Shown here: positions 1 to 45,932 of the stretch, in pieces
Layout: the number at the start of each line of letters is the position of its first letter
Numbering within the stretch: position 1 is the first letter of the stretch
IMG/VR virus record: IMGVR_UViG_3300038701_001348
Span: 1 to 45,932 of that record
Direction: 5' to 3' (one strand)
Source of the DNA: a virus
DNA: 45,932 bases
Program-made: the position numbers and the translations under genes
Notes under the pieces: generated by a model
Seen by the model: only the letters and a program-made list of their open reading frames with translations
The model's database searches: none
What the model was told of the DNA's origin: nothing

Positions 1-490
1 GGACGTTAGCATCTCGCATGGCATCATCGACAGACCGAGAAATTTGATCGAAGGATCGAGTCTTGTAGTCCTCAATCTGCTGCTCGGTATACACATCAGG
101 GTTTTGAAGCGTATCGGTAAGCGAGGATCTCAGCTCTCTGCCAAAGGGTGTATCCGACGGATCAGCCTTGAGCCCTTCAACCACGGTTTCATAATCAGGA
201 GAACGTCTACCGTGTTGACCCTGAAGCAGGCCAAGAGCGGCATCTCGATCAGCAAGTTGCTGTTCGCGAATACGCTCAGTATCCTCAAGCTGACGCTGGA
301 GAAGTGATCTTACGTTTGCACCGTAATCCTCACCGCCGACGGTACCGACATTTCCTCGGCTGCTAAGTCGCTGACCAACACCGCCACCCGTACCAAATCT
401 TGCTTGGTAGAGGGCTCTAACACTTCTGTTTGGGTGGTTTGTGGCACGGTTGACTACGCCAGGATGGTAGTCATTTGGGTTAAGCTGCAT
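1..490 (-). CDS. Internal virion-type coiled-coil protein, N-terminal part (continues at 45932-45250)
   Basis: The ATG at 490-488 overlaps the TAA of the upstream collar gene (TAATG) and the frame runs off the left contig edge. Across the end overlap it continues without a break to 45250, giving 347 codons. The first 60 residues are Gly- and Arg-rich (a GTGGGVG run). The rest is Gln-, Glu- and Ala-rich, predicted helical, with no signal peptide or membrane segment. It sits directly before two other large Gln- and Ala-rich proteins, a place where podoviruses encode proteins ejected with the DNA. That role is inferred from context and composition; I recognise no family. Confidence 0.8.
   Translation of the reverse strand, partial: MQLNPNDYHPGVVNRATNHPNRSVRALYQARFGTGGGVGQRLSSRGNVGTVGGEDYGANVRSLLQRQLEDTERIREQQLADRDAALGLLQGQHGRRSPDYETVVEGLKADPSDTPFGRELRSSLTDTLQNPDVYTEQQIEDYKTRSFDQISRSVDDAMRDANV
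2..127. repeat. Terminal direct repeat, left copy (contig end overlap)
   Basis: Bases 2-127 are identical to 45805-45930 (126 bp), with a mismatch on each side at the extreme contig ends. Joining the copies restores one in-frame gene on the minus strand, so the repeat is best read as an assembly overlap of a circular or circularly permuted genome of about 45803 bp. It is not likely to be a biological terminal repeat, because it lies inside a gene and is very short for packaging ends. Confidence 0.9.
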
Positions 491-807
491 TACGGCACCG
501 CCTTAATTATGTAATTGAACACCGTGCTTTCTCCACTTGTCTCATTCAGTGTGGGAACCTTAAAGGTATTCTCGTTATCCGGAGAGGGTGTACCCCCTCG
601 GGCTTCAATCGTTGTGGCAAGATCAGGATATGTTTGCACAGCATATGATGATCCGTCACACAGCAACCAACCAGAGGGGGCTAAGGCTCCGGACCATAAG
701 ACCATGGTTCCGACAGGCAGTAAGCCCCCTCGAAGTTCAGTAAGTCTACGATCAACGTCGTTGAACTCTTCATCAACTCGAGGATTTGTTTGTCTAAATC
801 TTCTCAT
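490..807 (-). CDS. Phage tail collar domain protein
   Basis: This 105-residue protein carries the tail collar fold found in short tail fibres. After a short polar N-terminus comes the typical stretch beginning near residue 32 (PVGTMVLWSG, then PSGWLLCDGSSY, then FKVPTL), and it ends with the expected hydrophobic FNYIIKA strand. The family usually sits at the base of fibre proteins and helps trimerise them or contact the tail. Here it is a free-standing small protein with no long fibre shaft. The ATG overlaps the stop of the propeller gene (ATGA), and its own stop overlaps the next start. Likely a minor tail or fibre-attachment protein. Confidence 0.85.
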   Translation of the reverse strand: MRRFRQTNPRVDEEFNDVDRRLTELRGGLLPVGTMVLWSGALAPSGWLLCDGSSYAVQTYPDLATTIEARGGTPSPDNENTFKVPTLNETSGESTVFNYIIKAVP

Positions 808-3023
808 CTACGACCAACCCCGCTTCCTTGTACGCTGAAACCATAGAGCTTAAACTCGTTTCTTATGTCAAAGCCCTCAATTTGAAGGGCAATGTAGTCC
901 GCTCTTGAGCCGACACGTATCTTGTGATTGTTTCTTGTGGGGTTTCTGAAATTGGATTTGATCACCCCAAACTCATCAATCTCAAAGCCAAAGTTTAGGT
1001 ATCGAAGGCCGCTACCAATTAAGTCCATAAATGCAGTGGCATAGTGTATCTTCATTGGTGAGCCCACTACAAAGGGGTTGAATCTCGTGGTAGTCCACCT
1101 AAAGTCTATACCCGCATTAAGATCCAGCCCCCGCTCAAAGATACCAAGCTTACCGTTCTTATCCACAAAGATGGCTCGTGGATTTCTCCCGGTACCGACA
1201 TAACCTCTGGTTAGAGAATCGACTGAAACATCCCAAGTGGTCCATCTGTGCACAGCATTGGGATCGTCAAGATTCTGCTTGAGGCTTTCACGGTAATTGT
1301 AACACAGTACGGTATCATTCTCAGTCTCACTTTCAAGGGATAGGCTTAGCAAGTACAAGCCAATCTCTTCATCGGAACCCGCGGTAGCATACGCCTTGCG
1401 AAGATCGGGCATATTCTCAAACAGTGGCTCAATTGCCATTGATATGTTGTGTGGAGCTCGTTCCGAGTTCCACGCATGTACCGCTTCGTCACTGAGCCAA
1501 AGCAGGTAGCCATCAACCTCAACAATTGTCTGATGAGCCACACAGCCAACACTCTGAGTGAGGGGTATGATTTGAAACTCGGGGTCTGACGGGTCACCAA
1601 TGGCAAGCCAAATTGACTTTTCCTTGAAGATAACGAGAATGCCATTATGGGATTTCATTCCCGTTATGTAGTCATCATCCCCTGCCTGACCGACGTAGAA
1701 CCAACTATTTACGCCCACCTGTTCAAGTTCATTAACCCCACTGTAATACACTCGAGTGGGATACTTGTCCCCGTTCTCAAGCTCTACGTTCCCATAGAAC
1801 ATCCTATTGCCACTAAACTCCACATGGTTAGCCACAGGAGGAACAATAATACTGAGGCGAGGAGCCAGAGTAAACAGGTTTTCATCGCCGCCAGTATCGT
1901 CAAACGTGTCCGTGCCGATAGCAATATCATCACTAACAAGATAGTGACGAGACTGCCCGCCGGCGACATTCCGTCGATATACCCTCCAGTATACCGCATT
2001 GTCTGGTACGGTGACTGAGTCTGGCTGCTCAACGGTATTAGTTGAACTTCCTCGGGTAGCTGATACGGGGGAGGATGGAGACTCATTTAAATCACCGTCA
2101 AGCCAGGTTACAACGTAGTCAAAGTCTGAGCCAGCATTTGCACCGTCAAAGGTGACGGTACCCGGAGCGGTAAGGCCAACTTCATTTATCTCAGTGCCCT
2201 GAACCTTAAGCATGGGTTTGATACCGGCAATGTAAAGCTGATTGTTTCCCTTCGTAAAGTCTGCTATGTTGTTTGGAAAAGCCGAGGGGTCGTTGATAAT
2301 AGGCTGGGGTGTGATGGGAGAAGTAAACTCTATAAGCTCATTAACCTCTCCCGTCCAGACTATCATATCCACATCTGCGTCAGCATCGTAGCCCGCGGGA
2401 ATAGTGTCTGACCAGAGGACGCTATCCATGTAACGCTCAAACCCGACCTCATTGGGGGTTGCATCGCCTGTGTTTGCATACCCCAGGCGTAGGGGAGCGT
2501 TGGGAGCCACGGCACCCGCATAGGTAGAATCCGTAAGGAGTACCCCATTAATCCAGTGTCTTACCTTACCGCTGGAATTACAGGACATCTCATAAATAAA
2601 CCACTTACCCAACTCAAGGGTAACATCACCACTGAAGTCATAACTAATATTATGGCGAACGGTGTCGGTGGTTTCAACGTAAAAAGTGAGTGTTGAAGTT
2701 TCAAGATTGATGAGTATGTGCCAGCGATCAGTAGCGGACTCTCGCCTACTGCACACTGCATATTCACCCTCTTTTACCGCCTGAATTTTGGCACGAAAAT
2801 ACACGGTATCACCGTTGCCAAAGTCAAACCCAGAAACATCATCAGCCTCAAGAAAGGTGTTAACCTCTCCATCAAACAGTCCGCAGGCATCCCCGTCGTA
2901 AAACTCAGAGGGATCAATAGCAACGCGACCAGCATTATTGCCAACATCGGTACCCATAGAAACCGTGTTGGCAAGACGCTCATCAGCATCGGTATTGAAT
3001 GTAATGTTGAGAATATCTGCCAT
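804..3023 (-). CDS. LamG domain plus tail propeller-type virion protein
   Basis: The 739 residues fall into two parts. Residues about 1-215 look like a concanavalin/LamG jelly roll (a GLFDGEVNTFLEADD stretch, later GKWFIYEM and an INGVL strand), a fold that often binds carbohydrate. From about residue 235 the sequence matches short-tailed phage tail-stabilisation or hub proteins of the propeller type: a TKGNNQLYIAG segment, then NRMFYGNVELENGDKYPTRV, then a GILVIFKEKSIWLA blade strand. The start is coupled by TAATG to the 89-residue gene upstream, which looks like the missing first blade. It probably closes the head-tail channel and may also contact the host surface. The exact tail role is inferred. 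Confidence 0.7.
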   Translation of the reverse strand: MADILNITFNTDADERLANTVSMGTDVGNNAGRVAIDPSEFYDGDACGLFDGEVNTFLEADDVSGFDFGNGDTVYFRAKIQAVKEGEYAVCSRRESATDRWHILINLETSTLTFYVETTDTVRHNISYDFSGDVTLELGKWFIYEMSCNSSGKVRHWINGVLLTDSTYAGAVAPNAPLRLGYANTGDATPNEVGFERYMDSVLWSDTIPAGYDADADVDMIVWTGEVNELIEFTSPITPQPIINDPSAFPNNIADFTKGNNQLYIAGIKPMLKVQGTEINEVGLTAPGTVTFDGANAGSDFDYVVTWLDGDLNESPSSPVSATRGSSTNTVEQPDSVTVPDNAVYWRVYRRNVAGGQSRHYLVSDDIAIGTDTFDDTGGDENLFTLAPRLSIIVPPVANHVEFSGNRMFYGNVELENGDKYPTRVYYSGVNELEQVGVNSWFYVGQAGDDDYITGMKSHNGILVIFKEKSIWLAIGDPSDPEFQIIPLTQSVGCVAHQTIVEVDGYLLWLSDEAVHAWNSERAPHNISMAIEPLFENMPDLRKAYATAGSDEEIGLYLLSLSLESETENDTVLCYNYRESLKQNLDDPNAVHRWTTWDVSVDSLTRGYVGTGRNPRAIFVDKNGKLGIFERGLDLNAGIDFRWTTTRFNPFVVGSPMKIHYATAFMDLIGSGLRYLNFGFEIDEFGVIKSNFRNPTRNNHKIRVGSRADYIALQIEGFDIRNEFKLYGFSVQGSGVGRR

Positions 3024-3292
3024 TACTTCTGCCTTTGAAAGACCCCTACTGTGGTTACAAACACTACGGAACGAATACTCTGATCAGGAGGAATATAGTT
3101 TGCTACACCCAACCCCTGTGTTGCCGTTCCTTGATTCTCCGCCAATTCCCTCCTACCCGGACGGATGACGACATTGCCAGCCTTAACATAACAGTTTACG
3201 GCTTCGGTTGCCTCCGACGGTCGTGAAGCGTACGAGCTATCCTCAAGCTGAAGCCCCACAAAATCGCCACGAAATACTCTTGGGTTTGGCAT
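3023..3292 (-). CDS. N-terminal segment of the tail propeller protein (separate ORF)
   Basis: This 89-residue protein has the sequence pattern that opens propeller-type tail proteins of podoviruses. Such proteins usually begin with a short segment listing the gene products as a membrane-free beta protein with an NCYV...VIRPGRREL motif, seen here at about residues 33-49. The usual continuation is found in the next gene downstream, after a LamG domain. The TAATG overlap at 3023-3025 would allow coupled translation of the two halves. I read this as the first blade of a split propeller. It could alternatively be a small independent virion protein. Confidence 0.7.
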   Translation of the reverse strand: MPNPRVFRGDFVGLQLEDSSYASRPSEATEAVNCYVKAGNVVIRPGRRELAENQGTATQGLGVANYIPPDQSIRSVVFVTTVGVFQRQK

Positions 3293-3933
3293 TAGTCACC
3301 CGCATACTCAATGTAGTCAGGCTTGTTACCCGCACGATTCTCAAGAAGCTTAGTAACCGACATTCTACGGTCACTCACTAAACGTTCTAATCCTCGAAAA
3401 TCACCATCCTCGGATACAACCCCGATCAATGCGGCCTCATAAGCGATAAGCCTGTGGGCCTGCGATGGGAGGCTCCAGCTTTCAGTGTCATCCTCAAGGT
3501 CCGCCAGTGTCTGCGTATATACCACATTGACAGTATGCTGCTCACCGTAGGGTGCGTAGTATTTAAGTTCGTTATTCTTAACAGCATACGCGGGTCTGTT
3601 ACGGCAATTGTTTTCGCCATACAAGTATCTGTACCGAGCAAACTCACCAATGTTAATTGGTTCAATTTCTCGGTTCTGGCTGTCACCCGTAATGGTGACA
3701 CTAATCACCCTATTGAGGTTATCTATAGTGCCGATGGATACAGCATCCCCACCCACGATGAAAGACATCTCGCTAAGAAGATACCCCTCGTCGAGGTTCT
3801 CAATCATATCCTGGACGCGAAGAGCCCCCTCATAGAGGAAGATATTTGATCGGGGATCGCTAAAGATATTCTCGTTGATTCCCTGATCGTCAATCAGGGA
3901 CCGAAACAATGCTCGTAACTCAGTTCGGTTCAT
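3292..3933 (-). CDS. Head-tail adaptor-like protein
   Basis: The 213 residues resemble the adaptor proteins that sit under the portal in SU10- and P22-type phages. The N-terminus has the ELRALFRSLIDD helix followed by a helix-rich region, then a beta segment with a YYAPYG turn, and a long C-terminal helix region. Position fits: it lies between the beta-sandwich repeat protein and the propeller protein in the tail block. No catalytic motif is visible. The ATG at 3933 overlaps the upstream stop (ATGA). The family call rests on length, helix pattern and context, so the precise connector role is a prediction. Confidence 0.55.
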   Translation of the reverse strand: MNRTELRALFRSLIDDQGINENIFSDPRSNIFLYEGALRVQDMIENLDEGYLLSEMSFIVGGDAVSIGTIDNLNRVISVTITGDSQNREIEPINIGEFARYRYLYGENNCRNRPAYAVKNNELKYYAPYGEQHTVNVVYTQTLADLEDDTESWSLPSQAHRLIAYEAALIGVVSEDGDFRGLERLVSDRRMSVTKLLENRAGNKPDYIEYAGD

Positions 3934-6900
3934 GGGTTAAGCCCCTGTGCATTATCAGGAAGGTCGGGTGCCGCGGATGTACGGGCTGACACGTTAACAT
4001 CAAAGGTTTGGCTAATATTGCCCGTGGCTTCAAACAATGAATCCAGTACAAAGTCCTGTTCGAGTACCAGAGTAACCTCTGTATCCTCCTCAAAAACCTT
4101 ACCAACTACTTCCGCGGTAACAGAATTATCGTTAATGCTGGTTATTCTGACCGTATGTCTTCCAGATACTTTGGCATCTGCATAGGCTGATCCTGAGCCA
4201 GCAACAACTGCCTTGTCAAAGTTTATCGTAAGTACAGTACCGGGATCATTCAAGACTGCACTATCAATTATAGGCGGAGCGGGTACTGGGACCAAGCTAT
4301 TGTTTTCGGCCTCAACAGCTGTTGCCACAGTGTTAGTCAGATTGTTGACAGGGTTTACAACTAACCCGGCCACAAGATCAATCAGTACCGTTTCACCCCT
4401 AAAGATGGTCTTATCCGATTGCATCAACAGTAGTGTCTGCTGCGTGGGTGTAACCTGTTTACGGGTGAGTACAATATCCTCACGCTGGGTAGCATACCCT
4501 GATCCTGATGTTGCTGGCCCAGCAGATATATCAACATCATAGTACACACCCACTGTTCTACCGTCGGTGTGGATGTAAATCTGCTGAATTGTGGGAGGGA
4601 GTTCAGATGGTTGTGGTACACCAATGGTAGAGTTGTTTGTTAACTCGGAATCCACGTTACTTACGTAAGGGCCTGACTCAGCGTTAGGTGTGCCCGTTGT
4701 TGAGCTCGTAACCACAGACGCTGGGATGCTAAGAGTAACTATTTCGCCATCGGATTCACGCTTTAACTTATCCCCGATAACCTGATAGGCAATCTCATCC
4801 CCGGAACCCGCACCGTCTTGGATAACACCATCTTCAAGACTTATGCCTCCCGTTACGGAACCGCTAATCGTGGGCTTTGCAGAGGATCGCTGTACCGTGA
4901 TTGGAGTGGCTGATCCATCATCCCAACGTATCCGAAGAAACTGATCCGCACCAACATCATATACTTCGGCCTCAACGATTGTCGGCGTAACATCCGCCGC
5001 TGGCTCATCTACAGTGGATTCATTGTCCACAACCTCAGGGGATTCTGCTTCAATGGCATCGACAAAGGCTAGGGCGTCCGCAAGGTCAGGGCCCGCTGAA
5101 GCGGCTGAAACCGCCCATCCCGACACCCCGTTGGAATGAAATACAACATCATCACCATCACCTGCACTAGGGGTATCCACACCAAAAATCAAGCCGCCAC
5201 CAGTAAGGCGAACAACAAGAGTATCATTAGTAATGGTATCAGTGTCAGAATCAATATCGAGAGTATCATCGACAGTGAAGGTTCTGTCGGGGGTTCCAGC
5301 ACTTATATCGGTGGCGATAACCGTTATATTATCAATGAGTGCTTGCTCAATGTTAAGGCCTTCGACATCAGTGGGTACTGACACAGCACGATCAAAGATA
5401 ATCTCAATGCGATCCCCTGAAGCAGGAATGTTAGAATCCAGCACCTCAGGGTTGGGAAAAGGAATATCTGAGTTGTTGGTTACTGCCCTGCCATTGTAGA
5501 CTACATGATCCTCAGTGACGGGAAACTTATTCTCAAACAATCCCGCTGGAATATCTGCGGTTACTGTATCGTAGTTTCTTACTGGATTCATCGGGTTAAT
5601 GTCGAAGATGGGTTGTTTATCCGTTCCAGGATCAACAAACGTACCCGAGAATGTGAGGTTTTGATTGGCCTCAGTAAAGTATTCGTTGGTGATCGCTATG
5701 TTTCCACCAACATAGGACACAGCAATGTCAAACGAAAGGCTCAACCGTTCTCCATCAGCAAGAACAGTCGCTCCCAAAAGAACGGGGGCGGGGGATGCTG
5801 CTCCCTCTTGGGAACCGACGGTTATTGATTCAAGAGCATTGGGGACTACAAGTTCATTCCCCGCTGCGGAATCATTGGGCGCCGCAGCATTCCTAACACG
5901 ATCAGCAAGAATAAACCCTATGGTAACTTCTTCACCCTCGTATACGGCACCAGAACTTAGCCTAAAGTTTGTAACCTTTGCTGAAGGCTGAGAGTCATAG
6001 TTGAATAGGGGAGTACCAAATTCATCCTCTACATTTTCATCTCTATTCCAAGTTATATTCCACCCTGAGCCGCCGTTCACAACAACAACATCAACATCCC
6101 AAAACAGCCTTATCGTTGTGGGGTTGATGAACTCAAACGCAAGCAATTCAGGCTTAGCAATAGTAGCATTGCCTTCAAGAACGGTTATAAAGGTAGCGTC
6201 ATCACAATCATATCTGGGGTGTGTGGACCAGTCTGAAGGCGTTTCTTGTACGGCTTCTGCTATCTCAAAGGTTCCAGCGGGGTAATCTACAAGTACTGTG
6301 TCGCCGGGGGTGAAGCTGTTAGGTGTTACCTGCGTAAAATCAGGGGCAAGAAATACCTGATTGCCGTTGATTATTTCACTGGATGCTGTTGCGTTTGTAG
6401 ACTGTCCATTGATGGTAATTTCAATGTCGGACCAGTTGGCCCCTGGAGCAAGTCTACAAGCACGCTCGCCTGAGAACTTAAACCTAATCTGGTCTATATC
6501 GTAGTAGATTGCCGGCTGAGCATCGGCTCCAGAGGGGACATCCTCAAGCTGAATATCAGTGGTTTCACCCGTGTAATTATCCACAAAGGTTACAGCCGTG
6601 CCATCACCCGTAGTAGTACTAGAAGGGCCCGTACCAGAAAAAGTACATATGCCCGACCTCCCTGAGGGAGCAGTTACTACAGGTGTAGTCCACTTGCAGC
6701 CATTGTTTTCATCTGGTGCCCACACGTTACTGATTTCATGGGATGAAATTGGTGGACTTGAAGCCTGTTCTACAGCACCACGAGTACCAAGAATCTTGAT
6801 GAGAGAGTGATCTGAGTCAGGCTCCCAGGGACCCCTTACAGCGGATATAAACCCAAACTGCATAGGCAGGCGATCGTTAATTCTATCGACATCAGCGGCG

Positions 6901-6974
6901 ACAAGAGTGCCACTTGCCCATGTAATATGGAGTCTGCCGTTCTTCTTTAACTCAAACTGTGTGGGGGTTGTCAC
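3930..6974 (-). CDS. Large beta-sandwich repeat virion protein (SwmB/Ig-like modules)
   Basis: This 1014-residue protein starts at a GTG (6974) with a GAGG ribosome site eight bases upstream. From about residue 270 it is a string of 100-130-residue modules beginning near 274, 395, 505, 655, 775 and 895. Each opens with a strand such as PELLAF, PVLLGA or PIIDSA, followed by a hydrophobic strand with an acidic turn (FDKAVV, YYDVDI, FWDVDV) and often a GSGY or GSGW loop. This resembles the SwmB-type Ig-like repeats of surface proteins. The first 250 residues are different and may be the attachment domain. It is probably a fibre or surface-decoration protein of the virion. No enzyme motif is seen. 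Confidence 0.55.
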   Translation of the reverse strand: MTTPTQFELKKNGRLHITWASGTLVAADVDRINDRLPMQFGFISAVRGPWEPDSDHSLIKILGTRGAVEQASSPPISSHEISNVWAPDENNGCKWTTPVVTAPSGRSGICTFSGTGPSSTTTGDGTAVTFVDNYTGETTDIQLEDVPSGADAQPAIYYDIDQIRFKFSGERACRLAPGANWSDIEITINGQSTNATASSEIINGNQVFLAPDFTQVTPNSFTPGDTVLVDYPAGTFEIAEAVQETPSDWSTHPRYDCDDATFITVLEGNATIAKPELLAFEFINPTTIRLFWDVDVVVVNGGSGWNITWNRDENVEDEFGTPLFNYDSQPSAKVTNFRLSSGAVYEGEEVTIGFILADRVRNAAAPNDSAAGNELVVPNALESITVGSQEGAASPAPVLLGATVLADGERLSLSFDIAVSYVGGNIAITNEYFTEANQNLTFSGTFVDPGTDKQPIFDINPMNPVRNYDTVTADIPAGLFENKFPVTEDHVVYNGRAVTNNSDIPFPNPEVLDSNIPASGDRIEIIFDRAVSVPTDVEGLNIEQALIDNITVIATDISAGTPDRTFTVDDTLDIDSDTDTITNDTLVVRLTGGGLIFGVDTPSAGDGDDVVFHSNGVSGWAVSAASAGPDLADALAFVDAIEAESPEVVDNESTVDEPAADVTPTIVEAEVYDVGADQFLRIRWDDGSATPITVQRSSAKPTISGSVTGGISLEDGVIQDGAGSGDEIAYQVIGDKLKRESDGEIVTLSIPASVVTSSTTGTPNAESGPYVSNVDSELTNNSTIGVPQPSELPPTIQQIYIHTDGRTVGVYYDVDISAGPATSGSGYATQREDIVLTRKQVTPTQQTLLLMQSDKTIFRGETVLIDLVAGLVVNPVNNLTNTVATAVEAENNSLVPVPAPPIIDSAVLNDPGTVLTINFDKAVVAGSGSAYADAKVSGRHTVRITSINDNSVTAEVVGKVFEEDTEVTLVLEQDFVLDSLFEATGNISQTFDVNVSARTSAAPDLPDNAQGLNP

Positions 6975-6976
6975 TA

Positions 6977-7339
6977 TTAATCCTCGGGAACGCTTGTCTC
7001 ACCCTGATCAATGTTTGCTTCGTAGCCGTACTGAACCTTGATTTCAGCATCATCAACACTGTTGGAATTGCCATCCGCGTAGATGTCCCAACCGCGGGGA
7101 GCAACGAGTTCCAGTCCAGGAATATCCACTGTACCCGAGGGTACGGATTCAAGCACCAGTGTGTTAGTGCCGTCTGAAGCCACAAGATCCCAGGCACCAC
7201 CTGCGGTACCACGAATCCGTCTTACAAGAGTTCTTCGATTTGCTTTGCCATCAATTATCTTAACGCCGCCAGAAGCACTTATATCCCCATCAGAGGGTCC
7301 AGGGGCTTCTGTCCAACCACGTCTATCTTGAAAAGGCAT
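6977..7339 (-). CDS. Small virion-operon protein, unknown
   Basis: The 120 residues are not recognised. The N-terminus is polar (DRRGWTEAPG), the middle has an arginine pair region (RRTLVRRIRG), and the rest is rich in short beta strands with an acidic tail. There is no signal peptide or membrane segment. The ATG overlaps the previous stop (TAATG), and the gene sits in a run of three small genes between the capsid block and the 1014-residue repeat protein. A small tail or decoration component is possible from position alone. Confidence 0.7.
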   Translation of the reverse strand: MPFQDRRGWTEAPGPSDGDISASGGVKIIDGKANRRTLVRRIRGTAGGAWDLVASDGTNTLVLESVPSGTVDIPGLELVAPRGWDIYADGNSNSVDDAEIKVQYGYEANIDQGETSVPED

Positions 7340-7683
7340 TATTGGCTCTCCGTTAATCTATGTTTCCAGTAAGAACCTAGAGGGGTACCCTCACTCGGTT
7401 CAACGTATTCTGATACCGTTGCTGTGCCCGTTGCACCTGTGCTAGCTTCATACGCTCCCAAGGCAGGCACGTCATCATCTAGCCCGTCCTCTTCATTCCA
7501 CCGCACTGATGCTGCCGCTGGCGACACATTATTGCTGATAGTGTAAATATTGGCAGCTAAATGAGCAATGAACCAACCACCTTCGACGTGTTCCCATGCA
7601 GACTTACCATTGATATCAGCTCTTGGAGCATACCTTCCAAGAGCTCCTGTTGGAGTAATGGTGCCTGTTACTTCAAGATCCAT
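7339..7683 (-). CDS. Small virion-operon protein with shared C-terminal tail
   Basis: The 114-residue protein has a TITPTGALGRYAP strand-turn start, an NGKSAWEH turn and a GGWFIAHL strand near residues 37-41. It looks like a compact beta protein of a kind often seen in phage fibre regions, where short modules display Asn-Gly and Trp turns. It ends in YWKHRLTES plus one residue, nearly the same tail as the upstream neighbour (WWRHKLTES plus one). The start overlaps that neighbour's stop by TAATG. No family name can be given with confidence. A surface or tail accessory role is likely. Confidence 0.65.
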   Translation of the reverse strand: MDLEVTGTITPTGALGRYAPRADINGKSAWEHVEGGWFIAHLAANIYTISNNVSPAAASVRWNEEDGLDDDVPALGAYEASTGATGTATVSEYVEPSEGTPLGSYWKHRLTESQ

Positions 7684-8318
7684 TACGCACTCTCCGTAAG
7701 CTTATGACGCCACCAAGTATTGTCTGGAGCCTCTGGCACAAAATGGTTTATGGTAAGTGTCATGTTTTTAGTCGCAGAATCAAAGCTTCCAACCTTGAGA
7801 GGGCGAGGTGAACCCCTATTCCCCTCGTCAGCAAGTCTGAAGCTCATACCGTTTCCCGAAGCCCAACTTTCTTGTCCCACAATTTCACGAACAATATCCC
7901 TAACGTCGATATTGAGTTCTACGCTGGAGGACTCAATGACATCAGTCACCACCTTGGTAGCTGCTGTAAGTGGGGAGCGAGAAGCGGGACCATCATTCGT
8001 GGAAAATACACCTGCGTTGGCCACCTTGTGCCCATGAACCCTTAGAAAGTATTCATAACCACCCCCGCCATCGTCCCAAAGGTCCAAGAGAGACACGTTC
8101 AATACCGCAGAGGATATGATGGATCCCGAGGGTATGGTGACATTAGAAAATCTTGCCCCTCCATAGTATACATCCTCACCATTACCGGGTCCAAAATCAA
8201 GCTGGATGTTTGAGGTGTTATTTGTGGTGAGAGTATAATTATATGTAGGATTTACAAAATCAGAGATCTCTTCAGCATCGTCAGCCGAAACTTGTAGGGT
8301 TAATGCAAGCTCAGTCAT
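7683..8318 (-). CDS. Jelly-roll (CBM96-like) virion protein
   Basis: The 211 residues look like a single beta jelly roll of the CBM96/disaggregatase-related type. Visible features are a RFSNVTIPSGSIISSA strand pair that introduces the roll, a VHGHKVANAG strand, a long strand with NIDVRDIVREIV, and the late GMSFRLADEG strand. Such modules bind polysaccharide or act as structural spacers on enzymes and phage fibres. No catalytic domain is attached. The ATG has an AGAGG site five bases upstream. The C-terminus WWRHKLTES recurs in the next gene, suggesting a common docking tail. Best guess: virion surface protein that contacts host glycans. Confidence 0.55.
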   Translation of the reverse strand: MTELALTLQVSADDAEEISDFVNPTYNYTLTTNNTSNIQLDFGPGNGEDVYYGGARFSNVTIPSGSIISSAVLNVSLLDLWDDGGGGYEYFLRVHGHKVANAGVFSTNDGPASRSPLTAATKVVTDVIESSSVELNIDVRDIVREIVGQESWASGNGMSFRLADEGNRGSPRPLKVGSFDSATKNMTLTINHFVPEAPDNTWWRHKLTESA

Positions 8319-8320
8319 GA

Positions 8321-8857
8321 TTACCTCTGTGAGGGGTCTGGAGTTGTTTCCCCAAGTTCAGTATAAATACTGTCCTCCCCGTAGGCCGCTACTGTTTCTG
8401 AATCTGACTTAAGCCCTTCCTTATTCAGCGAAAAATAATCCTGCGTTGCTGCAAGATCCTGCAACCTTCTGATTTCAGCCGGTGAACCCGTATACCACCA
8501 TACTAGGTTTGGAAATTGTTCAGTGGTATCATCCGCCACGATGATGAGGCAGGTATACTCGTGAGTGTTGTATGTATAAGTGATGGTCGCCCTATACTCT
8601 TCATCATCTTCAAGAGTACTATAGGCAACCATTCTAATCTTATCATTTTGAGCAAGCAGAGGTCTTAGGGTTGACCAATCAATCTGCTTGGATACAATGA
8701 TAATATCCTCAGGATACTTTTCTCCACGACGAACTGAGCCGGCAGTGGTAGCATTACTGTCCGTACCGTTGGCAACGATTACGCGAACAATTTCTGCTAC
8801 CGCTGAAGTGTACTCTTTATTCGCCAAGGGTAAAGTGTTTCCTGCCCCTGCCAACAT
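8321..8857 (-). CDS. DNA polymerase X-like nucleotidyltransferase, probably inactive
   Basis: The 178 residues align by eye with the palm and thumb of family X polymerases (Pol beta type). GSVRRG at residues 40-45 is the classical GSxRRG nucleotide-binding turn. Six residues later the first catalytic Asp is kept (D51), but the second carboxylate position reads Ile (I53). A WWYTGSPAEIRRLQDLA block matches the dNTP-binding YF-TGS helix, followed by the NKEGL and IYTELG pattern of the C-terminal end. The third catalytic Asp, expected about 17 residues before TGS, is also missing. It is half the size of a normal enzyme and lies in the virion operon. The ATG at 8857 overlaps the upstream gene by 41 bp; a TTG at 8827 is an alternative start. 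Confidence 0.7.
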   Translation of the reverse strand: MLAGAGNTLPLANKEYTSAVAEIVRVIVANGTDSNATTAGSVRRGEKYPEDIIIVSKQIDWSTLRPLLAQNDKIRMVAYSTLEDDEEYRATITYTYNTHEYTCLIIVADDTTEQFPNLVWWYTGSPAEIRRLQDLAATQDYFSLNKEGLKSDSETVAAYGEDSIYTELGETTPDPSQR

Positions 8858-9305
8858 ACCTTGAAACTTGTCTCGCGGTATACTGGCTTGCCTCTGTTAT
8901 TTGTTTTTGATACTTTTCAGCCCTGCGTTGATCGGCTTGGCTGTAAAGTTCAACCTGTTTCTTTGTAGCCTTTTCAGGCGTTTTAAGTCTCTTCCACATG
9001 TCGCATTCATTGAGGCAATCAATCAACCAGTCTCCTGGTAATGCAGGAACCGCATCCTTATACAGCTCAAACTGCTCCACCAGCCTATCCGTTGGCCTTA
9101 AAACAGACTCCTTTTTCGCCATAAACATGACGACGTAAGGCTTCTTTCCAACGGGATGAAAGGCATGAAGTTCAAGGTTACGATCAATGTCCAGAATGCG
9201 TTGCTTCAGAGTTTTACTAACGGAGGCAAGCCCCGTGAAAGGCTTGCTTCCATCCGGTATATCTCGTCTGAGGCATATTGATCTATGGCGGCAGCGATTC
9301 ATCAT
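8817..9305 (-). CDS. Virion-operon protein, unknown
   Basis: I chose the ATG at 9305 because it overlaps the TAA of the capsid-adjacent gene (TAATG), like most junctions in this operon; an in-frame codon at 9341 would give 12 more residues inside the upstream gene. The 161 residues begin with a basic stretch (CRHRSICLRRD), contain a VVMFMAKKES strand, a LPGDWLIDCL helix, and finish with a strongly charged helix rich in Gln, Arg and Lys that ends GRKHF. Such a tail suits nucleic acid or protein contact. No family is recognised. Its place after the capsid and decoration genes suggests head completion or an early tail step. Confidence 0.65.
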   Translation of the reverse strand: MMNRCRHRSICLRRDIPDGSKPFTGLASVSKTLKQRILDIDRNLELHAFHPVGKKPYVVMFMAKKESVLRPTDRLVEQFELYKDAVPALPGDWLIDCLNECDMWKRLKTPEKATKKQVELYSQADQRRAEKYQKQITEASQYTARQVSRYVGRGRKHFTLGE

Positions 9306-9808
9306 TATACCTTTACGGGAGAGTCCTCGAAAGCTTCCCATTCAACAAAGACAACGTAGGTACCCGCACCGGCGGAAACCGGGTGGGACATTGTTACCTC
9401 TGTAAAGGGAGGAATTTCCTGGTCAAAGTCAAACTCATAGCGATAACCAGCATCGAGCTCGGCCACTGCATCAAAGTCACCAGCGGCCAGCGGATTGCCA
9501 AGATTGTCATATGCACGATCCGCAGCGATCAAGGCAAGCGGCGTAGCCGTATAAGCATCAGGATCCGCTGTAACGGTACCGTTGCTTACAAGATACCCAA
9601 GATCAAGAGCGATATCGTTAGTGGCAAAGCCCTCAACGACAACAACCGTAACCTTCTTAAGTTTACCCTTGGAAGAGGCTGTTGAAAACACGTGCTGAAG
9701 TAGCGTCCCAGCCGACCCATCAGGATCACTCTTATCAATCACGACGGCACCCGACGACTCGATCCTGCGTCGAGTAGCTAAGCCCATCTGGTCAGTAACA
9801 ATAGGCAT
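9305..9808 (-). CDS. Capsid-adjacent virion protein, possible decoration protein
   Basis: The 167-residue protein is encoded directly downstream of the major capsid gene with a nine-base gap. It is beta-rich with an exposed acidic character, including the strand KKVTVVVVEG near residue 52 and a C-terminal YVVFVEWEAFE strand. There is no signal peptide or membrane helix. Position and fold pattern fit a head decoration or stabilisation protein, but there is no diagnostic motif. Its stop overlaps the next start. Confidence 0.6.
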   Translation of the reverse strand: MPIVTDQMGLATRRRIESSGAVVIDKSDPDGSAGTLLQHVFSTASSKGKLKKVTVVVVEGFATNDIALDLGYLVSNGTVTADPDAYTATPLALIAADRAYDNLGNPLAAGDFDAVAELDAGYRYEFDFDQEIPPFTEVTMSHPVSAGAGTYVVFVEWEAFEDSPVKV

Positions 9809-9817
9809 ACTAATTCC

Positions 9818-11086
9818 TTACGCAGCGTTAGCGGCACCGACGTTCTTGGCAACGATGCAATCCTTCGGATCGGTAATCGCACCCTCGCAGTACTTAAAGA
9901 TGGTCGCTTCGTACGCATCCTCGTTGGAGGAACGCGTAAGAACAGAACCATCACGATCCATCCAGTCCCAATCGCTCATATGGAGCATCTTGAGCCTGCT
10001 GGTATCCAGACCCCAAATGTGGTTGGGCTGGCAATCGCGATCCTTCACAACGGGAATACCCGAGTAATCGAGCATATCCCAGGCACCGTCCATCCTCTCG
10101 AAGCGAGTACCCGACGTGTTGAATCGACGATCGACAAGCAGACTGTTGGCGTATGCGTTGTAGATCTCGAAGGTAGTCATAAAGACATCGAGTTCGCCAT
10201 CACCCTCCTTGTCAACGGTGTCGATCATATCACGGAAGAGGCTATCTCCAAAGGCGGCGTTATTGTGGTCAATCTCGTTAGACTGCCAAAATTCAAAACC
10301 AGAGGTGTCACGATTGATTCCGCCGACATAGACACTGCCAATATTGTCAGGATTGTCGGCATTGACCATATCCTCAAGGCCCCAGGTTTCGAAACCCTGG
10401 TTGCCGAAGCGAACAACAAGGTCATCAGCCGCAACGGACTGTGCGTCAACGCTCGCAGTGCAAGTAACACGCCAGTATGTCGCACCCGAGGCACCCTGAA
10501 CACGGGCCACCGAGCTAATAACAAGAGCGGTGGAGTTACGAGCCGCAAGGCCAGACGGATTGTGGAACTGCAGTCGACGACCCTTCTGCAGGAATCTACC
10601 GTCAAGAGTAGCAAACTGGTTAACGGTAGTCGTAACACTATCAACGGTGTCGTCAGGGGCAATATCAACAGTGCAGAGCGTGCCTGCCTTGCCGCTAAAA
10701 GCCTGACGGTTCTGATCCCTAGCAAGGTCTCGGGTCATACCCTGAACCTCAGCATCGAGCACCTGTGCAAACGCACCATCATTCTCGCGTGATGCCGCGA
10801 TAGAGGGGCCACTAATCTTAATGGCACCGTACTGATACGTCATGTTGTACACAGCATTGTCATAACCCTGCTGCCCCGAGGTCGGAAGCGTACCGCCCTC
10901 GGCACGAGCACCAATACCCTCGTTGCGGCTAACATGCAGGGGAATATATGCCTGCTTACCGCTCGTGTATTCTGAGGTCTTCTCCATGATATGAAGAAGG
11001 AAGTTCTTGTTATTCAGTGTGTCGATGATAGGATCAAGATAATCAATCTTGAGAATGCTATCAATCGTTGTGGTGTCAGCAGACAT
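9818..11086 (-). CDS. Major capsid protein
   Basis: The 422 residues match HK97-fold capsid proteins of podo- and siphoviruses. The N-terminal arm carries DSILKIDYLDP, then NFLLHIMEK and the E-loop-like segment SGKQAYIPLHVSRNEGIGAR. The long spine helix follows (DGAFAQVLDAEVQGMTRDLA, about residues 106-125). Later come P-domain and A-domain strands, including a VFMTTFEIYNAY helix. It is preceded by scaffold and portal genes, the standard head module order. No separate protease gene is seen, so maturation cleavage is not evident. The ATG has an AAGGAG site upstream. Confidence 0.92.
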   Translation of the reverse strand: MSADTTTIDSILKIDYLDPIIDTLNNKNFLLHIMEKTSEYTSGKQAYIPLHVSRNEGIGARAEGGTLPTSGQQGYDNAVYNMTYQYGAIKISGPSIAASRENDGAFAQVLDAEVQGMTRDLARDQNRQAFSGKAGTLCTVDIAPDDTVDSVTTTVNQFATLDGRFLQKGRRLQFHNPSGLAARNSTALVISSVARVQGASGATYWRVTCTASVDAQSVAADDLVVRFGNQGFETWGLEDMVNADNPDNIGSVYVGGINRDTSGFEFWQSNEIDHNNAAFGDSLFRDMIDTVDKEGDGELDVFMTTFEIYNAYANSLLVDRRFNTSGTRFERMDGAWDMLDYSGIPVVKDRDCQPNHIWGLDTSRLKMLHMSDWDWMDRDGSVLTRSSNEDAYEATIFKYCEGAITDPKDCIVAKNVGAANAA

Positions 11087-11100
11087 TTACAAGTTTCTCC

Positions 11101-11841
11101 TTAAACGAAACCAGATTTCTTCGCAGTGTTACCCTGCGATCGTTGTTCACGTGCCGCCGCGAGACGCTCGCGAGTACGCTTCTTCAAATTACCGGACTTG
11201 AGATCCTTCATTGTCGCGGGCTCAATCTCGTCAGCGGCAGGGCCTGTTCCTTCGCCCATTCCGCTTACGCCCCGCGTTTCCTTAGCAGTTTTCTTTTTCT
11301 GCTCAATGTATTCCCTGTTTGCCTGGGTCTTACCCTCAGTGATGTTACTAATGGCTTCTTCAACGAGCTTGTCGATGGGCTTGTTAACGCCACGATAACG
11401 CTCGGCGATAACATGGTCCTGAATCATGCCGGAGAGCTTTTTGTTCTCCGCAATATTTTCATACCTGTTAATCGCCTCGCTAAGTTCTTGAGAAAGCTTT
11501 TCTTGCTTGCGTTCAAGGGCGGCATTACGCTCCTTGTTCGCCTGCTCCTGCTTCATTCTTTCGATCTTGGCGTCAACCTCCTCAACGGTAAGCTCCTTCT
11601 TCTCCTTTTCCTTTTCAGGCTCCTTCTTTTCGGTTTCCTGCTTAACGGTTGAGTAATCGGCCTTAAGCTTTTCCTCAACATAACTATTAAGCTCTGCTTC
11701 GCTCAACGCAATCTTTCTTCCGTCAGGAAGATTCTTGACGATCGTGCGAGGGTTGCCGTTATCATCGTAACCTCCCGGCGGATCCTCATTCTTTCTTGTG
11801 GGATCGTCAGGAATGTTCTTGTTTTCGGCGGACTGATTCAT
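11101..11841 (-). CDS. Capsid scaffolding protein
   Basis: This 246-residue protein is very charged and predicted to be almost wholly helical. The N-terminus is disordered and Pro- and Asn-rich. The centre (about 75-150) is a long Lys-, Glu- and Gln-rich coiled coil (KEPEKEKEKKELTVEEVDAK). The C-terminus is basic with many Arg and Lys (RTRERLAAAREQR). That composition, and its place between portal and major capsid genes, is typical of scaffold proteins, which bind capsid through a basic C-terminal helix and leave the head before packaging. The ATG follows an AAGGA site. Confidence 0.85.
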   Translation of the reverse strand: MNQSAENKNIPDDPTRKNEDPPGGYDDNGNPRTIVKNLPDGRKIALSEAELNSYVEEKLKADYSTVKQETEKKEPEKEKEKKELTVEEVDAKIERMKQEQANKERNAALERKQEKLSQELSEAINRYENIAENKKLSGMIQDHVIAERYRGVNKPIDKLVEEAISNITEGKTQANREYIEQKKKTAKETRGVSGMGEGTGPAADEIEPATMKDLKSGNLKKRTRERLAAAREQRSQGNTAKKSGFV

Positions 11842-11849
11842 GTTATTCC

Positions 11850-11984
11850 TTAGTACTTGCGGGTGGGCTTGTCAGTCTTATTACACATGCCCTTACTGGT
11901 CTTAACCGGCTTGGACTTGGGCTTGTTGACGCTGATTTCCGAGTTGTGGCCGCTGTTGTTGCGGCCTCTGTCGCCCTTCTTCAT
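11850..11984 (-). CDS. Small basic protein nested at the portal 3' end (44 aa)
   Basis: An ATG at 11984 begins a 44-residue frame shifted relative to the portal, overlapping its last 83 bases and running on into the gap before the scaffold gene. A GAAGGG site lies just upstream. The product is Lys- and Arg-rich (starts MKKGDRGRNN, ends KPTRKY) with one Cys and no hydrophobic segment. Without this frame the gap between portal and scaffold would be empty. It is a plausible short virion or DNA-binding protein. The evidence is ORF position and composition only. Confidence 0.5.
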   Translation of the reverse strand: MKKGDRGRNNSGHNSEISVNKPKSKPVKTSKGMCNKTDKPTRKY

Positions 11985-14010
11985 TTGGCATCCCTTCGTT
12001 AGCTAAAGGGTTCTGTCGTGCCGCAACCGCTGCAGCAGCTCGAACCATAATCTCAGGTTTCACAAGCTCCATTGCCTGTGTTTGTTCGTGTTGCTCAAGG
12101 TGATTCATGAACAACGCTTTATCCTCAATCTCCATCCTGTCGAATCGAGCTGAGTTCATAAACTTCTTCAGCTCCTCAATGTGGACCTCATGATCGTGCC
12201 ATGTTTCAACACGAGGAGTAATTCCCTCGGACATCTGCCGGATCTCTTCCCATTGACGTGCTCTATGCACGCGGGAATCATCCATATGATCCTTTGCACT
12301 GCCAATATTTAGCAGCTTAAGGACGAGACGCTTATCCTTGGGGTCTTCTCTAGGATTAAAGATCCCGTCTTGAACAAGACCCTTTATCATCTCCTGCTGA
12401 GCAATACGGTTGTTAGGCATTCCAGAAACCGTACGCACTCTTACGTCGAGATAATCCACTCCGGGCAAGGTATTAGCTGTACCAAGAAGATCAGAACCCG
12501 TATAGGTAAACATTGCCAACTCATCATTAGAGCCTACTGCCTTGGCAAGACGCTCCTCGGTGATAAATTGTGCAGCAAGAGCGAGATTCTGACGTCCCAC
12601 TTCTTCGATGCTCAGCTGGAAGGCTTCCATTACGGGGCGGAATCGAGTCTCATCTGACTCAAGCAGAGCCATAATACCCTGTGAACCACGTAGCTGTCCC
12701 GTTGCCTGACCCTGAGATACCTCGTGAATACCCGCAATATCCTCCATATCCCTGCGATCATCGTCGAGCATTCGCTCGATGTACGAAGGCATGGGCGACG
12801 CCTGCATTGTCTCGGGTGCAAATCCCGGATTGTAGTGTACCTTCTCACCCGGTTCACTGGTTAATGCAGTGTTAGAGATGCCAGAACCCCGAGGAACCAG
12901 GAGTTTGGGGTTGCCAAGGAGGTTTCTGTTCTCAATCAGCTGACTCTTAGTACGGTTAAGCGACTGCTGCAGGGGTATAAGGTGCTCAAGAGACGACGCA
13001 CCCCATACTCTCCCGGGAACAGGGATCTCCTTCAGGTGTACATAGGGCAGCTTACGGTGCATGTAGGGGTGCTTTCCTGCGTGAAGCACCTCTTCGCCTG
13101 CAATCACCCCGAAGAATCCATGCTTTAGCCTCCCGCGGGCAAAGGGCTTTACCCAAAGCTCGTGAACGACGACCATATCTCCTTGCTCGTCGCCTCGATT
13201 ACCCCCAAAGGATAGGGGGTTAGTGCGTCTACCCTGCCCGGCGGGAAGCATTTTCTTAAGCTGCTCACCAAAGAAGCTATAGTTGGTCTGGCTTGACGTT
13301 GAACCCTTGCGGATCTTGTCAATGTTAACGCCGTCCCACTTTTCCTTGAGCTCCTCAACGTGAACGAGTCGGGACTCCATCGCCCATCTTGCATCCATGA
13401 AGTCTGAACAGTTGGGATCAATAAGTAAATCGAACCCTGAGACAACATGGGCCTCAATCTCGCCGATGGCAAGATCCTCATCGTACTCGAAGCCTATTTC
13501 ATCGTCGGGATTGGCCGACTGAAAGACCGGAGGGCCCCCGTCGGGATTCCAAACTTGCTTGATAAAAGCATTGCCAGTGGTGCAAACCCACCAGAGAGCC
13601 TGCATATATTTACGACGCATCTGCATCGTGTACCAATTGCTTGAAAGTACTTGGTTAGAGATCTCTGCCGTGAGTATATCGACAGAATCGTTGGTAGCAG
13701 GCAACACATCCCATACGGGAGGGTTGCCGTGCAGCTTCGCTGCAATTGTTCGGGCAAAGGGCATCAGATGATTTGTGGTCATCCGAGCCCGATAAGACGG
13801 TGCTGGAAGCTCACGCAGATTGTTGGCAAACTGGTCCCAGAAAAGATACTGGTGGCCATTGTACCAAGCAATATTCTGATACCACTGACGCTCAAGATAG
13901 TGCTTAAGTGAATCACGCAATCGCCATGCACCTTGCACGGCGGAGGCGATGCTGTCACTTTTATCAAAGTCAGCAGCTAGCAAGCTTGTGAATGCACGTC
14001 TACGTTTCAA
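11902..14010 (-). CDS. Portal protein
   Basis: The 702 residues have the layout of large podovirus portals. The N-terminus begins MKRRRAFTS, followed by the helical clip-like region with WYQNIAWYNGHQY, the wing strands near the TTNHLMPFARTIAAKL stretch (about 80-95), and a long C-terminal helix that ends Gln-rich. The gene starts at TTG (14010), overlapping the upstream TGA as TTGA, with an AGGAG site eight bases away. Portals form the dodecameric DNA channel at one vertex and nucleate the head. The Gln-rich C-terminus is coded over the small basic ORF. Confidence 0.9.
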   Translation of the reverse strand: MKRRRAFTSLLAADFDKSDSIASAVQGAWRLRDSLKHYLERQWYQNIAWYNGHQYLFWDQFANNLRELPAPSYRARMTTNHLMPFARTIAAKLHGNPPVWDVLPATNDSVDILTAEISNQVLSSNWYTMQMRRKYMQALWWVCTTGNAFIKQVWNPDGGPPVFQSANPDDEIGFEYDEDLAIGEIEAHVVSGFDLLIDPNCSDFMDARWAMESRLVHVEELKEKWDGVNIDKIRKGSTSSQTNYSFFGEQLKKMLPAGQGRRTNPLSFGGNRGDEQGDMVVVHELWVKPFARGRLKHGFFGVIAGEEVLHAGKHPYMHRKLPYVHLKEIPVPGRVWGASSLEHLIPLQQSLNRTKSQLIENRNLLGNPKLLVPRGSGISNTALTSEPGEKVHYNPGFAPETMQASPMPSYIERMLDDDRRDMEDIAGIHEVSQGQATGQLRGSQGIMALLESDETRFRPVMEAFQLSIEEVGRQNLALAAQFITEERLAKAVGSNDELAMFTYTGSDLLGTANTLPGVDYLDVRVRTVSGMPNNRIAQQEMIKGLVQDGIFNPREDPKDKRLVLKLLNIGSAKDHMDDSRVHRARQWEEIRQMSEGITPRVETWHDHEVHIEELKKFMNSARFDRMEIEDKALFMNHLEQHEQTQAMELVKPEIMVRAAAAVAARQNPLANEGMPNEEGRQRPQQQRPQLGNQRQQAQVQAG

Positions 14011-14345
14011 TCTCGTGGCTCCTGTTGGGCCATTTTCTGAGCGAGGGCCTCGTTGTCTTGCCGTCTAAGATCCTCTAGGAATGCTTCATTTTCGTCGTTA
14101 TTTGTGGGGTACTGAACGTCAGCCCCCGCGTAGTGGTCGAGGTTGGGAATAAACTGGTCTGATTGCTCAAGCTCGATTTGTTTGGTCTGAGTAAGGAACA
14201 CGATCTGCCCCTTATACACCTCAATGAGGTGCTCCAGATTGATCAAACTTTTCTTGTGTGAACCCAGATGGACCCAGAAAAGAAAAGTACCGAACAGCAA
14301 TCCCGTAAAGAAACCAGCTAACAGTATAAGCAGCGGATCATTCAT
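14007..14345 (-). CDS. Single-pass membrane protein, lysis-module candidate
   Basis: The 112 residues start with one strong membrane helix (residues about 3-27: LLILLAGFFTGLLFGTFLFW) followed by a basic HKKS boundary and a cytoplasmic or periplasmic helical tail rich in Glu and Gln. It is encoded next to a lipoprotein and another membrane-anchored coiled-coil protein upstream of the portal, an area that looks like a lysis module. It could be a pinholin-like or spanin-like protein, or an unrelated membrane anchor. No specific family is recognised. The stop overlaps the portal's TTG start. Confidence 0.55.
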   Translation of the reverse strand: MNDPLLILLAGFFTGLLFGTFLFWVHLGSHKKSLINLEHLIEVYKGQIVFLTQTKQIELEQSDQFIPNLDHYAGADVQYPTNNDENEAFLEDLRRQDNEALAQKMAQQEPRD

Positions 14346-14361
14346 GAGTAACTATAGCCCC

Positions 14362-14790
14362 TCAGGTAGAAGGAACAAAGTATACGCGGACGGCCCTGAG
14401 CAAAACTCCGATGACGTTTCGGATTGCCCGAGCTTGAGCCGCACTGAGATTCAACTTAACCTGCACCGCGTCGTTGTGGAGTTGTGCCTGCAGGTGCTGT
14501 AGCCCCTTCTCAAACTCGTCCGTACCCGTAAAGTTCTTAACGAAGGCTTCAGTGCGTTCGGCACCAACCGCAAGGAGGGACTCAATGTTGTCTCGACTCA
14601 TACTCGTAAGCTTGTCAATCTCATCAGCAGCGACCTTGATATACTCCTTGATGTTGAAGTGGGGCGGATCCTGGGGCTCCTTAGCCTCGGGCTCCTTAGC
14701 CTCAGGCTCCTTAGCCTCGGGCTCCTTAGCCTCGGGCTCCTTAGCCTCGGCTTGGGTGTCAGACTTCTTGGGTGTAAGATCAAAATTCAT
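14362..14790 (-). CDS. Protein with five AKEPE repeats and a helical C-terminal half
   Basis: The 142 residues begin with a polar leader, then about five tandem copies of the five-residue unit EAKEP (about residues 15-38), then a PPHFNIKEY boundary and a helix-rich C-terminal half (EIDKLTSMSRDNIES; later RAIRNVIGVLLRAVRVYF). The Glu-, Lys- and Pro-repeat resembles rigid spacer arms of periplasmic proteins. The C-terminal amphipathic helix could lie on a membrane. The start overlaps the upstream stop (TAATG). No family is recognised. It belongs to the membrane-related block between terminase and portal. Confidence 0.65.
   Translation of the reverse strand: MNFDLTPKKSDTQAEAKEPEAKEPEAKEPEAKEPEAKEPQDPPHFNIKEYIKVAADEIDKLTSMSRDNIESLLAVGAERTEAFVKNFTGTDEFEKGLQHLQAQLHNDAVQVKLNLSAAQARAIRNVIGVLLRAVRVYFVPST
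14675..14749. repeat. Five tandem 15-bp units in the EPEAK-repeat gene
   Basis: Five copies of a 15-bp unit (ggctccttagcctcg on the plus strand) lie head to tail. One copy differs by a single base. They encode the EAKEP repeats of the minus-strand gene. The unit is a multiple of three, so copy number can change without breaking the frame. Confidence 0.9.
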
Positions 14791-15098
14791 TACTTGTCCT
14801 CGCTGCTGTAATTGATCATGGTGTCAATCGTCTCTTCGTGCTCATTCAGTGTTTCAAGGTAGAACTCAGCCTGCTCTTCGGACAGCGTGCTAATACCATG
14901 TGAGGTGCGAAACTCCTCAACCGTCATATCGCCGTCAGCAGTCTGAATGGCCAAACCGTTTTCAGCCAATTCTCGTGCCTGAGGCCAGGAATCGTTGAGT
15001 GCTTTGCCACTATCCTGGATAAGGCTATCGCAGCCACAACCGCTAAGAGCTATGCTGATCGTGCAAAACCCGAATGTCGTTAAGAATCTCTTTTTCAT
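14790..15098 (-). CDS. Lipoprotein, candidate outer-membrane spanin
   Basis: The 102 residues have a lipoprotein signal: basic MKKR, a hydrophobic stretch, and the lipobox LSGC with the lipidated Cys at residue 21. The mature part is short, acidic and polar. The gene overlaps the end of the membrane-anchored coiled-coil gene upstream by 56 bp in another frame, the overlapped arrangement of Rz/Rz1 spanin pairs. Outer-membrane spanins fuse inner and outer membranes at lysis of Gram-negative hosts. It is long for a classical Rz1 and not Pro-rich, so the role is inferred. AAGGAG lies ten bases before the ATG. Confidence 0.65.
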   Translation of the reverse strand: MKKRFLTTFGFCTISIALSGCGCDSLIQDSGKALNDSWPQARELAENGLAIQTADGDMTVEEFRTSHGISTLSEEQAEFYLETLNEHEETIDTMINYSSEDK

Positions 15099-15321
15099 TT
15101 TCTTGCATCTCCTTGAGATTGCTTGCGAGAAGAACCAATGTGTCTGCCGTAGCTTTCATAACCACGGCTGTTTCCTTTGCCTGCAATGCGAATTCCTGAT
15201 TTAACTTATAGTCAACCCTCGATTTTTCAAGCTGCGGTTTGACAACGAGTTGCCAAATCACTAGAACGGATACAAGGCCAAAACCAACGGGCCCATACTC
15301 TGTCATTATCGTGTCAATCAA
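15043..15321 (-). CDS. Inner-membrane coiled-coil protein, candidate inner spanin
   Basis: A TTG at 15321, with GGGAGG nine bases upstream and TTGA-type overlap with the previous stop, begins this 92-residue protein; an ATG at 15306 is an alternative. A single membrane helix (about residues 9-27: YGPVGFGLVSVLVIWQLVV) is followed by a heptad-rich soluble domain with many Lys, Glu and Leu, typical of inner-membrane spanins. The downstream lipoprotein gene starts inside its 3' end. A small BhlA-type holin has a similar look, so holin is the main alternative. Confidence 0.6.
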   Translation of the reverse strand: MIDTIMTEYGPVGFGLVSVLVIWQLVVKPQLEKSRVDYKLNQEFALQAKETAVVMKATADTLVLLASNLKEMQENEKEILNDIRVLHDQHSS

Positions 15322-15676
15322 TTACCCTGACCTCCCGGGTCTTATCCTTCCAGAGGTTTGTGGGGTACTGCGGATTGCTGTGGTCAATAACATACAGCGT
15401 ACCGAGAGTTTGCGGAAGGAGAGCCTGTGTGGTATAACTGCAAGTGCCATTAATCACGAGCACATTGGTAAAACCAGCAAGCTCAAACTGAATGGCGTCG
15501 ACGTCAAAGCTAGGGGCACTGTTATTGAACGGAAACACGACTAGGAATAGTCTGTCTTTATTGTCCAAAAGTAGTGGCCGTATTTTGTCTAACGTACCCC
15601 TGGTAAGCTTGCCAGGAACAATTACGTCACACAATTCCGACGTACGTACTGATGGTGCCTTTGGTTCTGAGATCAT
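15314..15676 (-). CDS. Protein of unknown function downstream of the terminase
   Basis: I chose the ATG at 15676 because a GAAAGG site lies about eight bases before it; an in-frame upstream start at 15709 has none. The 120 residues have alternating strands and helices (LFLVVFPFN, then TNVLVINGTCSY, then GTLYVIDHSNPQ), which look like a small alpha/beta fold. No catalytic motif is recognised. It overlaps the terminase 3' end by 50 bp and is followed by the spanin-like pair. Confidence 0.6.
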   Translation of the reverse strand: MISEPKAPSVRTSELCDVIVPGKLTRGTLDKIRPLLLDNKDRLFLVVFPFNNSAPSFDVDAIQFELAGFTNVLVINGTCSYTTQALLPQTLGTLYVIDHSNPQYPTNLWKDKTREVRVID

Positions 15677-17309
15677 GGGCGTGCCTTTCAAGCTGATCTG
15701 CCATTGCATGAGTGCGTGAGAGTGTTACGTTATGGTTATTCATGTTTGCCCTGCGGTGAGGCTGCTCGCCTGAGAATATAGCCATCCCAAACATACAGAT
15801 ATATCTCCATATGTCCATCAGATGGTCTTCTTTGCGGACGGGTTCGGCCTTTGTTTCATTTGAGTTCGGGCCGCTGGTGTCCCTCTTGTAGCGATACTTA
15901 CGCCGTTCGCGGAAGAAGTTAAGTAGATTATGATCGACCTGAATGTGAGGCCGCCCGGTATTAGGGTTAATGCTGAGCAGTTTATTCACAGCCTGAATAC
16001 CCGATTGTATGTCATTATTGGCCGGACCACAAGGAGTGTCATAGAATGCGGCAAGCTGCTCCGCGACGCCCATCTGTCCCGCGTCGGACTTGCGAAAAGC
16101 CGCGGGATCAATTAGCCTGAGATAGAACTTCTCAGGGTTTTCTAAAAGGGGTCGTCTAGCATATACAGTAGACACGAGGGCGTTGTCTTCTCCGGGAAAT
16201 GAAGCCGCCGGGACGAGCTCATATCCCTCCGACTCCGCCATTGTCTCGGCCACCTTGTGCAGAGGGGTTTGCTCGAAGTAGTGTTCCCTGTAAAAGTAAA
16301 TCGTATGGTTGTAGGGGTCAATGGCACCATAGAGTACAGCATGAACTCTCCAACCGGGGTCGTTACCAGATATGAGGAGGAAGTCATCCGGAAAACCGTC
16401 AGGGAATTCTTTTTCAAAGTCGAAGATATGGGAAGAATTAAAGTCCGGATATGTAAGGCCGAAGGATCGGCGTGACTTTCCTTCAACACGTACGGCATAT
16501 TCCTCCGAAGTAAGACCCGCATAGATTTCATCCTTTGCTGCTTGAGGCAGGTGCTTAGAAGAGGCACTGTTTAGCTGAACAAGGCATACCGTAGGGTCGC
16601 CCTCATTGGCTCGATCCTCAAGATTCATTAACCACTCTTCAGAGCGAACCATCGTGGCCGAAACCGCAAGACGTCCGTCGTTATCGAGCAGCCGCATCTG
16701 CAGCTCTTGAAAGATACTTTCCGGGATCTCTTCGTCGATAATCGCAAGATCAACCGCCGCAGCCTGCATCTTCTTACGGGCTTGCTCACCGCCATCGCCG
16801 GAGATAAACCATATCTTGCTTATGTGCTCGGCTGAGTTACCAGCATGGGCTCCGTTTGGCGTATGGGACGCGTAAATATCAAGGTAGCTGGGTAACGGGA
16901 CACTAGCACCAGGAATCTTGGGTCCCTCTTTAGCTATCCATTTTGGGTCAACAAACTTCATTCCACCCTCGTTAGGGTGAAGGTGTCTGTATATACCCTG
17001 ATAGAGCGTGCGGTACTCGGCTGAGATTACATAGATCACCTTGGGGCCAGGAGGAATGATTTGAAAACGGTGACAACCGCGTGCCCACGCCGCCGCTTCG
17101 TAGGCCGTCATAACTGACTTACCAGCACGGTTGCCACCAAAGCCGATGCGATACCTTGCAGCCGAGGAATGGAACCTCATCTGATCTCGGTCAGGCGTCG
17201 CATCGGGGGTGTATAAGTTAATCGGAAGCGTAGCACGCCGCTGCTTCTCAAGCAACAGCTTTGCCTTTGTTTCCTGAAACTGTCTTCTAAGTTCTTGGGC
17301 TTCGGTCAC
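15627..17309 (-). CDS. terL: Terminase large subunit (DNA packaging ATPase and nuclease)
   Basis: The GTG at 17309 has an AGGAG site six bases upstream and gives 560 residues; an upstream ATG at 17393 would overlap the previous gene by 107 bp. The N-terminal ATPase has a Walker A motif GGNRAGKS (about residues 58-65) and a Walker B pattern VDLAIIDEEIP with the acidic pair. The C-terminal half carries the RNase H-like nuclease region, including VYDP-like strands and the ISGNDPGWRVHAVLYG stretch that begins the nuclease with a key Asp. It motors DNA into the prohead and cuts it. Gene order with portal, scaffold and capsid is standard. Confidence 0.93.
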   Translation of the reverse strand: MTEAQELRRQFQETKAKLLLEKQRRATLPINLYTPDATPDRDQMRFHSSAARYRIGFGGNRAGKSVMTAYEAAAWARGCHRFQIIPPGPKVIYVISAEYRTLYQGIYRHLHPNEGGMKFVDPKWIAKEGPKIPGASVPLPSYLDIYASHTPNGAHAGNSAEHISKIWFISGDGGEQARKKMQAAAVDLAIIDEEIPESIFQELQMRLLDNDGRLAVSATMVRSEEWLMNLEDRANEGDPTVCLVQLNSASSKHLPQAAKDEIYAGLTSEEYAVRVEGKSRRSFGLTYPDFNSSHIFDFEKEFPDGFPDDFLLISGNDPGWRVHAVLYGAIDPYNHTIYFYREHYFEQTPLHKVAETMAESEGYELVPAASFPGEDNALVSTVYARRPLLENPEKFYLRLIDPAAFRKSDAGQMGVAEQLAAFYDTPCGPANNDIQSGIQAVNKLLSINPNTGRPHIQVDHNLLNFFRERRKYRYKRDTSGPNSNETKAEPVRKEDHLMDIWRYICMFGMAIFSGEQPHRRANMNNHNVTLSRTHAMADQLERHAHDLRTKGTISTYVGIV

Positions 17310-17814
17310 GGACCTCTCCTGAGCTTCTCTTGCTAACTCTGGGGGCCCCGAGCCGAACGCCGGCTTGGGCGGGGTCAAACACCGGCTTTGCACATTCCGG
17401 AATTATTTGCCCGCGTTTTACCATCAAAAGATAGTTGTCTTCAGCAGCTCGCAGTTCGCCTTCGGATACTGGATTAGACTCGAGCTGCTTTATCTCTGCC
17501 TCTAATTGCTGAAGCGTATCCTCTAATGCATCGTCGGGCAGGCTGGACATATCCATGCTGACCTTGGGAGTATAGAACTCCTCGTGCTTCATCTCAAGCT
17601 GATCAATGCGTAGCAGGATACTTGTTGCTTGCAACCTGTGTTCTGTCTTTACGCCTGTGTCTTCCTGGGTTTTGTGTAAAAATTGAACCATATCGTTGCG
17701 AACATCGGATGACAGTTTACGGTAACGCGATATGCCATGCTTATTAATCATAGGCAGATCGTTTACCGTGAAACGGCTGATGTTATCGGGTTGTGCTACG
17801 CGATCTTTGTTCAT
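17287..17814 (-). CDS. Putative terminase small subunit
   Basis: The ATG at 17814 starts a 175-residue protein; a TTG three codons earlier is possible. An N-terminal region with basic and polar residues (INKHGISRYRKLSSDVRND) is followed by helices with HKTQEDTGVKTEHRLQA and a charged C-terminal coiled coil (LQQLEAEIKQLE). Its place immediately before the large terminase, and its helix-rich, DNA-binding-like composition, fit a small terminase that recognises the packaging site. The motif evidence is weak. It is the first gene of the minus-strand late operon and faces the divergent control region. Confidence 0.55.
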   Translation of the reverse strand: MNKDRVAQPDNISRFTVNDLPMINKHGISRYRKLSSDVRNDMVQFLHKTQEDTGVKTEHRLQATSILLRIDQLEMKHEEFYTPKVSMDMSSLPDDALEDTLQQLEAEIKQLESNPVSEGELRAAEDNYLLMVKRGQIIPECAKPVFDPAQAGVRLGAPRVSKRSSGEVRDRSPRT

Positions 17815-18022
17815 GGCTCTCAAAATTTAGGCAGAAGGCTTCCGCTGGATGTTATTGGTGCCGCCATACAGCCGGGAGTCCCGAACCCCCCGGGGGTCTG
17901 CGAGTACATTGTCATTTGCATTCAGTCGTATTGCGTCTGCGTTCGCATTATCAGCCGTCCGTTCCTGCGTTTGCGTTGTCAGTTTCACGTTGTCGCCCCA
18001 GTTTCATCCGTTCCTGGAAGGT

Positions 18023-18050
18023 ATGATATCATATGCAAAGGGCGTGCCAA
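18023..18050 (-). promoter_or_regulatory. Possible late-operon promoter
   Basis: On the minus strand TTGGCA and TATCAT are separated by 16 bases, a fair sigma-70 match, reading toward the terminase genes. The -10 lies in the palindrome TATGATATCATA, which could be a regulator site. The 200-base leader is long and no stronger match was found. Confidence 0.35.
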
Positions 18051-18122
18051 ACCGATACGGAAATCGGCGGACGCCGCGAAACTTAAACCTTGCCAGAATC
18101 GTGCCAATATCACTTCCCGACG

Positions 18123-18150
18123 TTGACCTAGGGTTCGGGGTGCATACAAT
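18123..18150 (+). promoter_or_regulatory. Candidate early promoter P1
   Basis: TTGACC and TACAAT are 16 bases apart on the plus strand, close to sigma-70 consensus. It would give a leader of about 180 bases that includes two small hairpins before the first early gene (18337). Confidence 0.55.
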
Positions 18151-18336
18151 CAGGTGTCGGCAATCAGCCGATGACAACACAACAGCCCGCGTCACGCGGT
18201 CAAAGTCTCAACGATACCTACTACGTTGTCCCTCATTGCCAACCGAATAATACTGCGGGTCCATTACACAACGGGCATGGTATATCCGTGCTGCGTAGTG
18301 CGGACATGCCATGCCATCATCCGAAAGGATTATGAT

Positions 18337-18975
18337 ATGAACATGTTCTCAAACCTGACCCCGCGTTCGGGTGGTCGCTCCTCTGGCTCGTCCGGTAAGA
18401 CTGCTGCGTTCTACGACGCGGTGGCTATCGACGCTGTCCTGGGTGGTGCGTTGGATCGGTTCAACGTTCCTGCTTCCATCAAGAAGAGCGTGTCACTGTT
18501 CGAAGCTGTGTGCTTCGAGCGGTCGTGGACGAACGGAAATCTCTCGGCGGATGCTGGACGTGATGGCATGTTCCAGTACAGCTGTCGTGAGGTGTCCTCG
18601 AAGCGTTCGCGTGCCCGTACGGGTAAGGGGGTGCCCGATAACATGGACCAGCGTATCCGCGATGCCTGGGCGTTCCTCAAGGAGGTCGCCGAGGGTGACG
18701 CTGAGCTGCCGGCATGGTGCCGGATGCAGCTGGGCTTCTGGAACCAGAAGACTGCCAGCGGCGGATACGATCCCGAGTGCCCGAACCCGACGCGAGCCGA
18801 CTGCGTGGATGCGAAGGGCCGAACCCTCACGGCTGCCGACATCGAGAGCCGTGAGGCGGACACGTGCTGCTGGGTCAACGTCTTCGAGGAGACGGACGAC
18901 GAGGATGCTGCTCGTGAGTTCATCCTCAACAACCTGACCGACGAACCGCCCACGATGGCTGACTACAAGTTTTGA
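18337..18975 (+). CDS. Early protein of unknown function
   Basis: The ATG at 18337 has an AAAGGA site seven bases upstream; the open frame extends further left but without a start signal. The 212 residues begin with a Ser- and Gly-rich flexible leader (GGRSSGSSGK), followed by a compact region with Cys (VCFERSW; later QYSCREVSSKRSRAR) and a TADIES helix, and end acidic. The Cys pattern is suggestive but not a recognised zinc motif. The gene is more GC-rich than its neighbours. As the first early gene it may take over the host, but that is context only. It is followed by a strong hairpin. Confidence 0.7.
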   Translation: MNMFSNLTPRSGGRSSGSSGKTAAFYDAVAIDAVLGGALDRFNVPASIKKSVSLFEAVCFERSWTNGNLSADAGRDGMFQYSCREVSSKRSRARTGKGVPDNMDQRIRDAWAFLKEVAEGDAELPAWCRMQLGFWNQKTASGGYDPECPNPTRADCVDAKGRTLTAADIESREADTCCWVNVFEETDDEDAAREFILNNLTDEPPTMADYKF

Positions 18976-18981
18976 ACCATC

Positions 18982-19011
18982 GGTGACGCTGGATTAACGT
19001 CCAGCGTCACC
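18982..19011 (+). terminator. Perfect 12-bp hairpin after the first early gene
   Basis: GGTGACGCTGGA and its exact inverse are separated by a six-base loop. Only a short TTTC follows, so it may be a weak terminator or an RNA-stabilising or processing hairpin. Confidence 0.65.
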
Positions 19012-19061
19012 TTTCACAACGGACCCTGCTGGCTGACGCTGGCATAATTGAAAGGAACATT

Positions 19062-19349
19062 ATGGATCACCTGTACGAGCAACTTCGCAAGTCTCCTGCC
19101 ATGTGCTACAGGCATGTGCTTAAGCATGGGGTGAATCGAGAGGATTTCAGCAACATCCGAGCTGCCATGATAGGTGGCTTTACGGTGCGGCTGGAAACTC
19201 CAACCGAATATAGTGCCGATCCCTCACTTACCCTGAGCTGTAAAAGGGGTCGCACCCTACCAAGGTGTGGTTTGTCCAGGAGGACGACAACTGCATCCGA
19301 TTCAGCTGACCCTAAGCTGCACGGTCCCAACCGAGCGTGCAGCAATTAA
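19062..19349 (+). CDS. Small early gene, probably frameshifted near 19242
   Basis: The ATG at 19062 has an AAAGGA site six bases upstream. The open frame gives 95 residues, but from about residue 61 it becomes Ser-, Arg- and Thr-rich and unlike a protein. A minus-one shift at the A4G4 run (19242-19249) instead reads HPTKVWFVQEDDNCIRFS and ends at a stop at 19307-19309, giving about 82 residues that look protein-like throughout. Either a base is missing (sequencing or mutation) or a programmed frameshift is used. The N-terminal part is helical (DHLYEQLRKSPAMCYRHVLK). No family is recognised. Confidence 0.6.
   Translation: MDHLYEQLRKSPAMCYRHVLKHGVNREDFSNIRAAMIGGFTVRLETPTEYSADPSLTLSCKRGRTLPRCGLSRRTTTASDSADPKLHGPNRACSN
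19316..19343 (+). terminator. Hairpin after the frameshifted early gene
   Basis: GCTGCACG and CGTGCAGC form an eight-base stem around a 12-base loop. There is no U-run, so it is a weak terminator or a processing hairpin. A related hairpin occurs at 19417-19439. Confidence 0.5.
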
Positions 19350-19374
19350 GTTCAACAATATATTGCATCAGTGA

Positions 19375-19403
19375 TTGACAAACGCAATCGCAGTGCCTAT
19401 AAT
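19375..19403 (+). promoter_or_regulatory. Consensus sigma-70 promoter P2
   Basis: TTGACA and TATAAT are separated by exactly 17 bases, a perfect match. It drives the next small genes from 19460. A seven-base stem-loop (TGCACGC/GCGTGCA at 19417-19439) lies in the leader. Confidence 0.92.
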
Positions 19404-19416
19404 ACAATTGGACCCA

Positions 19417-19439
19417 TGCACGCCGACGTAAAGCGTGCA
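19417..19439 (+). ncRNA. Leader hairpin downstream of promoter P2
   Basis: TGCACGC (19417-19423) pairs with GCGTGCA (19433-19439) around a nine-base loop, close to the predicted 5' end of the P2 transcript. It may protect the mRNA end. Its right arm and the following GCA recur in the hairpin at 19316-19343. Confidence 0.5.
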
Positions 19440-19459
19440 GCATTCAGAATGGTGTAACC

Positions 19460-19609
19460 ATGAGCAAGTATCAGGCGATCCGTGCGTACTTCGAGCAGGA
19501 TGGTGGCCGCAAGGTCACGATGGAGGAGCTGAAGGCTCTCGGAAAGGAGAACGCCGATGAGCTGGCTGGCCTGTGTGCCATCGAGCTCGGCGTCACGCTC
19601 AAGTCGTGA
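19460..19609 (+). CDS. Small early protein (49 aa)
   Basis: The ATG at 19460 begins a 49-residue frame directly downstream of the consensus promoter P2, ending just before a strong terminator. The protein starts MSKYQAIRAYFEQDGG, continues with a KVTMEELKALGKEN helix and ends with hydrophobic and Lys/Ser residues. It looks like a compact two-helix protein. Codon use is GC-rich and regular. No good ribosome site is visible. Being alone between promoter and terminator suggests high early expression, as for small host-takeover proteins, but no family is recognised. Confidence 0.7.
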   Translation: MSKYQAIRAYFEQDGGRKVTMEELKALGKENADELAGLCAIELGVTLKS

Positions 19610-19612
19610 CTC

Positions 19613-19646
19613 AGCAGCCATCGTGCGACAGTGCGATGGCTGTTTT
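19613..19646 (+). terminator. Rho-independent terminator
   Basis: CAGCCATCG (19615-19623) pairs with CGATGGCTG (19634-19642), extendable by G-U and A-U pairs, followed by TTTT. It would attenuate P2 transcripts after the 49-residue gene; read-through would feed the genes downstream. Confidence 0.8.
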
Positions 19647-19659
19647 AAGGAGGTGCAAT

Positions 19660-19878
19660 ATGCTCAGAGTCCAACGACGTACCCAACGTCAGGGCTGCAT
19701 ACTGAATTTCGGCGGTGAAATCATCATCGCAGAGTTGGATGCCGAACTGTCCGAACTTCGGGCCGGCATTCTTGTGCGTAGGCTCGAAGAAGTTATCCGC
19801 AACGAGCTCAGCATTCCTCAGAGGAATGACGTGCTCAAGTACACGAAGGAGACGAACGATGAGCAATCCAACGTATGA
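19660..19878 (+). CDS. Small early protein, unknown (72 aa)
   Basis: The ATG at 19660 is preceded by a perfect AAGGAGG site with a six-base gap, so it is preferred to upstream in-frame codons. The 72 residues have a basic start (MLRVQRRTQRQ), a strand FGGEIIIAELDAEL and an amphipathic helix rich in Leu, Glu and Arg. No Cys cluster or membrane segment. Its end overlaps the next gene by 20 bases. Unknown function. Confidence 0.75.
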   Translation: MLRVQRRTQRQGCILNFGGEIIIAELDAELSELRAGILVRRLEEVIRNELSIPQRNDVLKYTKETNDEQSNV

Positions 19879-20062
19879 AGCCTGGATGAAGGATGTTGAC
19901 GCTGAGATCGACGAGTTTCTTCCTGGCATGACCACGAGCGACCTCGTCGACGGTCCCAGCCGCGATGCCTACGACTCAGGCTTCGGTCCACGCGGATACC
20001 TTGAGGATCTTCGAACGTACGACGAGATTCTCGACGCTGCGATGCAACTGAAAGGTGAATGA
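19859..20062 (+). CDS. Small acidic early protein, unknown (67 aa)
   Basis: The ATG at 19859 has AAGGAG eight bases upstream and lies inside the end of the previous gene. The 67-residue product is acidic with Trp and Tyr (YEAWMKDVDAEIDEF; later GPRGYLEDLRTYDEIL). Its stop overlaps the next start. No family recognised. The small size and acidity fit a phage early modulator, which remains a guess. Confidence 0.7.
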   Translation: MSNPTYEAWMKDVDAEIDEFLPGMTTSDLVDGPSRDAYDSGFGPRGYLEDLRTYDEILDAAMQLKGE

Positions 20063-20310
20063 TGAACATTGAGAAGATGCGTGAGCTCATCAACAAGTAC
20101 GACAATCTGGCAAATACAAAAAAGGAAATCGAGGAGGCCCTTAATCTGCTGCAATCACAGCGAAGTGCCGAACCTGTCATTCGCATTTACAGCGGGGAAA
20201 AGTGCTACGGCTTCTCTTGCTTTGATCGCGAATCCCTCATGGATGCTCTGACCGAGAGAGCCCACAACATCTCGATTCAAATAGAGGCGGTGAAGGCCAA
20301 ATGCTCATAA
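20059..20310 (+). CDS. Small coiled-coil early protein (83 aa)
   Basis: ATGATG at 20059 overlaps the upstream stop, giving 83 (or 82) residues. An N-terminal helix with leucine and lysine periodicity (MRELINKYDNLANTKKEIE) continues as ALNLLQSQ, followed by a short beta hairpin with Tyr and Cys (IYSGEKCYGFSCF) and a final helix. It is probably a small helical protein with one beta hairpin. No function can be given. Confidence 0.7.
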   Translation: MMNIEKMRELINKYDNLANTKKEIEEALNLLQSQRSAEPVIRIYSGEKCYGFSCFDRESLMDALTERAHNISIQIEAVKAKCS

Positions 20311-20477
20311 CCATACTCTCAACGATCACGTTCTGTGCCGTGCTTTGGTACGGGTCACAGCCTAGCATAGCCTCTGACGACCCCAACCTTAAGAAGCTAG
20401 GCCGTCTCTGGGCCGTCGTGCTTCTACTCTCATTCGCCACCACCCTCACAGCATGGATTGAGGTTGCTAATGCCTAA
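20301..20477 (+). CDS. Small two-helix membrane protein (58 aa)
   Basis: The ATG at 20301 starts inside the end of the previous gene, with AAGG about five bases upstream. The 58 residues have one hydrophobic helix at the start (LITILSTITFCAVLWYG), a polar turn with KKLGR, and a second helix (LWAVVLLLSFATTLTAW). The stop overlaps the next start. Such early small membrane proteins can act in superinfection exclusion or as holins. The sequence gives only the topology. Confidence 0.65.
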   Translation: MLITILSTITFCAVLWYGSQPSIASDDPNLKKLGRLWAVVLLLSFATTLTAWIEVANA

Positions 20478-20784
20478 TCACCTTCCCGAACCCGACGACA
20501 TTGTGAACTACACCTGTCCATGTGGCTGCGGGCTTCGCCTGTCTCACAGGGTGTATGATCTCAAACACAAGGAAGATGCTATTGTGTTTGTCATTGATAT
20601 GAGCACCTCTGAAGTTATGATGACAATGCCCCTTGTCAAGTTCAAGAATCAAGCAAACGACCCCTTAGCCAAGGTACTGCTCATGGCCTTGCAGGATGAC
20701 GAGGCTGCAAATGACAGGGCAGCGGGTGCTCTCGGTGTAGCCAACACTCTCTGGGATAACTTCATTGCTCGGCAAGGAGCGTAA
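20470..20784 (+). CDS. Early protein with a CPCGCG motif (104 aa)
   Basis: The ATG at 20470 overlaps the end of the membrane gene and follows a GAGG site. The 104-residue protein has a Cys cluster near residues 17-21 (CPCGCG), which could bind zinc, then a VFVIDMSTSEV strand, and a helical C-terminal half ending with a LWDNFIARQ helix. The cluster has three Cys, so it may need a partner or another ligand. Unknown family. Confidence 0.7.
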   Translation: MPNHLPEPDDIVNYTCPCGCGLRLSHRVYDLKHKEDAIVFVIDMSTSEVMMTMPLVKFKNQANDPLAKVLLMALQDDEAANDRAAGALGVANTLWDNFIARQGA

Positions 20785-20786
20785 CA

Positions 20787-21014
20787 ATGATTAAGCGTAA
20801 TTGGGACAACATCGACCGTGCAGCCGAGGCTGAAGGCCGGGCCATTCGCCGAGCCAACGCTGTCCTTTGCTATTCACCCACGAAATCCAGGAAAGGCAGA
20901 GCACCCGCCAAGCGAGCACCAGCAAAGCCTCGGCCCGCAGCAAAACCCAGGAAGAAACGAGAAACAGTCAGCTTCCTCAGTACACCAGTACACAACAGTA
21001 CACCGTCCCGCTAA
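20787..21014 (+). CDS. Basic Ala/Pro/Lys-rich DNA-binding-like protein (75 aa)
   Basis: The ATG at 20787 starts three bases after the previous stop. The N-terminal 30 residues are helical (DNIDRAAEAEGRAIRRAN). The second half is a highly basic, disordered tail (KGRAPAKRAPAKPRPAAKPR) of the kind seen in histone H1-like proteins, ending in a Ser- and Thr-rich region. It likely binds nucleic acid without sequence preference. The 3' end of the gene carries three GTACAC copies that belong to the following AT-rich region. Confidence 0.65.
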   Translation: MIKRNWDNIDRAAEAEGRAIRRANAVLCYSPTKSRKGRAPAKRAPAKPRPAAKPRKKRETVSFLSTPVHNSTPSR

Positions 21015-21300
21015 CATCCATTATACCAGTATATATACTATTATATTAGTACTTCTACTACCTCCTATTGTATATATATAGAATAATGGTCAACCTGTTG
21101 TAGTCTGGTACACTGTACCCCACGCTGCACCCAGCACACCCGCTGCACCCTGCACCCTGCAGTTGTGCTCGTGGCTGCAGGGCTCGCTGCCGTAAACCTC
21201 GTAAACCTCTACGCTGTTGTCTCACTTCGCCGTGTGAAAGCAGCATTACAGTACGCCACAGCATCCGTCACAGACCTTTTGCAGTGTACACAGTACCGCA
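20980..21300. other. Candidate replication origin (AT-rich, GTACAC repeats)
   Basis: Bases 21015-21409 hold no convincing gene. In and just before this stretch the hexamer GTACAC occurs five times (20980, 20988, 20998, 21108, 21286), two of them inside palindromes (GGTACA-C-TGTACC at 21107-21119; GTGTACAC at 21284-21291). An AT-rich block about 70 bases long (21018-21087) contains the palindrome AGTATATATACT at 21028-21039. GCTGCACCC-like and GTAAACCTC direct repeats follow near 21124-21212. This pattern of repeats and an AT-rich core in a GC-balanced genome fits an origin or centromere-like site. A ParB-like gene lies 1 kb downstream. Confidence 0.45.
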
Positions 21301-21332
21301 GACGTGAGTGACGGGGAATTTCAAAGAGTGGT

Positions 21333-21361
21333 TTGACAGTGCCCAACCCAGTCGCTATAAT
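21333..21361 (+). promoter_or_regulatory. Consensus sigma-70 promoter P3
   Basis: TTGACA and TATAAT with a 17-base spacer, a perfect match, start the next early block. The predicted start lies about 42 bases before the ATG at 21410 and the AAGGAGG site at 21389. Confidence 0.92.
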
Positions 21362-21409
21362 TATAGTAGACGAAACGAACAACGCGGGAAGGAGGTTATC
21401 AGTGTTAGA

Positions 21410-21715
21410 ATGAGTAACAAGAACGCAGATACAACCCTGTTACACGAGGATCGCAGGTTTCAAGCCGTGCTGTTTGCATATGAGGCCCAAAAGCGTGTAG
21501 CTCGAAGATGGAAAGAGTGGATGGACCGGCTTGCAGCCGCTTCAATCAACGCTCGGGCCCTGGGTTGCTACGACACTGTATTTCAACAAGAAATTGTTGA
21601 AGAGGCGATTCACAATGCGGATCAAGGATATTTTGAACCCTTCAAACAGTTAGTCCTTGATTCTGAGCAATTCATCATGGAAGCGAGACTGCGTGCTAGA
21701 AACCCCGACGCTTAA
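21410..21715 (+). CDS. Early protein of unknown function (101 aa)
   Basis: The ATG at 21410 is the first gene after promoter P3, with AAGGAGG at 21389-21395. The 101 residues are mostly helical, starting MSNKNADTTLLHEDRR and continuing with a basic helix FAYEAQKRVARRWKEW, then an acidic helix, and an Arg-rich end. No motifs are recognised. Being the first gene of a promoter-driven block suggests good expression. Confidence 0.75.
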   Translation: MSNKNADTTLLHEDRRFQAVLFAYEAQKRVARRWKEWMDRLAAASINARALGCYDTVFQQEIVEEAIHNADQGYFEPFKQLVLDSEQFIMEARLRARNPDA

Positions 21716-22046
21716 ACGTCTCGGAAATTTCGAGGTCCTGGGTAAGGATAAAACCTTCTTCAGTTCCCCGATTACCCCGAAGGAACCAGCACCCTACCCT
21801 GACAAGTGCCCTCCCATGCAAGTTTGCATGGCTGACTCTGCTACCGGAGTCATCGAGATGTCATTTGTGATTCAGGGCGAAAATCTAACAGATGAGGAAA
21901 AGGAAAAACGCGGCTACGACACAGAGCACTACTATGTGAACTTTGTCAACGTACAGCCCGCGGAAGAGATTCTGGCTTTTCTCCTCGAATCGTTCGAAGA
22001 GAAGTTCAACATTGACTTTGGCTATGCCAAACGAAAGGCAGCATGA
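21693..22046 (+). CDS. Early protein of unknown function (117 aa)
   Basis: The most protein-like start is the GTG at 21693, overlapping the previous gene by 23 bases; the longer in-frame extension to 21657 lies wholly inside the upstream gene. The 117 residues contain a strand FFSSPITPKEPAPYPDK with many Pro, a Cys pair (CPPMQVC), a MSFVIQGENL strand and an acidic C-terminal half (PAEEILAFLLES). The next gene starts at its stop (ATGA), so it is probably co-translated with the ParB-like protein. No family named. Confidence 0.65.
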   Translation: MLETPTLKRLGNFEVLGKDKTFFSSPITPKEPAPYPDKCPPMQVCMADSATGVIEMSFVIQGENLTDEEKEKRGYDTEHYYVNFVNVQPAEEILAFLLESFEEKFNIDFGYAKRKAA

Positions 22047-23131
22047 ATAACGTACTTGAGAAGCAAAACGAACTGAAGAATGTGAGCATTGACAAGCTCA
22101 TCCCTGACAAGGCAGGCCTCCGCACTACCGTCGATAAGAAGCACGAAAAGTGGCCTGAGCTTGTCGCTTCCATCCGTCACTATGGTGTGCAGTCGCCCAT
22201 CTCTGTACGGCCTCACCCTGATCCCGAAGGCAGCGGTTACGCCTACATTGTCATTGACGGCTTCCACCGTCTCACCGCCGTCCAGGAGATCTATCAGACC
22301 GATGTCGAGCAGGCAGAGGCAGAGGGCGATACGCCTCCACTCCCCTATACGATCCCGGTTATGGTTCTCAACGTCGAGACCGACACCGAGGTCTACATTC
22401 GTCAGATTACTGCCAATGAGCAGACGATCAAGACGAAGCCCACGCAGCTTCGCGACCACCTTCTCGCCATCATGAGCATGGCGTACGACGAAGGCAAGGA
22501 GATTACGCAGGCGGACCTCGCCCGTAAGCTCGACGTCTCGAATGCGTGGATCAGCAACATCCTCAAGCTTCGCAACCTCGATGACAGCCTCAAGGAGAAG
22601 GTTGACAGCGGAGCCATCACCGCTTCCAACGCCTTCAACCTTGCGAAGCTCGATAAGGAGGATCAGCTTGACTTTGCTGATCGTGCCGAATCAACTAACG
22701 CTGCTGATTTCAACCATCTTATCGGCGATTGGATCAGCAAGCGTAAGCAAGCCGAGCGTGAGAATCGCCCGAAGGCCAACGAGTTTACCCTTACCACTCG
22801 ACTGTGGAAGAAGGGCGAGGTCGAGGAGCTTCACAACACGCTCAAGGACCAGCTTGAGTCCGCCGACCCCGATATGCTTGAGGCCGCAAAGGAGCGTGTT
22901 GACGAGGACAACCTCGACTTCATTCTCGGGCAGTTTTACGCTGCTCAGCGTATCCTTACCATCACCGAGGAGGATCAACGCAAGCAGCGTGAGGAATGGG
23001 ACGCACAGCAAGCCGAACGTGCCCGCAAGCGTCAGACGAAGATGGCTGAGGACGCTGCCGAATCCGCTGCCGATAAGGGTGTGAACGTGCTGGGTGGAAG
23101 CCCTGCCCCGCTGCCCATCGCTACTCGCTAA
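22043..23131 (+). CDS. ParB-like DNA-binding protein
   Basis: The 362 residues show a ParB/Srx-type N-terminal domain (IDKLIPDKAGLR, then IRHYGVQSPISVRP, and IVIDGFHRLTAV in place of the usual GERRLRA box) and a ParB helix-turn-helix from about residue 152 (ITQADLARKLDVSNAWISNI) followed by the characteristic IT-ASNAFNLAKL helix. The C-terminal third is Lys-, Arg- and Glu-rich. Such proteins bind specific DNA sites for partition, transcription control or nuclease action. It lies downstream of the repeat-rich candidate origin, which could be its target. The ATG overlaps the upstream stop. Confidence 0.85.
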   Translation: MNNVLEKQNELKNVSIDKLIPDKAGLRTTVDKKHEKWPELVASIRHYGVQSPISVRPHPDPEGSGYAYIVIDGFHRLTAVQEIYQTDVEQAEAEGDTPPLPYTIPVMVLNVETDTEVYIRQITANEQTIKTKPTQLRDHLLAIMSMAYDEGKEITQADLARKLDVSNAWISNILKLRNLDDSLKEKVDSGAITASNAFNLAKLDKEDQLDFADRAESTNAADFNHLIGDWISKRKQAERENRPKANEFTLTTRLWKKGEVEELHNTLKDQLESADPDMLEAAKERVDEDNLDFILGQFYAAQRILTITEEDQRKQREEWDAQQAERARKRQTKMAEDAAESAADKGVNVLGGSPAPLPIATR

Positions 23132-23155
23132 CGAATCTCTTTCTCTCCCGTGTAC

Positions 23156-23183
23156 CCTGGCGGTGGTTCACACTGCCGCCAGG
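23156..23183 (+). terminator. Hairpin after the ParB-like gene
   Basis: CCTGGCGG and CCGCCAGG form a perfect eight-base stem around a 12-base loop. No U-run follows, so it may be an mRNA-stabilising structure or a weak terminator. Confidence 0.55.
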
Positions 23184-23204
23184 CATTCGTATCACCAAGC
23201 ACTG

Positions 23205-23241
23205 GTTCCACCCACGCTCGAAAGGAGCAAAATGCAAGAGG
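23205..23241. repeat. 37-bp duplicated start region, copy 1
   Basis: The 37 bases from GTTCCACCCACGCTC through AAAGGAGC and the first codons (ATG CAA GAG G) are identical to 23780-23816. Each copy precedes a gene, so each carries that gene's ribosome site, start codon and first three codons. Confidence 0.95.
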
Positions 23242-23510
23242 TAATTATCCGATCCGCAGACAGTGGTGTTTGGCTTGGCAAGCTTGATACCCGTGAGGGT
23301 TCAGAGGTAAAGCTTACAGATGCAATCCGTATCTGGTACTGGAGCGGTGCCGCCAGCCTCAGTCAACTTGCTGTTGACGGGGTTAAGAACCCTGAACAGT
23401 GCAAGTTCGCCGTACCTGTGGATGTGACAGTTCTTGGCGTGTGCGAGGTTATTGTCGCCACGGATAAGGCTGTTAAGTGCATTCGAGAAGTGCCATCATG
23501 GAAGGTGTAA
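23232..23510 (+). CDS. DUF6948-like small phage protein
   Basis: The ATG at 23232 lies in the duplicated 37-bp start region with AAAGGAGC. The 92 residues match a small phage family that I know as DUF6948 (name from memory): an IIRSADSGVWLGKL strand pair, a KLTDAIRIWYWSGAASLSQLA core near 31-51, a VDVTVLGVCEVI strand, and the family's conserved end EVPSWKV. Function is unknown. The last codons overlap the start of the Gly-Tyr repeat gene. Confidence 0.75.
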   Translation: MQEVIIRSADSGVWLGKLDTREGSEVKLTDAIRIWYWSGAASLSQLAVDGVKNPEQCKFAVPVDVTVLGVCEVIVATDKAVKCIREVPSWKV

Positions 23511-23776
23511 GCGGCGACGGCTACGGCAGCGGCTACGGCAGCGGCAGCGGCTACGACGACGGCGACGGCTACGGCAGCGGCGACGGCAGCGGCACCGGCC
23601 ACGGCAGCGTAAGCGGCAGCGGCTATGGCAGCGGCTATGGCAGCGGCACCGGCTATGGCAGCGGCTATGGCAGCGGCTATGGCAGCGGCTATGGCAGCGG
23701 CTATGGCGATGGCGATGGCAGCGGCCACGGCGACGGCAGCGGCTATGGCGACGGCGACGGCACCGGCAGCGGCTAA
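23498..23776 (+). CDS. Gly-Tyr-Gly-Ser repeat protein (92 aa)
   Basis: The ATG at 23498 lies inside the end of the DUF6948-like gene, giving 92 residues. After MEGVSG nearly every second residue is Gly, in short units GYGSG and GDGSG, with Tyr, Asp and Ser in the alternate positions and a few Thr and His. The DNA is a tandem array of 6- and 12-base units such as GGCTATGGCAGC. Such sequences are disordered, can self-associate or bind calcium (Asp-Gly), and are known to sit beside DUF6948 genes in some phages (from memory, not checked). It could instead be a repeat-expanded non-functional tail, but the other frames are poly-Ala and less likely. Confidence 0.6.
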   Translation: MEGVSGDGYGSGYGSGSGYDDGDGYGSGDGSGTGHGSVSGSGYGSGYGSGTGYGSGYGSGYGSGYGSGYGDGDGSGHGDGSGYGDGDGTGSG

Positions 23777-23779
23777 TCA

Positions 23780-23816
23780 GTTCCACCCACGCTCGAAAGG
23801 AGCAAAATGCAAGAGG
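23780..23816. repeat. 37-bp duplicated start region, copy 2
   Basis: Identical to 23205-23241. It carries the ribosome site, start codon and first codons of the gene at 23807, as copy 1 does for the gene at 23232. The interval between copies is 575 bp. Confidence 0.95.
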
Positions 23817-24667
23817 AAAACGCTAGTACACTCGCGACTCTCCAAGAAGATGCAAACTTTGGGAGGCCGGACGTTGACCCCTCGGTGCTGGCAGAGCTTA
23901 CTGCCGAACGTCAGGGCCCTCGTATCATCAAGCTTGCCCAAAACTCAAAGGAGGTAAAGACCACAGAGATTGAGGACGGCACCTTTGTACTGACGGCTGA
24001 CACTCCCAACCTGGCCATCCCGCTCGGTGTGATGGGGGAGTTCAGGGGAGACTACGGCTGCAAGATTGAGGGCATCGTGATTGCGTGCCGGCCTTGTGCC
24101 ATTCTCACAGAGGGCGAAACTCTCAAGGCTAAGACCTATAACCCGACGGATCCCAAGTTCCGTGAGATTATGGGTATGCAGCCTGACCGTGAGAACAATA
24201 TCTCTCCTGCGTACGGCACTGAGATGCTGTTCTACCTTCCGCCCCATATGATTAATCTGGATCAGGTAAAGGAGAATCGATCCCGGCGTAAGATTTCCGA
24301 GGATGAGCTTGAGGGATTCCTCGCAACGCAGTCGGCGGCTCTTGCCGAGGGCTGCATGGCTACGTTCTTTTTTAAGAAAACGAACGCCTCCAACTCTCCT
24401 GTTCGTGATAGTCATGTCAAGTTTCCGCAGGTGATGACCCTGAGCTCGAAGCTTGTCGAGTCCGGAAGTCTTGCCTGGTGGATCACCCCGCATCGTGAGT
24501 ATATTGACCCCGAGCAGAACCCCGAGGTTAAGGCTTGGGTTGAGAAGGCTGCTAAGTACATCACGCCTGAGTCCGTAGCACCGTTCCGTGCTGCCACCAA
24601 GCAACTCGCCGGGGGCGGCGAGGTGATCGACGAGGATGAGCGGAATGAAGGGAACTTCGCTCGATAA
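23807..24667 (+). CDS. Early replication-region protein, candidate ssDNA-binding (286 aa)
   Basis: The ATG at 23807 is inside copy 2 of the duplicated start region. The 286 residues begin helical and acidic, then form a beta-rich middle (TPNLAIPLGVMGEFRGDYGC, about residues 69-88, then a CRPCAIL strand), and end with an acidic tail (EVIDEDERNEG). A beta core plus acidic C-terminus recalls phage single-strand DNA-binding proteins, but no diagnostic motif is present. It has several Cys residues (CRPC). It precedes the helicase and nuclease genes. Confidence in the functional idea is low. Confidence 0.7.
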   Translation: MQEENASTLATLQEDANFGRPDVDPSVLAELTAERQGPRIIKLAQNSKEVKTTEIEDGTFVLTADTPNLAIPLGVMGEFRGDYGCKIEGIVIACRPCAILTEGETLKAKTYNPTDPKFREIMGMQPDRENNISPAYGTEMLFYLPPHMINLDQVKENRSRRKISEDELEGFLATQSAALAEGCMATFFFKKTNASNSPVRDSHVKFPQVMTLSSKLVESGSLAWWITPHREYIDPEQNPEVKAWVEKAAKYITPESVAPFRAATKQLAGGGEVIDEDERNEGNFAR

Positions 24668-24668
24668 T

Positions 24669-24711
24669 CCCCGATCACATCCCGGCCAGGGCTCCACACT
24701 CTGGTTCGGGG
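24669..24711 (+). terminator. Stem-loop after the 286-residue gene
   Basis: CCCCGA (24669-24674) pairs with TCGGGG (24706-24711), with an inner CCAG/CTGG stem, followed by TTTAG. It is a likely weak terminator. It ends just after the stop of the gene at 23807. Confidence 0.5.
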
Positions 24712-24733
24712 TTTAGTTGGAGACCCGTATGTC

Positions 24734-24766
24734 AGCTTAAGTTTACCTTACAGTAAGCTTAAGTTT
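24734..24766. promoter_or_regulatory. Direct repeats, possible operator
   Basis: AGCTTAAGTTT occurs at 24734-24744 and 24756-24766, 22 bp apart, that is two helical turns on the same face. The core CTTAAG is a palindrome. It lies about 25-50 bases before the start of the gene at 24789 and may bind a regulator. Confidence 0.4.
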
Positions 24767-24788
24767 TACCCTAACCGTGGAGTTCACG

Positions 24789-25133
24789 ATGACTGACAAA
24801 CAAATTTCTGACAAGCTCATACTGGAACGGATCCGGTATGAGCCTTTGCTCTTTCCGCTTAGTCGAGCGGATGAGATTCGACGGTTGCTGAAGGATGACG
24901 CAGCCTACTATGCTCCTGCCTCAGACGAACAGAAACGATTTGTGCGTAAGTTTTATAACTACGCCTGTCCTGGGTACAGAGGCACAGCAATAGTCACATG
25001 CAGGTTCTTTAACCGCTGGATGAACAGTCATTGGCCCCTTTGGATTAAGCATGTAAGAGCAGTCCAAGATGGAGACCTCAAGCGGGACAAATCAGAGATT
25101 CGAGCGGAGGATGGACCCGATGAAACTGACTGA
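24789..25133 (+). CDS. Small early protein, paralogue 1 (114 aa)
   Basis: The ATG at 24789 follows a GGAG site; a GTG four codons earlier is possible. The 114 residues are helical. The core (SDEQKRFVRKFYNYACPG, then FFNRWMNSHW) has the same pattern as the next gene's core (VQQTKFIRRIATTLG, then GASRWINKHI): Q-x2-F-[IV]-R, later R-W-[MI]-N-x-H. This suggests two paralogous copies of a small helical domain, in the style of DUF3072-like proteins (weak match). It ends acidic and overlaps the next gene by 14 bases. Unknown function. Confidence 0.7.
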   Translation: MTDKQISDKLILERIRYEPLLFPLSRADEIRRLLKDDAAYYAPASDEQKRFVRKFYNYACPGYRGTAIVTCRFFNRWMNSHWPLWIKHVRAVQDGDLKRDKSEIRAEDGPDETD

Positions 25134-25419
25134 TAAAGAAGTCAATGATATGCTCATCGGTAAGCGATCAGCCCCGCCCACGGTGCAGCAGACTAAGTTT
25201 ATCCGGCGTATCGCTACCACTCTTGGACTTAATAAGCCCAATTGCAGAACACGACGAGGTGCCTCTCGCTGGATTAACAAGCACATTGAGGCGTACAGAG
25301 ACGCCACAAGAGAAGCAGAAGACGGTTTCCCAAGCAGCCTTGGCGATATCCAGGACATGCTTAATGACCAGTACTCCCATGCGTTGAGAAACGGTATCGG
25401 CTATTTTCCCCTACTGTAA
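25120..25419 (+). CDS. Small early protein, paralogue 2 (99 aa)
   Basis: I chose the ATG at 25120, which has a GGAGG site nine bases upstream and overlaps the end of paralogue 1. The 99 residues start MKLTDKEVNDMLIGKRSAPP and carry the helical core TVQQTKFIRRIATTLGL followed by a basic RTRRGASRWINKHI helix. The fold resembles small DNA- or protein-binding domains (DUF3072-like is a weak guess). The two genes are fused in translation by the overlap and probably work together. Confidence 0.7.
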   Translation: MKLTDKEVNDMLIGKRSAPPTVQQTKFIRRIATTLGLNKPNCRTRRGASRWINKHIEAYRDATREAEDGFPSSLGDIQDMLNDQYSHALRNGIGYFPLL

Positions 25420-25427
25420 GGAAACTA

Positions 25428-27170
25428 ATGACAGTATACGCTTACGTTCCGCCCAAGCGGTATGGACTCAAGTATGAGGATCGAGGCTCCAACATTCTAT
25501 TAGGGTGGGGCTACATCGACGCCTTTACCTATATTAAGGATGAGATCAAAGGCTGTGAAGGAAGCAAATGGAATCCAGATATCAAGATGTGGAGCGTCAA
25601 AGCTCCTCGCCATAGTCGCAGGAATGCTGCTGTCCTTGGTATGCTTACTCGTGGAAGCTGCCCTGATACTATTGCTAATCCGTTCGATCACCTGCTTCAG
25701 CCTGTGAATGCAGTCGATACAGGTAGGTTCGAGCCGTCGATCGAGTTTCGACAATACCAAAAGGACGCAATCGAGCGTATCAACAGTTACCGACAGCAGC
25801 AGCTTGAAGCTGATATGGGTCTTGGTAAGACTCCTATCATGCGAGCCGTTGCCAATCTTGCCCTAGAGCAGCTTCAATTTTCCCCTGATTCCACCGTGTC
25901 TAAAGACCCGAGGGATCTGTTCTGGACGATTGGCAGTCGGGGTGCTCTCATGGCCTGGACGTCTGAGTTGCACAAATGGACTGACGTAATGCCAGAGAAA
26001 CCGCAACTCATTATGAACAGTCCGCAGGGCATACGGCGTGCGATGGAGCAAGCTCCGCACCCACCCTTTGTACTGTGTATTGATGAGTCGGCGAACTTCA
26101 AGAACCCAACGGCTCAGCGTACGAAACTGCTGTTTGAGCTCGCCCATCTTATGGATAACTTCTGGCAGGGTAAAGAGTATATAGTCACAATGACTGGTAC
26201 TCCTGTACCGAAGGATCCTACTGACCTCTGGGCTCCGCTCGAAGCACTGCAACCTGGATTTATCCGTGAAAAGAACAAAAGTCAGCTTACCTATCGTCTC
26301 GCCCATACCGAGAAGCAACAGGCACGAGGCAATACCTTCAGCAGCGTTGTCGGATGGCGTACTGATGAGGTTGAAGCGTTTTATCGACGACTCCAACCGC
26401 TCCGGATTATCATACGAAAGTCAGACGTTGAATCTGAACTGCCCGCTAAGCTGTATGAGAGACGCGAGCTTACTCCGTCACCCGGAATTCTATCGGCTGC
26501 CCGTTTCCTTGCCGAATCACTACCCGGAGCTCAGGCACTTATCGCACTACGACAACTGTCCGATGGATTTCAGTATGAGGATGAGGAGTATAATCGGGTT
26601 TCGAAGACTATCAAAACTCCTAAAGACGACGAACTTCTCGCTGACCTCGAACAAATCAGAGACTCGGGACGAACCCGATGCGTTGTATGGGCTGCATTCC
26701 ACGCGAGCATTGACAAGCTCACTGAAATTATCACCGCCGCAGGCTGGAACGTAATCAAGGTTGACGGTAGAGGCCCGGTGTTTACAGAGTCTGAGGATCA
26801 AACTGTACGTATCGAGGATCTGGACACTGATGACATTCAAACTGAATTTCAGCAACGCAACCTCGACAAGCCCCTTGTATTCCTTGGTAACCCTGACTCG
26901 GCCGGTGAAGGCCTCACGCTCACAGCCGCCGACACGATGGTCTACTATAGCAACACCTTCAAGGGTGACAAACGCCAGCAATCGGAGGATCGTATTCACA
27001 GAATTGGAATGGATCAGAACATAGCACCTCGCATCATCGACTATCTGCACCTTCCCACCGATGCACTGGTGCTTGAGAATCTGGCGATGAAGAAGGATCT
27101 TCAGGACCTCACTCGTGGTGAGATTCTTGAATCCTTCAACCGTATGAGACTCGAAGGGGTGGCAGGATAA
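25428..27170 (+). CDS. SNF2-type helicase/ATPase with HARP-like N-terminus
   Basis: The 580 residues form a superfamily 2 ATPase of SNF2 type. Q-like motif RQYQKDAI (108-115), Walker A GLGKT (131-135), motif II as IDES (218-221), motif III TGTP (256-259), and the C-terminal RecA lobe with NPDSAGEGLTLT and motif VI RIHRIGM. The N-terminal 90 residues include a KWNPDIKMWSVKAP segment like the HARP domain of SMARCAL1 annealing helicases. It probably remodels or rewinds DNA at forks, or acts in recombination. The ATG follows AAGGAAACTA. The small gene next starts at its stop (TAATG). Confidence 0.88.
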   Translation: MTVYAYVPPKRYGLKYEDRGSNILLGWGYIDAFTYIKDEIKGCEGSKWNPDIKMWSVKAPRHSRRNAAVLGMLTRGSCPDTIANPFDHLLQPVNAVDTGRFEPSIEFRQYQKDAIERINSYRQQQLEADMGLGKTPIMRAVANLALEQLQFSPDSTVSKDPRDLFWTIGSRGALMAWTSELHKWTDVMPEKPQLIMNSPQGIRRAMEQAPHPPFVLCIDESANFKNPTAQRTKLLFELAHLMDNFWQGKEYIVTMTGTPVPKDPTDLWAPLEALQPGFIREKNKSQLTYRLAHTEKQQARGNTFSSVVGWRTDEVEAFYRRLQPLRIIIRKSDVESELPAKLYERRELTPSPGILSAARFLAESLPGAQALIALRQLSDGFQYEDEEYNRVSKTIKTPKDDELLADLEQIRDSGRTRCVVWAAFHASIDKLTEIITAAGWNVIKVDGRGPVFTESEDQTVRIEDLDTDDIQTEFQQRNLDKPLVFLGNPDSAGEGLTLTAADTMVYYSNTFKGDKRQQSEDRIHRIGMDQNIAPRIIDYLHLPTDALVLENLAMKKDLQDLTRGEILESFNRMRLEGVAG

Positions 27171-27340
27171 TGCTAACAGATAAGATTGATGAGGCTATAG
27201 AACTTTTAAAGGAGGGTGGTACAATTGATGGTGCCCACCATAAACAGTATTACATCACTCAAGCTTTGAAGGCTCTGCTTGGGGATGAATTCGACAAGCA
27301 TGTAGATATTTCCATGTGGGAAAAAGGAGTGGCAGGATGA
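27170..27340 (+). CDS. Small phage protein with DGAHHKQ motif (56 aa)
   Basis: The ATG overlaps the helicase stop (TAATG). The 56 residues have a helix, then the conserved block IDGAHHKQYYITQALKALLG near residues 19-38, a pattern seen in many small phage proteins of unknown role. A short acidic helix follows. The stop overlaps the next start (ATGA). It is not in longer ORF listings because of size. Confidence 0.75.
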   Translation: MLTDKIDEAIELLKEGGTIDGAHHKQYYITQALKALLGDEFDKHVDISMWEKGVAG

Positions 27341-27657
27341 CCAATCCGTACCCTCTGAAGGAACCCATTGAGTTCCCCGACAAAACATTAAACGGCGTTA
27401 AGATTCCCAGTGTTGAATTCCATCAGTACGAGGATCAGTTAGAATTCTCAGGGTGTCGTGTAGACGTAGACGTTACTCTGGTAGAAAAAGCACTACATAT
27501 GATAGGCATTAAGCCTGGGATCAAGGGATCATTACTCTTTGCAGGAGGTCATCCAGGCATACAACCTCAGTCACGTATTTTTACACTGCCGCCAATGGAG
27601 TGGTATGAACTCACCGCGTTTGCCGCAGCATACGCAAAGTTAAAGAAGGAGTTGTAG
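27337..27657 (+). CDS. Early protein of unknown function (106 aa)
   Basis: The ATG at 27337 overlaps the preceding stop (ATGA). The 106 residues begin with a Pro-rich segment (NPYPLKEPIEFPDK), continue with alternating strands (VEFHQYEDQLEFSG; RVDVDVTLVEKAL) and a Gly-Pro loop with FAGGHPGI. It ends with a helix AAAYAKLKKEL. A compact alpha/beta protein, no family recognised. Confidence 0.7.
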   Translation: MTNPYPLKEPIEFPDKTLNGVKIPSVEFHQYEDQLEFSGCRVDVDVTLVEKALHMIGIKPGIKGSLLFAGGHPGIQPQSRIFTLPPMEWYELTAFAAAYAKLKKEL

Positions 27658-27661
27658 GCTG

Positions 27662-28834
27662 ATGTTTGCACTTGCATGGATACCGAGGCCCAAACCAGTA
27701 GCCAATATATCAGACACCGTACACCTTTATATCGGCGGTCCTATGGCCCCAAAGGTTGCTGCCGATGCGGTAAAGGATAGGGCGGGGAACAGAGATCGAA
27801 TCATCTTTCGCCCCCACAATGTCTTTAACGTGGTAAGTAACTCTAAACCCTGGGGCAACACACCTTCTCAGGTTGCCGAGTTTCTTCTCCACGCAAGAGA
27901 CGGTGAAGCTGTTAATAAAACACCACAGCATACTCGATGGTGGGCTGAATTCTTTGCGTGGCTTCGGGTGTATGACATCACCCCTGAGCGTATTATTCTC
28001 GACAACGAGACAAGCTTTAGCCCGTTTGGTATCGGCAAGATGTTTGGGTTTGATAACCTCAAGGACTTCTACAAAACCTATGCAAAAATGATCGCACCCG
28101 AGCTTGAGAGTTACGACTTTAGCGGAGGGTACTGGGGTATGGATGAGGATGCTCTTGAGAGGATACATCTTGCAACTAACGACCCTCTAAGCCAGATTCT
28201 TCGCCACATCTTCAAGAAGCTGCCCGATATTCTGTTCAATCAGAACACGAAGGTTGCGAATTACAACGACCAATACCCCTCCAACGATAGAATACTCACT
28301 CGCACGGCGAATAATTCTGATAACGGTAACACATGGAGATTACTGCCCGGAGGCGTCGGAGAAATTCAGGCCCCCGAGATGTATATTACTGCGGGAGGCA
28401 ACCGCTACCTCGATTATATGTCTCACGCTGAACGTAGATGGGAGACTTTACTCAACCACCTTAACAACCTCCAGAGTATGAGGCTCAGCGGCGGGCCTAT
28501 CGAACCGTGGGTTGCTCCCATCGGATACGGAGCTACTAAGCCTATCGACGAAATGACTCGTCAAGAGCTTTCCGCTGAGTCCAAGGTGTTTGAACTCACG
28601 CTGGCTCTGTTTGCGGATCTCGGTGTTGAGTCAGTCCACCTCTGGAATTGGGACTTTAACGATGTTCCTTTCGGTCGAGGCAGTACACTGTACGAGGAGA
28701 TGAGTAAAATTCTTGTACGAACCAAGACTAATATCGCACCGTCGCCCCCCTCTGCGGTGCCGCCCGGCTTACGTATCCTTAAAACAGACAACCTAACTGT
28801 TGATAGAGAAATCTTTACTCGCCACTGCGTGTAA
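27662..28834 (+). CDS. TIM-barrel glycosidase-like protein (390 aa)
   Basis: The 390 residues have the strand-helix rhythm of a TIM barrel. Segments that look like barrel strands with acidic ends are ERIILDNETS (near residue 112), SYDFSGGYWG, and VHLWNWDF (near 327), plus Tyr-, Trp- and Asp-rich loops. No signal peptide. The start ATGFAL is preceded by AGGCTG. I could not match a numbered glycoside hydrolase family. If active, it may degrade a host polysaccharide or act at lysis, but its early location and missing export signal argue for an intracellular or unusual use. The C-terminal 60 residues are Pro-rich. Confidence 0.5.
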   Translation: MFALAWIPRPKPVANISDTVHLYIGGPMAPKVAADAVKDRAGNRDRIIFRPHNVFNVVSNSKPWGNTPSQVAEFLLHARDGEAVNKTPQHTRWWAEFFAWLRVYDITPERIILDNETSFSPFGIGKMFGFDNLKDFYKTYAKMIAPELESYDFSGGYWGMDEDALERIHLATNDPLSQILRHIFKKLPDILFNQNTKVANYNDQYPSNDRILTRTANNSDNGNTWRLLPGGVGEIQAPEMYITAGGNRYLDYMSHAERRWETLLNHLNNLQSMRLSGGPIEPWVAPIGYGATKPIDEMTRQELSAESKVFELTLALFADLGVESVHLWNWDFNDVPFGRGSTLYEEMSKILVRTKTNIAPSPPSAVPPGLRILKTDNLTVDREIFTRHCV

Positions 28835-28840
28835 GACACA

Positions 28841-28913
28841 GCCCCGTTAGCTCAGCGGTTAGAGCACGCCACTCATAATGGCCAGGTCCTCGGTTCGAAT
28901 CCGAGACGGGGTA
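28841..28913 (+). tRNA. tRNA with CAT anticodon (probably Ile2, possibly Met)
   Basis: Full cloverleaf of 73 nt: acceptor GCCCCGT with ACGGGGT (G1-U72 pair), D-arm GCTC-GAGC, anticodon loop CTCATAA, T-arm CTCGG-CCGAG with TTCGAAT. CAT can be Met or the lysidine-modified Ile2, which reads ATA. The other phage tRNAs here read rare A/T-ending codons, so Ile2 is favoured. The first and last bases of the anticodon stem do not pair. CCA is not encoded. Confidence 0.85.
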
Positions 28914-28917
28914 TTTA

Positions 28918-29009
28918 GGGACGCTCGTAGAGACTGGTGACTCTACATGGTGAGATACAGCTAAGATCACCGACTATCTGTATTTGCGGTTCGAGTCCGC
29001 ATCGTCCCG
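28918..29009 (+). ncRNA. tRNA-like RNA with pseudoknot replacing the anticodon arm
   Basis: A GGGACG acceptor arm pairs with CGTCCC (29003-29008). A D-like arm GTAGAG/CTCTAC has a GG loop, and a T-arm TGCGG/CCGCA (28985-29001) has TTCGAGT. Between them there is no seven-base anticodon loop. Instead GGTGA pairs with TCACC, and the loop ATACAG pairs with downstream CTGTAT, which makes an H-type pseudoknot. Length 92 nt, no CCA, discriminator G. It could be a degenerate class II tRNA or a tRNA-mimic with a new role. It lies four bases after the CAT tRNA. Confidence 0.6.
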
Positions 29010-29029
29010 TTTAACAGAAAGGATTTCTT

Positions 29030-29281
29030 ATGGGCACTGTTAAAGAATTGAAAGCCGTCCTGGAACGTAATGACATTTCAGGCACTGACTATGAGACTAT
29101 AGAGAAAGCTATTAACGAATTAGAGGCCACCCTCGAGCGTGAGGCGAGGTTGCGGGAGGCGTTGGAATCAATGGCAGAGCCCCTGCGAAATGCCACGAGG
29201 ATGCTTTGCAAGGTGTGGCCTGAAGAATACAGCAGAATTGTTGAAGACGCTCTCGCCGACGCCGCACCGGAAGGAGGGTGA
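29030..29281 (+). CDS. Small helical accessory protein (83 aa)
   Basis: The ATG at 29030 has an AAAGGAT site nine bases upstream. The 83 residues are almost wholly helical and acidic (MGTVKELKAVLERND, then ETIEKAINELEATLEREARL), ending AAPEGG. First gene of the accessory block between tRNAs. No motif identified. Confidence 0.7.
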   Translation: MGTVKELKAVLERNDISGTDYETIEKAINELEATLEREARLREALESMAEPLRNATRMLCKVWPEEYSRIVEDALADAAPEGG

Positions 29282-29285
29282 GCGA

Positions 29286-29468
29286 ATGGGACATGAAACG
29301 GTCGACACGAAGAGGTGGTGGCAAAAGAATCCGTGGAGGTTCCTTATCACTGCGTCGTTTCCGTTGTGGATGCCTCCGGCATTAGTGGGAGCTCTTCTGC
29401 TTATTCTGGTGTTGATGCTTTGGGAAGAGGCGGTGTCTCTATACAACAAGCTTGGGGGTGACGAATGA
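29286..29468 (+). CDS. Small single-pass membrane protein (60 aa)
   Basis: The ATG at 29286 follows GGAGGG. A basic N-terminus with Trp (KRWWQKNPWRF) leads into one long hydrophobic helix (MPPALVGALLLILVLMLW), then a short acidic tail ending GGDE. Its last codons overlap the next gene. It may be a moron-type membrane protein or a holin; only topology is visible. Confidence 0.65.
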   Translation: MGHETVDTKRWWQKNPWRFLITASFPLWMPPALVGALLLILVLMLWEEAVSLYNKLGGDE

Positions 29469-30082
29469 CCACCCACCACTACGACGTCGACACCGAACAG
29501 GCGAATGCACTCGCTGCAAATGCGACGGTGCTGCGTGTGCCGGTCGAGCCGCAGCCAAAGCGATACGGACATTCTTGGGCTTGGGATTCCCCGAGGGGTT
29601 TGTTGTTGTGTAGCGATGCCAAGATCCTTGGCTCCCGACTTGCTCACTACTCCCCCTATCAGCCCGGCGACACGCTGCTGGTGCGGGAGCCGTGGATGGT
29701 TGACGCGGTAAAGGCCAACGGTCGCTTCGTCACACATTGGGGAGTTCGTTACAAGGCTGGCGACTCGTTTGCGAGATTTGATCGGGCGAACAGCAACGAG
29801 TTCGGCGTTGAACAGATGGAAGAGTGGCAGCCCGCCTCCACCATGCCCGACTGGGCCATCCGCCTCCGCTACACCATCAAGGCCGTGGTGCTGGAGCAAA
29901 TAGCGGAGTACCTCACGAACAGGCGAGTAGGGGACGAGATCGGGAGCAAACTCGCCCTGCAAGGTCACGCTTTCGAGCGATACCGCGACTGGTGGAACAC
30001 CATCCACCCCGACCACCCCTTCGACTCGAACCCGTGGACGTACGCGATTGAACTCGAACGATTGGAGGCTGGTGATGAGTGA
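29465..30082 (+). CDS. ASCH-like phage protein
   Basis: The 205 residues follow the layout of the ASCH-like proteins common in phage genomes: a Pro- and Tyr-rich N-terminus, the YQPGDTLLVREPWMVD segment (near residues 65-80), a Tyr- and Lys-rich middle (VRYKAGDSF), then WQPASTMPDWAIRLRYTI, and the C-terminal block DWWNTIHPDHPFDSNPWTYA. ASCH folds bind RNA or modified bases. The exact role in phages is unknown. Overlaps the membrane gene by ATGA and ends in LEAGDE. Confidence 0.75.
   Translation: MTTHHYDVDTEQANALAANATVLRVPVEPQPKRYGHSWAWDSPRGLLLCSDAKILGSRLAHYSPYQPGDTLLVREPWMVDAVKANGRFVTHWGVRYKAGDSFARFDRANSNEFGVEQMEEWQPASTMPDWAIRLRYTIKAVVLEQIAEYLTNRRVGDEIGSKLALQGHAFERYRDWWNTIHPDHPFDSNPWTYAIELERLEAGDE
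30064..30082 (+). repeat. Repeated gene-junction sequence, copy 1
   Basis: GGAGGCTGGTGATGAGTGA spans the end of the ASCH-like gene and the start of the next. Eighteen of 19 bases recur at 30398-30416, and a looser copy lies at 30574-30592. Each copy carries ribosome site, start and stop overlap. Confidence 0.85.
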
Positions 30083-30416
30083 TCCCGGTGATCTACGCAG
30101 GGTGTTCGACCGAATGATCGACGAGTTGGGCAGGTGGTCAAAGATTGATGTCGCCCGCAACGAACTCGCAAAGACACGCTCAGATATCCGCAGGCTGGGC
30201 ACGGTGTGCGGCGACTGTGACAACTGGATGAAGTCCAAACAGTGCCCGAAAGACCACAACATCAGGGGGCGGAATCATGGTCCATCGTGCAATACCCCTG
30301 TACTTGGTTGCTCGTCGTATTCCGAAGCCCCGAAGGTCGAGCATCGACGGGTTCAGCTCACACTAGAGTCCGAGCGTCTCCGGTCCATTATCGAACAGGA
30401 GGCTGGCGATGAGTGA
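30075..30416 (+). CDS. Cys-rich accessory protein (113 aa)
   Basis: The ATG at 30075 sits in the repeated junction with GGAGG upstream. The 113 residues have a helical start (DLRRVFDRMIDELGRWSK) and a Cys-rich middle (CGDCDNWMKSKQC, then SCNTPVLGC), which probably binds zinc through four to six Cys. The end is another helix, finishing EQEAGDE. An unnamed phage zinc-ribbon-like family is likely. Short, translation-coupled cassette gene. Confidence 0.7.
   Translation: MSDPGDLRRVFDRMIDELGRWSKIDVARNELAKTRSDIRRLGTVCGDCDNWMKSKQCPKDHNIRGRNHGPSCNTPVLGCSSYSEAPKVEHRRVQLTLESERLRSIIEQEAGDE
30398..30416 (+). repeat. Repeated gene-junction sequence, copy 2
   Basis: GGAGGCTGGCGATGAGTGA differs from copy 1 by one base. 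It contains the stop of the Cys-rich gene and the start of the next small gene. Confidence 0.85.
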
Positions 30417-30582
30417 AATGAACTTCTGTCCGCACTGCGGCAAGCGATTACCCAAAGAGCAAGATGGCGACGGGGTTCGTCGACCACTCGAAGGTCCGCC
30501 AATCGACTCTCAGCAGCAGCCTGGTGGGGGGCGATGTGAAAGTCAGCAGGAGTATTTCGGCATCTCGAAAAGAAAGGGCTGA
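30409..30582 (+). CDS. Zinc-ribbon protein (57 aa)
   Basis: The ATG at 30409 starts inside the repeated junction. The 57 residues begin with a CPHCGK zinc knuckle (MSEMNFCPHCGKRL), then a Gln-, Pro- and Gly-rich linker with one later Cys (GRCES) and a basic end (ISKRKG). A second metal ligand pair is incomplete, so a single knuckle is likely. Small accessory protein of unknown role. Confidence 0.65.
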   Translation: MSEMNFCPHCGKRLPKEQDGDGVRRPLEGPPIDSQQQPGGGRCESQQEYFGISKRKG

Positions 30583-30584
30583 CG

Positions 30585-30917
30585 ATGAGTGACAACAACG
30601 AATTCAACCGGGGCCAGAACGAAGCCTTGCGACAAATCGGGAGGCTGCTGGGCCTGACGATCTGCACGCACCAGTCTGTGGCGAAAGAGATCGAGCGGCT
30701 GCGGGCGATCGTGGAGCAACTCGACAAGACAGAGGATGGAGTGCCCATCACACCGGGCATGAAGTTATACCGCTTTGGGATCAGTAATTATGGCAGGGTC
30801 TACGAGTCACACGGGCAAGCATGTACTGGTGTAGAGAATGATGACTATTACTCGCCTCATGCGTACAGCGGAGGTATGTGGTCAACGGAAGAGGAAGCAC
30901 GCGAGGCATTAAAGTAG
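30585..30917 (+). CDS. Accessory protein of unknown function (110 aa)
   Basis: The ATG follows the third copy of the junction motif (AAGGGCTGACGATGAGTGA). The 110 residues start with a helix (FNRGQNEALRQIGRLLG), include a CTHQSVAKEIERLRAIVE helix, then a GMKLYRFGISNYGRVY strand pair, and end with WSTEEEAREALK, a pattern common in small phage proteins. Function unknown. Confidence 0.7.
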   Translation: MSDNNEFNRGQNEALRQIGRLLGLTICTHQSVAKEIERLRAIVEQLDKTEDGVPITPGMKLYRFGISNYGRVYESHGQACTGVENDDYYSPHAYSGGMWSTEEEAREALK

Positions 30918-30922
30918 TCTAA

Positions 30923-31009
30923 GCCCGCGTGGTGGAATTGGCAGACACGACAGACTTAAAATCTGTTAACCGTAAGGTTGTGCGGGTTCGAGTCCCGCCG
31001 CGGGCACCA
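30923..31009 (+). tRNA. tRNA-Leu (TAA)
   Basis: Class II tRNA with acceptor GCCCGCG/CGCGGGC, anticodon stem ACAGA/TCTGT, loop CTTAAAA with anticodon TAA, a long variable arm, T-arm GCGGG/CCCGC with TTCGAGT. CCA is encoded at 31007-31009. It reads the TTA leucine codon. Confidence 0.95.
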
Positions 31010-31010
31010 A

Positions 31011-31084
<74 letters not shown>

Positions 31085-31098
31085 TTAAGGAGGTAATC

Positions 31099-33279
31099 TT
31101 GATCTACTTTGACAGTGAAACTTGTGGCTTTACTGGGCCGATGGTTCTCCTGCAGTACGCGGAGAACGATGGCCCTATACAGCTGCATCACATCTGGCAT
31201 GAACCAATTCCTAAGACTCTACGCCTACTGGAATGGCTGTGTGCTGACGATGTCTGTGGCTTCAATCTCACGTTCGACTGGTTTCACACGGTAAAAATAT
31301 ACAACCTCTTGCGTGCATTGTATGATGGTGGATACAGGGATCTGCCTACCGTTAACGCCGTTGCCAGGGTTGACAGTCAAAATTATTCAAGGTATTGTCT
31401 CAAACCTCAGGCAGCCCTTGACATTATGCTCGTGGCTCGCCGTGACAAGTATCAGCACGCTATGCGTCGTAAGGATATTGTCATCCGAAGAGTGCCGGGA
31501 CCAGCGGCAGCCGCACTGCAGCATCATCTTAATAGCATTACCGAGCTTCCTGACATCTGCTTTGCCAAGGATCCTGAGGGTTGCCATTGGCGTATTCGGG
31601 ATAACTGCGACCTTGAGGATGACATCGTATATAAGGACGTATACCTAAGGTTTGCTCCCTCAACGGGATTGCATGCATTGTCGCAGGAGATTCTTGGTGA
31701 GGATAAAGCAGACTGGCCTATACCAAAGGATATCAGCCCGACGGAACTCATGTGGAAGCCTTACGGGGTGTACGGCACTCGTCCGTGGACCAGTGTTATC
31801 GAGCAACATATCGGAATGTGGTGGGCAAATGAAAAAGCAAAGTACTACGCTAGACGAGACGTTGACCTTACAAGACGTCTTCGATTGGAAGGTTTCGCTG
31901 ACGCCCATCCTGGGGATACTGACTCAGAGCTTGCCATCGCCGTCGGTGCTGCTCGGTGGCGAGGCTTTGAGATTGATAAAGAAAGGGTTTCCGGTCTCAT
32001 CCCAGGGTATAAAGAAGAGATGGAGACGGCACCCCATGCCCCCCATGCAGCCATGCGATGGCTTGAACGTGACATGGATGAGGCTGAAACCCTTGTCATT
32101 AAGGACACACAGAAGGCAACCCTCGAACGGTTAGCCGAGACAGGTAGCAATGAAGCTGTAAGGTCAAAGGCTCAGGCTATCATTGATGCTCGTAAAGCAC
32201 GCAACAGACACACTATGCTCAACCGTTTGCTTGAGGTGGAAAGACTTAACCCTGACTTTAAGATTATTGGAACAAAGTCTAACCGACAGGCGGGCGGTAG
32301 CGATGATGAAGCCAAGGGAGGATCCATCAACCCCCAGGGTATACCGCGTGATGCCGTTATCCGACAGTGCTTTCCCTTTGCTCGGGAGGACGAGCAATTG
32401 TGGGGTGGGGATGCTGTGTCTTGTCAGGTTACGATCATCGACGCTGTACTTCCGGATCCTCGTTTGCATGAAGAGTTAAAGTCAGGCAAGTCATTCCACG
32501 CTCTCATGGGTCAGATTTGGTACGATGTGGATTATGCGGAGATGGCTCAGGCTAAGGCTGATGCTGACGATGATCGGTATGACAGAGCCAAGCAAGCCGA
32601 CTTTGCTCTTGCCTTCGGTGCGATGGGCGGTAAGCTTGCCAAGGTTCTTGGTATGGAGGAAGAGAAGGGCGACGAACTTGTAGCTCGCGGTCATGCCATG
32701 TACCCTGATATGTTCCGACAGCGTGAAGAGATTGCTATGATGTTCTGCTCAATGCGACAGGACGGAGGACTCGGCACGAAGGTTGAGTGGCATGAACCCG
32801 CGGAGTATATTGATAGTCTGTTTGGGTTTAAGCGATACTTTACAATGGAAAATTACATTTGCAGGATGCTGTTTGACCTTGCAAATAAGCCCCCGAAAGC
32901 AATAACCGATGCAGTTAAGGGACTCAAATGTAAGCGTCGTGACCGAGAGCAAACAGTCGCAGGAGCCATGCAATCCTCGCTATATGCTGCGGCGTTTGGA
33001 CTGCAGGCTATTAATATGCGTGCAGCGTGCAATCATATCATCCAATCGCCAGAGGGTTATATCACCAAAGAGTTTCAACGAGCCCTTTGGGATGAACAGC
33101 CCTGCGGCGTTGCTGGTTGGCGTATCAGGACGTTCAATGTCCATGACGAGCTCATGTGCGTTACGGATGGTACCGTCGATACCACAGCCATTCGGGATAG
33201 AACAATCACTAAATTCAGGGAGAAAGTCCCCCTCCTACAGTGGGAGTGGGATAAACTTAATACATGGGGAGATAAATGA
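31099..33279 (+). CDS. DNA polymerase, family A, with 3'-5' exonuclease
   Basis: The TTG at 31099 has AAGGAGG five bases upstream. The 726 residues have an exonuclease domain with DSET (exo I), NLTFD (exo II) and YARRD (exo III), and a polymerase with a weakened motif A (GGDAVSCQVTIID; the usual Glu and Arg are Gln and Thr), motif B with the K-x3-F-x3-FG pattern in AKQADFALAFGAMG, and motif C VHDEL. All three catalytic Asp/Glu and the key Lys are present, so it should be active. The altered motif A may change nucleotide selection. It is the main replicative polymerase. Confidence 0.92.
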   Translation: MIYFDSETCGFTGPMVLLQYAENDGPIQLHHIWHEPIPKTLRLLEWLCADDVCGFNLTFDWFHTVKIYNLLRALYDGGYRDLPTVNAVARVDSQNYSRYCLKPQAALDIMLVARRDKYQHAMRRKDIVIRRVPGPAAAALQHHLNSITELPDICFAKDPEGCHWRIRDNCDLEDDIVYKDVYLRFAPSTGLHALSQEILGEDKADWPIPKDISPTELMWKPYGVYGTRPWTSVIEQHIGMWWANEKAKYYARRDVDLTRRLRLEGFADAHPGDTDSELAIAVGAARWRGFEIDKERVSGLIPGYKEEMETAPHAPHAAMRWLERDMDEAETLVIKDTQKATLERLAETGSNEAVRSKAQAIIDARKARNRHTMLNRLLEVERLNPDFKIIGTKSNRQAGGSDDEAKGGSINPQGIPRDAVIRQCFPFAREDEQLWGGDAVSCQVTIIDAVLPDPRLHEELKSGKSFHALMGQIWYDVDYAEMAQAKADADDDRYDRAKQADFALAFGAMGGKLAKVLGMEEEKGDELVARGHAMYPDMFRQREEIAMMFCSMRQDGGLGTKVEWHEPAEYIDSLFGFKRYFTMENYICRMLFDLANKPPKAITDAVKGLKCKRRDREQTVAGAMQSSLYAAAFGLQAINMRAACNHIIQSPEGYITKEFQRALWDEQPCGVAGWRIRTFNVHDELMCVTDGTVDTTAIRDRTITKFREKVPLLQWEWDKLNTWGDK

Positions 33280-33500
33280 AAAACATATATGGCAAAGAAA
33301 TAACACCAGACCCTAATGGGTTATACCTCAACCCCATGTCACTTGCTGCCTTGGGGGATGTTATCTCAGAATTGCAGAGGATTATGGATGAATATAGAGG
33401 GGTAGACACCCGCCTGAATCACTACTTTATCACCAGGATTTCATTGTTAAAATCAGAACTTGAGTCCCTTAAGGATATGTCAACAGAGGTGTGGCATTGA
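33276..33500 (+). CDS. Small protein between polymerase and ligase genes (74 aa)
   Basis: The ATG overlaps the polymerase stop (ATGA). The 74 residues have an N-terminal loop (GKEITPDPNGLYL), then a helical hairpin (MSLAALGDVISELQRIMDEY and ISLLKSELESLKDM). Unknown function. Its stop overlaps the ligase start (TTGA). Confidence 0.7.
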   Translation: MKNIYGKEITPDPNGLYLNPMSLAALGDVISELQRIMDEYRGVDTRLNHYFITRISLLKSELESLKDMSTEVWH

Positions 33501-34495
33501 AGTACCCAAGACGACAGGTTATGTTGTGTCCCTCGGGGGAGGAAGGTAGTCCTGATTTTAGGGATCTTACTTACCCCCGTTTAATGTCTGCCAAACTTGA
33601 CGGCGTCTATTGTCTGGTGTACGGGGATGAGATATTCTCTCGCCAGCTTAAACTCATTCCCAACCGACATCTTCGCACCCGTCTCGCTCCGCTGATTGAT
33701 TACGCAGAAGAGAATGATCTCATATTCATGGGTGAACTCTATGATCCCAGTAAACCCTTCACAGAGGATGCCGGCATTGTTCGTGCCGACTCCGCTGACA
33801 TTGGTGGTACAGGGTTCTATGCTTTCGACATGATGAAGCGGAGTGCGTTCGATGAGGGCAACGGCTGGTTACCCTTTGAAGTCAGATACAAGGCACTGCG
33901 TAGACATCTCGAACGACTGCAATTTCCATTCATTGAATTAATCCCACAAGTTGAGGTGTGCAATGCCGACGAAGCAAGACGACTCTATCAAGCCTATTTG
34001 GATCAGGGATTCGAGGGGGCGGTCACTCGTAGCGGAACTGCTTACTACAAGTTTGGACGCTGTAGAAGATCGGAACAAAATCTTGCGAGACATTGCGAAG
34101 TGTCCCGATCCGACGTACTTGTTACTGACGTTATCCGTGGAATCAAGAGGCGAGACTCAGTCAAGGTACCTACACTTCTGGATGGCAGACGCAGTCGTTC
34201 ATTCAAGCAGGATGACTATGAGCCTGATGAAATTGCTGGATCACTGCGGGTTCGATTTATGGACGGCGAAGAATTTGGCGTTGGTTTTGGGAAAGGATTT
34301 ACTCACGATAAACGTAGACATATCCTCAACAACGCGGAAAACTATATTGGCAAGATTGCCACAATCGCTTACAAAAAGGCTGGGGCTAAGGATGCCCCAA
34401 GACAACCCAAGCTCGTCTGCATAAGGTCTGATAAACATGAGCCAGACAGATCCCCCTTCATGGTCTCTACCGAACAGACAGACAGGACAATATAA
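33497..34495 (+). CDS. ATP-dependent DNA ligase
   Basis: I chose the TTG at 33497, eight bases after AGAGG; a GTG at 33491 is too close to that site. The 332 residues have the nucleotidyltransferase motifs of ATP-dependent ligases: motif I AKLDGV with the nucleotide-linked Lys (about residue 31), motif III FMGELY, motif IV FEGAVTR with the Glu and Arg, and a YYKF strand of motif V. The C-terminal OB-like part follows (RVRFMDGEEFGVGFGKGFT). It seals nicks in replication. The 3' end overlaps the next gene by 59 bases. Confidence 0.9.
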   Translation: MKYPRRQVMLCPSGEEGSPDFRDLTYPRLMSAKLDGVYCLVYGDEIFSRQLKLIPNRHLRTRLAPLIDYAEENDLIFMGELYDPSKPFTEDAGIVRADSADIGGTGFYAFDMMKRSAFDEGNGWLPFEVRYKALRRHLERLQFPFIELIPQVEVCNADEARRLYQAYLDQGFEGAVTRSGTAYYKFGRCRRSEQNLARHCEVSRSDVLVTDVIRGIKRRDSVKVPTLLDGRRSRSFKQDDYEPDEIAGSLRVRFMDGEEFGVGFGKGFTHDKRRHILNNAENYIGKIATIAYKKAGAKDAPRQPKLVCIRSDKHEPDRSPFMVSTEQTDRTI

Positions 34496-34913
34496 GGAGC
34501 CAACACGAACATCGAACGAGGGATTCTACTTCTGGATTGCTCAAAAAGAATCAGACAGCATCGTACGAAAACGATTGTTGTTTACGCTAGGGCGAATTGC
34601 TAGAGAAAAACCAGACGGGGATCCTCGACAGATACTGGATGAATTAGCAGAACACATTTATGCCTATGAAAGGTATGTTAACAATGTCAGAAAAGGTCCA
34701 GACCCAAGACAAAAGCAATACGAGCAGCAGCTCGACGAAGCAGAAGAAGCCATACTCAATCGGAAGGTCGATACCGTCCGAAGCCCCGAAGTACAAGAAC
34801 TCGCTGTCAGAGAAGCCCAAGAAGCACGACGCAGTCGTAGCGTTTCAGGATCTTCTTTCTCAACAATCAGCCTATCTGTTAAACGCGGGGGTTCCTCAAA
34901 AACAGATTCTTGA
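34437..34913 (+). CDS. Protein of unknown function with long 3' overlap
   Basis: The ATG at 34437 lies within the ligase end. Of 158 residues, about 120 look protein-like: a GFYFWIAQKESDSIVRKRLL segment, then DPRQILDELAEHIYAYERYV and a charged Gln-rich helix (QKQYEQQLDEAEEAI). The final 20 residues are Ser-rich and unlike a protein. It overlaps the next ORF by about 230 bp in the plus-one frame. Either two genes overlap or one protein is made by frameshift. Confidence 0.55.
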   Translation: MSQTDPPSWSLPNRQTGQYKEPTRTSNEGFYFWIAQKESDSIVRKRLLFTLGRIAREKPDGDPRQILDELAEHIYAYERYVNNVRKGPDPRQKQYEQQLDEAEEAILNRKVDTVRSPEVQELAVREAQEARRSRSVSGSSFSTISLSVKRGGSSKTDS

Positions 34914-35175
34914 GTACCAGTATGAACCCTGGCATTACCTCTCCATTGTGGAGGCGACGAGGTTCCTTGGCGAAAACATCACACCTCTTATCGCTAACGT
35001 AAAAGAGATTCTCAGGGTTCGAAGCCTCGATGCATGGCGTATGTTGCAAAGCATGTCACCCCACCATGAGGCCCTACGTTCTCTCAAGCGGGAGCAATCG
35101 GAAATCAAGCAAGCATGGAAGCGCCGCCCCCGGTTTAGGGAAGAAAAGGGTAGGGTAGAGGAGCGAGGATATTGA
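34684..35175 (+). CDS. Protein of unknown function, overlapping 5' neighbour
   Basis: The ATG at 34684 has AAAGG about ten bases upstream. The first 45 residues are Ser- and Lys-rich and disordered. From about 48 it is protein-like: VVAFQDLLSQQSAYLLNAG, then WHYLSIVEATRFLGENITPL, and a basic end (KRRPRFREEKGRVEER). It might be the C-terminal continuation of the ORF at 34437. It precedes the VRR-type nuclease. No family recognised. Confidence 0.6.
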   Translation: MSEKVQTQDKSNTSSSSTKQKKPYSIGRSIPSEAPKYKNSLSEKPKKHDAVVAFQDLLSQQSAYLLNAGVPQKQILEYQYEPWHYLSIVEATRFLGENITPLIANVKEILRVRSLDAWRMLQSMSPHHEALRSLKREQSEIKQAWKRRPRFREEKGRVEERGY

Positions 35176-35567
35176 AGTTCAAAGAACCAAGAAAGAAGTC
35201 CAGCAAACAGCCCGAAACCATGCTGTACAAGCAGGTTAGAGAGTGGCTTGAACACAGGGGATGGTTTGTCCTTAAGCTCCACGGCAGTGAATTTCAAGTT
35301 GGACTGCCCGACGTCTATGCCTTCCATGTTAAGTATGGCTGTGCTTGGATAGAGCTTAAGATGCCGAAACGTAAGAAGGATAGACACGGGGGCCTGCGTG
35401 CATCCCAGATTCGCATGATGAAGAGGATGCAGGTTGCGGGTGTACCCGTATGGGTAATTACATCAGTGGAGGAGCTCCAACTGTTGTACACAAGAAGGCC
35501 CAACTTTATGAGCTACCTCAATAACAGTAAGGTTGTTAGGCCGCTGCCTATTAAGAAAAAGACATGA
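35172..35567 (+). CDS. VRR-NUC-type endonuclease
   Basis: The TTG at 35172 overlaps the previous stop and has GAGGA upstream. The 131 residues match the small VRR/Holliday-junction nuclease fold: GLPDVYAF with the catalytic Asp, then WIELKMP with the Glu-x-Lys pair, then LRASQIRMMKRM and AGVPVWVI. This is a PD-(D/E)XK-type nuclease likely to act on branched DNA in recombination or packaging. Basic N- and C-termini fit DNA binding. Confidence 0.85.
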   Translation: MKFKEPRKKSSKQPETMLYKQVREWLEHRGWFVLKLHGSEFQVGLPDVYAFHVKYGCAWIELKMPKRKKDRHGGLRASQIRMMKRMQVAGVPVWVITSVEELQLLYTRRPNFMSYLNNSKVVRPLPIKKKT

Positions 35568-35770
35568 GTGCATCAATCAATGTTAAGCCCAGCGAGCGTG
35601 AGTTTTGGGAGCAAGCTAAAAAGTACGCAAAGCTTAAGGGATACCGTTCACGTTCACACCTTGTTCTAGAAACTCTTAAGGAAAAGATGGATGCCGACCC
35701 CCTACCAAGGTTCGAAGGTCCGATACTCAGGACAGATAGAAAGGATAATGAGGGAGGTCTTAGGAACTGA
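35564..35770 (+). CDS. Small ribbon-helix-helix-like protein (68 aa)
   Basis: The ATG overlaps the nuclease stop. The 68 residues begin with a strand (MSASINVKPSEREFWEQA), then helices KKYAKLKGYRSRSHLVLETL, the pattern of Arc-type ribbon-helix-helix regulators. It may be a small DNA-binding regulator. It overlaps the methyltransferase start by 80 bp. Confidence 0.6.
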   Translation: MSASINVKPSEREFWEQAKKYAKLKGYRSRSHLVLETLKEKMDADPLPRFEGPILRTDRKDNEGGLRN

Positions 35771-36497
35771 ATACTACAGGGTAAAGCTTACAGAGGCCTG
35801 CTGCGGTACCGCTGCTGTATCCCGATACTTGGGTAAGTCCTCACACCTTATTGATAACGGACCCTGGGGTAGGCTATGGACTATTGTTAAGAATCACAAG
35901 CCTGGGATAACTGAGCTCTGGCCTCTCATGTGTTCTGAAAACACCTACGAGCTTTGGGTTCGTCAAGCCATACACCGCCCTCCCCCAAGAGATCCTGCTG
36001 AATGGGCACTCACATTCCTGGCTTTACAGCGTGAAGCGTTCAACGGTAAGCCTGTTGAGTGCGGCGGCGAGTGGAGACACCCAGGACTTGGCCGTAGATT
36101 TAGCTATAACAAGTGGGTGAAGTCAGTACACGATGCATTACGCACAAAGATACGAGCAGTTAATCAGGCGGACATCAACACTGTAGAGATCCCCCCGCGT
36201 GAGCTTATTTATTGTGACCCCGATTATGAAGGAACCACAGGGTACGGAGGACGATCGGTAAACTTAGAAAGGTTTATCGCAAAGAATAGAAAATCATTCC
36301 TCTTTGTTTCGTATGACAAAGAGATTCCCGGCGATTGGACAGAAGTAAGGGTTATTACTCATGGCAGACGAACAGGATACACAAGATCAGCAAGAGAACT
36401 GCTTCACATCTGGCATCCCGACAAGGGTGGAACTTCCGCTGTATCGGGAAACAAAGTACCTGAGTCCCTCGTCGATCCTGGAGCATCGTCGGTGTGA
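35691..36497 (+). CDS. Dam-like (D12 class) DNA adenine methyltransferase with DPDY
   Basis: The ATG at 35691 follows AAGGAAAAGATGG. The 268 residues have TPYQGSKVRY (equivalent to the FxGxG-side K motif), LTEACCGTAAVSRYL for motif I, and IYCDPDYEG for motif IV, where the common DPPY is DPDY. The catalytic Asp and aromatic remain, but the second Pro is changed, so activity needs testing. It would methylate adenine in phage DNA, possibly against host restriction. It overlaps both neighbours (80 and 137 bp). Confidence 0.8.
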   Translation: MPTPYQGSKVRYSGQIERIMREVLGTEYYRVKLTEACCGTAAVSRYLGKSSHLIDNGPWGRLWTIVKNHKPGITELWPLMCSENTYELWVRQAIHRPPPRDPAEWALTFLALQREAFNGKPVECGGEWRHPGLGRRFSYNKWVKSVHDALRTKIRAVNQADINTVEIPPRELIYCDPDYEGTTGYGGRSVNLERFIAKNRKSFLFVSYDKEIPGDWTEVRVITHGRRTGYTRSARELLHIWHPDKGGTSAVSGNKVPESLVDPGASSV

Positions 36498-37353
36498 ATA
36501 TAAGTTCTACCTTAAAAGGTTGTCGGAACATGGATACCCTGAGTACGTTCAGTCAGTTCCCGCAGCGGTGGGATCAGCTTTTGATGCTTTTGTTAAGGCT
36601 GAACTTGCAACACATCTCGGCATGGCAGATGATCCTCGTTTGCAGCTTGATAGGTTGCTCGATGATAATGTTGACGCATCTGTTAAGAGCGTGGCTGTTC
36701 CGCGTGGTAGATCAATTTTTGATGAGTACGTCAGAGCTGGACGACTCGATAGATTGCTCAAGGGAGGAATTGCGGATATTGAACTTGATCGAACAGTCGA
36801 GCTTACCGTGGGCAACAGATCCATACCATTCAGAATGAAGGCGGATGCGTTCGAGCACTCTGGTACTCCCATCGACTGGAAGGTTCAGGGCTCGGTTAGT
36901 AAGAGCGGTGTAAGTCCGGCACAGGGTTATAACCACGGTGTTCGAGGGCTTACTCCGATGCAGCCTCATGCCAAGGCGGGATGGCCCCTGGAGAAACTGA
37001 ATCCGGATTGGGCTTTGCAGATGACGATTTACAATTGGGGGTATTCGGGTGTCACACCCTGGCGTCCCCTCCGTGCCGTCATTGAGAATCTTACCTGCCG
37101 CAGCGGTAAGATTACTTGCACCACCATTGACACCCACATTACCGTTGGGTATCAGCAGAATCTTTGGGACGAATGCTGCCAGATCTGGGATCAGGTTTGC
37201 GAGGGTATGTTTGCTCCCGCATCGCCACACCCAAAGCGATGCAATGCGTACGCTTCACTGTGTGAGTGCTCTCCTGTGTGCGAGGCATACAAGCGAGACC
37301 AAGCGGGTGAGATGAATGAAGAGGACATCATGAGGAAGCTTATTGGTGAATGA
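36361..37353 (+). CDS. RecB/PD-(D/E)XK family nuclease
   Basis: The ATG at 36361 has TAAGGG nine bases upstream and overlaps the methyltransferase. The 330 residues have the ...SPSSILEHRRCEYKFYLKRL start typical of RecB-like (PDDEXK_1) nucleases, the catalytic pattern MKADAF followed by PIDWKV (Asp ... Asp-x-Lys), and a C-terminal cluster with Cys (RCNAYASLCECSPVCEAY), as in iron-sulphur Cas4-type nucleases. It likely processes DNA ends in replication. The primase gene starts at its stop (ATGA). Confidence 0.85.
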   Translation: MADEQDTQDQQENCFTSGIPTRVELPLYRETKYLSPSSILEHRRCEYKFYLKRLSEHGYPEYVQSVPAAVGSAFDAFVKAELATHLGMADDPRLQLDRLLDDNVDASVKSVAVPRGRSIFDEYVRAGRLDRLLKGGIADIELDRTVELTVGNRSIPFRMKADAFEHSGTPIDWKVQGSVSKSGVSPAQGYNHGVRGLTPMQPHAKAGWPLEKLNPDWALQMTIYNWGYSGVTPWRPLRAVIENLTCRSGKITCTTIDTHITVGYQQNLWDECCQIWDQVCEGMFAPASPHPKRCNAYASLCECSPVCEAYKRDQAGEMNEEDIMRKLIGE

Positions 37354-39971
37354 AAACAAGAACCCAAGCAATCAAAGAATTTCTTAATACACAGGCTATT
37401 AAGATAGACTTGTACACCCCTCAGATGGAGGTACAGGTAAACGTTATTCCCTCAAACGAAAAGGAGCGAGATGGAAAACGTATTATTTATAGTGACGCTG
37501 ACCATTCTTGGTCTGCTTTCCGTATCCCTTATGCTAGTAGCGGCCTCGGTACAGAACCACATTACAAGGATAAGATCCAAGATTGGCCGATTGCAGCATA
37601 TGCGGAAGGAATTGGATGCACAGGATGGGATTGGTACAACCGAGTTAGTGTCTATGTTGGCTTTGATTTCGATTCAATTGTCAATCACCAAAAGGGTCTT
37701 AATGACGCTGAGCTTGATGAGCTTCGCTTGCGTGTGCGTGATATTCCTTATGTCACTCTAAGGCGAAGCAAGTCCGGTAAGGGATATCACCTCTACATCA
37801 AGTTTACTGAACCCGTACCCACAAAGAACCATACCGAACACGCAGCACTTGCGAAGGCTGTGCTCAGCAATCTTTCTGGTTTGTTGGATTTTGACTTCCA
37901 GGATAAGGTTGATGCCAGCGGAGGTGTGCTTTGGATATGGCACAGGGATGCAAGCAAAGAGAAGCACAGCTTTGAAATCATCAAGAAGGCAACAACGGAT
38001 CTTGATTCTGCCCCCAAGGGTTGGCAGGAATTTCTTACGGTAAGAAAGAAAAGATCCTATGGTCGAGGCTCGATGGATGAATTGATAAGCAGAACACGCA
38101 AAGAGAAGCTAGACGATGAGCACCGAGGGCTTCTTAATTATCTTGCAAAGAAGGAGACAGGATCCTGGTGGCACGCTGAGAACCATATGCTTATCACCCA
38201 TACATCGGTCCTCAAGCGTGCTCACGAAGACCTTGATCTTCGCGGTGTCTTTGATACCATCTCAACGGGAAAGGATCCCCACGACCACAACTGTTTTTGC
38301 TTTCCCGATAGGCAAGGTGCCTGGAGGGTGTACCGCTACACAACGGGTACAGAAGAACATAGCTACTGGTCACAATCAGCGGGAGGCTGGACAAGTATAA
38401 CCTTTAACCGACACCCCGATCTTAGCACTGTTTCCAAGATGTTTAAGGCAAAGCGTACGGCTAAAGGTAGCTTTATCTTTGATACGTCAAAGGTGGCGTT
38501 TAGGGCCCTCCGCATTCTTGGTATTGACTACGAGGTTCAACCCACGTTTGCGGATCGTGAGACCACGGTTTACGCTGGAAAATCAGAAAGTGAGATCATC
38601 CTCAGTTTTGAGTATCGTGAGAATGACTCGCAACCCAAGGGCGACTGGTACATGACAGGAAAGCCCCGACGGTGGGAAATCCTGCTAACAGCTGATGTTG
38701 AGGTTAAGGAGATTGAACCCCCGGATGAGATTGTAAGACATGTCAATATCCCCGGAGGTGACTCCAAGTGGTTCATACACTCAAGAGGTCGTTGGGTTGA
38801 GAAGAACAAGGGTGATGTTAAGTCTGCCATGCTCGCCCTTGAATACTCAAACCCAATGATTGAAAAGCTTATCGGAACCGCTGTCCTTGAGGGTTGGGAT
38901 GAGGTTGTAAACCCCTTCGATAGTGAGTATCCTGGAGACAGACAATGGAATCGTAACGCTCCGCAGCTTGTTGCTGACCCCGTCCCCGGCAAGCATCCCA
39001 CATGGGATATTGTACTTGAGCATATAGGGTCCACGGTAAACCCTCTTACCAATGAATGGTGCAGGGTTAACGGAGTAAACACCGGCAGCCAGTATCTTCT
39101 CCTTTGGATTGCCTCACTCCTTCGCCACCCCGCTGAGCCTCTACCTTACCTGTTCTTGTTTTCAAGAGATCAGAATACGGGTAAGAGCTTGTTTCATGAG
39201 GCAATACAGTTGCTCTTCAAGGACGGGCTTGGGTACACAAGAGCGGATCATGCACTTACCAATACCAGTGGTTTTAATGGAGAGCTTCATCGTGCTGTGC
39301 TTTGTGTTGTTGAGGAGGTGAATGTTGCCAAGAGTAAGTATGCTAGTGAGCGAATCAAGGATTGGGTGACGGGTAGGCAGATATACATTAGACCGCTACA
39401 CCAAAACGGTTTTAACGCCCGCAACACTACGCACTGGATTCAAGTGGCTAACGATGAGAACTTCTGCCCCGTGTTTCCTGGAGATACCAGAATCACTGCA
39501 ATCCATGTCAGCACCATTGAGAATGAGATCCCCAAACCTGATTTGATTGCGAGGCTTAAGGCTGAGGGTCCTTACTTTCTGCATACTCTTTTTAGTGTGG
39601 AAATCCCGGCATCCAATGGACGCCTTAGGATACCCTACATTGACAGCGAGCTTAAGGAAAGCATTCAGGATAAGAACCGTAATAGCCTCACGGATTTTAT
39701 CGACGACAGATGCTCTTACGCTCCCGGCTGGGTAACAAGCTTCGATATGCTGCAAACACAATTTCAAGGATGGCTTGTTGATGAGGGTGAGAAAGCACGC
39801 TGGTCGTTGGACAGAACTCGTAACGACTTTCCTGTGGGCAGATATGTTACTGGTCAATATGGTCGTCGATATTCAATTGGAAATCTTTACATCAATGATG
39901 AGGTTTCTAAGCAGGTAGCAGAAAGAATACTGATTAAGGACGGAAGACGTATCATCGAACAGCCAAGTTAA
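37350..39971 (+). CDS. Primase-helicase (AEP-like primase and D5/SF3 ATPase)
   Basis: The ATG overlaps the upstream stop. The 873 residues join an archaeo-eukaryotic-type primase core with GFDFDS (106-108 are the acidic DFD) and SGKGYHLYIKF near 142, to a D5-like helicase with Walker A at NTGKS (near 609-613) and VLCVVEEVN as Walker B. It has a C-terminal winged-helix-like tail. Such fused proteins unwind DNA and make primers at the origin. It is the last early gene. Confidence 0.85.
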   Translation: MKTRTQAIKEFLNTQAIKIDLYTPQMEVQVNVIPSNEKERDGKRIIYSDADHSWSAFRIPYASSGLGTEPHYKDKIQDWPIAAYAEGIGCTGWDWYNRVSVYVGFDFDSIVNHQKGLNDAELDELRLRVRDIPYVTLRRSKSGKGYHLYIKFTEPVPTKNHTEHAALAKAVLSNLSGLLDFDFQDKVDASGGVLWIWHRDASKEKHSFEIIKKATTDLDSAPKGWQEFLTVRKKRSYGRGSMDELISRTRKEKLDDEHRGLLNYLAKKETGSWWHAENHMLITHTSVLKRAHEDLDLRGVFDTISTGKDPHDHNCFCFPDRQGAWRVYRYTTGTEEHSYWSQSAGGWTSITFNRHPDLSTVSKMFKAKRTAKGSFIFDTSKVAFRALRILGIDYEVQPTFADRETTVYAGKSESEIILSFEYRENDSQPKGDWYMTGKPRRWEILLTADVEVKEIEPPDEIVRHVNIPGGDSKWFIHSRGRWVEKNKGDVKSAMLALEYSNPMIEKLIGTAVLEGWDEVVNPFDSEYPGDRQWNRNAPQLVADPVPGKHPTWDIVLEHIGSTVNPLTNEWCRVNGVNTGSQYLLLWIASLLRHPAEPLPYLFLFSRDQNTGKSLFHEAIQLLFKDGLGYTRADHALTNTSGFNGELHRAVLCVVEEVNVAKSKYASERIKDWVTGRQIYIRPLHQNGFNARNTTHWIQVANDENFCPVFPGDTRITAIHVSTIENEIPKPDLIARLKAEGPYFLHTLFSVEIPASNGRLRIPYIDSELKESIQDKNRNSLTDFIDDRCSYAPGWVTSFDMLQTQFQGWLVDEGEKARWSLDRTRNDFPVGRYVTGQYGRRYSIGNLYINDEVSKQVAERILIKDGRRIIEQPS
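37471..37761 (+). CDS. Possible nested membrane ORF inside the primase gene
   Basis: In another frame an ATG at 37471 has an AAAGGAG site five bases upstream and opens 96 residues with a clear membrane helix (VLFIVTLTILGLLSVSLMLV, about 4-23) and a second hydrophobic end. It lies within the primase N-terminus. The good ribosome site is notable, but overlapping frames of soluble genes often look hydrophobic by chance. Reported as weak. Confidence 0.25.
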   Translation: MENVLFIVTLTILGLLSVSLMLVAASVQNHITRIRSKIGRLQHMRKELDAQDGIGTTELVSMLALISIQLSITKRVLMTLSLMSFACVCVIFLMSL

Positions 39972-39974
39972 AAA

Positions 39975-40014
39975 GGTCTACTACACCGAGGTTAATAGCC
40001 CGGTGCAATAGACC
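39975..40014 (+). terminator. Hairpin just after the primase gene
   Basis: GGTCTA and TAGACC pair, with an inner CACCG/CGGTG stem (39984-39988 and 40001-40005). It starts four bases after the stop. Part of the transcription end of the plus-strand block. Confidence 0.6.
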
Positions 40015-40038
40015 AATCATTCATCCTTATGGAACCTG

Positions 40039-40149
40039 CTAGTACTTCTTTTTCCTAGCCTGCTTAGTCCCCCGCTTTCGAGGCGGGGGTTTTGCTTTCT
40101 CCCCGTAGATTAGCTTTTTACGGTTGGTACGTGTTAGTCTCTTTTTCAT
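40039..40149 (-). CDS. Tiny basic protein at the end of the late operon (36 aa)
   Basis: The ATG at 40149 overlaps the stop of the 1319-residue gene (ATGA), the junction style of the operon, so a 36-residue frame is likely real. It is Lys- and Arg-rich (MKKRLTRTNRKKL, later KPPPRKRG, and ending KKKY) and may bind DNA or RNA. It overlaps antisense the early terminator. A related small basic ORF ends in RKY near the portal. Confidence 0.6.
   Translation of the reverse strand: MKKRLTRTNRKKLIYGEKAKPPPRKRGTKQARKKKY
40069..40093 (+). terminator. Rho-independent terminator of the early block
   Basis: CCCCCGC (40069-40075) pairs with GCGGGGG (40083-40089), loop of seven, followed by TTTT. It ends the plus-strand transcripts. 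The same bases encode part of the antisense small gene on the minus strand. Confidence 0.9.
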
Positions 40150-43100
40150 CGTGGAGCTTGTGCCTCCATTTGGGTACGAATGTCATGCTGAATTCGAGCC
40201 GCCATACTGTTAAGTTGGCTAAGCTCGGGGTTCTGCATTCCACTACGGTTGCCAACAATCTCAATAACACGACCATCGCCCTGGCGAGCGATTTCTTTAA
40301 GACGATCCCTTACGGCCTCGAGCCTATTAAGCTTCTTTTGGATTACAGGATCAATCTCTCTGACACTGGTACCCGTAAGGAATCTGCCTAGGGCCTTACC
40401 GCCATCCTCGGGTGAGGATATGTCGTTAATATTCCGAATGTATCCTGCAGCACGAGACAGAGGTGAGGTGCTTACCGCGTATTCAAGAGCACCGCCTTCA
40501 CGAGGCCGTCCGGTAAAGAAGTCTTTTTCTGAAACAAACTGTATGGGTTCCTTAAACGCGGGTGCAAGGTTGCCGATCATAAGCTCAGCCATCCGAGCAA
40601 GGCCCTCACCCTGGGGATCAAAGCGGGCAAGGTCCTCCGGCGGCAAGCCGAAGTTAAGTCGGATTGTTTGGCCGTACTCACTGCCGTTCAGGAAGAATGA
40701 ATCAGGCAGCCATTCGGGTTCAGGAATGTTGGGATTCGTATTACCTGTGGCACGAGCATACAGCATCATGAAGCGAGGGTTCTTAAACGTCTGCTCCATC
40801 ATGAGCGGCATGTTCTTGCGGAAGAACGTATAGAACAGCATACCCCTTCGAGGCACGGCTCGCTCAAAATCTGTAAGATCAGCGTAGTCAAACAGGTACT
40901 TTGTTACGCTATCCGCCGCCTCAAGATCGCTAAGACCCTCAGCCTTCTTCGCGAGAAAGTGTGCCATCCGACCAATATTCTCAACAGCGTGACCCGCCGT
41001 TCTACTAAACTCCTGGGCTTTGGTTCCGGCCCTTGCCGCGGGCTTGAACTTGCCAAGGAAATCCTTCATACTATTTGTGAGGCTACCCTGTGAGGCAGTC
41101 ATGTAGTCATAAATCTCACGTATCTTACCTGAGTCAGTGACATTTAATGACGCATAGTATAGTGCATCCTCAGGACTCATATTCTTCATCATACGCATGG
41201 CTTGAACATAGTGCTTTGGACTATGAACACCAGCCATGGAGTTCATGAATATGTTAGAGATAAAGTTTCTTGCGTGGAAAGCAGGCCAGTACTGTGTCAA
41301 TGCTGTACGGTAAAGAGCATGGACTTGATCCATCGTTCGGATGGTCTTACCCCACCAGGTGTCTTGATCCACATGATACTTACTCTTGCTCATGAGATCA
41401 GTGACAAACTCAAAGGCTTCCTTGTCAACAACCTCTTGAACGACGCCATGCTCACGAAGCAGTTTCTTGATCTGCTTCTTGCTGGCATCCGGAGGAATAT
41501 CCATCCATATGCGACGCTGCTCGGGGATGTCAGCAAGGTCCGTGAGGAACATACGCTTCTGTTGGTTTGGAAAAGCGTTTATAACTTCAGCGTTGGAGCG
41601 TTCCATCTTGGGGAACATGGACTCAACCGCTTGATATGGTTGGGCAAAGAGAACATCGTCGGTGTCAGGATCCACAGCGGGGCGGATAATTCTATCGTGA
41701 ATTAAGTCCCTAAAGTTCTTGTAGTCATCCGCAGTAGTCTTGAACGCACGCTCAAGAACAGCGTTAGAGCTTCGGGTACCCATACTCCACAGGGCAAAGA
41801 GGGTAGCGTACATTTCTGCGGGGTTGTCGTTATAGATTTCCTTATGGATACCCAGCTTCGATAACGCTTCAGTAAGCTCGTTCTGATCGTATACATTGTC
41901 GATACCTGCTTTGAAATCCCCAAGCACATTAGAGATAACCCTAAAGGTTTCGGGGTCAGCCATGCCCTCCATAAAGGCGTGACCAATCTCATGCATAAGG
42001 GTGAACTCACCCAGCTGCCCCATGGGGTGTGTCTTAGGCGTACGTTGAGCAAGATCGCCTCGGATATAGGCACCGGGCTCACTACCAAAATCAAGAACGG
42101 ATGCATCCTTGGTAAAGCCATCGCCGCCAATGCCAGCAATATCAACATCCTTACCGTACCCCATATAGGCTTTATAGATCTCCATCTCTTCCTTGTCGAA
42201 GGTACCGAAGGCTATTCGATCAAGGGTATCGCCCTTAAATTTTGCGGTATACGCACGCATAAAGGCAGCCTGTTCAGGCTGTAATGCACCCACCTCAACC
42301 ATATCATCAAGGTGCTGCAGCATATTCTTATGGCCAGGACTTAGCTTGGCGTAAGCCGTACGAGCACCCTCTTCGCTACCCGTCTTGGCGGAACCAACAT
42401 AGACAGCAAGTTCGTCAATAATCTTTTTATCAACAACGTCGCCAGCAATCTCATAGGTTCCAACCATGATAGAGCCAGGGGTAGAACCCTTTCTTACATT
42501 GCCCCCTCTCGCTGCGTAGGCTACCACCTTTTCCTTTGTCTGATCAACGGCAAACTGCATAGCCTTAACGAGAGGGCCGCGGGGTCGAAGGATCTTAGCG
42601 ACGCTAACCTCATTGGCTCGTGCAGCTTTCTTTGAAGCTTTGATCGCTTTGCTATCGCCCTTTTTGATTGCCTTGGTCGCCTCTTTACCCCGCAAAAGCA
42701 GCGTTGCTTGAGCCAATCGAGCATGGCTTACAGCTTGTGAGGATTGAACGAGACGGTTGACCTGAATGCTTGTCAGGTCAGTATCAAAGAATTTGAAGGC
42801 AGAAGGATCCTTACCATAGGATTCAGCAAGCTTTTCATTGAGTTCCTCAATACCAAGTTCTCTAAAGTTGCGGGCTTTCTGGAAAGGTTGAGAGCCCTTA
42901 ACCGAGATCGAGTCAAAGTGCTTGCGAAGGATATCCCTACCCTTCTTGCTTTCACGAAGAAGCTGGGATCCCTCAGGGGTCATGACGCGAGCGACATAAC
43001 CAAGCTCAGTAAACTCTTTAACGGGCACACCCGCAGCCTGTTCAAACCTAAGGACATCCTCATTAAGCTGTCGTATACGATTAGCGTAAGACCACACTTC

Positions 43101-44105
43101 CTCAAACTGATCAATCTCACCGTACATTTCCTCCACACGAACACGAGCATCGGTAAGAATACCAAGGCGATCAGCTTCCTTACCAGCACGAGCGGCATCG
43201 GTATAACTCTTAAGAGCAACACCCTCGGACTCAAGAATCTTCACCGCCTTGAGGTCTAACTCATCGACAGCAGAAAGCCTCGCCTTGTGTGCAGCAAGCT
43301 CCTGGCCAACGTTACGGGCCTCCTGTTTACCCTTACGGCTTATACGATCCCTGGCTAGACGAAGCTCTTCAAGAACGGGATCCTTCTTGTTCGTGACAAA
43401 CTTCTTATGCAGTGCCCTTGAAATTGGAAGCTGACCAACCACGGAACTGATAGCATCCACACCAGACCCAAGATGCTTGGCAATCGCTGGATTTGCTATC
43501 AGTGGGGTTGCAATCTTGGTGAAGGGAATGTCAAGGGTGACAAGATTACGCTGACCAGAAGCAAACTGATCCCGGACAGAACTTGCAAACTCCTCTTTGG
43601 CATCCCTGCCCATCGCAACAAGCTTGCCCTGTTCCTCCCTAAGGCGTGCCGCAGCCTGATCCGCGTGCTTCTTTGCACCTCTCTCACCAAGCTCATCCAG
43701 AGTACGATACACCTGCTTCTTGGCGGATAGTTTACCCGCCGTCTTTGCGGCTTTACCAGCAGCAGAAGCAGCACCCAGGGTTACGTAACTCAGGGGATCG
43801 GTAATGATCTCAACACCAAGACCGAGCCAACTGAACTTATCCTTATCCTTGCCGATAAGTTCATTACCAGTGACACGCTCGCTGGAATCAAACACACCAG
43901 TAAAGATCCGCTCAAACTCAGTCTGACCGGTGACAGCACCGATAGTACCCCTGACGACACCGCCAAAGGTATCCAGTATCTGACCAATGGTGCTAATACC
44001 ACTAAGGCCAGCATTGAGTGCTTGGGTGCCAAAGCCCGGTTCCGGAGCTTCCTCAAGAATCTGACCGACGGGTCCGGGTCTTAGTGCTGAGCTGAATACC
44101 GACAT
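40146..44105 (-). CDS. Large internal virion protein with metallopeptidase motif
   Basis: The 1319 residues start with a flexible Gly-rich head and a short hydrophobic region (near residues 90-115), continue with long Ala- and Glu-rich helices, and contain a zinc peptidase motif: HEIGH at about 705-709 with Glu764 in NPAEMYATLF as a possible third ligand. The C-terminal third has the helical pattern of phage internal proteins (a PRRGMLFYTFFRKNMPL segment). Such proteins are carried in the head and injected, forming a channel or acting on the cell envelope. The peptidase may cleave envelope or virion proteins. It lies after two other internal proteins. Confidence 0.7.
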   Translation of the reverse strand: MSVFSSALRPGPVGQILEEAPEPGFGTQALNAGLSGISTIGQILDTFGGVVRGTIGAVTGQTEFERIFTGVFDSSERVTGNELIGKDKDKFSWLGLGVEIITDPLSYVTLGAASAAGKAAKTAGKLSAKKQVYRTLDELGERGAKKHADQAAARLREEQGKLVAMGRDAKEEFASSVRDQFASGQRNLVTLDIPFTKIATPLIANPAIAKHLGSGVDAISSVVGQLPISRALHKKFVTNKKDPVLEELRLARDRISRKGKQEARNVGQELAAHKARLSAVDELDLKAVKILESEGVALKSYTDAARAGKEADRLGILTDARVRVEEMYGEIDQFEEVWSYANRIRQLNEDVLRFEQAAGVPVKEFTELGYVARVMTPEGSQLLRESKKGRDILRKHFDSISVKGSQPFQKARNFRELGIEELNEKLAESYGKDPSAFKFFDTDLTSIQVNRLVQSSQAVSHARLAQATLLLRGKEATKAIKKGDSKAIKASKKAARANEVSVAKILRPRGPLVKAMQFAVDQTKEKVVAYAARGGNVRKGSTPGSIMVGTYEIAGDVVDKKIIDELAVYVGSAKTGSEEGARTAYAKLSPGHKNMLQHLDDMVEVGALQPEQAAFMRAYTAKFKGDTLDRIAFGTFDKEEMEIYKAYMGYGKDVDIAGIGGDGFTKDASVLDFGSEPGAYIRGDLAQRTPKTHPMGQLGEFTLMHEIGHAFMEGMADPETFRVISNVLGDFKAGIDNVYDQNELTEALSKLGIHKEIYNDNPAEMYATLFALWSMGTRSSNAVLERAFKTTADDYKNFRDLIHDRIIRPAVDPDTDDVLFAQPYQAVESMFPKMERSNAEVINAFPNQQKRMFLTDLADIPEQRRIWMDIPPDASKKQIKKLLREHGVVQEVVDKEAFEFVTDLMSKSKYHVDQDTWWGKTIRTMDQVHALYRTALTQYWPAFHARNFISNIFMNSMAGVHSPKHYVQAMRMMKNMSPEDALYYASLNVTDSGKIREIYDYMTASQGSLTNSMKDFLGKFKPAARAGTKAQEFSRTAGHAVENIGRMAHFLAKKAEGLSDLEAADSVTKYLFDYADLTDFERAVPRRGMLFYTFFRKNMPLMMEQTFKNPRFMMLYARATGNTNPNIPEPEWLPDSFFLNGSEYGQTIRLNFGLPPEDLARFDPQGEGLARMAELMIGNLAPAFKEPIQFVSEKDFFTGRPREGGALEYAVSTSPLSRAAGYIRNINDISSPEDGGKALGRFLTGTSVREIDPVIQKKLNRLEAVRDRLKEIARQGDGRVIEIVGNRSGMQNPELSQLNSMAARIQHDIRTQMEAQAPR

Positions 44106-44107
44106 AA

Positions 44108-45253
44108 TTACCTCGATGTGTCAGGGCGGATAGACCCGCGTGCGTCTATAATAAACCTATATAGTGCACCCTTATTTAATTTTTGATCGCGTATCCCGTA
44201 GGATCCTCTATCCCCCCACTCCAAAATTTCATATCTTTCCCAAGCATCCTTAAGTTCCTGATTCGCGTAGGGAAGTACATCATCCCTAAACTCTCTAACC
44301 TTAGATATGGTCGCTCCCCTCCACCCCTCAATCAACCTTTCCGCTTTAGTAGCCGCGACATGAGTCCCCGCCACCTGAGCATACTCCAAAAGTTCGGGCC
44401 TGTTATTAGCCTTAGCATATGCTTCAAGTTGTTGGAAGGCTACGGGATCAATCTGGGACTCCTGGGTTTCAGGATCCGTTGTAGCGGCCTGTACCATAAG
44501 CATTTCCTGCTCAGAAAATCCATTACCCGCCATATCATTCTCAAGGCGGAGCATTCTTTCCCTAAAGTCTTGCTCTGCCTTCCTTGCATTTTCATCCGCA
44601 AGTCTATCAGCTTCAGCCTGATCGTTAGCATTCTCCATCTGTTCTCTGCGAAAATCAAGCTCTTGCTTAAACTGGTCCACGCTTTGATCAAATTGATCCC
44701 GCTGCAAACCAGCCTGAACATCAGACTGTCGAGCCGATTCGTCAATGCGACGATTGTCAGTTTGGGCTCCAACCTCGATGCCGTAACGCTGAACGCCTTG
44801 CTGTCCGCCAGCGATACCGGCTTGAACATCCTGGCCTCGGACCTGAACATCCTGGCCCCGAACCGTGGATCCAAACTCAAGGTCCTGGCCTCGGGTAGCA
44901 ACACCCGCCTGGATGTCCTGGCCTCGGGTGGCAACGCCCGCACTTATATCCTGGCCCCGACGAGCAGTCTGTTCCGCCTGCTTGCGGGCAAGAAGCTGGG
45001 CCTGAATCTGCTGCATCTGAGTTGCGGCATCACGCAATTGGGCCTGAGCCTGCTGCTTAATTTGTTCAACCTGAATGCGTTGCTGATTCGTAGCAATCGC
45101 ATTCTCAACGCCGTCCTGACTAATTTCAGCCAAGAGCTCTCGAGCATCTATTTGCTGACCCTCGGCAGCCTGCCTACCCTGCTGCATAAGAGCAGCAACA
45201 TTGGTGAACCCACTGGTATCAACATTGGGCACTGATGGTCTAAACCTACTCAT
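44108..45253 (-). CDS. Internal virion protein with RGQD repeats
   Basis: The 381-residue Gln- and Ala-rich protein is mostly helical. Residues about 98-145 hold five imperfect copies of RGQDIQAGVAT-like units. The N-terminus (about 60-95) and the region after 180 are heptad-rich (FDQSVDQFKQELDFRREQM). The C-terminal 120 residues look globular. Position and composition resemble the internal core proteins of T7-type phages that make an ejection channel. Start is ATGA-coupled to the first internal gene. No known family is named. Confidence 0.7.
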   Translation of the reverse strand: MSRFRPSVPNVDTSGFTNVAALMQQGRQAAEGQQIDARELLAEISQDGVENAIATNQQRIQVEQIKQQAQAQLRDAATQMQQIQAQLLARKQAEQTARRGQDISAGVATRGQDIQAGVATRGQDLEFGSTVRGQDVQVRGQDVQAGIAGGQQGVQRYGIEVGAQTDNRRIDESARQSDVQAGLQRDQFDQSVDQFKQELDFRREQMENANDQAEADRLADENARKAEQDFRERMLRLENDMAGNGFSEQEMLMVQAATTDPETQESQIDPVAFQQLEAYAKANNRPELLEYAQVAGTHVAATKAERLIEGWRGATISKVREFRDDVLPYANQELKDAWERYEILEWGDRGSYGIRDQKLNKGALYRFIIDARGSIRPDTSR

Positions 45254-45932
45254 GGTGTGTCCTCCTCTTCAGCCAGCTGCTGAGCAAACCCATTAATTTG
45301 ATCGTTGAGAGCCTGAAGCTGTTGCTGATATTCAAAGTTTGCCTGGGCAATAGCCTGATCAGCTTCAACGCTTGCCAATCCCACCTCACGATTGGCCGCA
45401 ATCTGTTGCTCCAATAGGGCAAGATTTTCACGCTGAAGTAAGGCGGATTGAGCGGCTTGGAAAAGTTCAGCCTCGACAGCGGCAAAGCCAGCATAGTCGG
45501 GAGTAGCGTATTCAGTATTGGCGAGAATCTCAGCCATACCGGTAACGATCTCAAGATCGCGAGCTTCATTAGAGTCAATGTAATTCGCAAGAGCGGCAAG
45601 CCTGCGACCGCGTTCCTGGCTCATTGCAGACTCGTACTGCACACCCATCTGTTGTGCAAACTGAAGGTTAGCAGCTCGGGCCTCTGCCGCGGCAAACTCG
45701 ATTTCGCCGGCGGCCTGCACCGCTGATGCACCACCTTCAAGGGTAAGCTCTTGGCGAAGCCTGTCGTTAATGCCACTTTGCCCAATACCACGCTGTGCAG
45801 TATTGACGTTAGCATCTCGCATGGCATCATCGACAGACCGAGAAATTTGATCGAAGGATCGAGTCTTGTAGTCCTCAATCTGCTGCTCGGTATACACATC
45901 AGGGTTTTGAAGCGTATCGGTAAGCGAGGACC
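45250..45932 (-). CDS. Internal virion-type coiled-coil protein, C-terminal part
   Basis: This is the continuation of the gene that starts at 490. The frame enters from the right contig edge and ends at 45250. The residues are Ala-, Glu- and Gln-rich (IEFAAAEARAANLQFAQQMG; later QQIAANREVG), ending with LAEEEDTP. The helical, uncharged-core character fits an ejected internal protein. Overlaps the next gene by ATGA. Confidence 0.8.
   Translation of the reverse strand, partial: SSLTDTLQNPDVYTEQQIEDYKTRSFDQISRSVDDAMRDANVNTAQRGIGQSGINDRLRQELTLEGGASAVQAAGEIEFAAAEARAANLQFAQQMGVQYESAMSQERGRRLAALANYIDSNEARDLEIVTGMAEILANTEYATPDYAGFAAVEAELFQAAQSALLQRENLALLEQQIAANREVGLASVEADQAIAQANFEYQQQLQALNDQINGFAQQLAEEEDTP
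45805..45930. repeat. Terminal direct repeat, right copy
   Basis: Exact copy of 2-127 (126 bp). The offset of 45803 gives the length of the circle. Confidence 0.9.

Follow-up and report, generated by a model that had tools for sequence, protein, structure and literature searches.

Among the late-operon products of a P22/SU10-type podovirus is a small protein that by sequence and predicted fold is a well-established member of the family X DNA polymerase (PolX) lineage, and I put at roughly 50% the probability that it is a PolX-derived pseudoenzyme with a non-catalytic role in virion assembly or structure, perhaps together with its neighbour gp8817. The window analysed is the whole of virus record IMGVR_UViG_3300038701_001348 (45,932 nucleotides), and the protein, P0001, is the 178-residue product of a minus-strand ORF (8857..8321) with an ATG start. 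The observation itself is real and no artefact. A little short of even odds, and so put forward tentatively, is the broader proposition that a PolX palm and thumb became a structural or assembly component of the phage particle with no enzymatic role, its synteny kept and its active site erased.

That P0001 has a Pol beta-type palm and thumb, as the original prediction held, is borne out by profile comparison. A Pfam-A search matches residues 120-178 to DNA_pol_B_thumb (PF14791) with E 1.8e-5 and a score, 25 bits, that just equals the curated cut-off. A leave-one-out profile of 32 PolX-like viral sequences, P0001 left out, scores it at 32.0 bits (E 2.4e-8), whereas the highest of 5000 shuffles of P0001 run against the same profile reaches 7.7 bits; the subset profile of 'classic' PolX gives 32.4 bits and that of the 'GDIEIV' sequences only 14.2. 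These relatives were assembled by collecting phage PolX proteins first and then using their alignments to pull more viral relatives from IMG/VR. In profile-profile comparison, hhalign reports a probability of 95% against classic short PolX. The residues that align with phage PolX are G40-S41-x-R43-R44, D51, T123-G124-S125 and G148-L149, and further E161, L168-G169, P175 and R178. Single-sequence searches of phages, plasmids and viral_contigs returned no close relative of P0001; matches to a Dolichospermum phage, Miltoncostaea and Azotobacter were at chance level (E 0.3-0.9) and were rejected. PHROGs gave no match, and a phmmer search of the PDB with the single sequence returned mostly ankyrin-repeat noise, which was discarded. 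Searching the PDB with the relatives' alignment does lead to PolX, through a profile dominated by the relatives and not by P0001.

The structure prediction that had been suggested as a check yields a PolX palm. The AlphaFold2 model, for which the alignment of PolX relatives was supplied, has a pLDDT of 86.5 and a pTM of 0.80, and Foldseek finds matches for it in Pol lambda (E 7e-11, query TM of about 0.7-0.8) and in viral PolX proteins. The model thus makes a family X palm plus thumb, with the landmarks of the family and no other domain, a well-supported prediction. With Pol beta, Pol lambda and bacterial PolX the protein has in common the palm, the C-terminal thumb (also called fingers) and the landmarks GSxRR, TGS, GL and E..I...LG..P..R; unlike them it has neither an 8-kDa nor a PHP domain, is acidic and is encoded in a virion operon. 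According to alignment and model, an N-L-V-W run (residues 117-120) lies in the helix leading from palm to thumb.

The active site of P0001 departs from that of these enzymes. Its catalytic triad reads D51-I53-I106, so that the second Asp is Ile and the third is missing, both as predicted; position 3 is aliphatic whether it is read as I106 or, under HMM gap placement, as L104, and the stretch bounded by E100 and D109 (residues 101-108) is free of acids. Among the 32 relatives an acid is kept at position 1 in 32/32, at position 2 in 31/32 and at position 3 in 30/32. P0001 thus does not have all three of the acidic metal ligands (DxD ... D) of an enzyme. It keeps GSVRR and TGS intact, yet the residues read off the alignment at what I take to be the equivalents of Pol beta N279 and R283 are I129 and Q133. 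The Pol beta numbering comes in part from PMC9226535, and, according to the same paper, characterised PolX that lose triad acids have no activity or far less of it. Judged on these residues, two-metal nucleotidyl transfer by P0001 appears very unlikely, and loss of catalysis is well supported.

About 27.5% of prokaryotic PolX have altered triads but keep PHP exonuclease function (PMC9226535; PMC12926913). These noncanonical proteins resemble P0001 in their substituted triad and altered dNTP-binding site, but they work as nucleases and still have the 8-kDa and PHP exonuclease domains, whereas P0001 has neither domain (PMC9226535). The 174-residue PolX of African swine fever virus, an active gap-filling polymerase (PMC5330486), matches P0001 in its small size and in consisting of palm plus C-terminal domain only, but P0001 is without the catalytic residues. 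Closest in sequence are short phage PolX proteins (e.g. L018, L025, L054, L062), which are like P0001 in size (160-210 residues) and domains but have acidic triads, DDD or DED with a few carrying Asn, and named neighbours mostly in DNA metabolism.

The original prediction had also remarked on the small size. P0001 is indeed about half the size of Pol beta (335 residues), but its length is common among phage and viral PolX, and the idea that shortness is a sign of reuse was dropped: dozens of uncultured phages have ORFs of 160-210 codons that encode palm and thumb only. Most of these keep an acidic triad and lie close to DNA-metabolism genes, the classic DDD form being represented by L018, L021 and L026. 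A large group from uncultured phages (L050-L080, L029-L031), on contigs mostly of about 28-48 kb, has the signature AGSxRRxxPEVGDIEIVCIP and Glu for the second Asp; tblastn of INPHARED with one member found no match. Short PolX is almost absent from PHROGs (one weak match among 33 sequences scanned). Neighbours with named PHROGs are mainly DNA methyltransferases, SSB, helicase loader, HNH endonucleases and replication proteins, in counts pooled over neighbours that are a tally and not a map. Other variants were seen along the way. Four short phage proteins (L038, L042, L045, L047) keep the first two Asp and have Asn for the third (RP[IV]NIF); a 170-residue jumbo-phage PolX (L017, 6001-6510) has Asn for the second, as also in LR756500 (427517-427909), a reference record with a second PolX-like place; and a 902-residue protein with an internal PolX palm and thumb (L020, 5446-8151) adjoins a gene for an archaeal-type PolD large subunit. 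In L049 (503-2824; contig shared with L028, IMGVR_UViG_3300023284_000188) a ClpP-type head maturation protease (phrog_94, E 1e-56) carries at its N-terminus a fused PolX palm whose triad is intact and whose thumb is short, and scaffold-like and then major head protein genes follow 3'. This fusion is like P0001 in tying a PolX palm to head morphogenesis genes; it differs in its fused form and its intact triad, and the two are not closely related.

In the window, P0001 is encoded among capsid and tail genes, as had been noted, with TerL, portal and major capsid protein (MCP) upstream and adaptor, nozzle-like protein and tail collar downstream (Table 1). The late operon runs on a single strand with overlapping genes or short gaps, and it is distinct from the replication block, a separate plus-strand block that carries a family A polymerase. 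Directly upstream of P0001, the 3' end of the gp8817 gene overlaps its start by 41 nt; the true start of gp8817 may be an ATG near 9303. P0001 has a pI of 4.4 and a net charge of -13, the most acidic in the set compared. A single-sequence scan of viral_contigs with the MCP gave no match. Elsewhere in the window, a degenerate tandem array of AGCGGC/TACGGC-like units of 12-42 bases (23510-23775) lies just upstream of a gene at 23807, an apparently ParB-like protein (22043-23131) is encoded in the plus-strand block, and a 1319-residue, probably internal or ejected virion protein (40146-44105) has the zinc-peptidase motif HEIGH at residue 705. The adjacent products gp7683 and gp7339 end in WWRHKLTES and YWKHRLTES.

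A scan with a portal alignment yielded 80 podovirus loci, and one of them, L081 (IMGVR_UViG_3300031991_000022), is far closer to the window than the rest, with orthologs from TerL through to the tail side (Table 1). Between its gp8817 and gp6977 orthologs L081 has a single ORF (9889-10398; 166-169 residues); its probable ATG start and the stop of gp8817 overlap in ATGA. Over 142 residues the product shares 23% identity with P0001 (BLASTP E 7e-4), its local score (z 6.6) is matched by 1/5000 shuffles, and it ranks first against P0001 among the ORFs of 100-260 residues from all 80 loci. Its triad is S-V-T, with no acid left, and the dNTP contacts have gone further too, GSxRR having become SEIKR and TGS TET. 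An AlphaFold2 model (pLDDT 82.5) shows the elements in the same order as P0001 and leads Foldseek to Pol lambda (E 1e-10), in a run that used the PolX alignment and is biased towards that fold. PolX profiles alone miss this protein (its score is inside the shuffle range), so its membership of the family runs via P0001 and synteny. The residues common to both proteins are mostly at hydrophobic or turn positions, plus the N-L-V-W run. The PolX-like protein and gp8817 are complementary in charge, with -13 and +15 in the window and more weakly, with -3 and +6, in L081. Portal relatives other than L081 among the 80 loci have no recognisable P0001 homolog; scans with gp8817 and TerL for more relatives found only the L081 contig, and genome_contigs nothing. 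A late-operon place with conserved synteny, the pattern of a virion or assembly protein, is thus seen in the window and L081 only. There is moderate evidence, from sequence and models, that the gene has been kept in L081 with further erosion of the active site. L081 also shows the gene to be inside a shared block, and its placement in a variable cassette was dropped.

Table 1. Late-operon features of the window, with identity to the orthologs in L081.
Feature	Coordinates	Strand	Basis or remark	L081 ortholog
Tail collar domain protein	490..807	-		
Nozzle/head-closure-like virion protein (gp804)	804..3023	-		35%
Head-tail adaptor, SU10_adaptor-like (gp3292)	3292..3933	-	just under Pfam cut-off	33%
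1014-aa acidic repeat-rich protein, putative tail fibre/decoration (gp3930)	3930..6974	-		32%
120-aa protein gp6977	6977..7339	-	L081 ortholog directly 3' of PolX-like gene	27%
114-aa protein (gp7339)	7339..7683	-	C-terminal W-[RK]-H-[KR]-LTES motif common with gp7683	no match
211-aa protein, probable spike/adhesin (gp7683)	7683..8318	-	weak DNRLRE-domain similarity	no match
P0001, putative PolX-derived pseudoenzyme, palm plus thumb	8321..8857	-	Pfam, profile, AF2, Foldseek	23%
gp8817, basic protein, pI 9.9, charge +15	8817..9341	-		38%
167-aa acidic protein adjoining MCP, putatively decoration-like	9305..9808	-	position only	
Major capsid protein	9818..11086	-	phrog_14242 E 1e-59; SU10_MCP weak	43%
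Probable scaffold	11101..11841	-	position only	
Portal protein	11902..14010	-	SU10_portal E 2e-18, P22_portal	42%
Terminase large subunit (TerL)	15627..17393	-		46%

How might such a gene have come about? The ancestor of P0001 would have been a short phage family X DNA polymerase of palm plus thumb, whose gene arrived in the late operon of an ancestral podovirus lineage between gp8817 and the tail or fibre genes. Metal binding and catalysis would then have disappeared from that lineage, along with, in one branch or more, the triphosphate pocket; fold and gene position would have been kept throughout the erosion. Because the gene has been kept in place while the metal ligands and then the triphosphate contacts vanished, the fold, rather than catalysis or nucleotide binding, appears to be what selection acts on. 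The present job of P0001 would be as a protein-protein part of assembly or of the particle, perhaps with its basic, translationally coupled neighbour gp8817; such a role is favoured by gene position, the gp8817 overlap and membership of a block common to both phages. Both this role and the pairing with gp8817 are my inference, and presence in the particle is read from gene order only. Late operons carry non-structural genes too.

P0001 might instead act outside the particle, as a late accessory protein that imitates the PolX fold as an inhibitor or decoy, possibly of a host nucleotidyltransferase, a repair polymerase or nucleotide-signalling defence. The branches of P0001 and its L081 homolog in the PolX tree are very long, at 5.0 and 6.3 where the median is 0.8, which fits release from catalytic constraint and also an arms-race protein. 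The 23% identity between the two, against 27-46% for the other listed genes in common, indicates fast divergence, and the MCP-adaptor stretch, in which P0001 is encoded, holds variable genes (spikes, esterases, lysins) in other related podoviruses. However, P0001 is in the block shared with L081 and not in the variable insert (gp7683, gp7339), its gene overlaps gp8817 in both phages, and a non-exhaustive search matched no known anti-defence family; I regard an accessory role as rather unlikely. P0001 might also be a functionless, decaying remnant of a formerly active short PolX. Eroded active sites in both phages are what decay would produce, but ORFs of 178 and 166-169 codons remain intact, place and gene overlap are the same although the terminases are only 46% identical, and P0001-L081 similarity is far above shuffles, which makes decay improbable.

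Two further readings keep a chemical role for the old site. The original prediction had allowed for a nucleotide-sensing or DNA-end-binding part, and with G40-S41, R44, D51 and TGS still present, P0001 might bind nucleotide, polyphosphate or a DNA end in the particle through GSxRR and D51. Erosion in L081, where SEIKR, Ser and TET stand at GSxRR, D51 and TGS, argues against enzyme and nucleotide-sensor roles alike; I129 and Q133 speak against nucleotide contacts in P0001 itself, and its acidity argues against DNA-end binding. This is unlikely too, if by a shade less so than decay. Thus, of the predicted reuse, the PolX fold, loss of catalysis and operon setting hold up, whereas nucleotide sensing and DNA-end binding are weakened. 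An unconventional active nucleotidyltransferase with displaced acids (e.g. D84, D85, D109, D110) is hardly credible: D109 and D110 lie close to where the third palm strand ends, but the L081 homolog has no acids at those two positions, and the effect of triad-acid loss in characterised PolX (PMC9226535) weighs against it.

I prefer the non-catalytic assembly or structural part, and the syntenic, further-eroded L081 homolog makes P0001 more interesting than the size argument did. I found no report in the open literature of PolX as a phage virion part, which does not prove that none exists. Dead PolX proteins described to date retain a second catalytic domain, the PHP exonuclease, and among short viral PolX the best known works actively in repair. 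If the preferred reading is true, a stand-alone PolX fold without a catalytic site, kept in a virion operon across large distances in sequence, would be a polymerase fold that has gone over to structural or regulatory work. Together with the independent L049 fusion of PolX and protease, P0001 poses the question: Why are there PolX domains in phage head modules?
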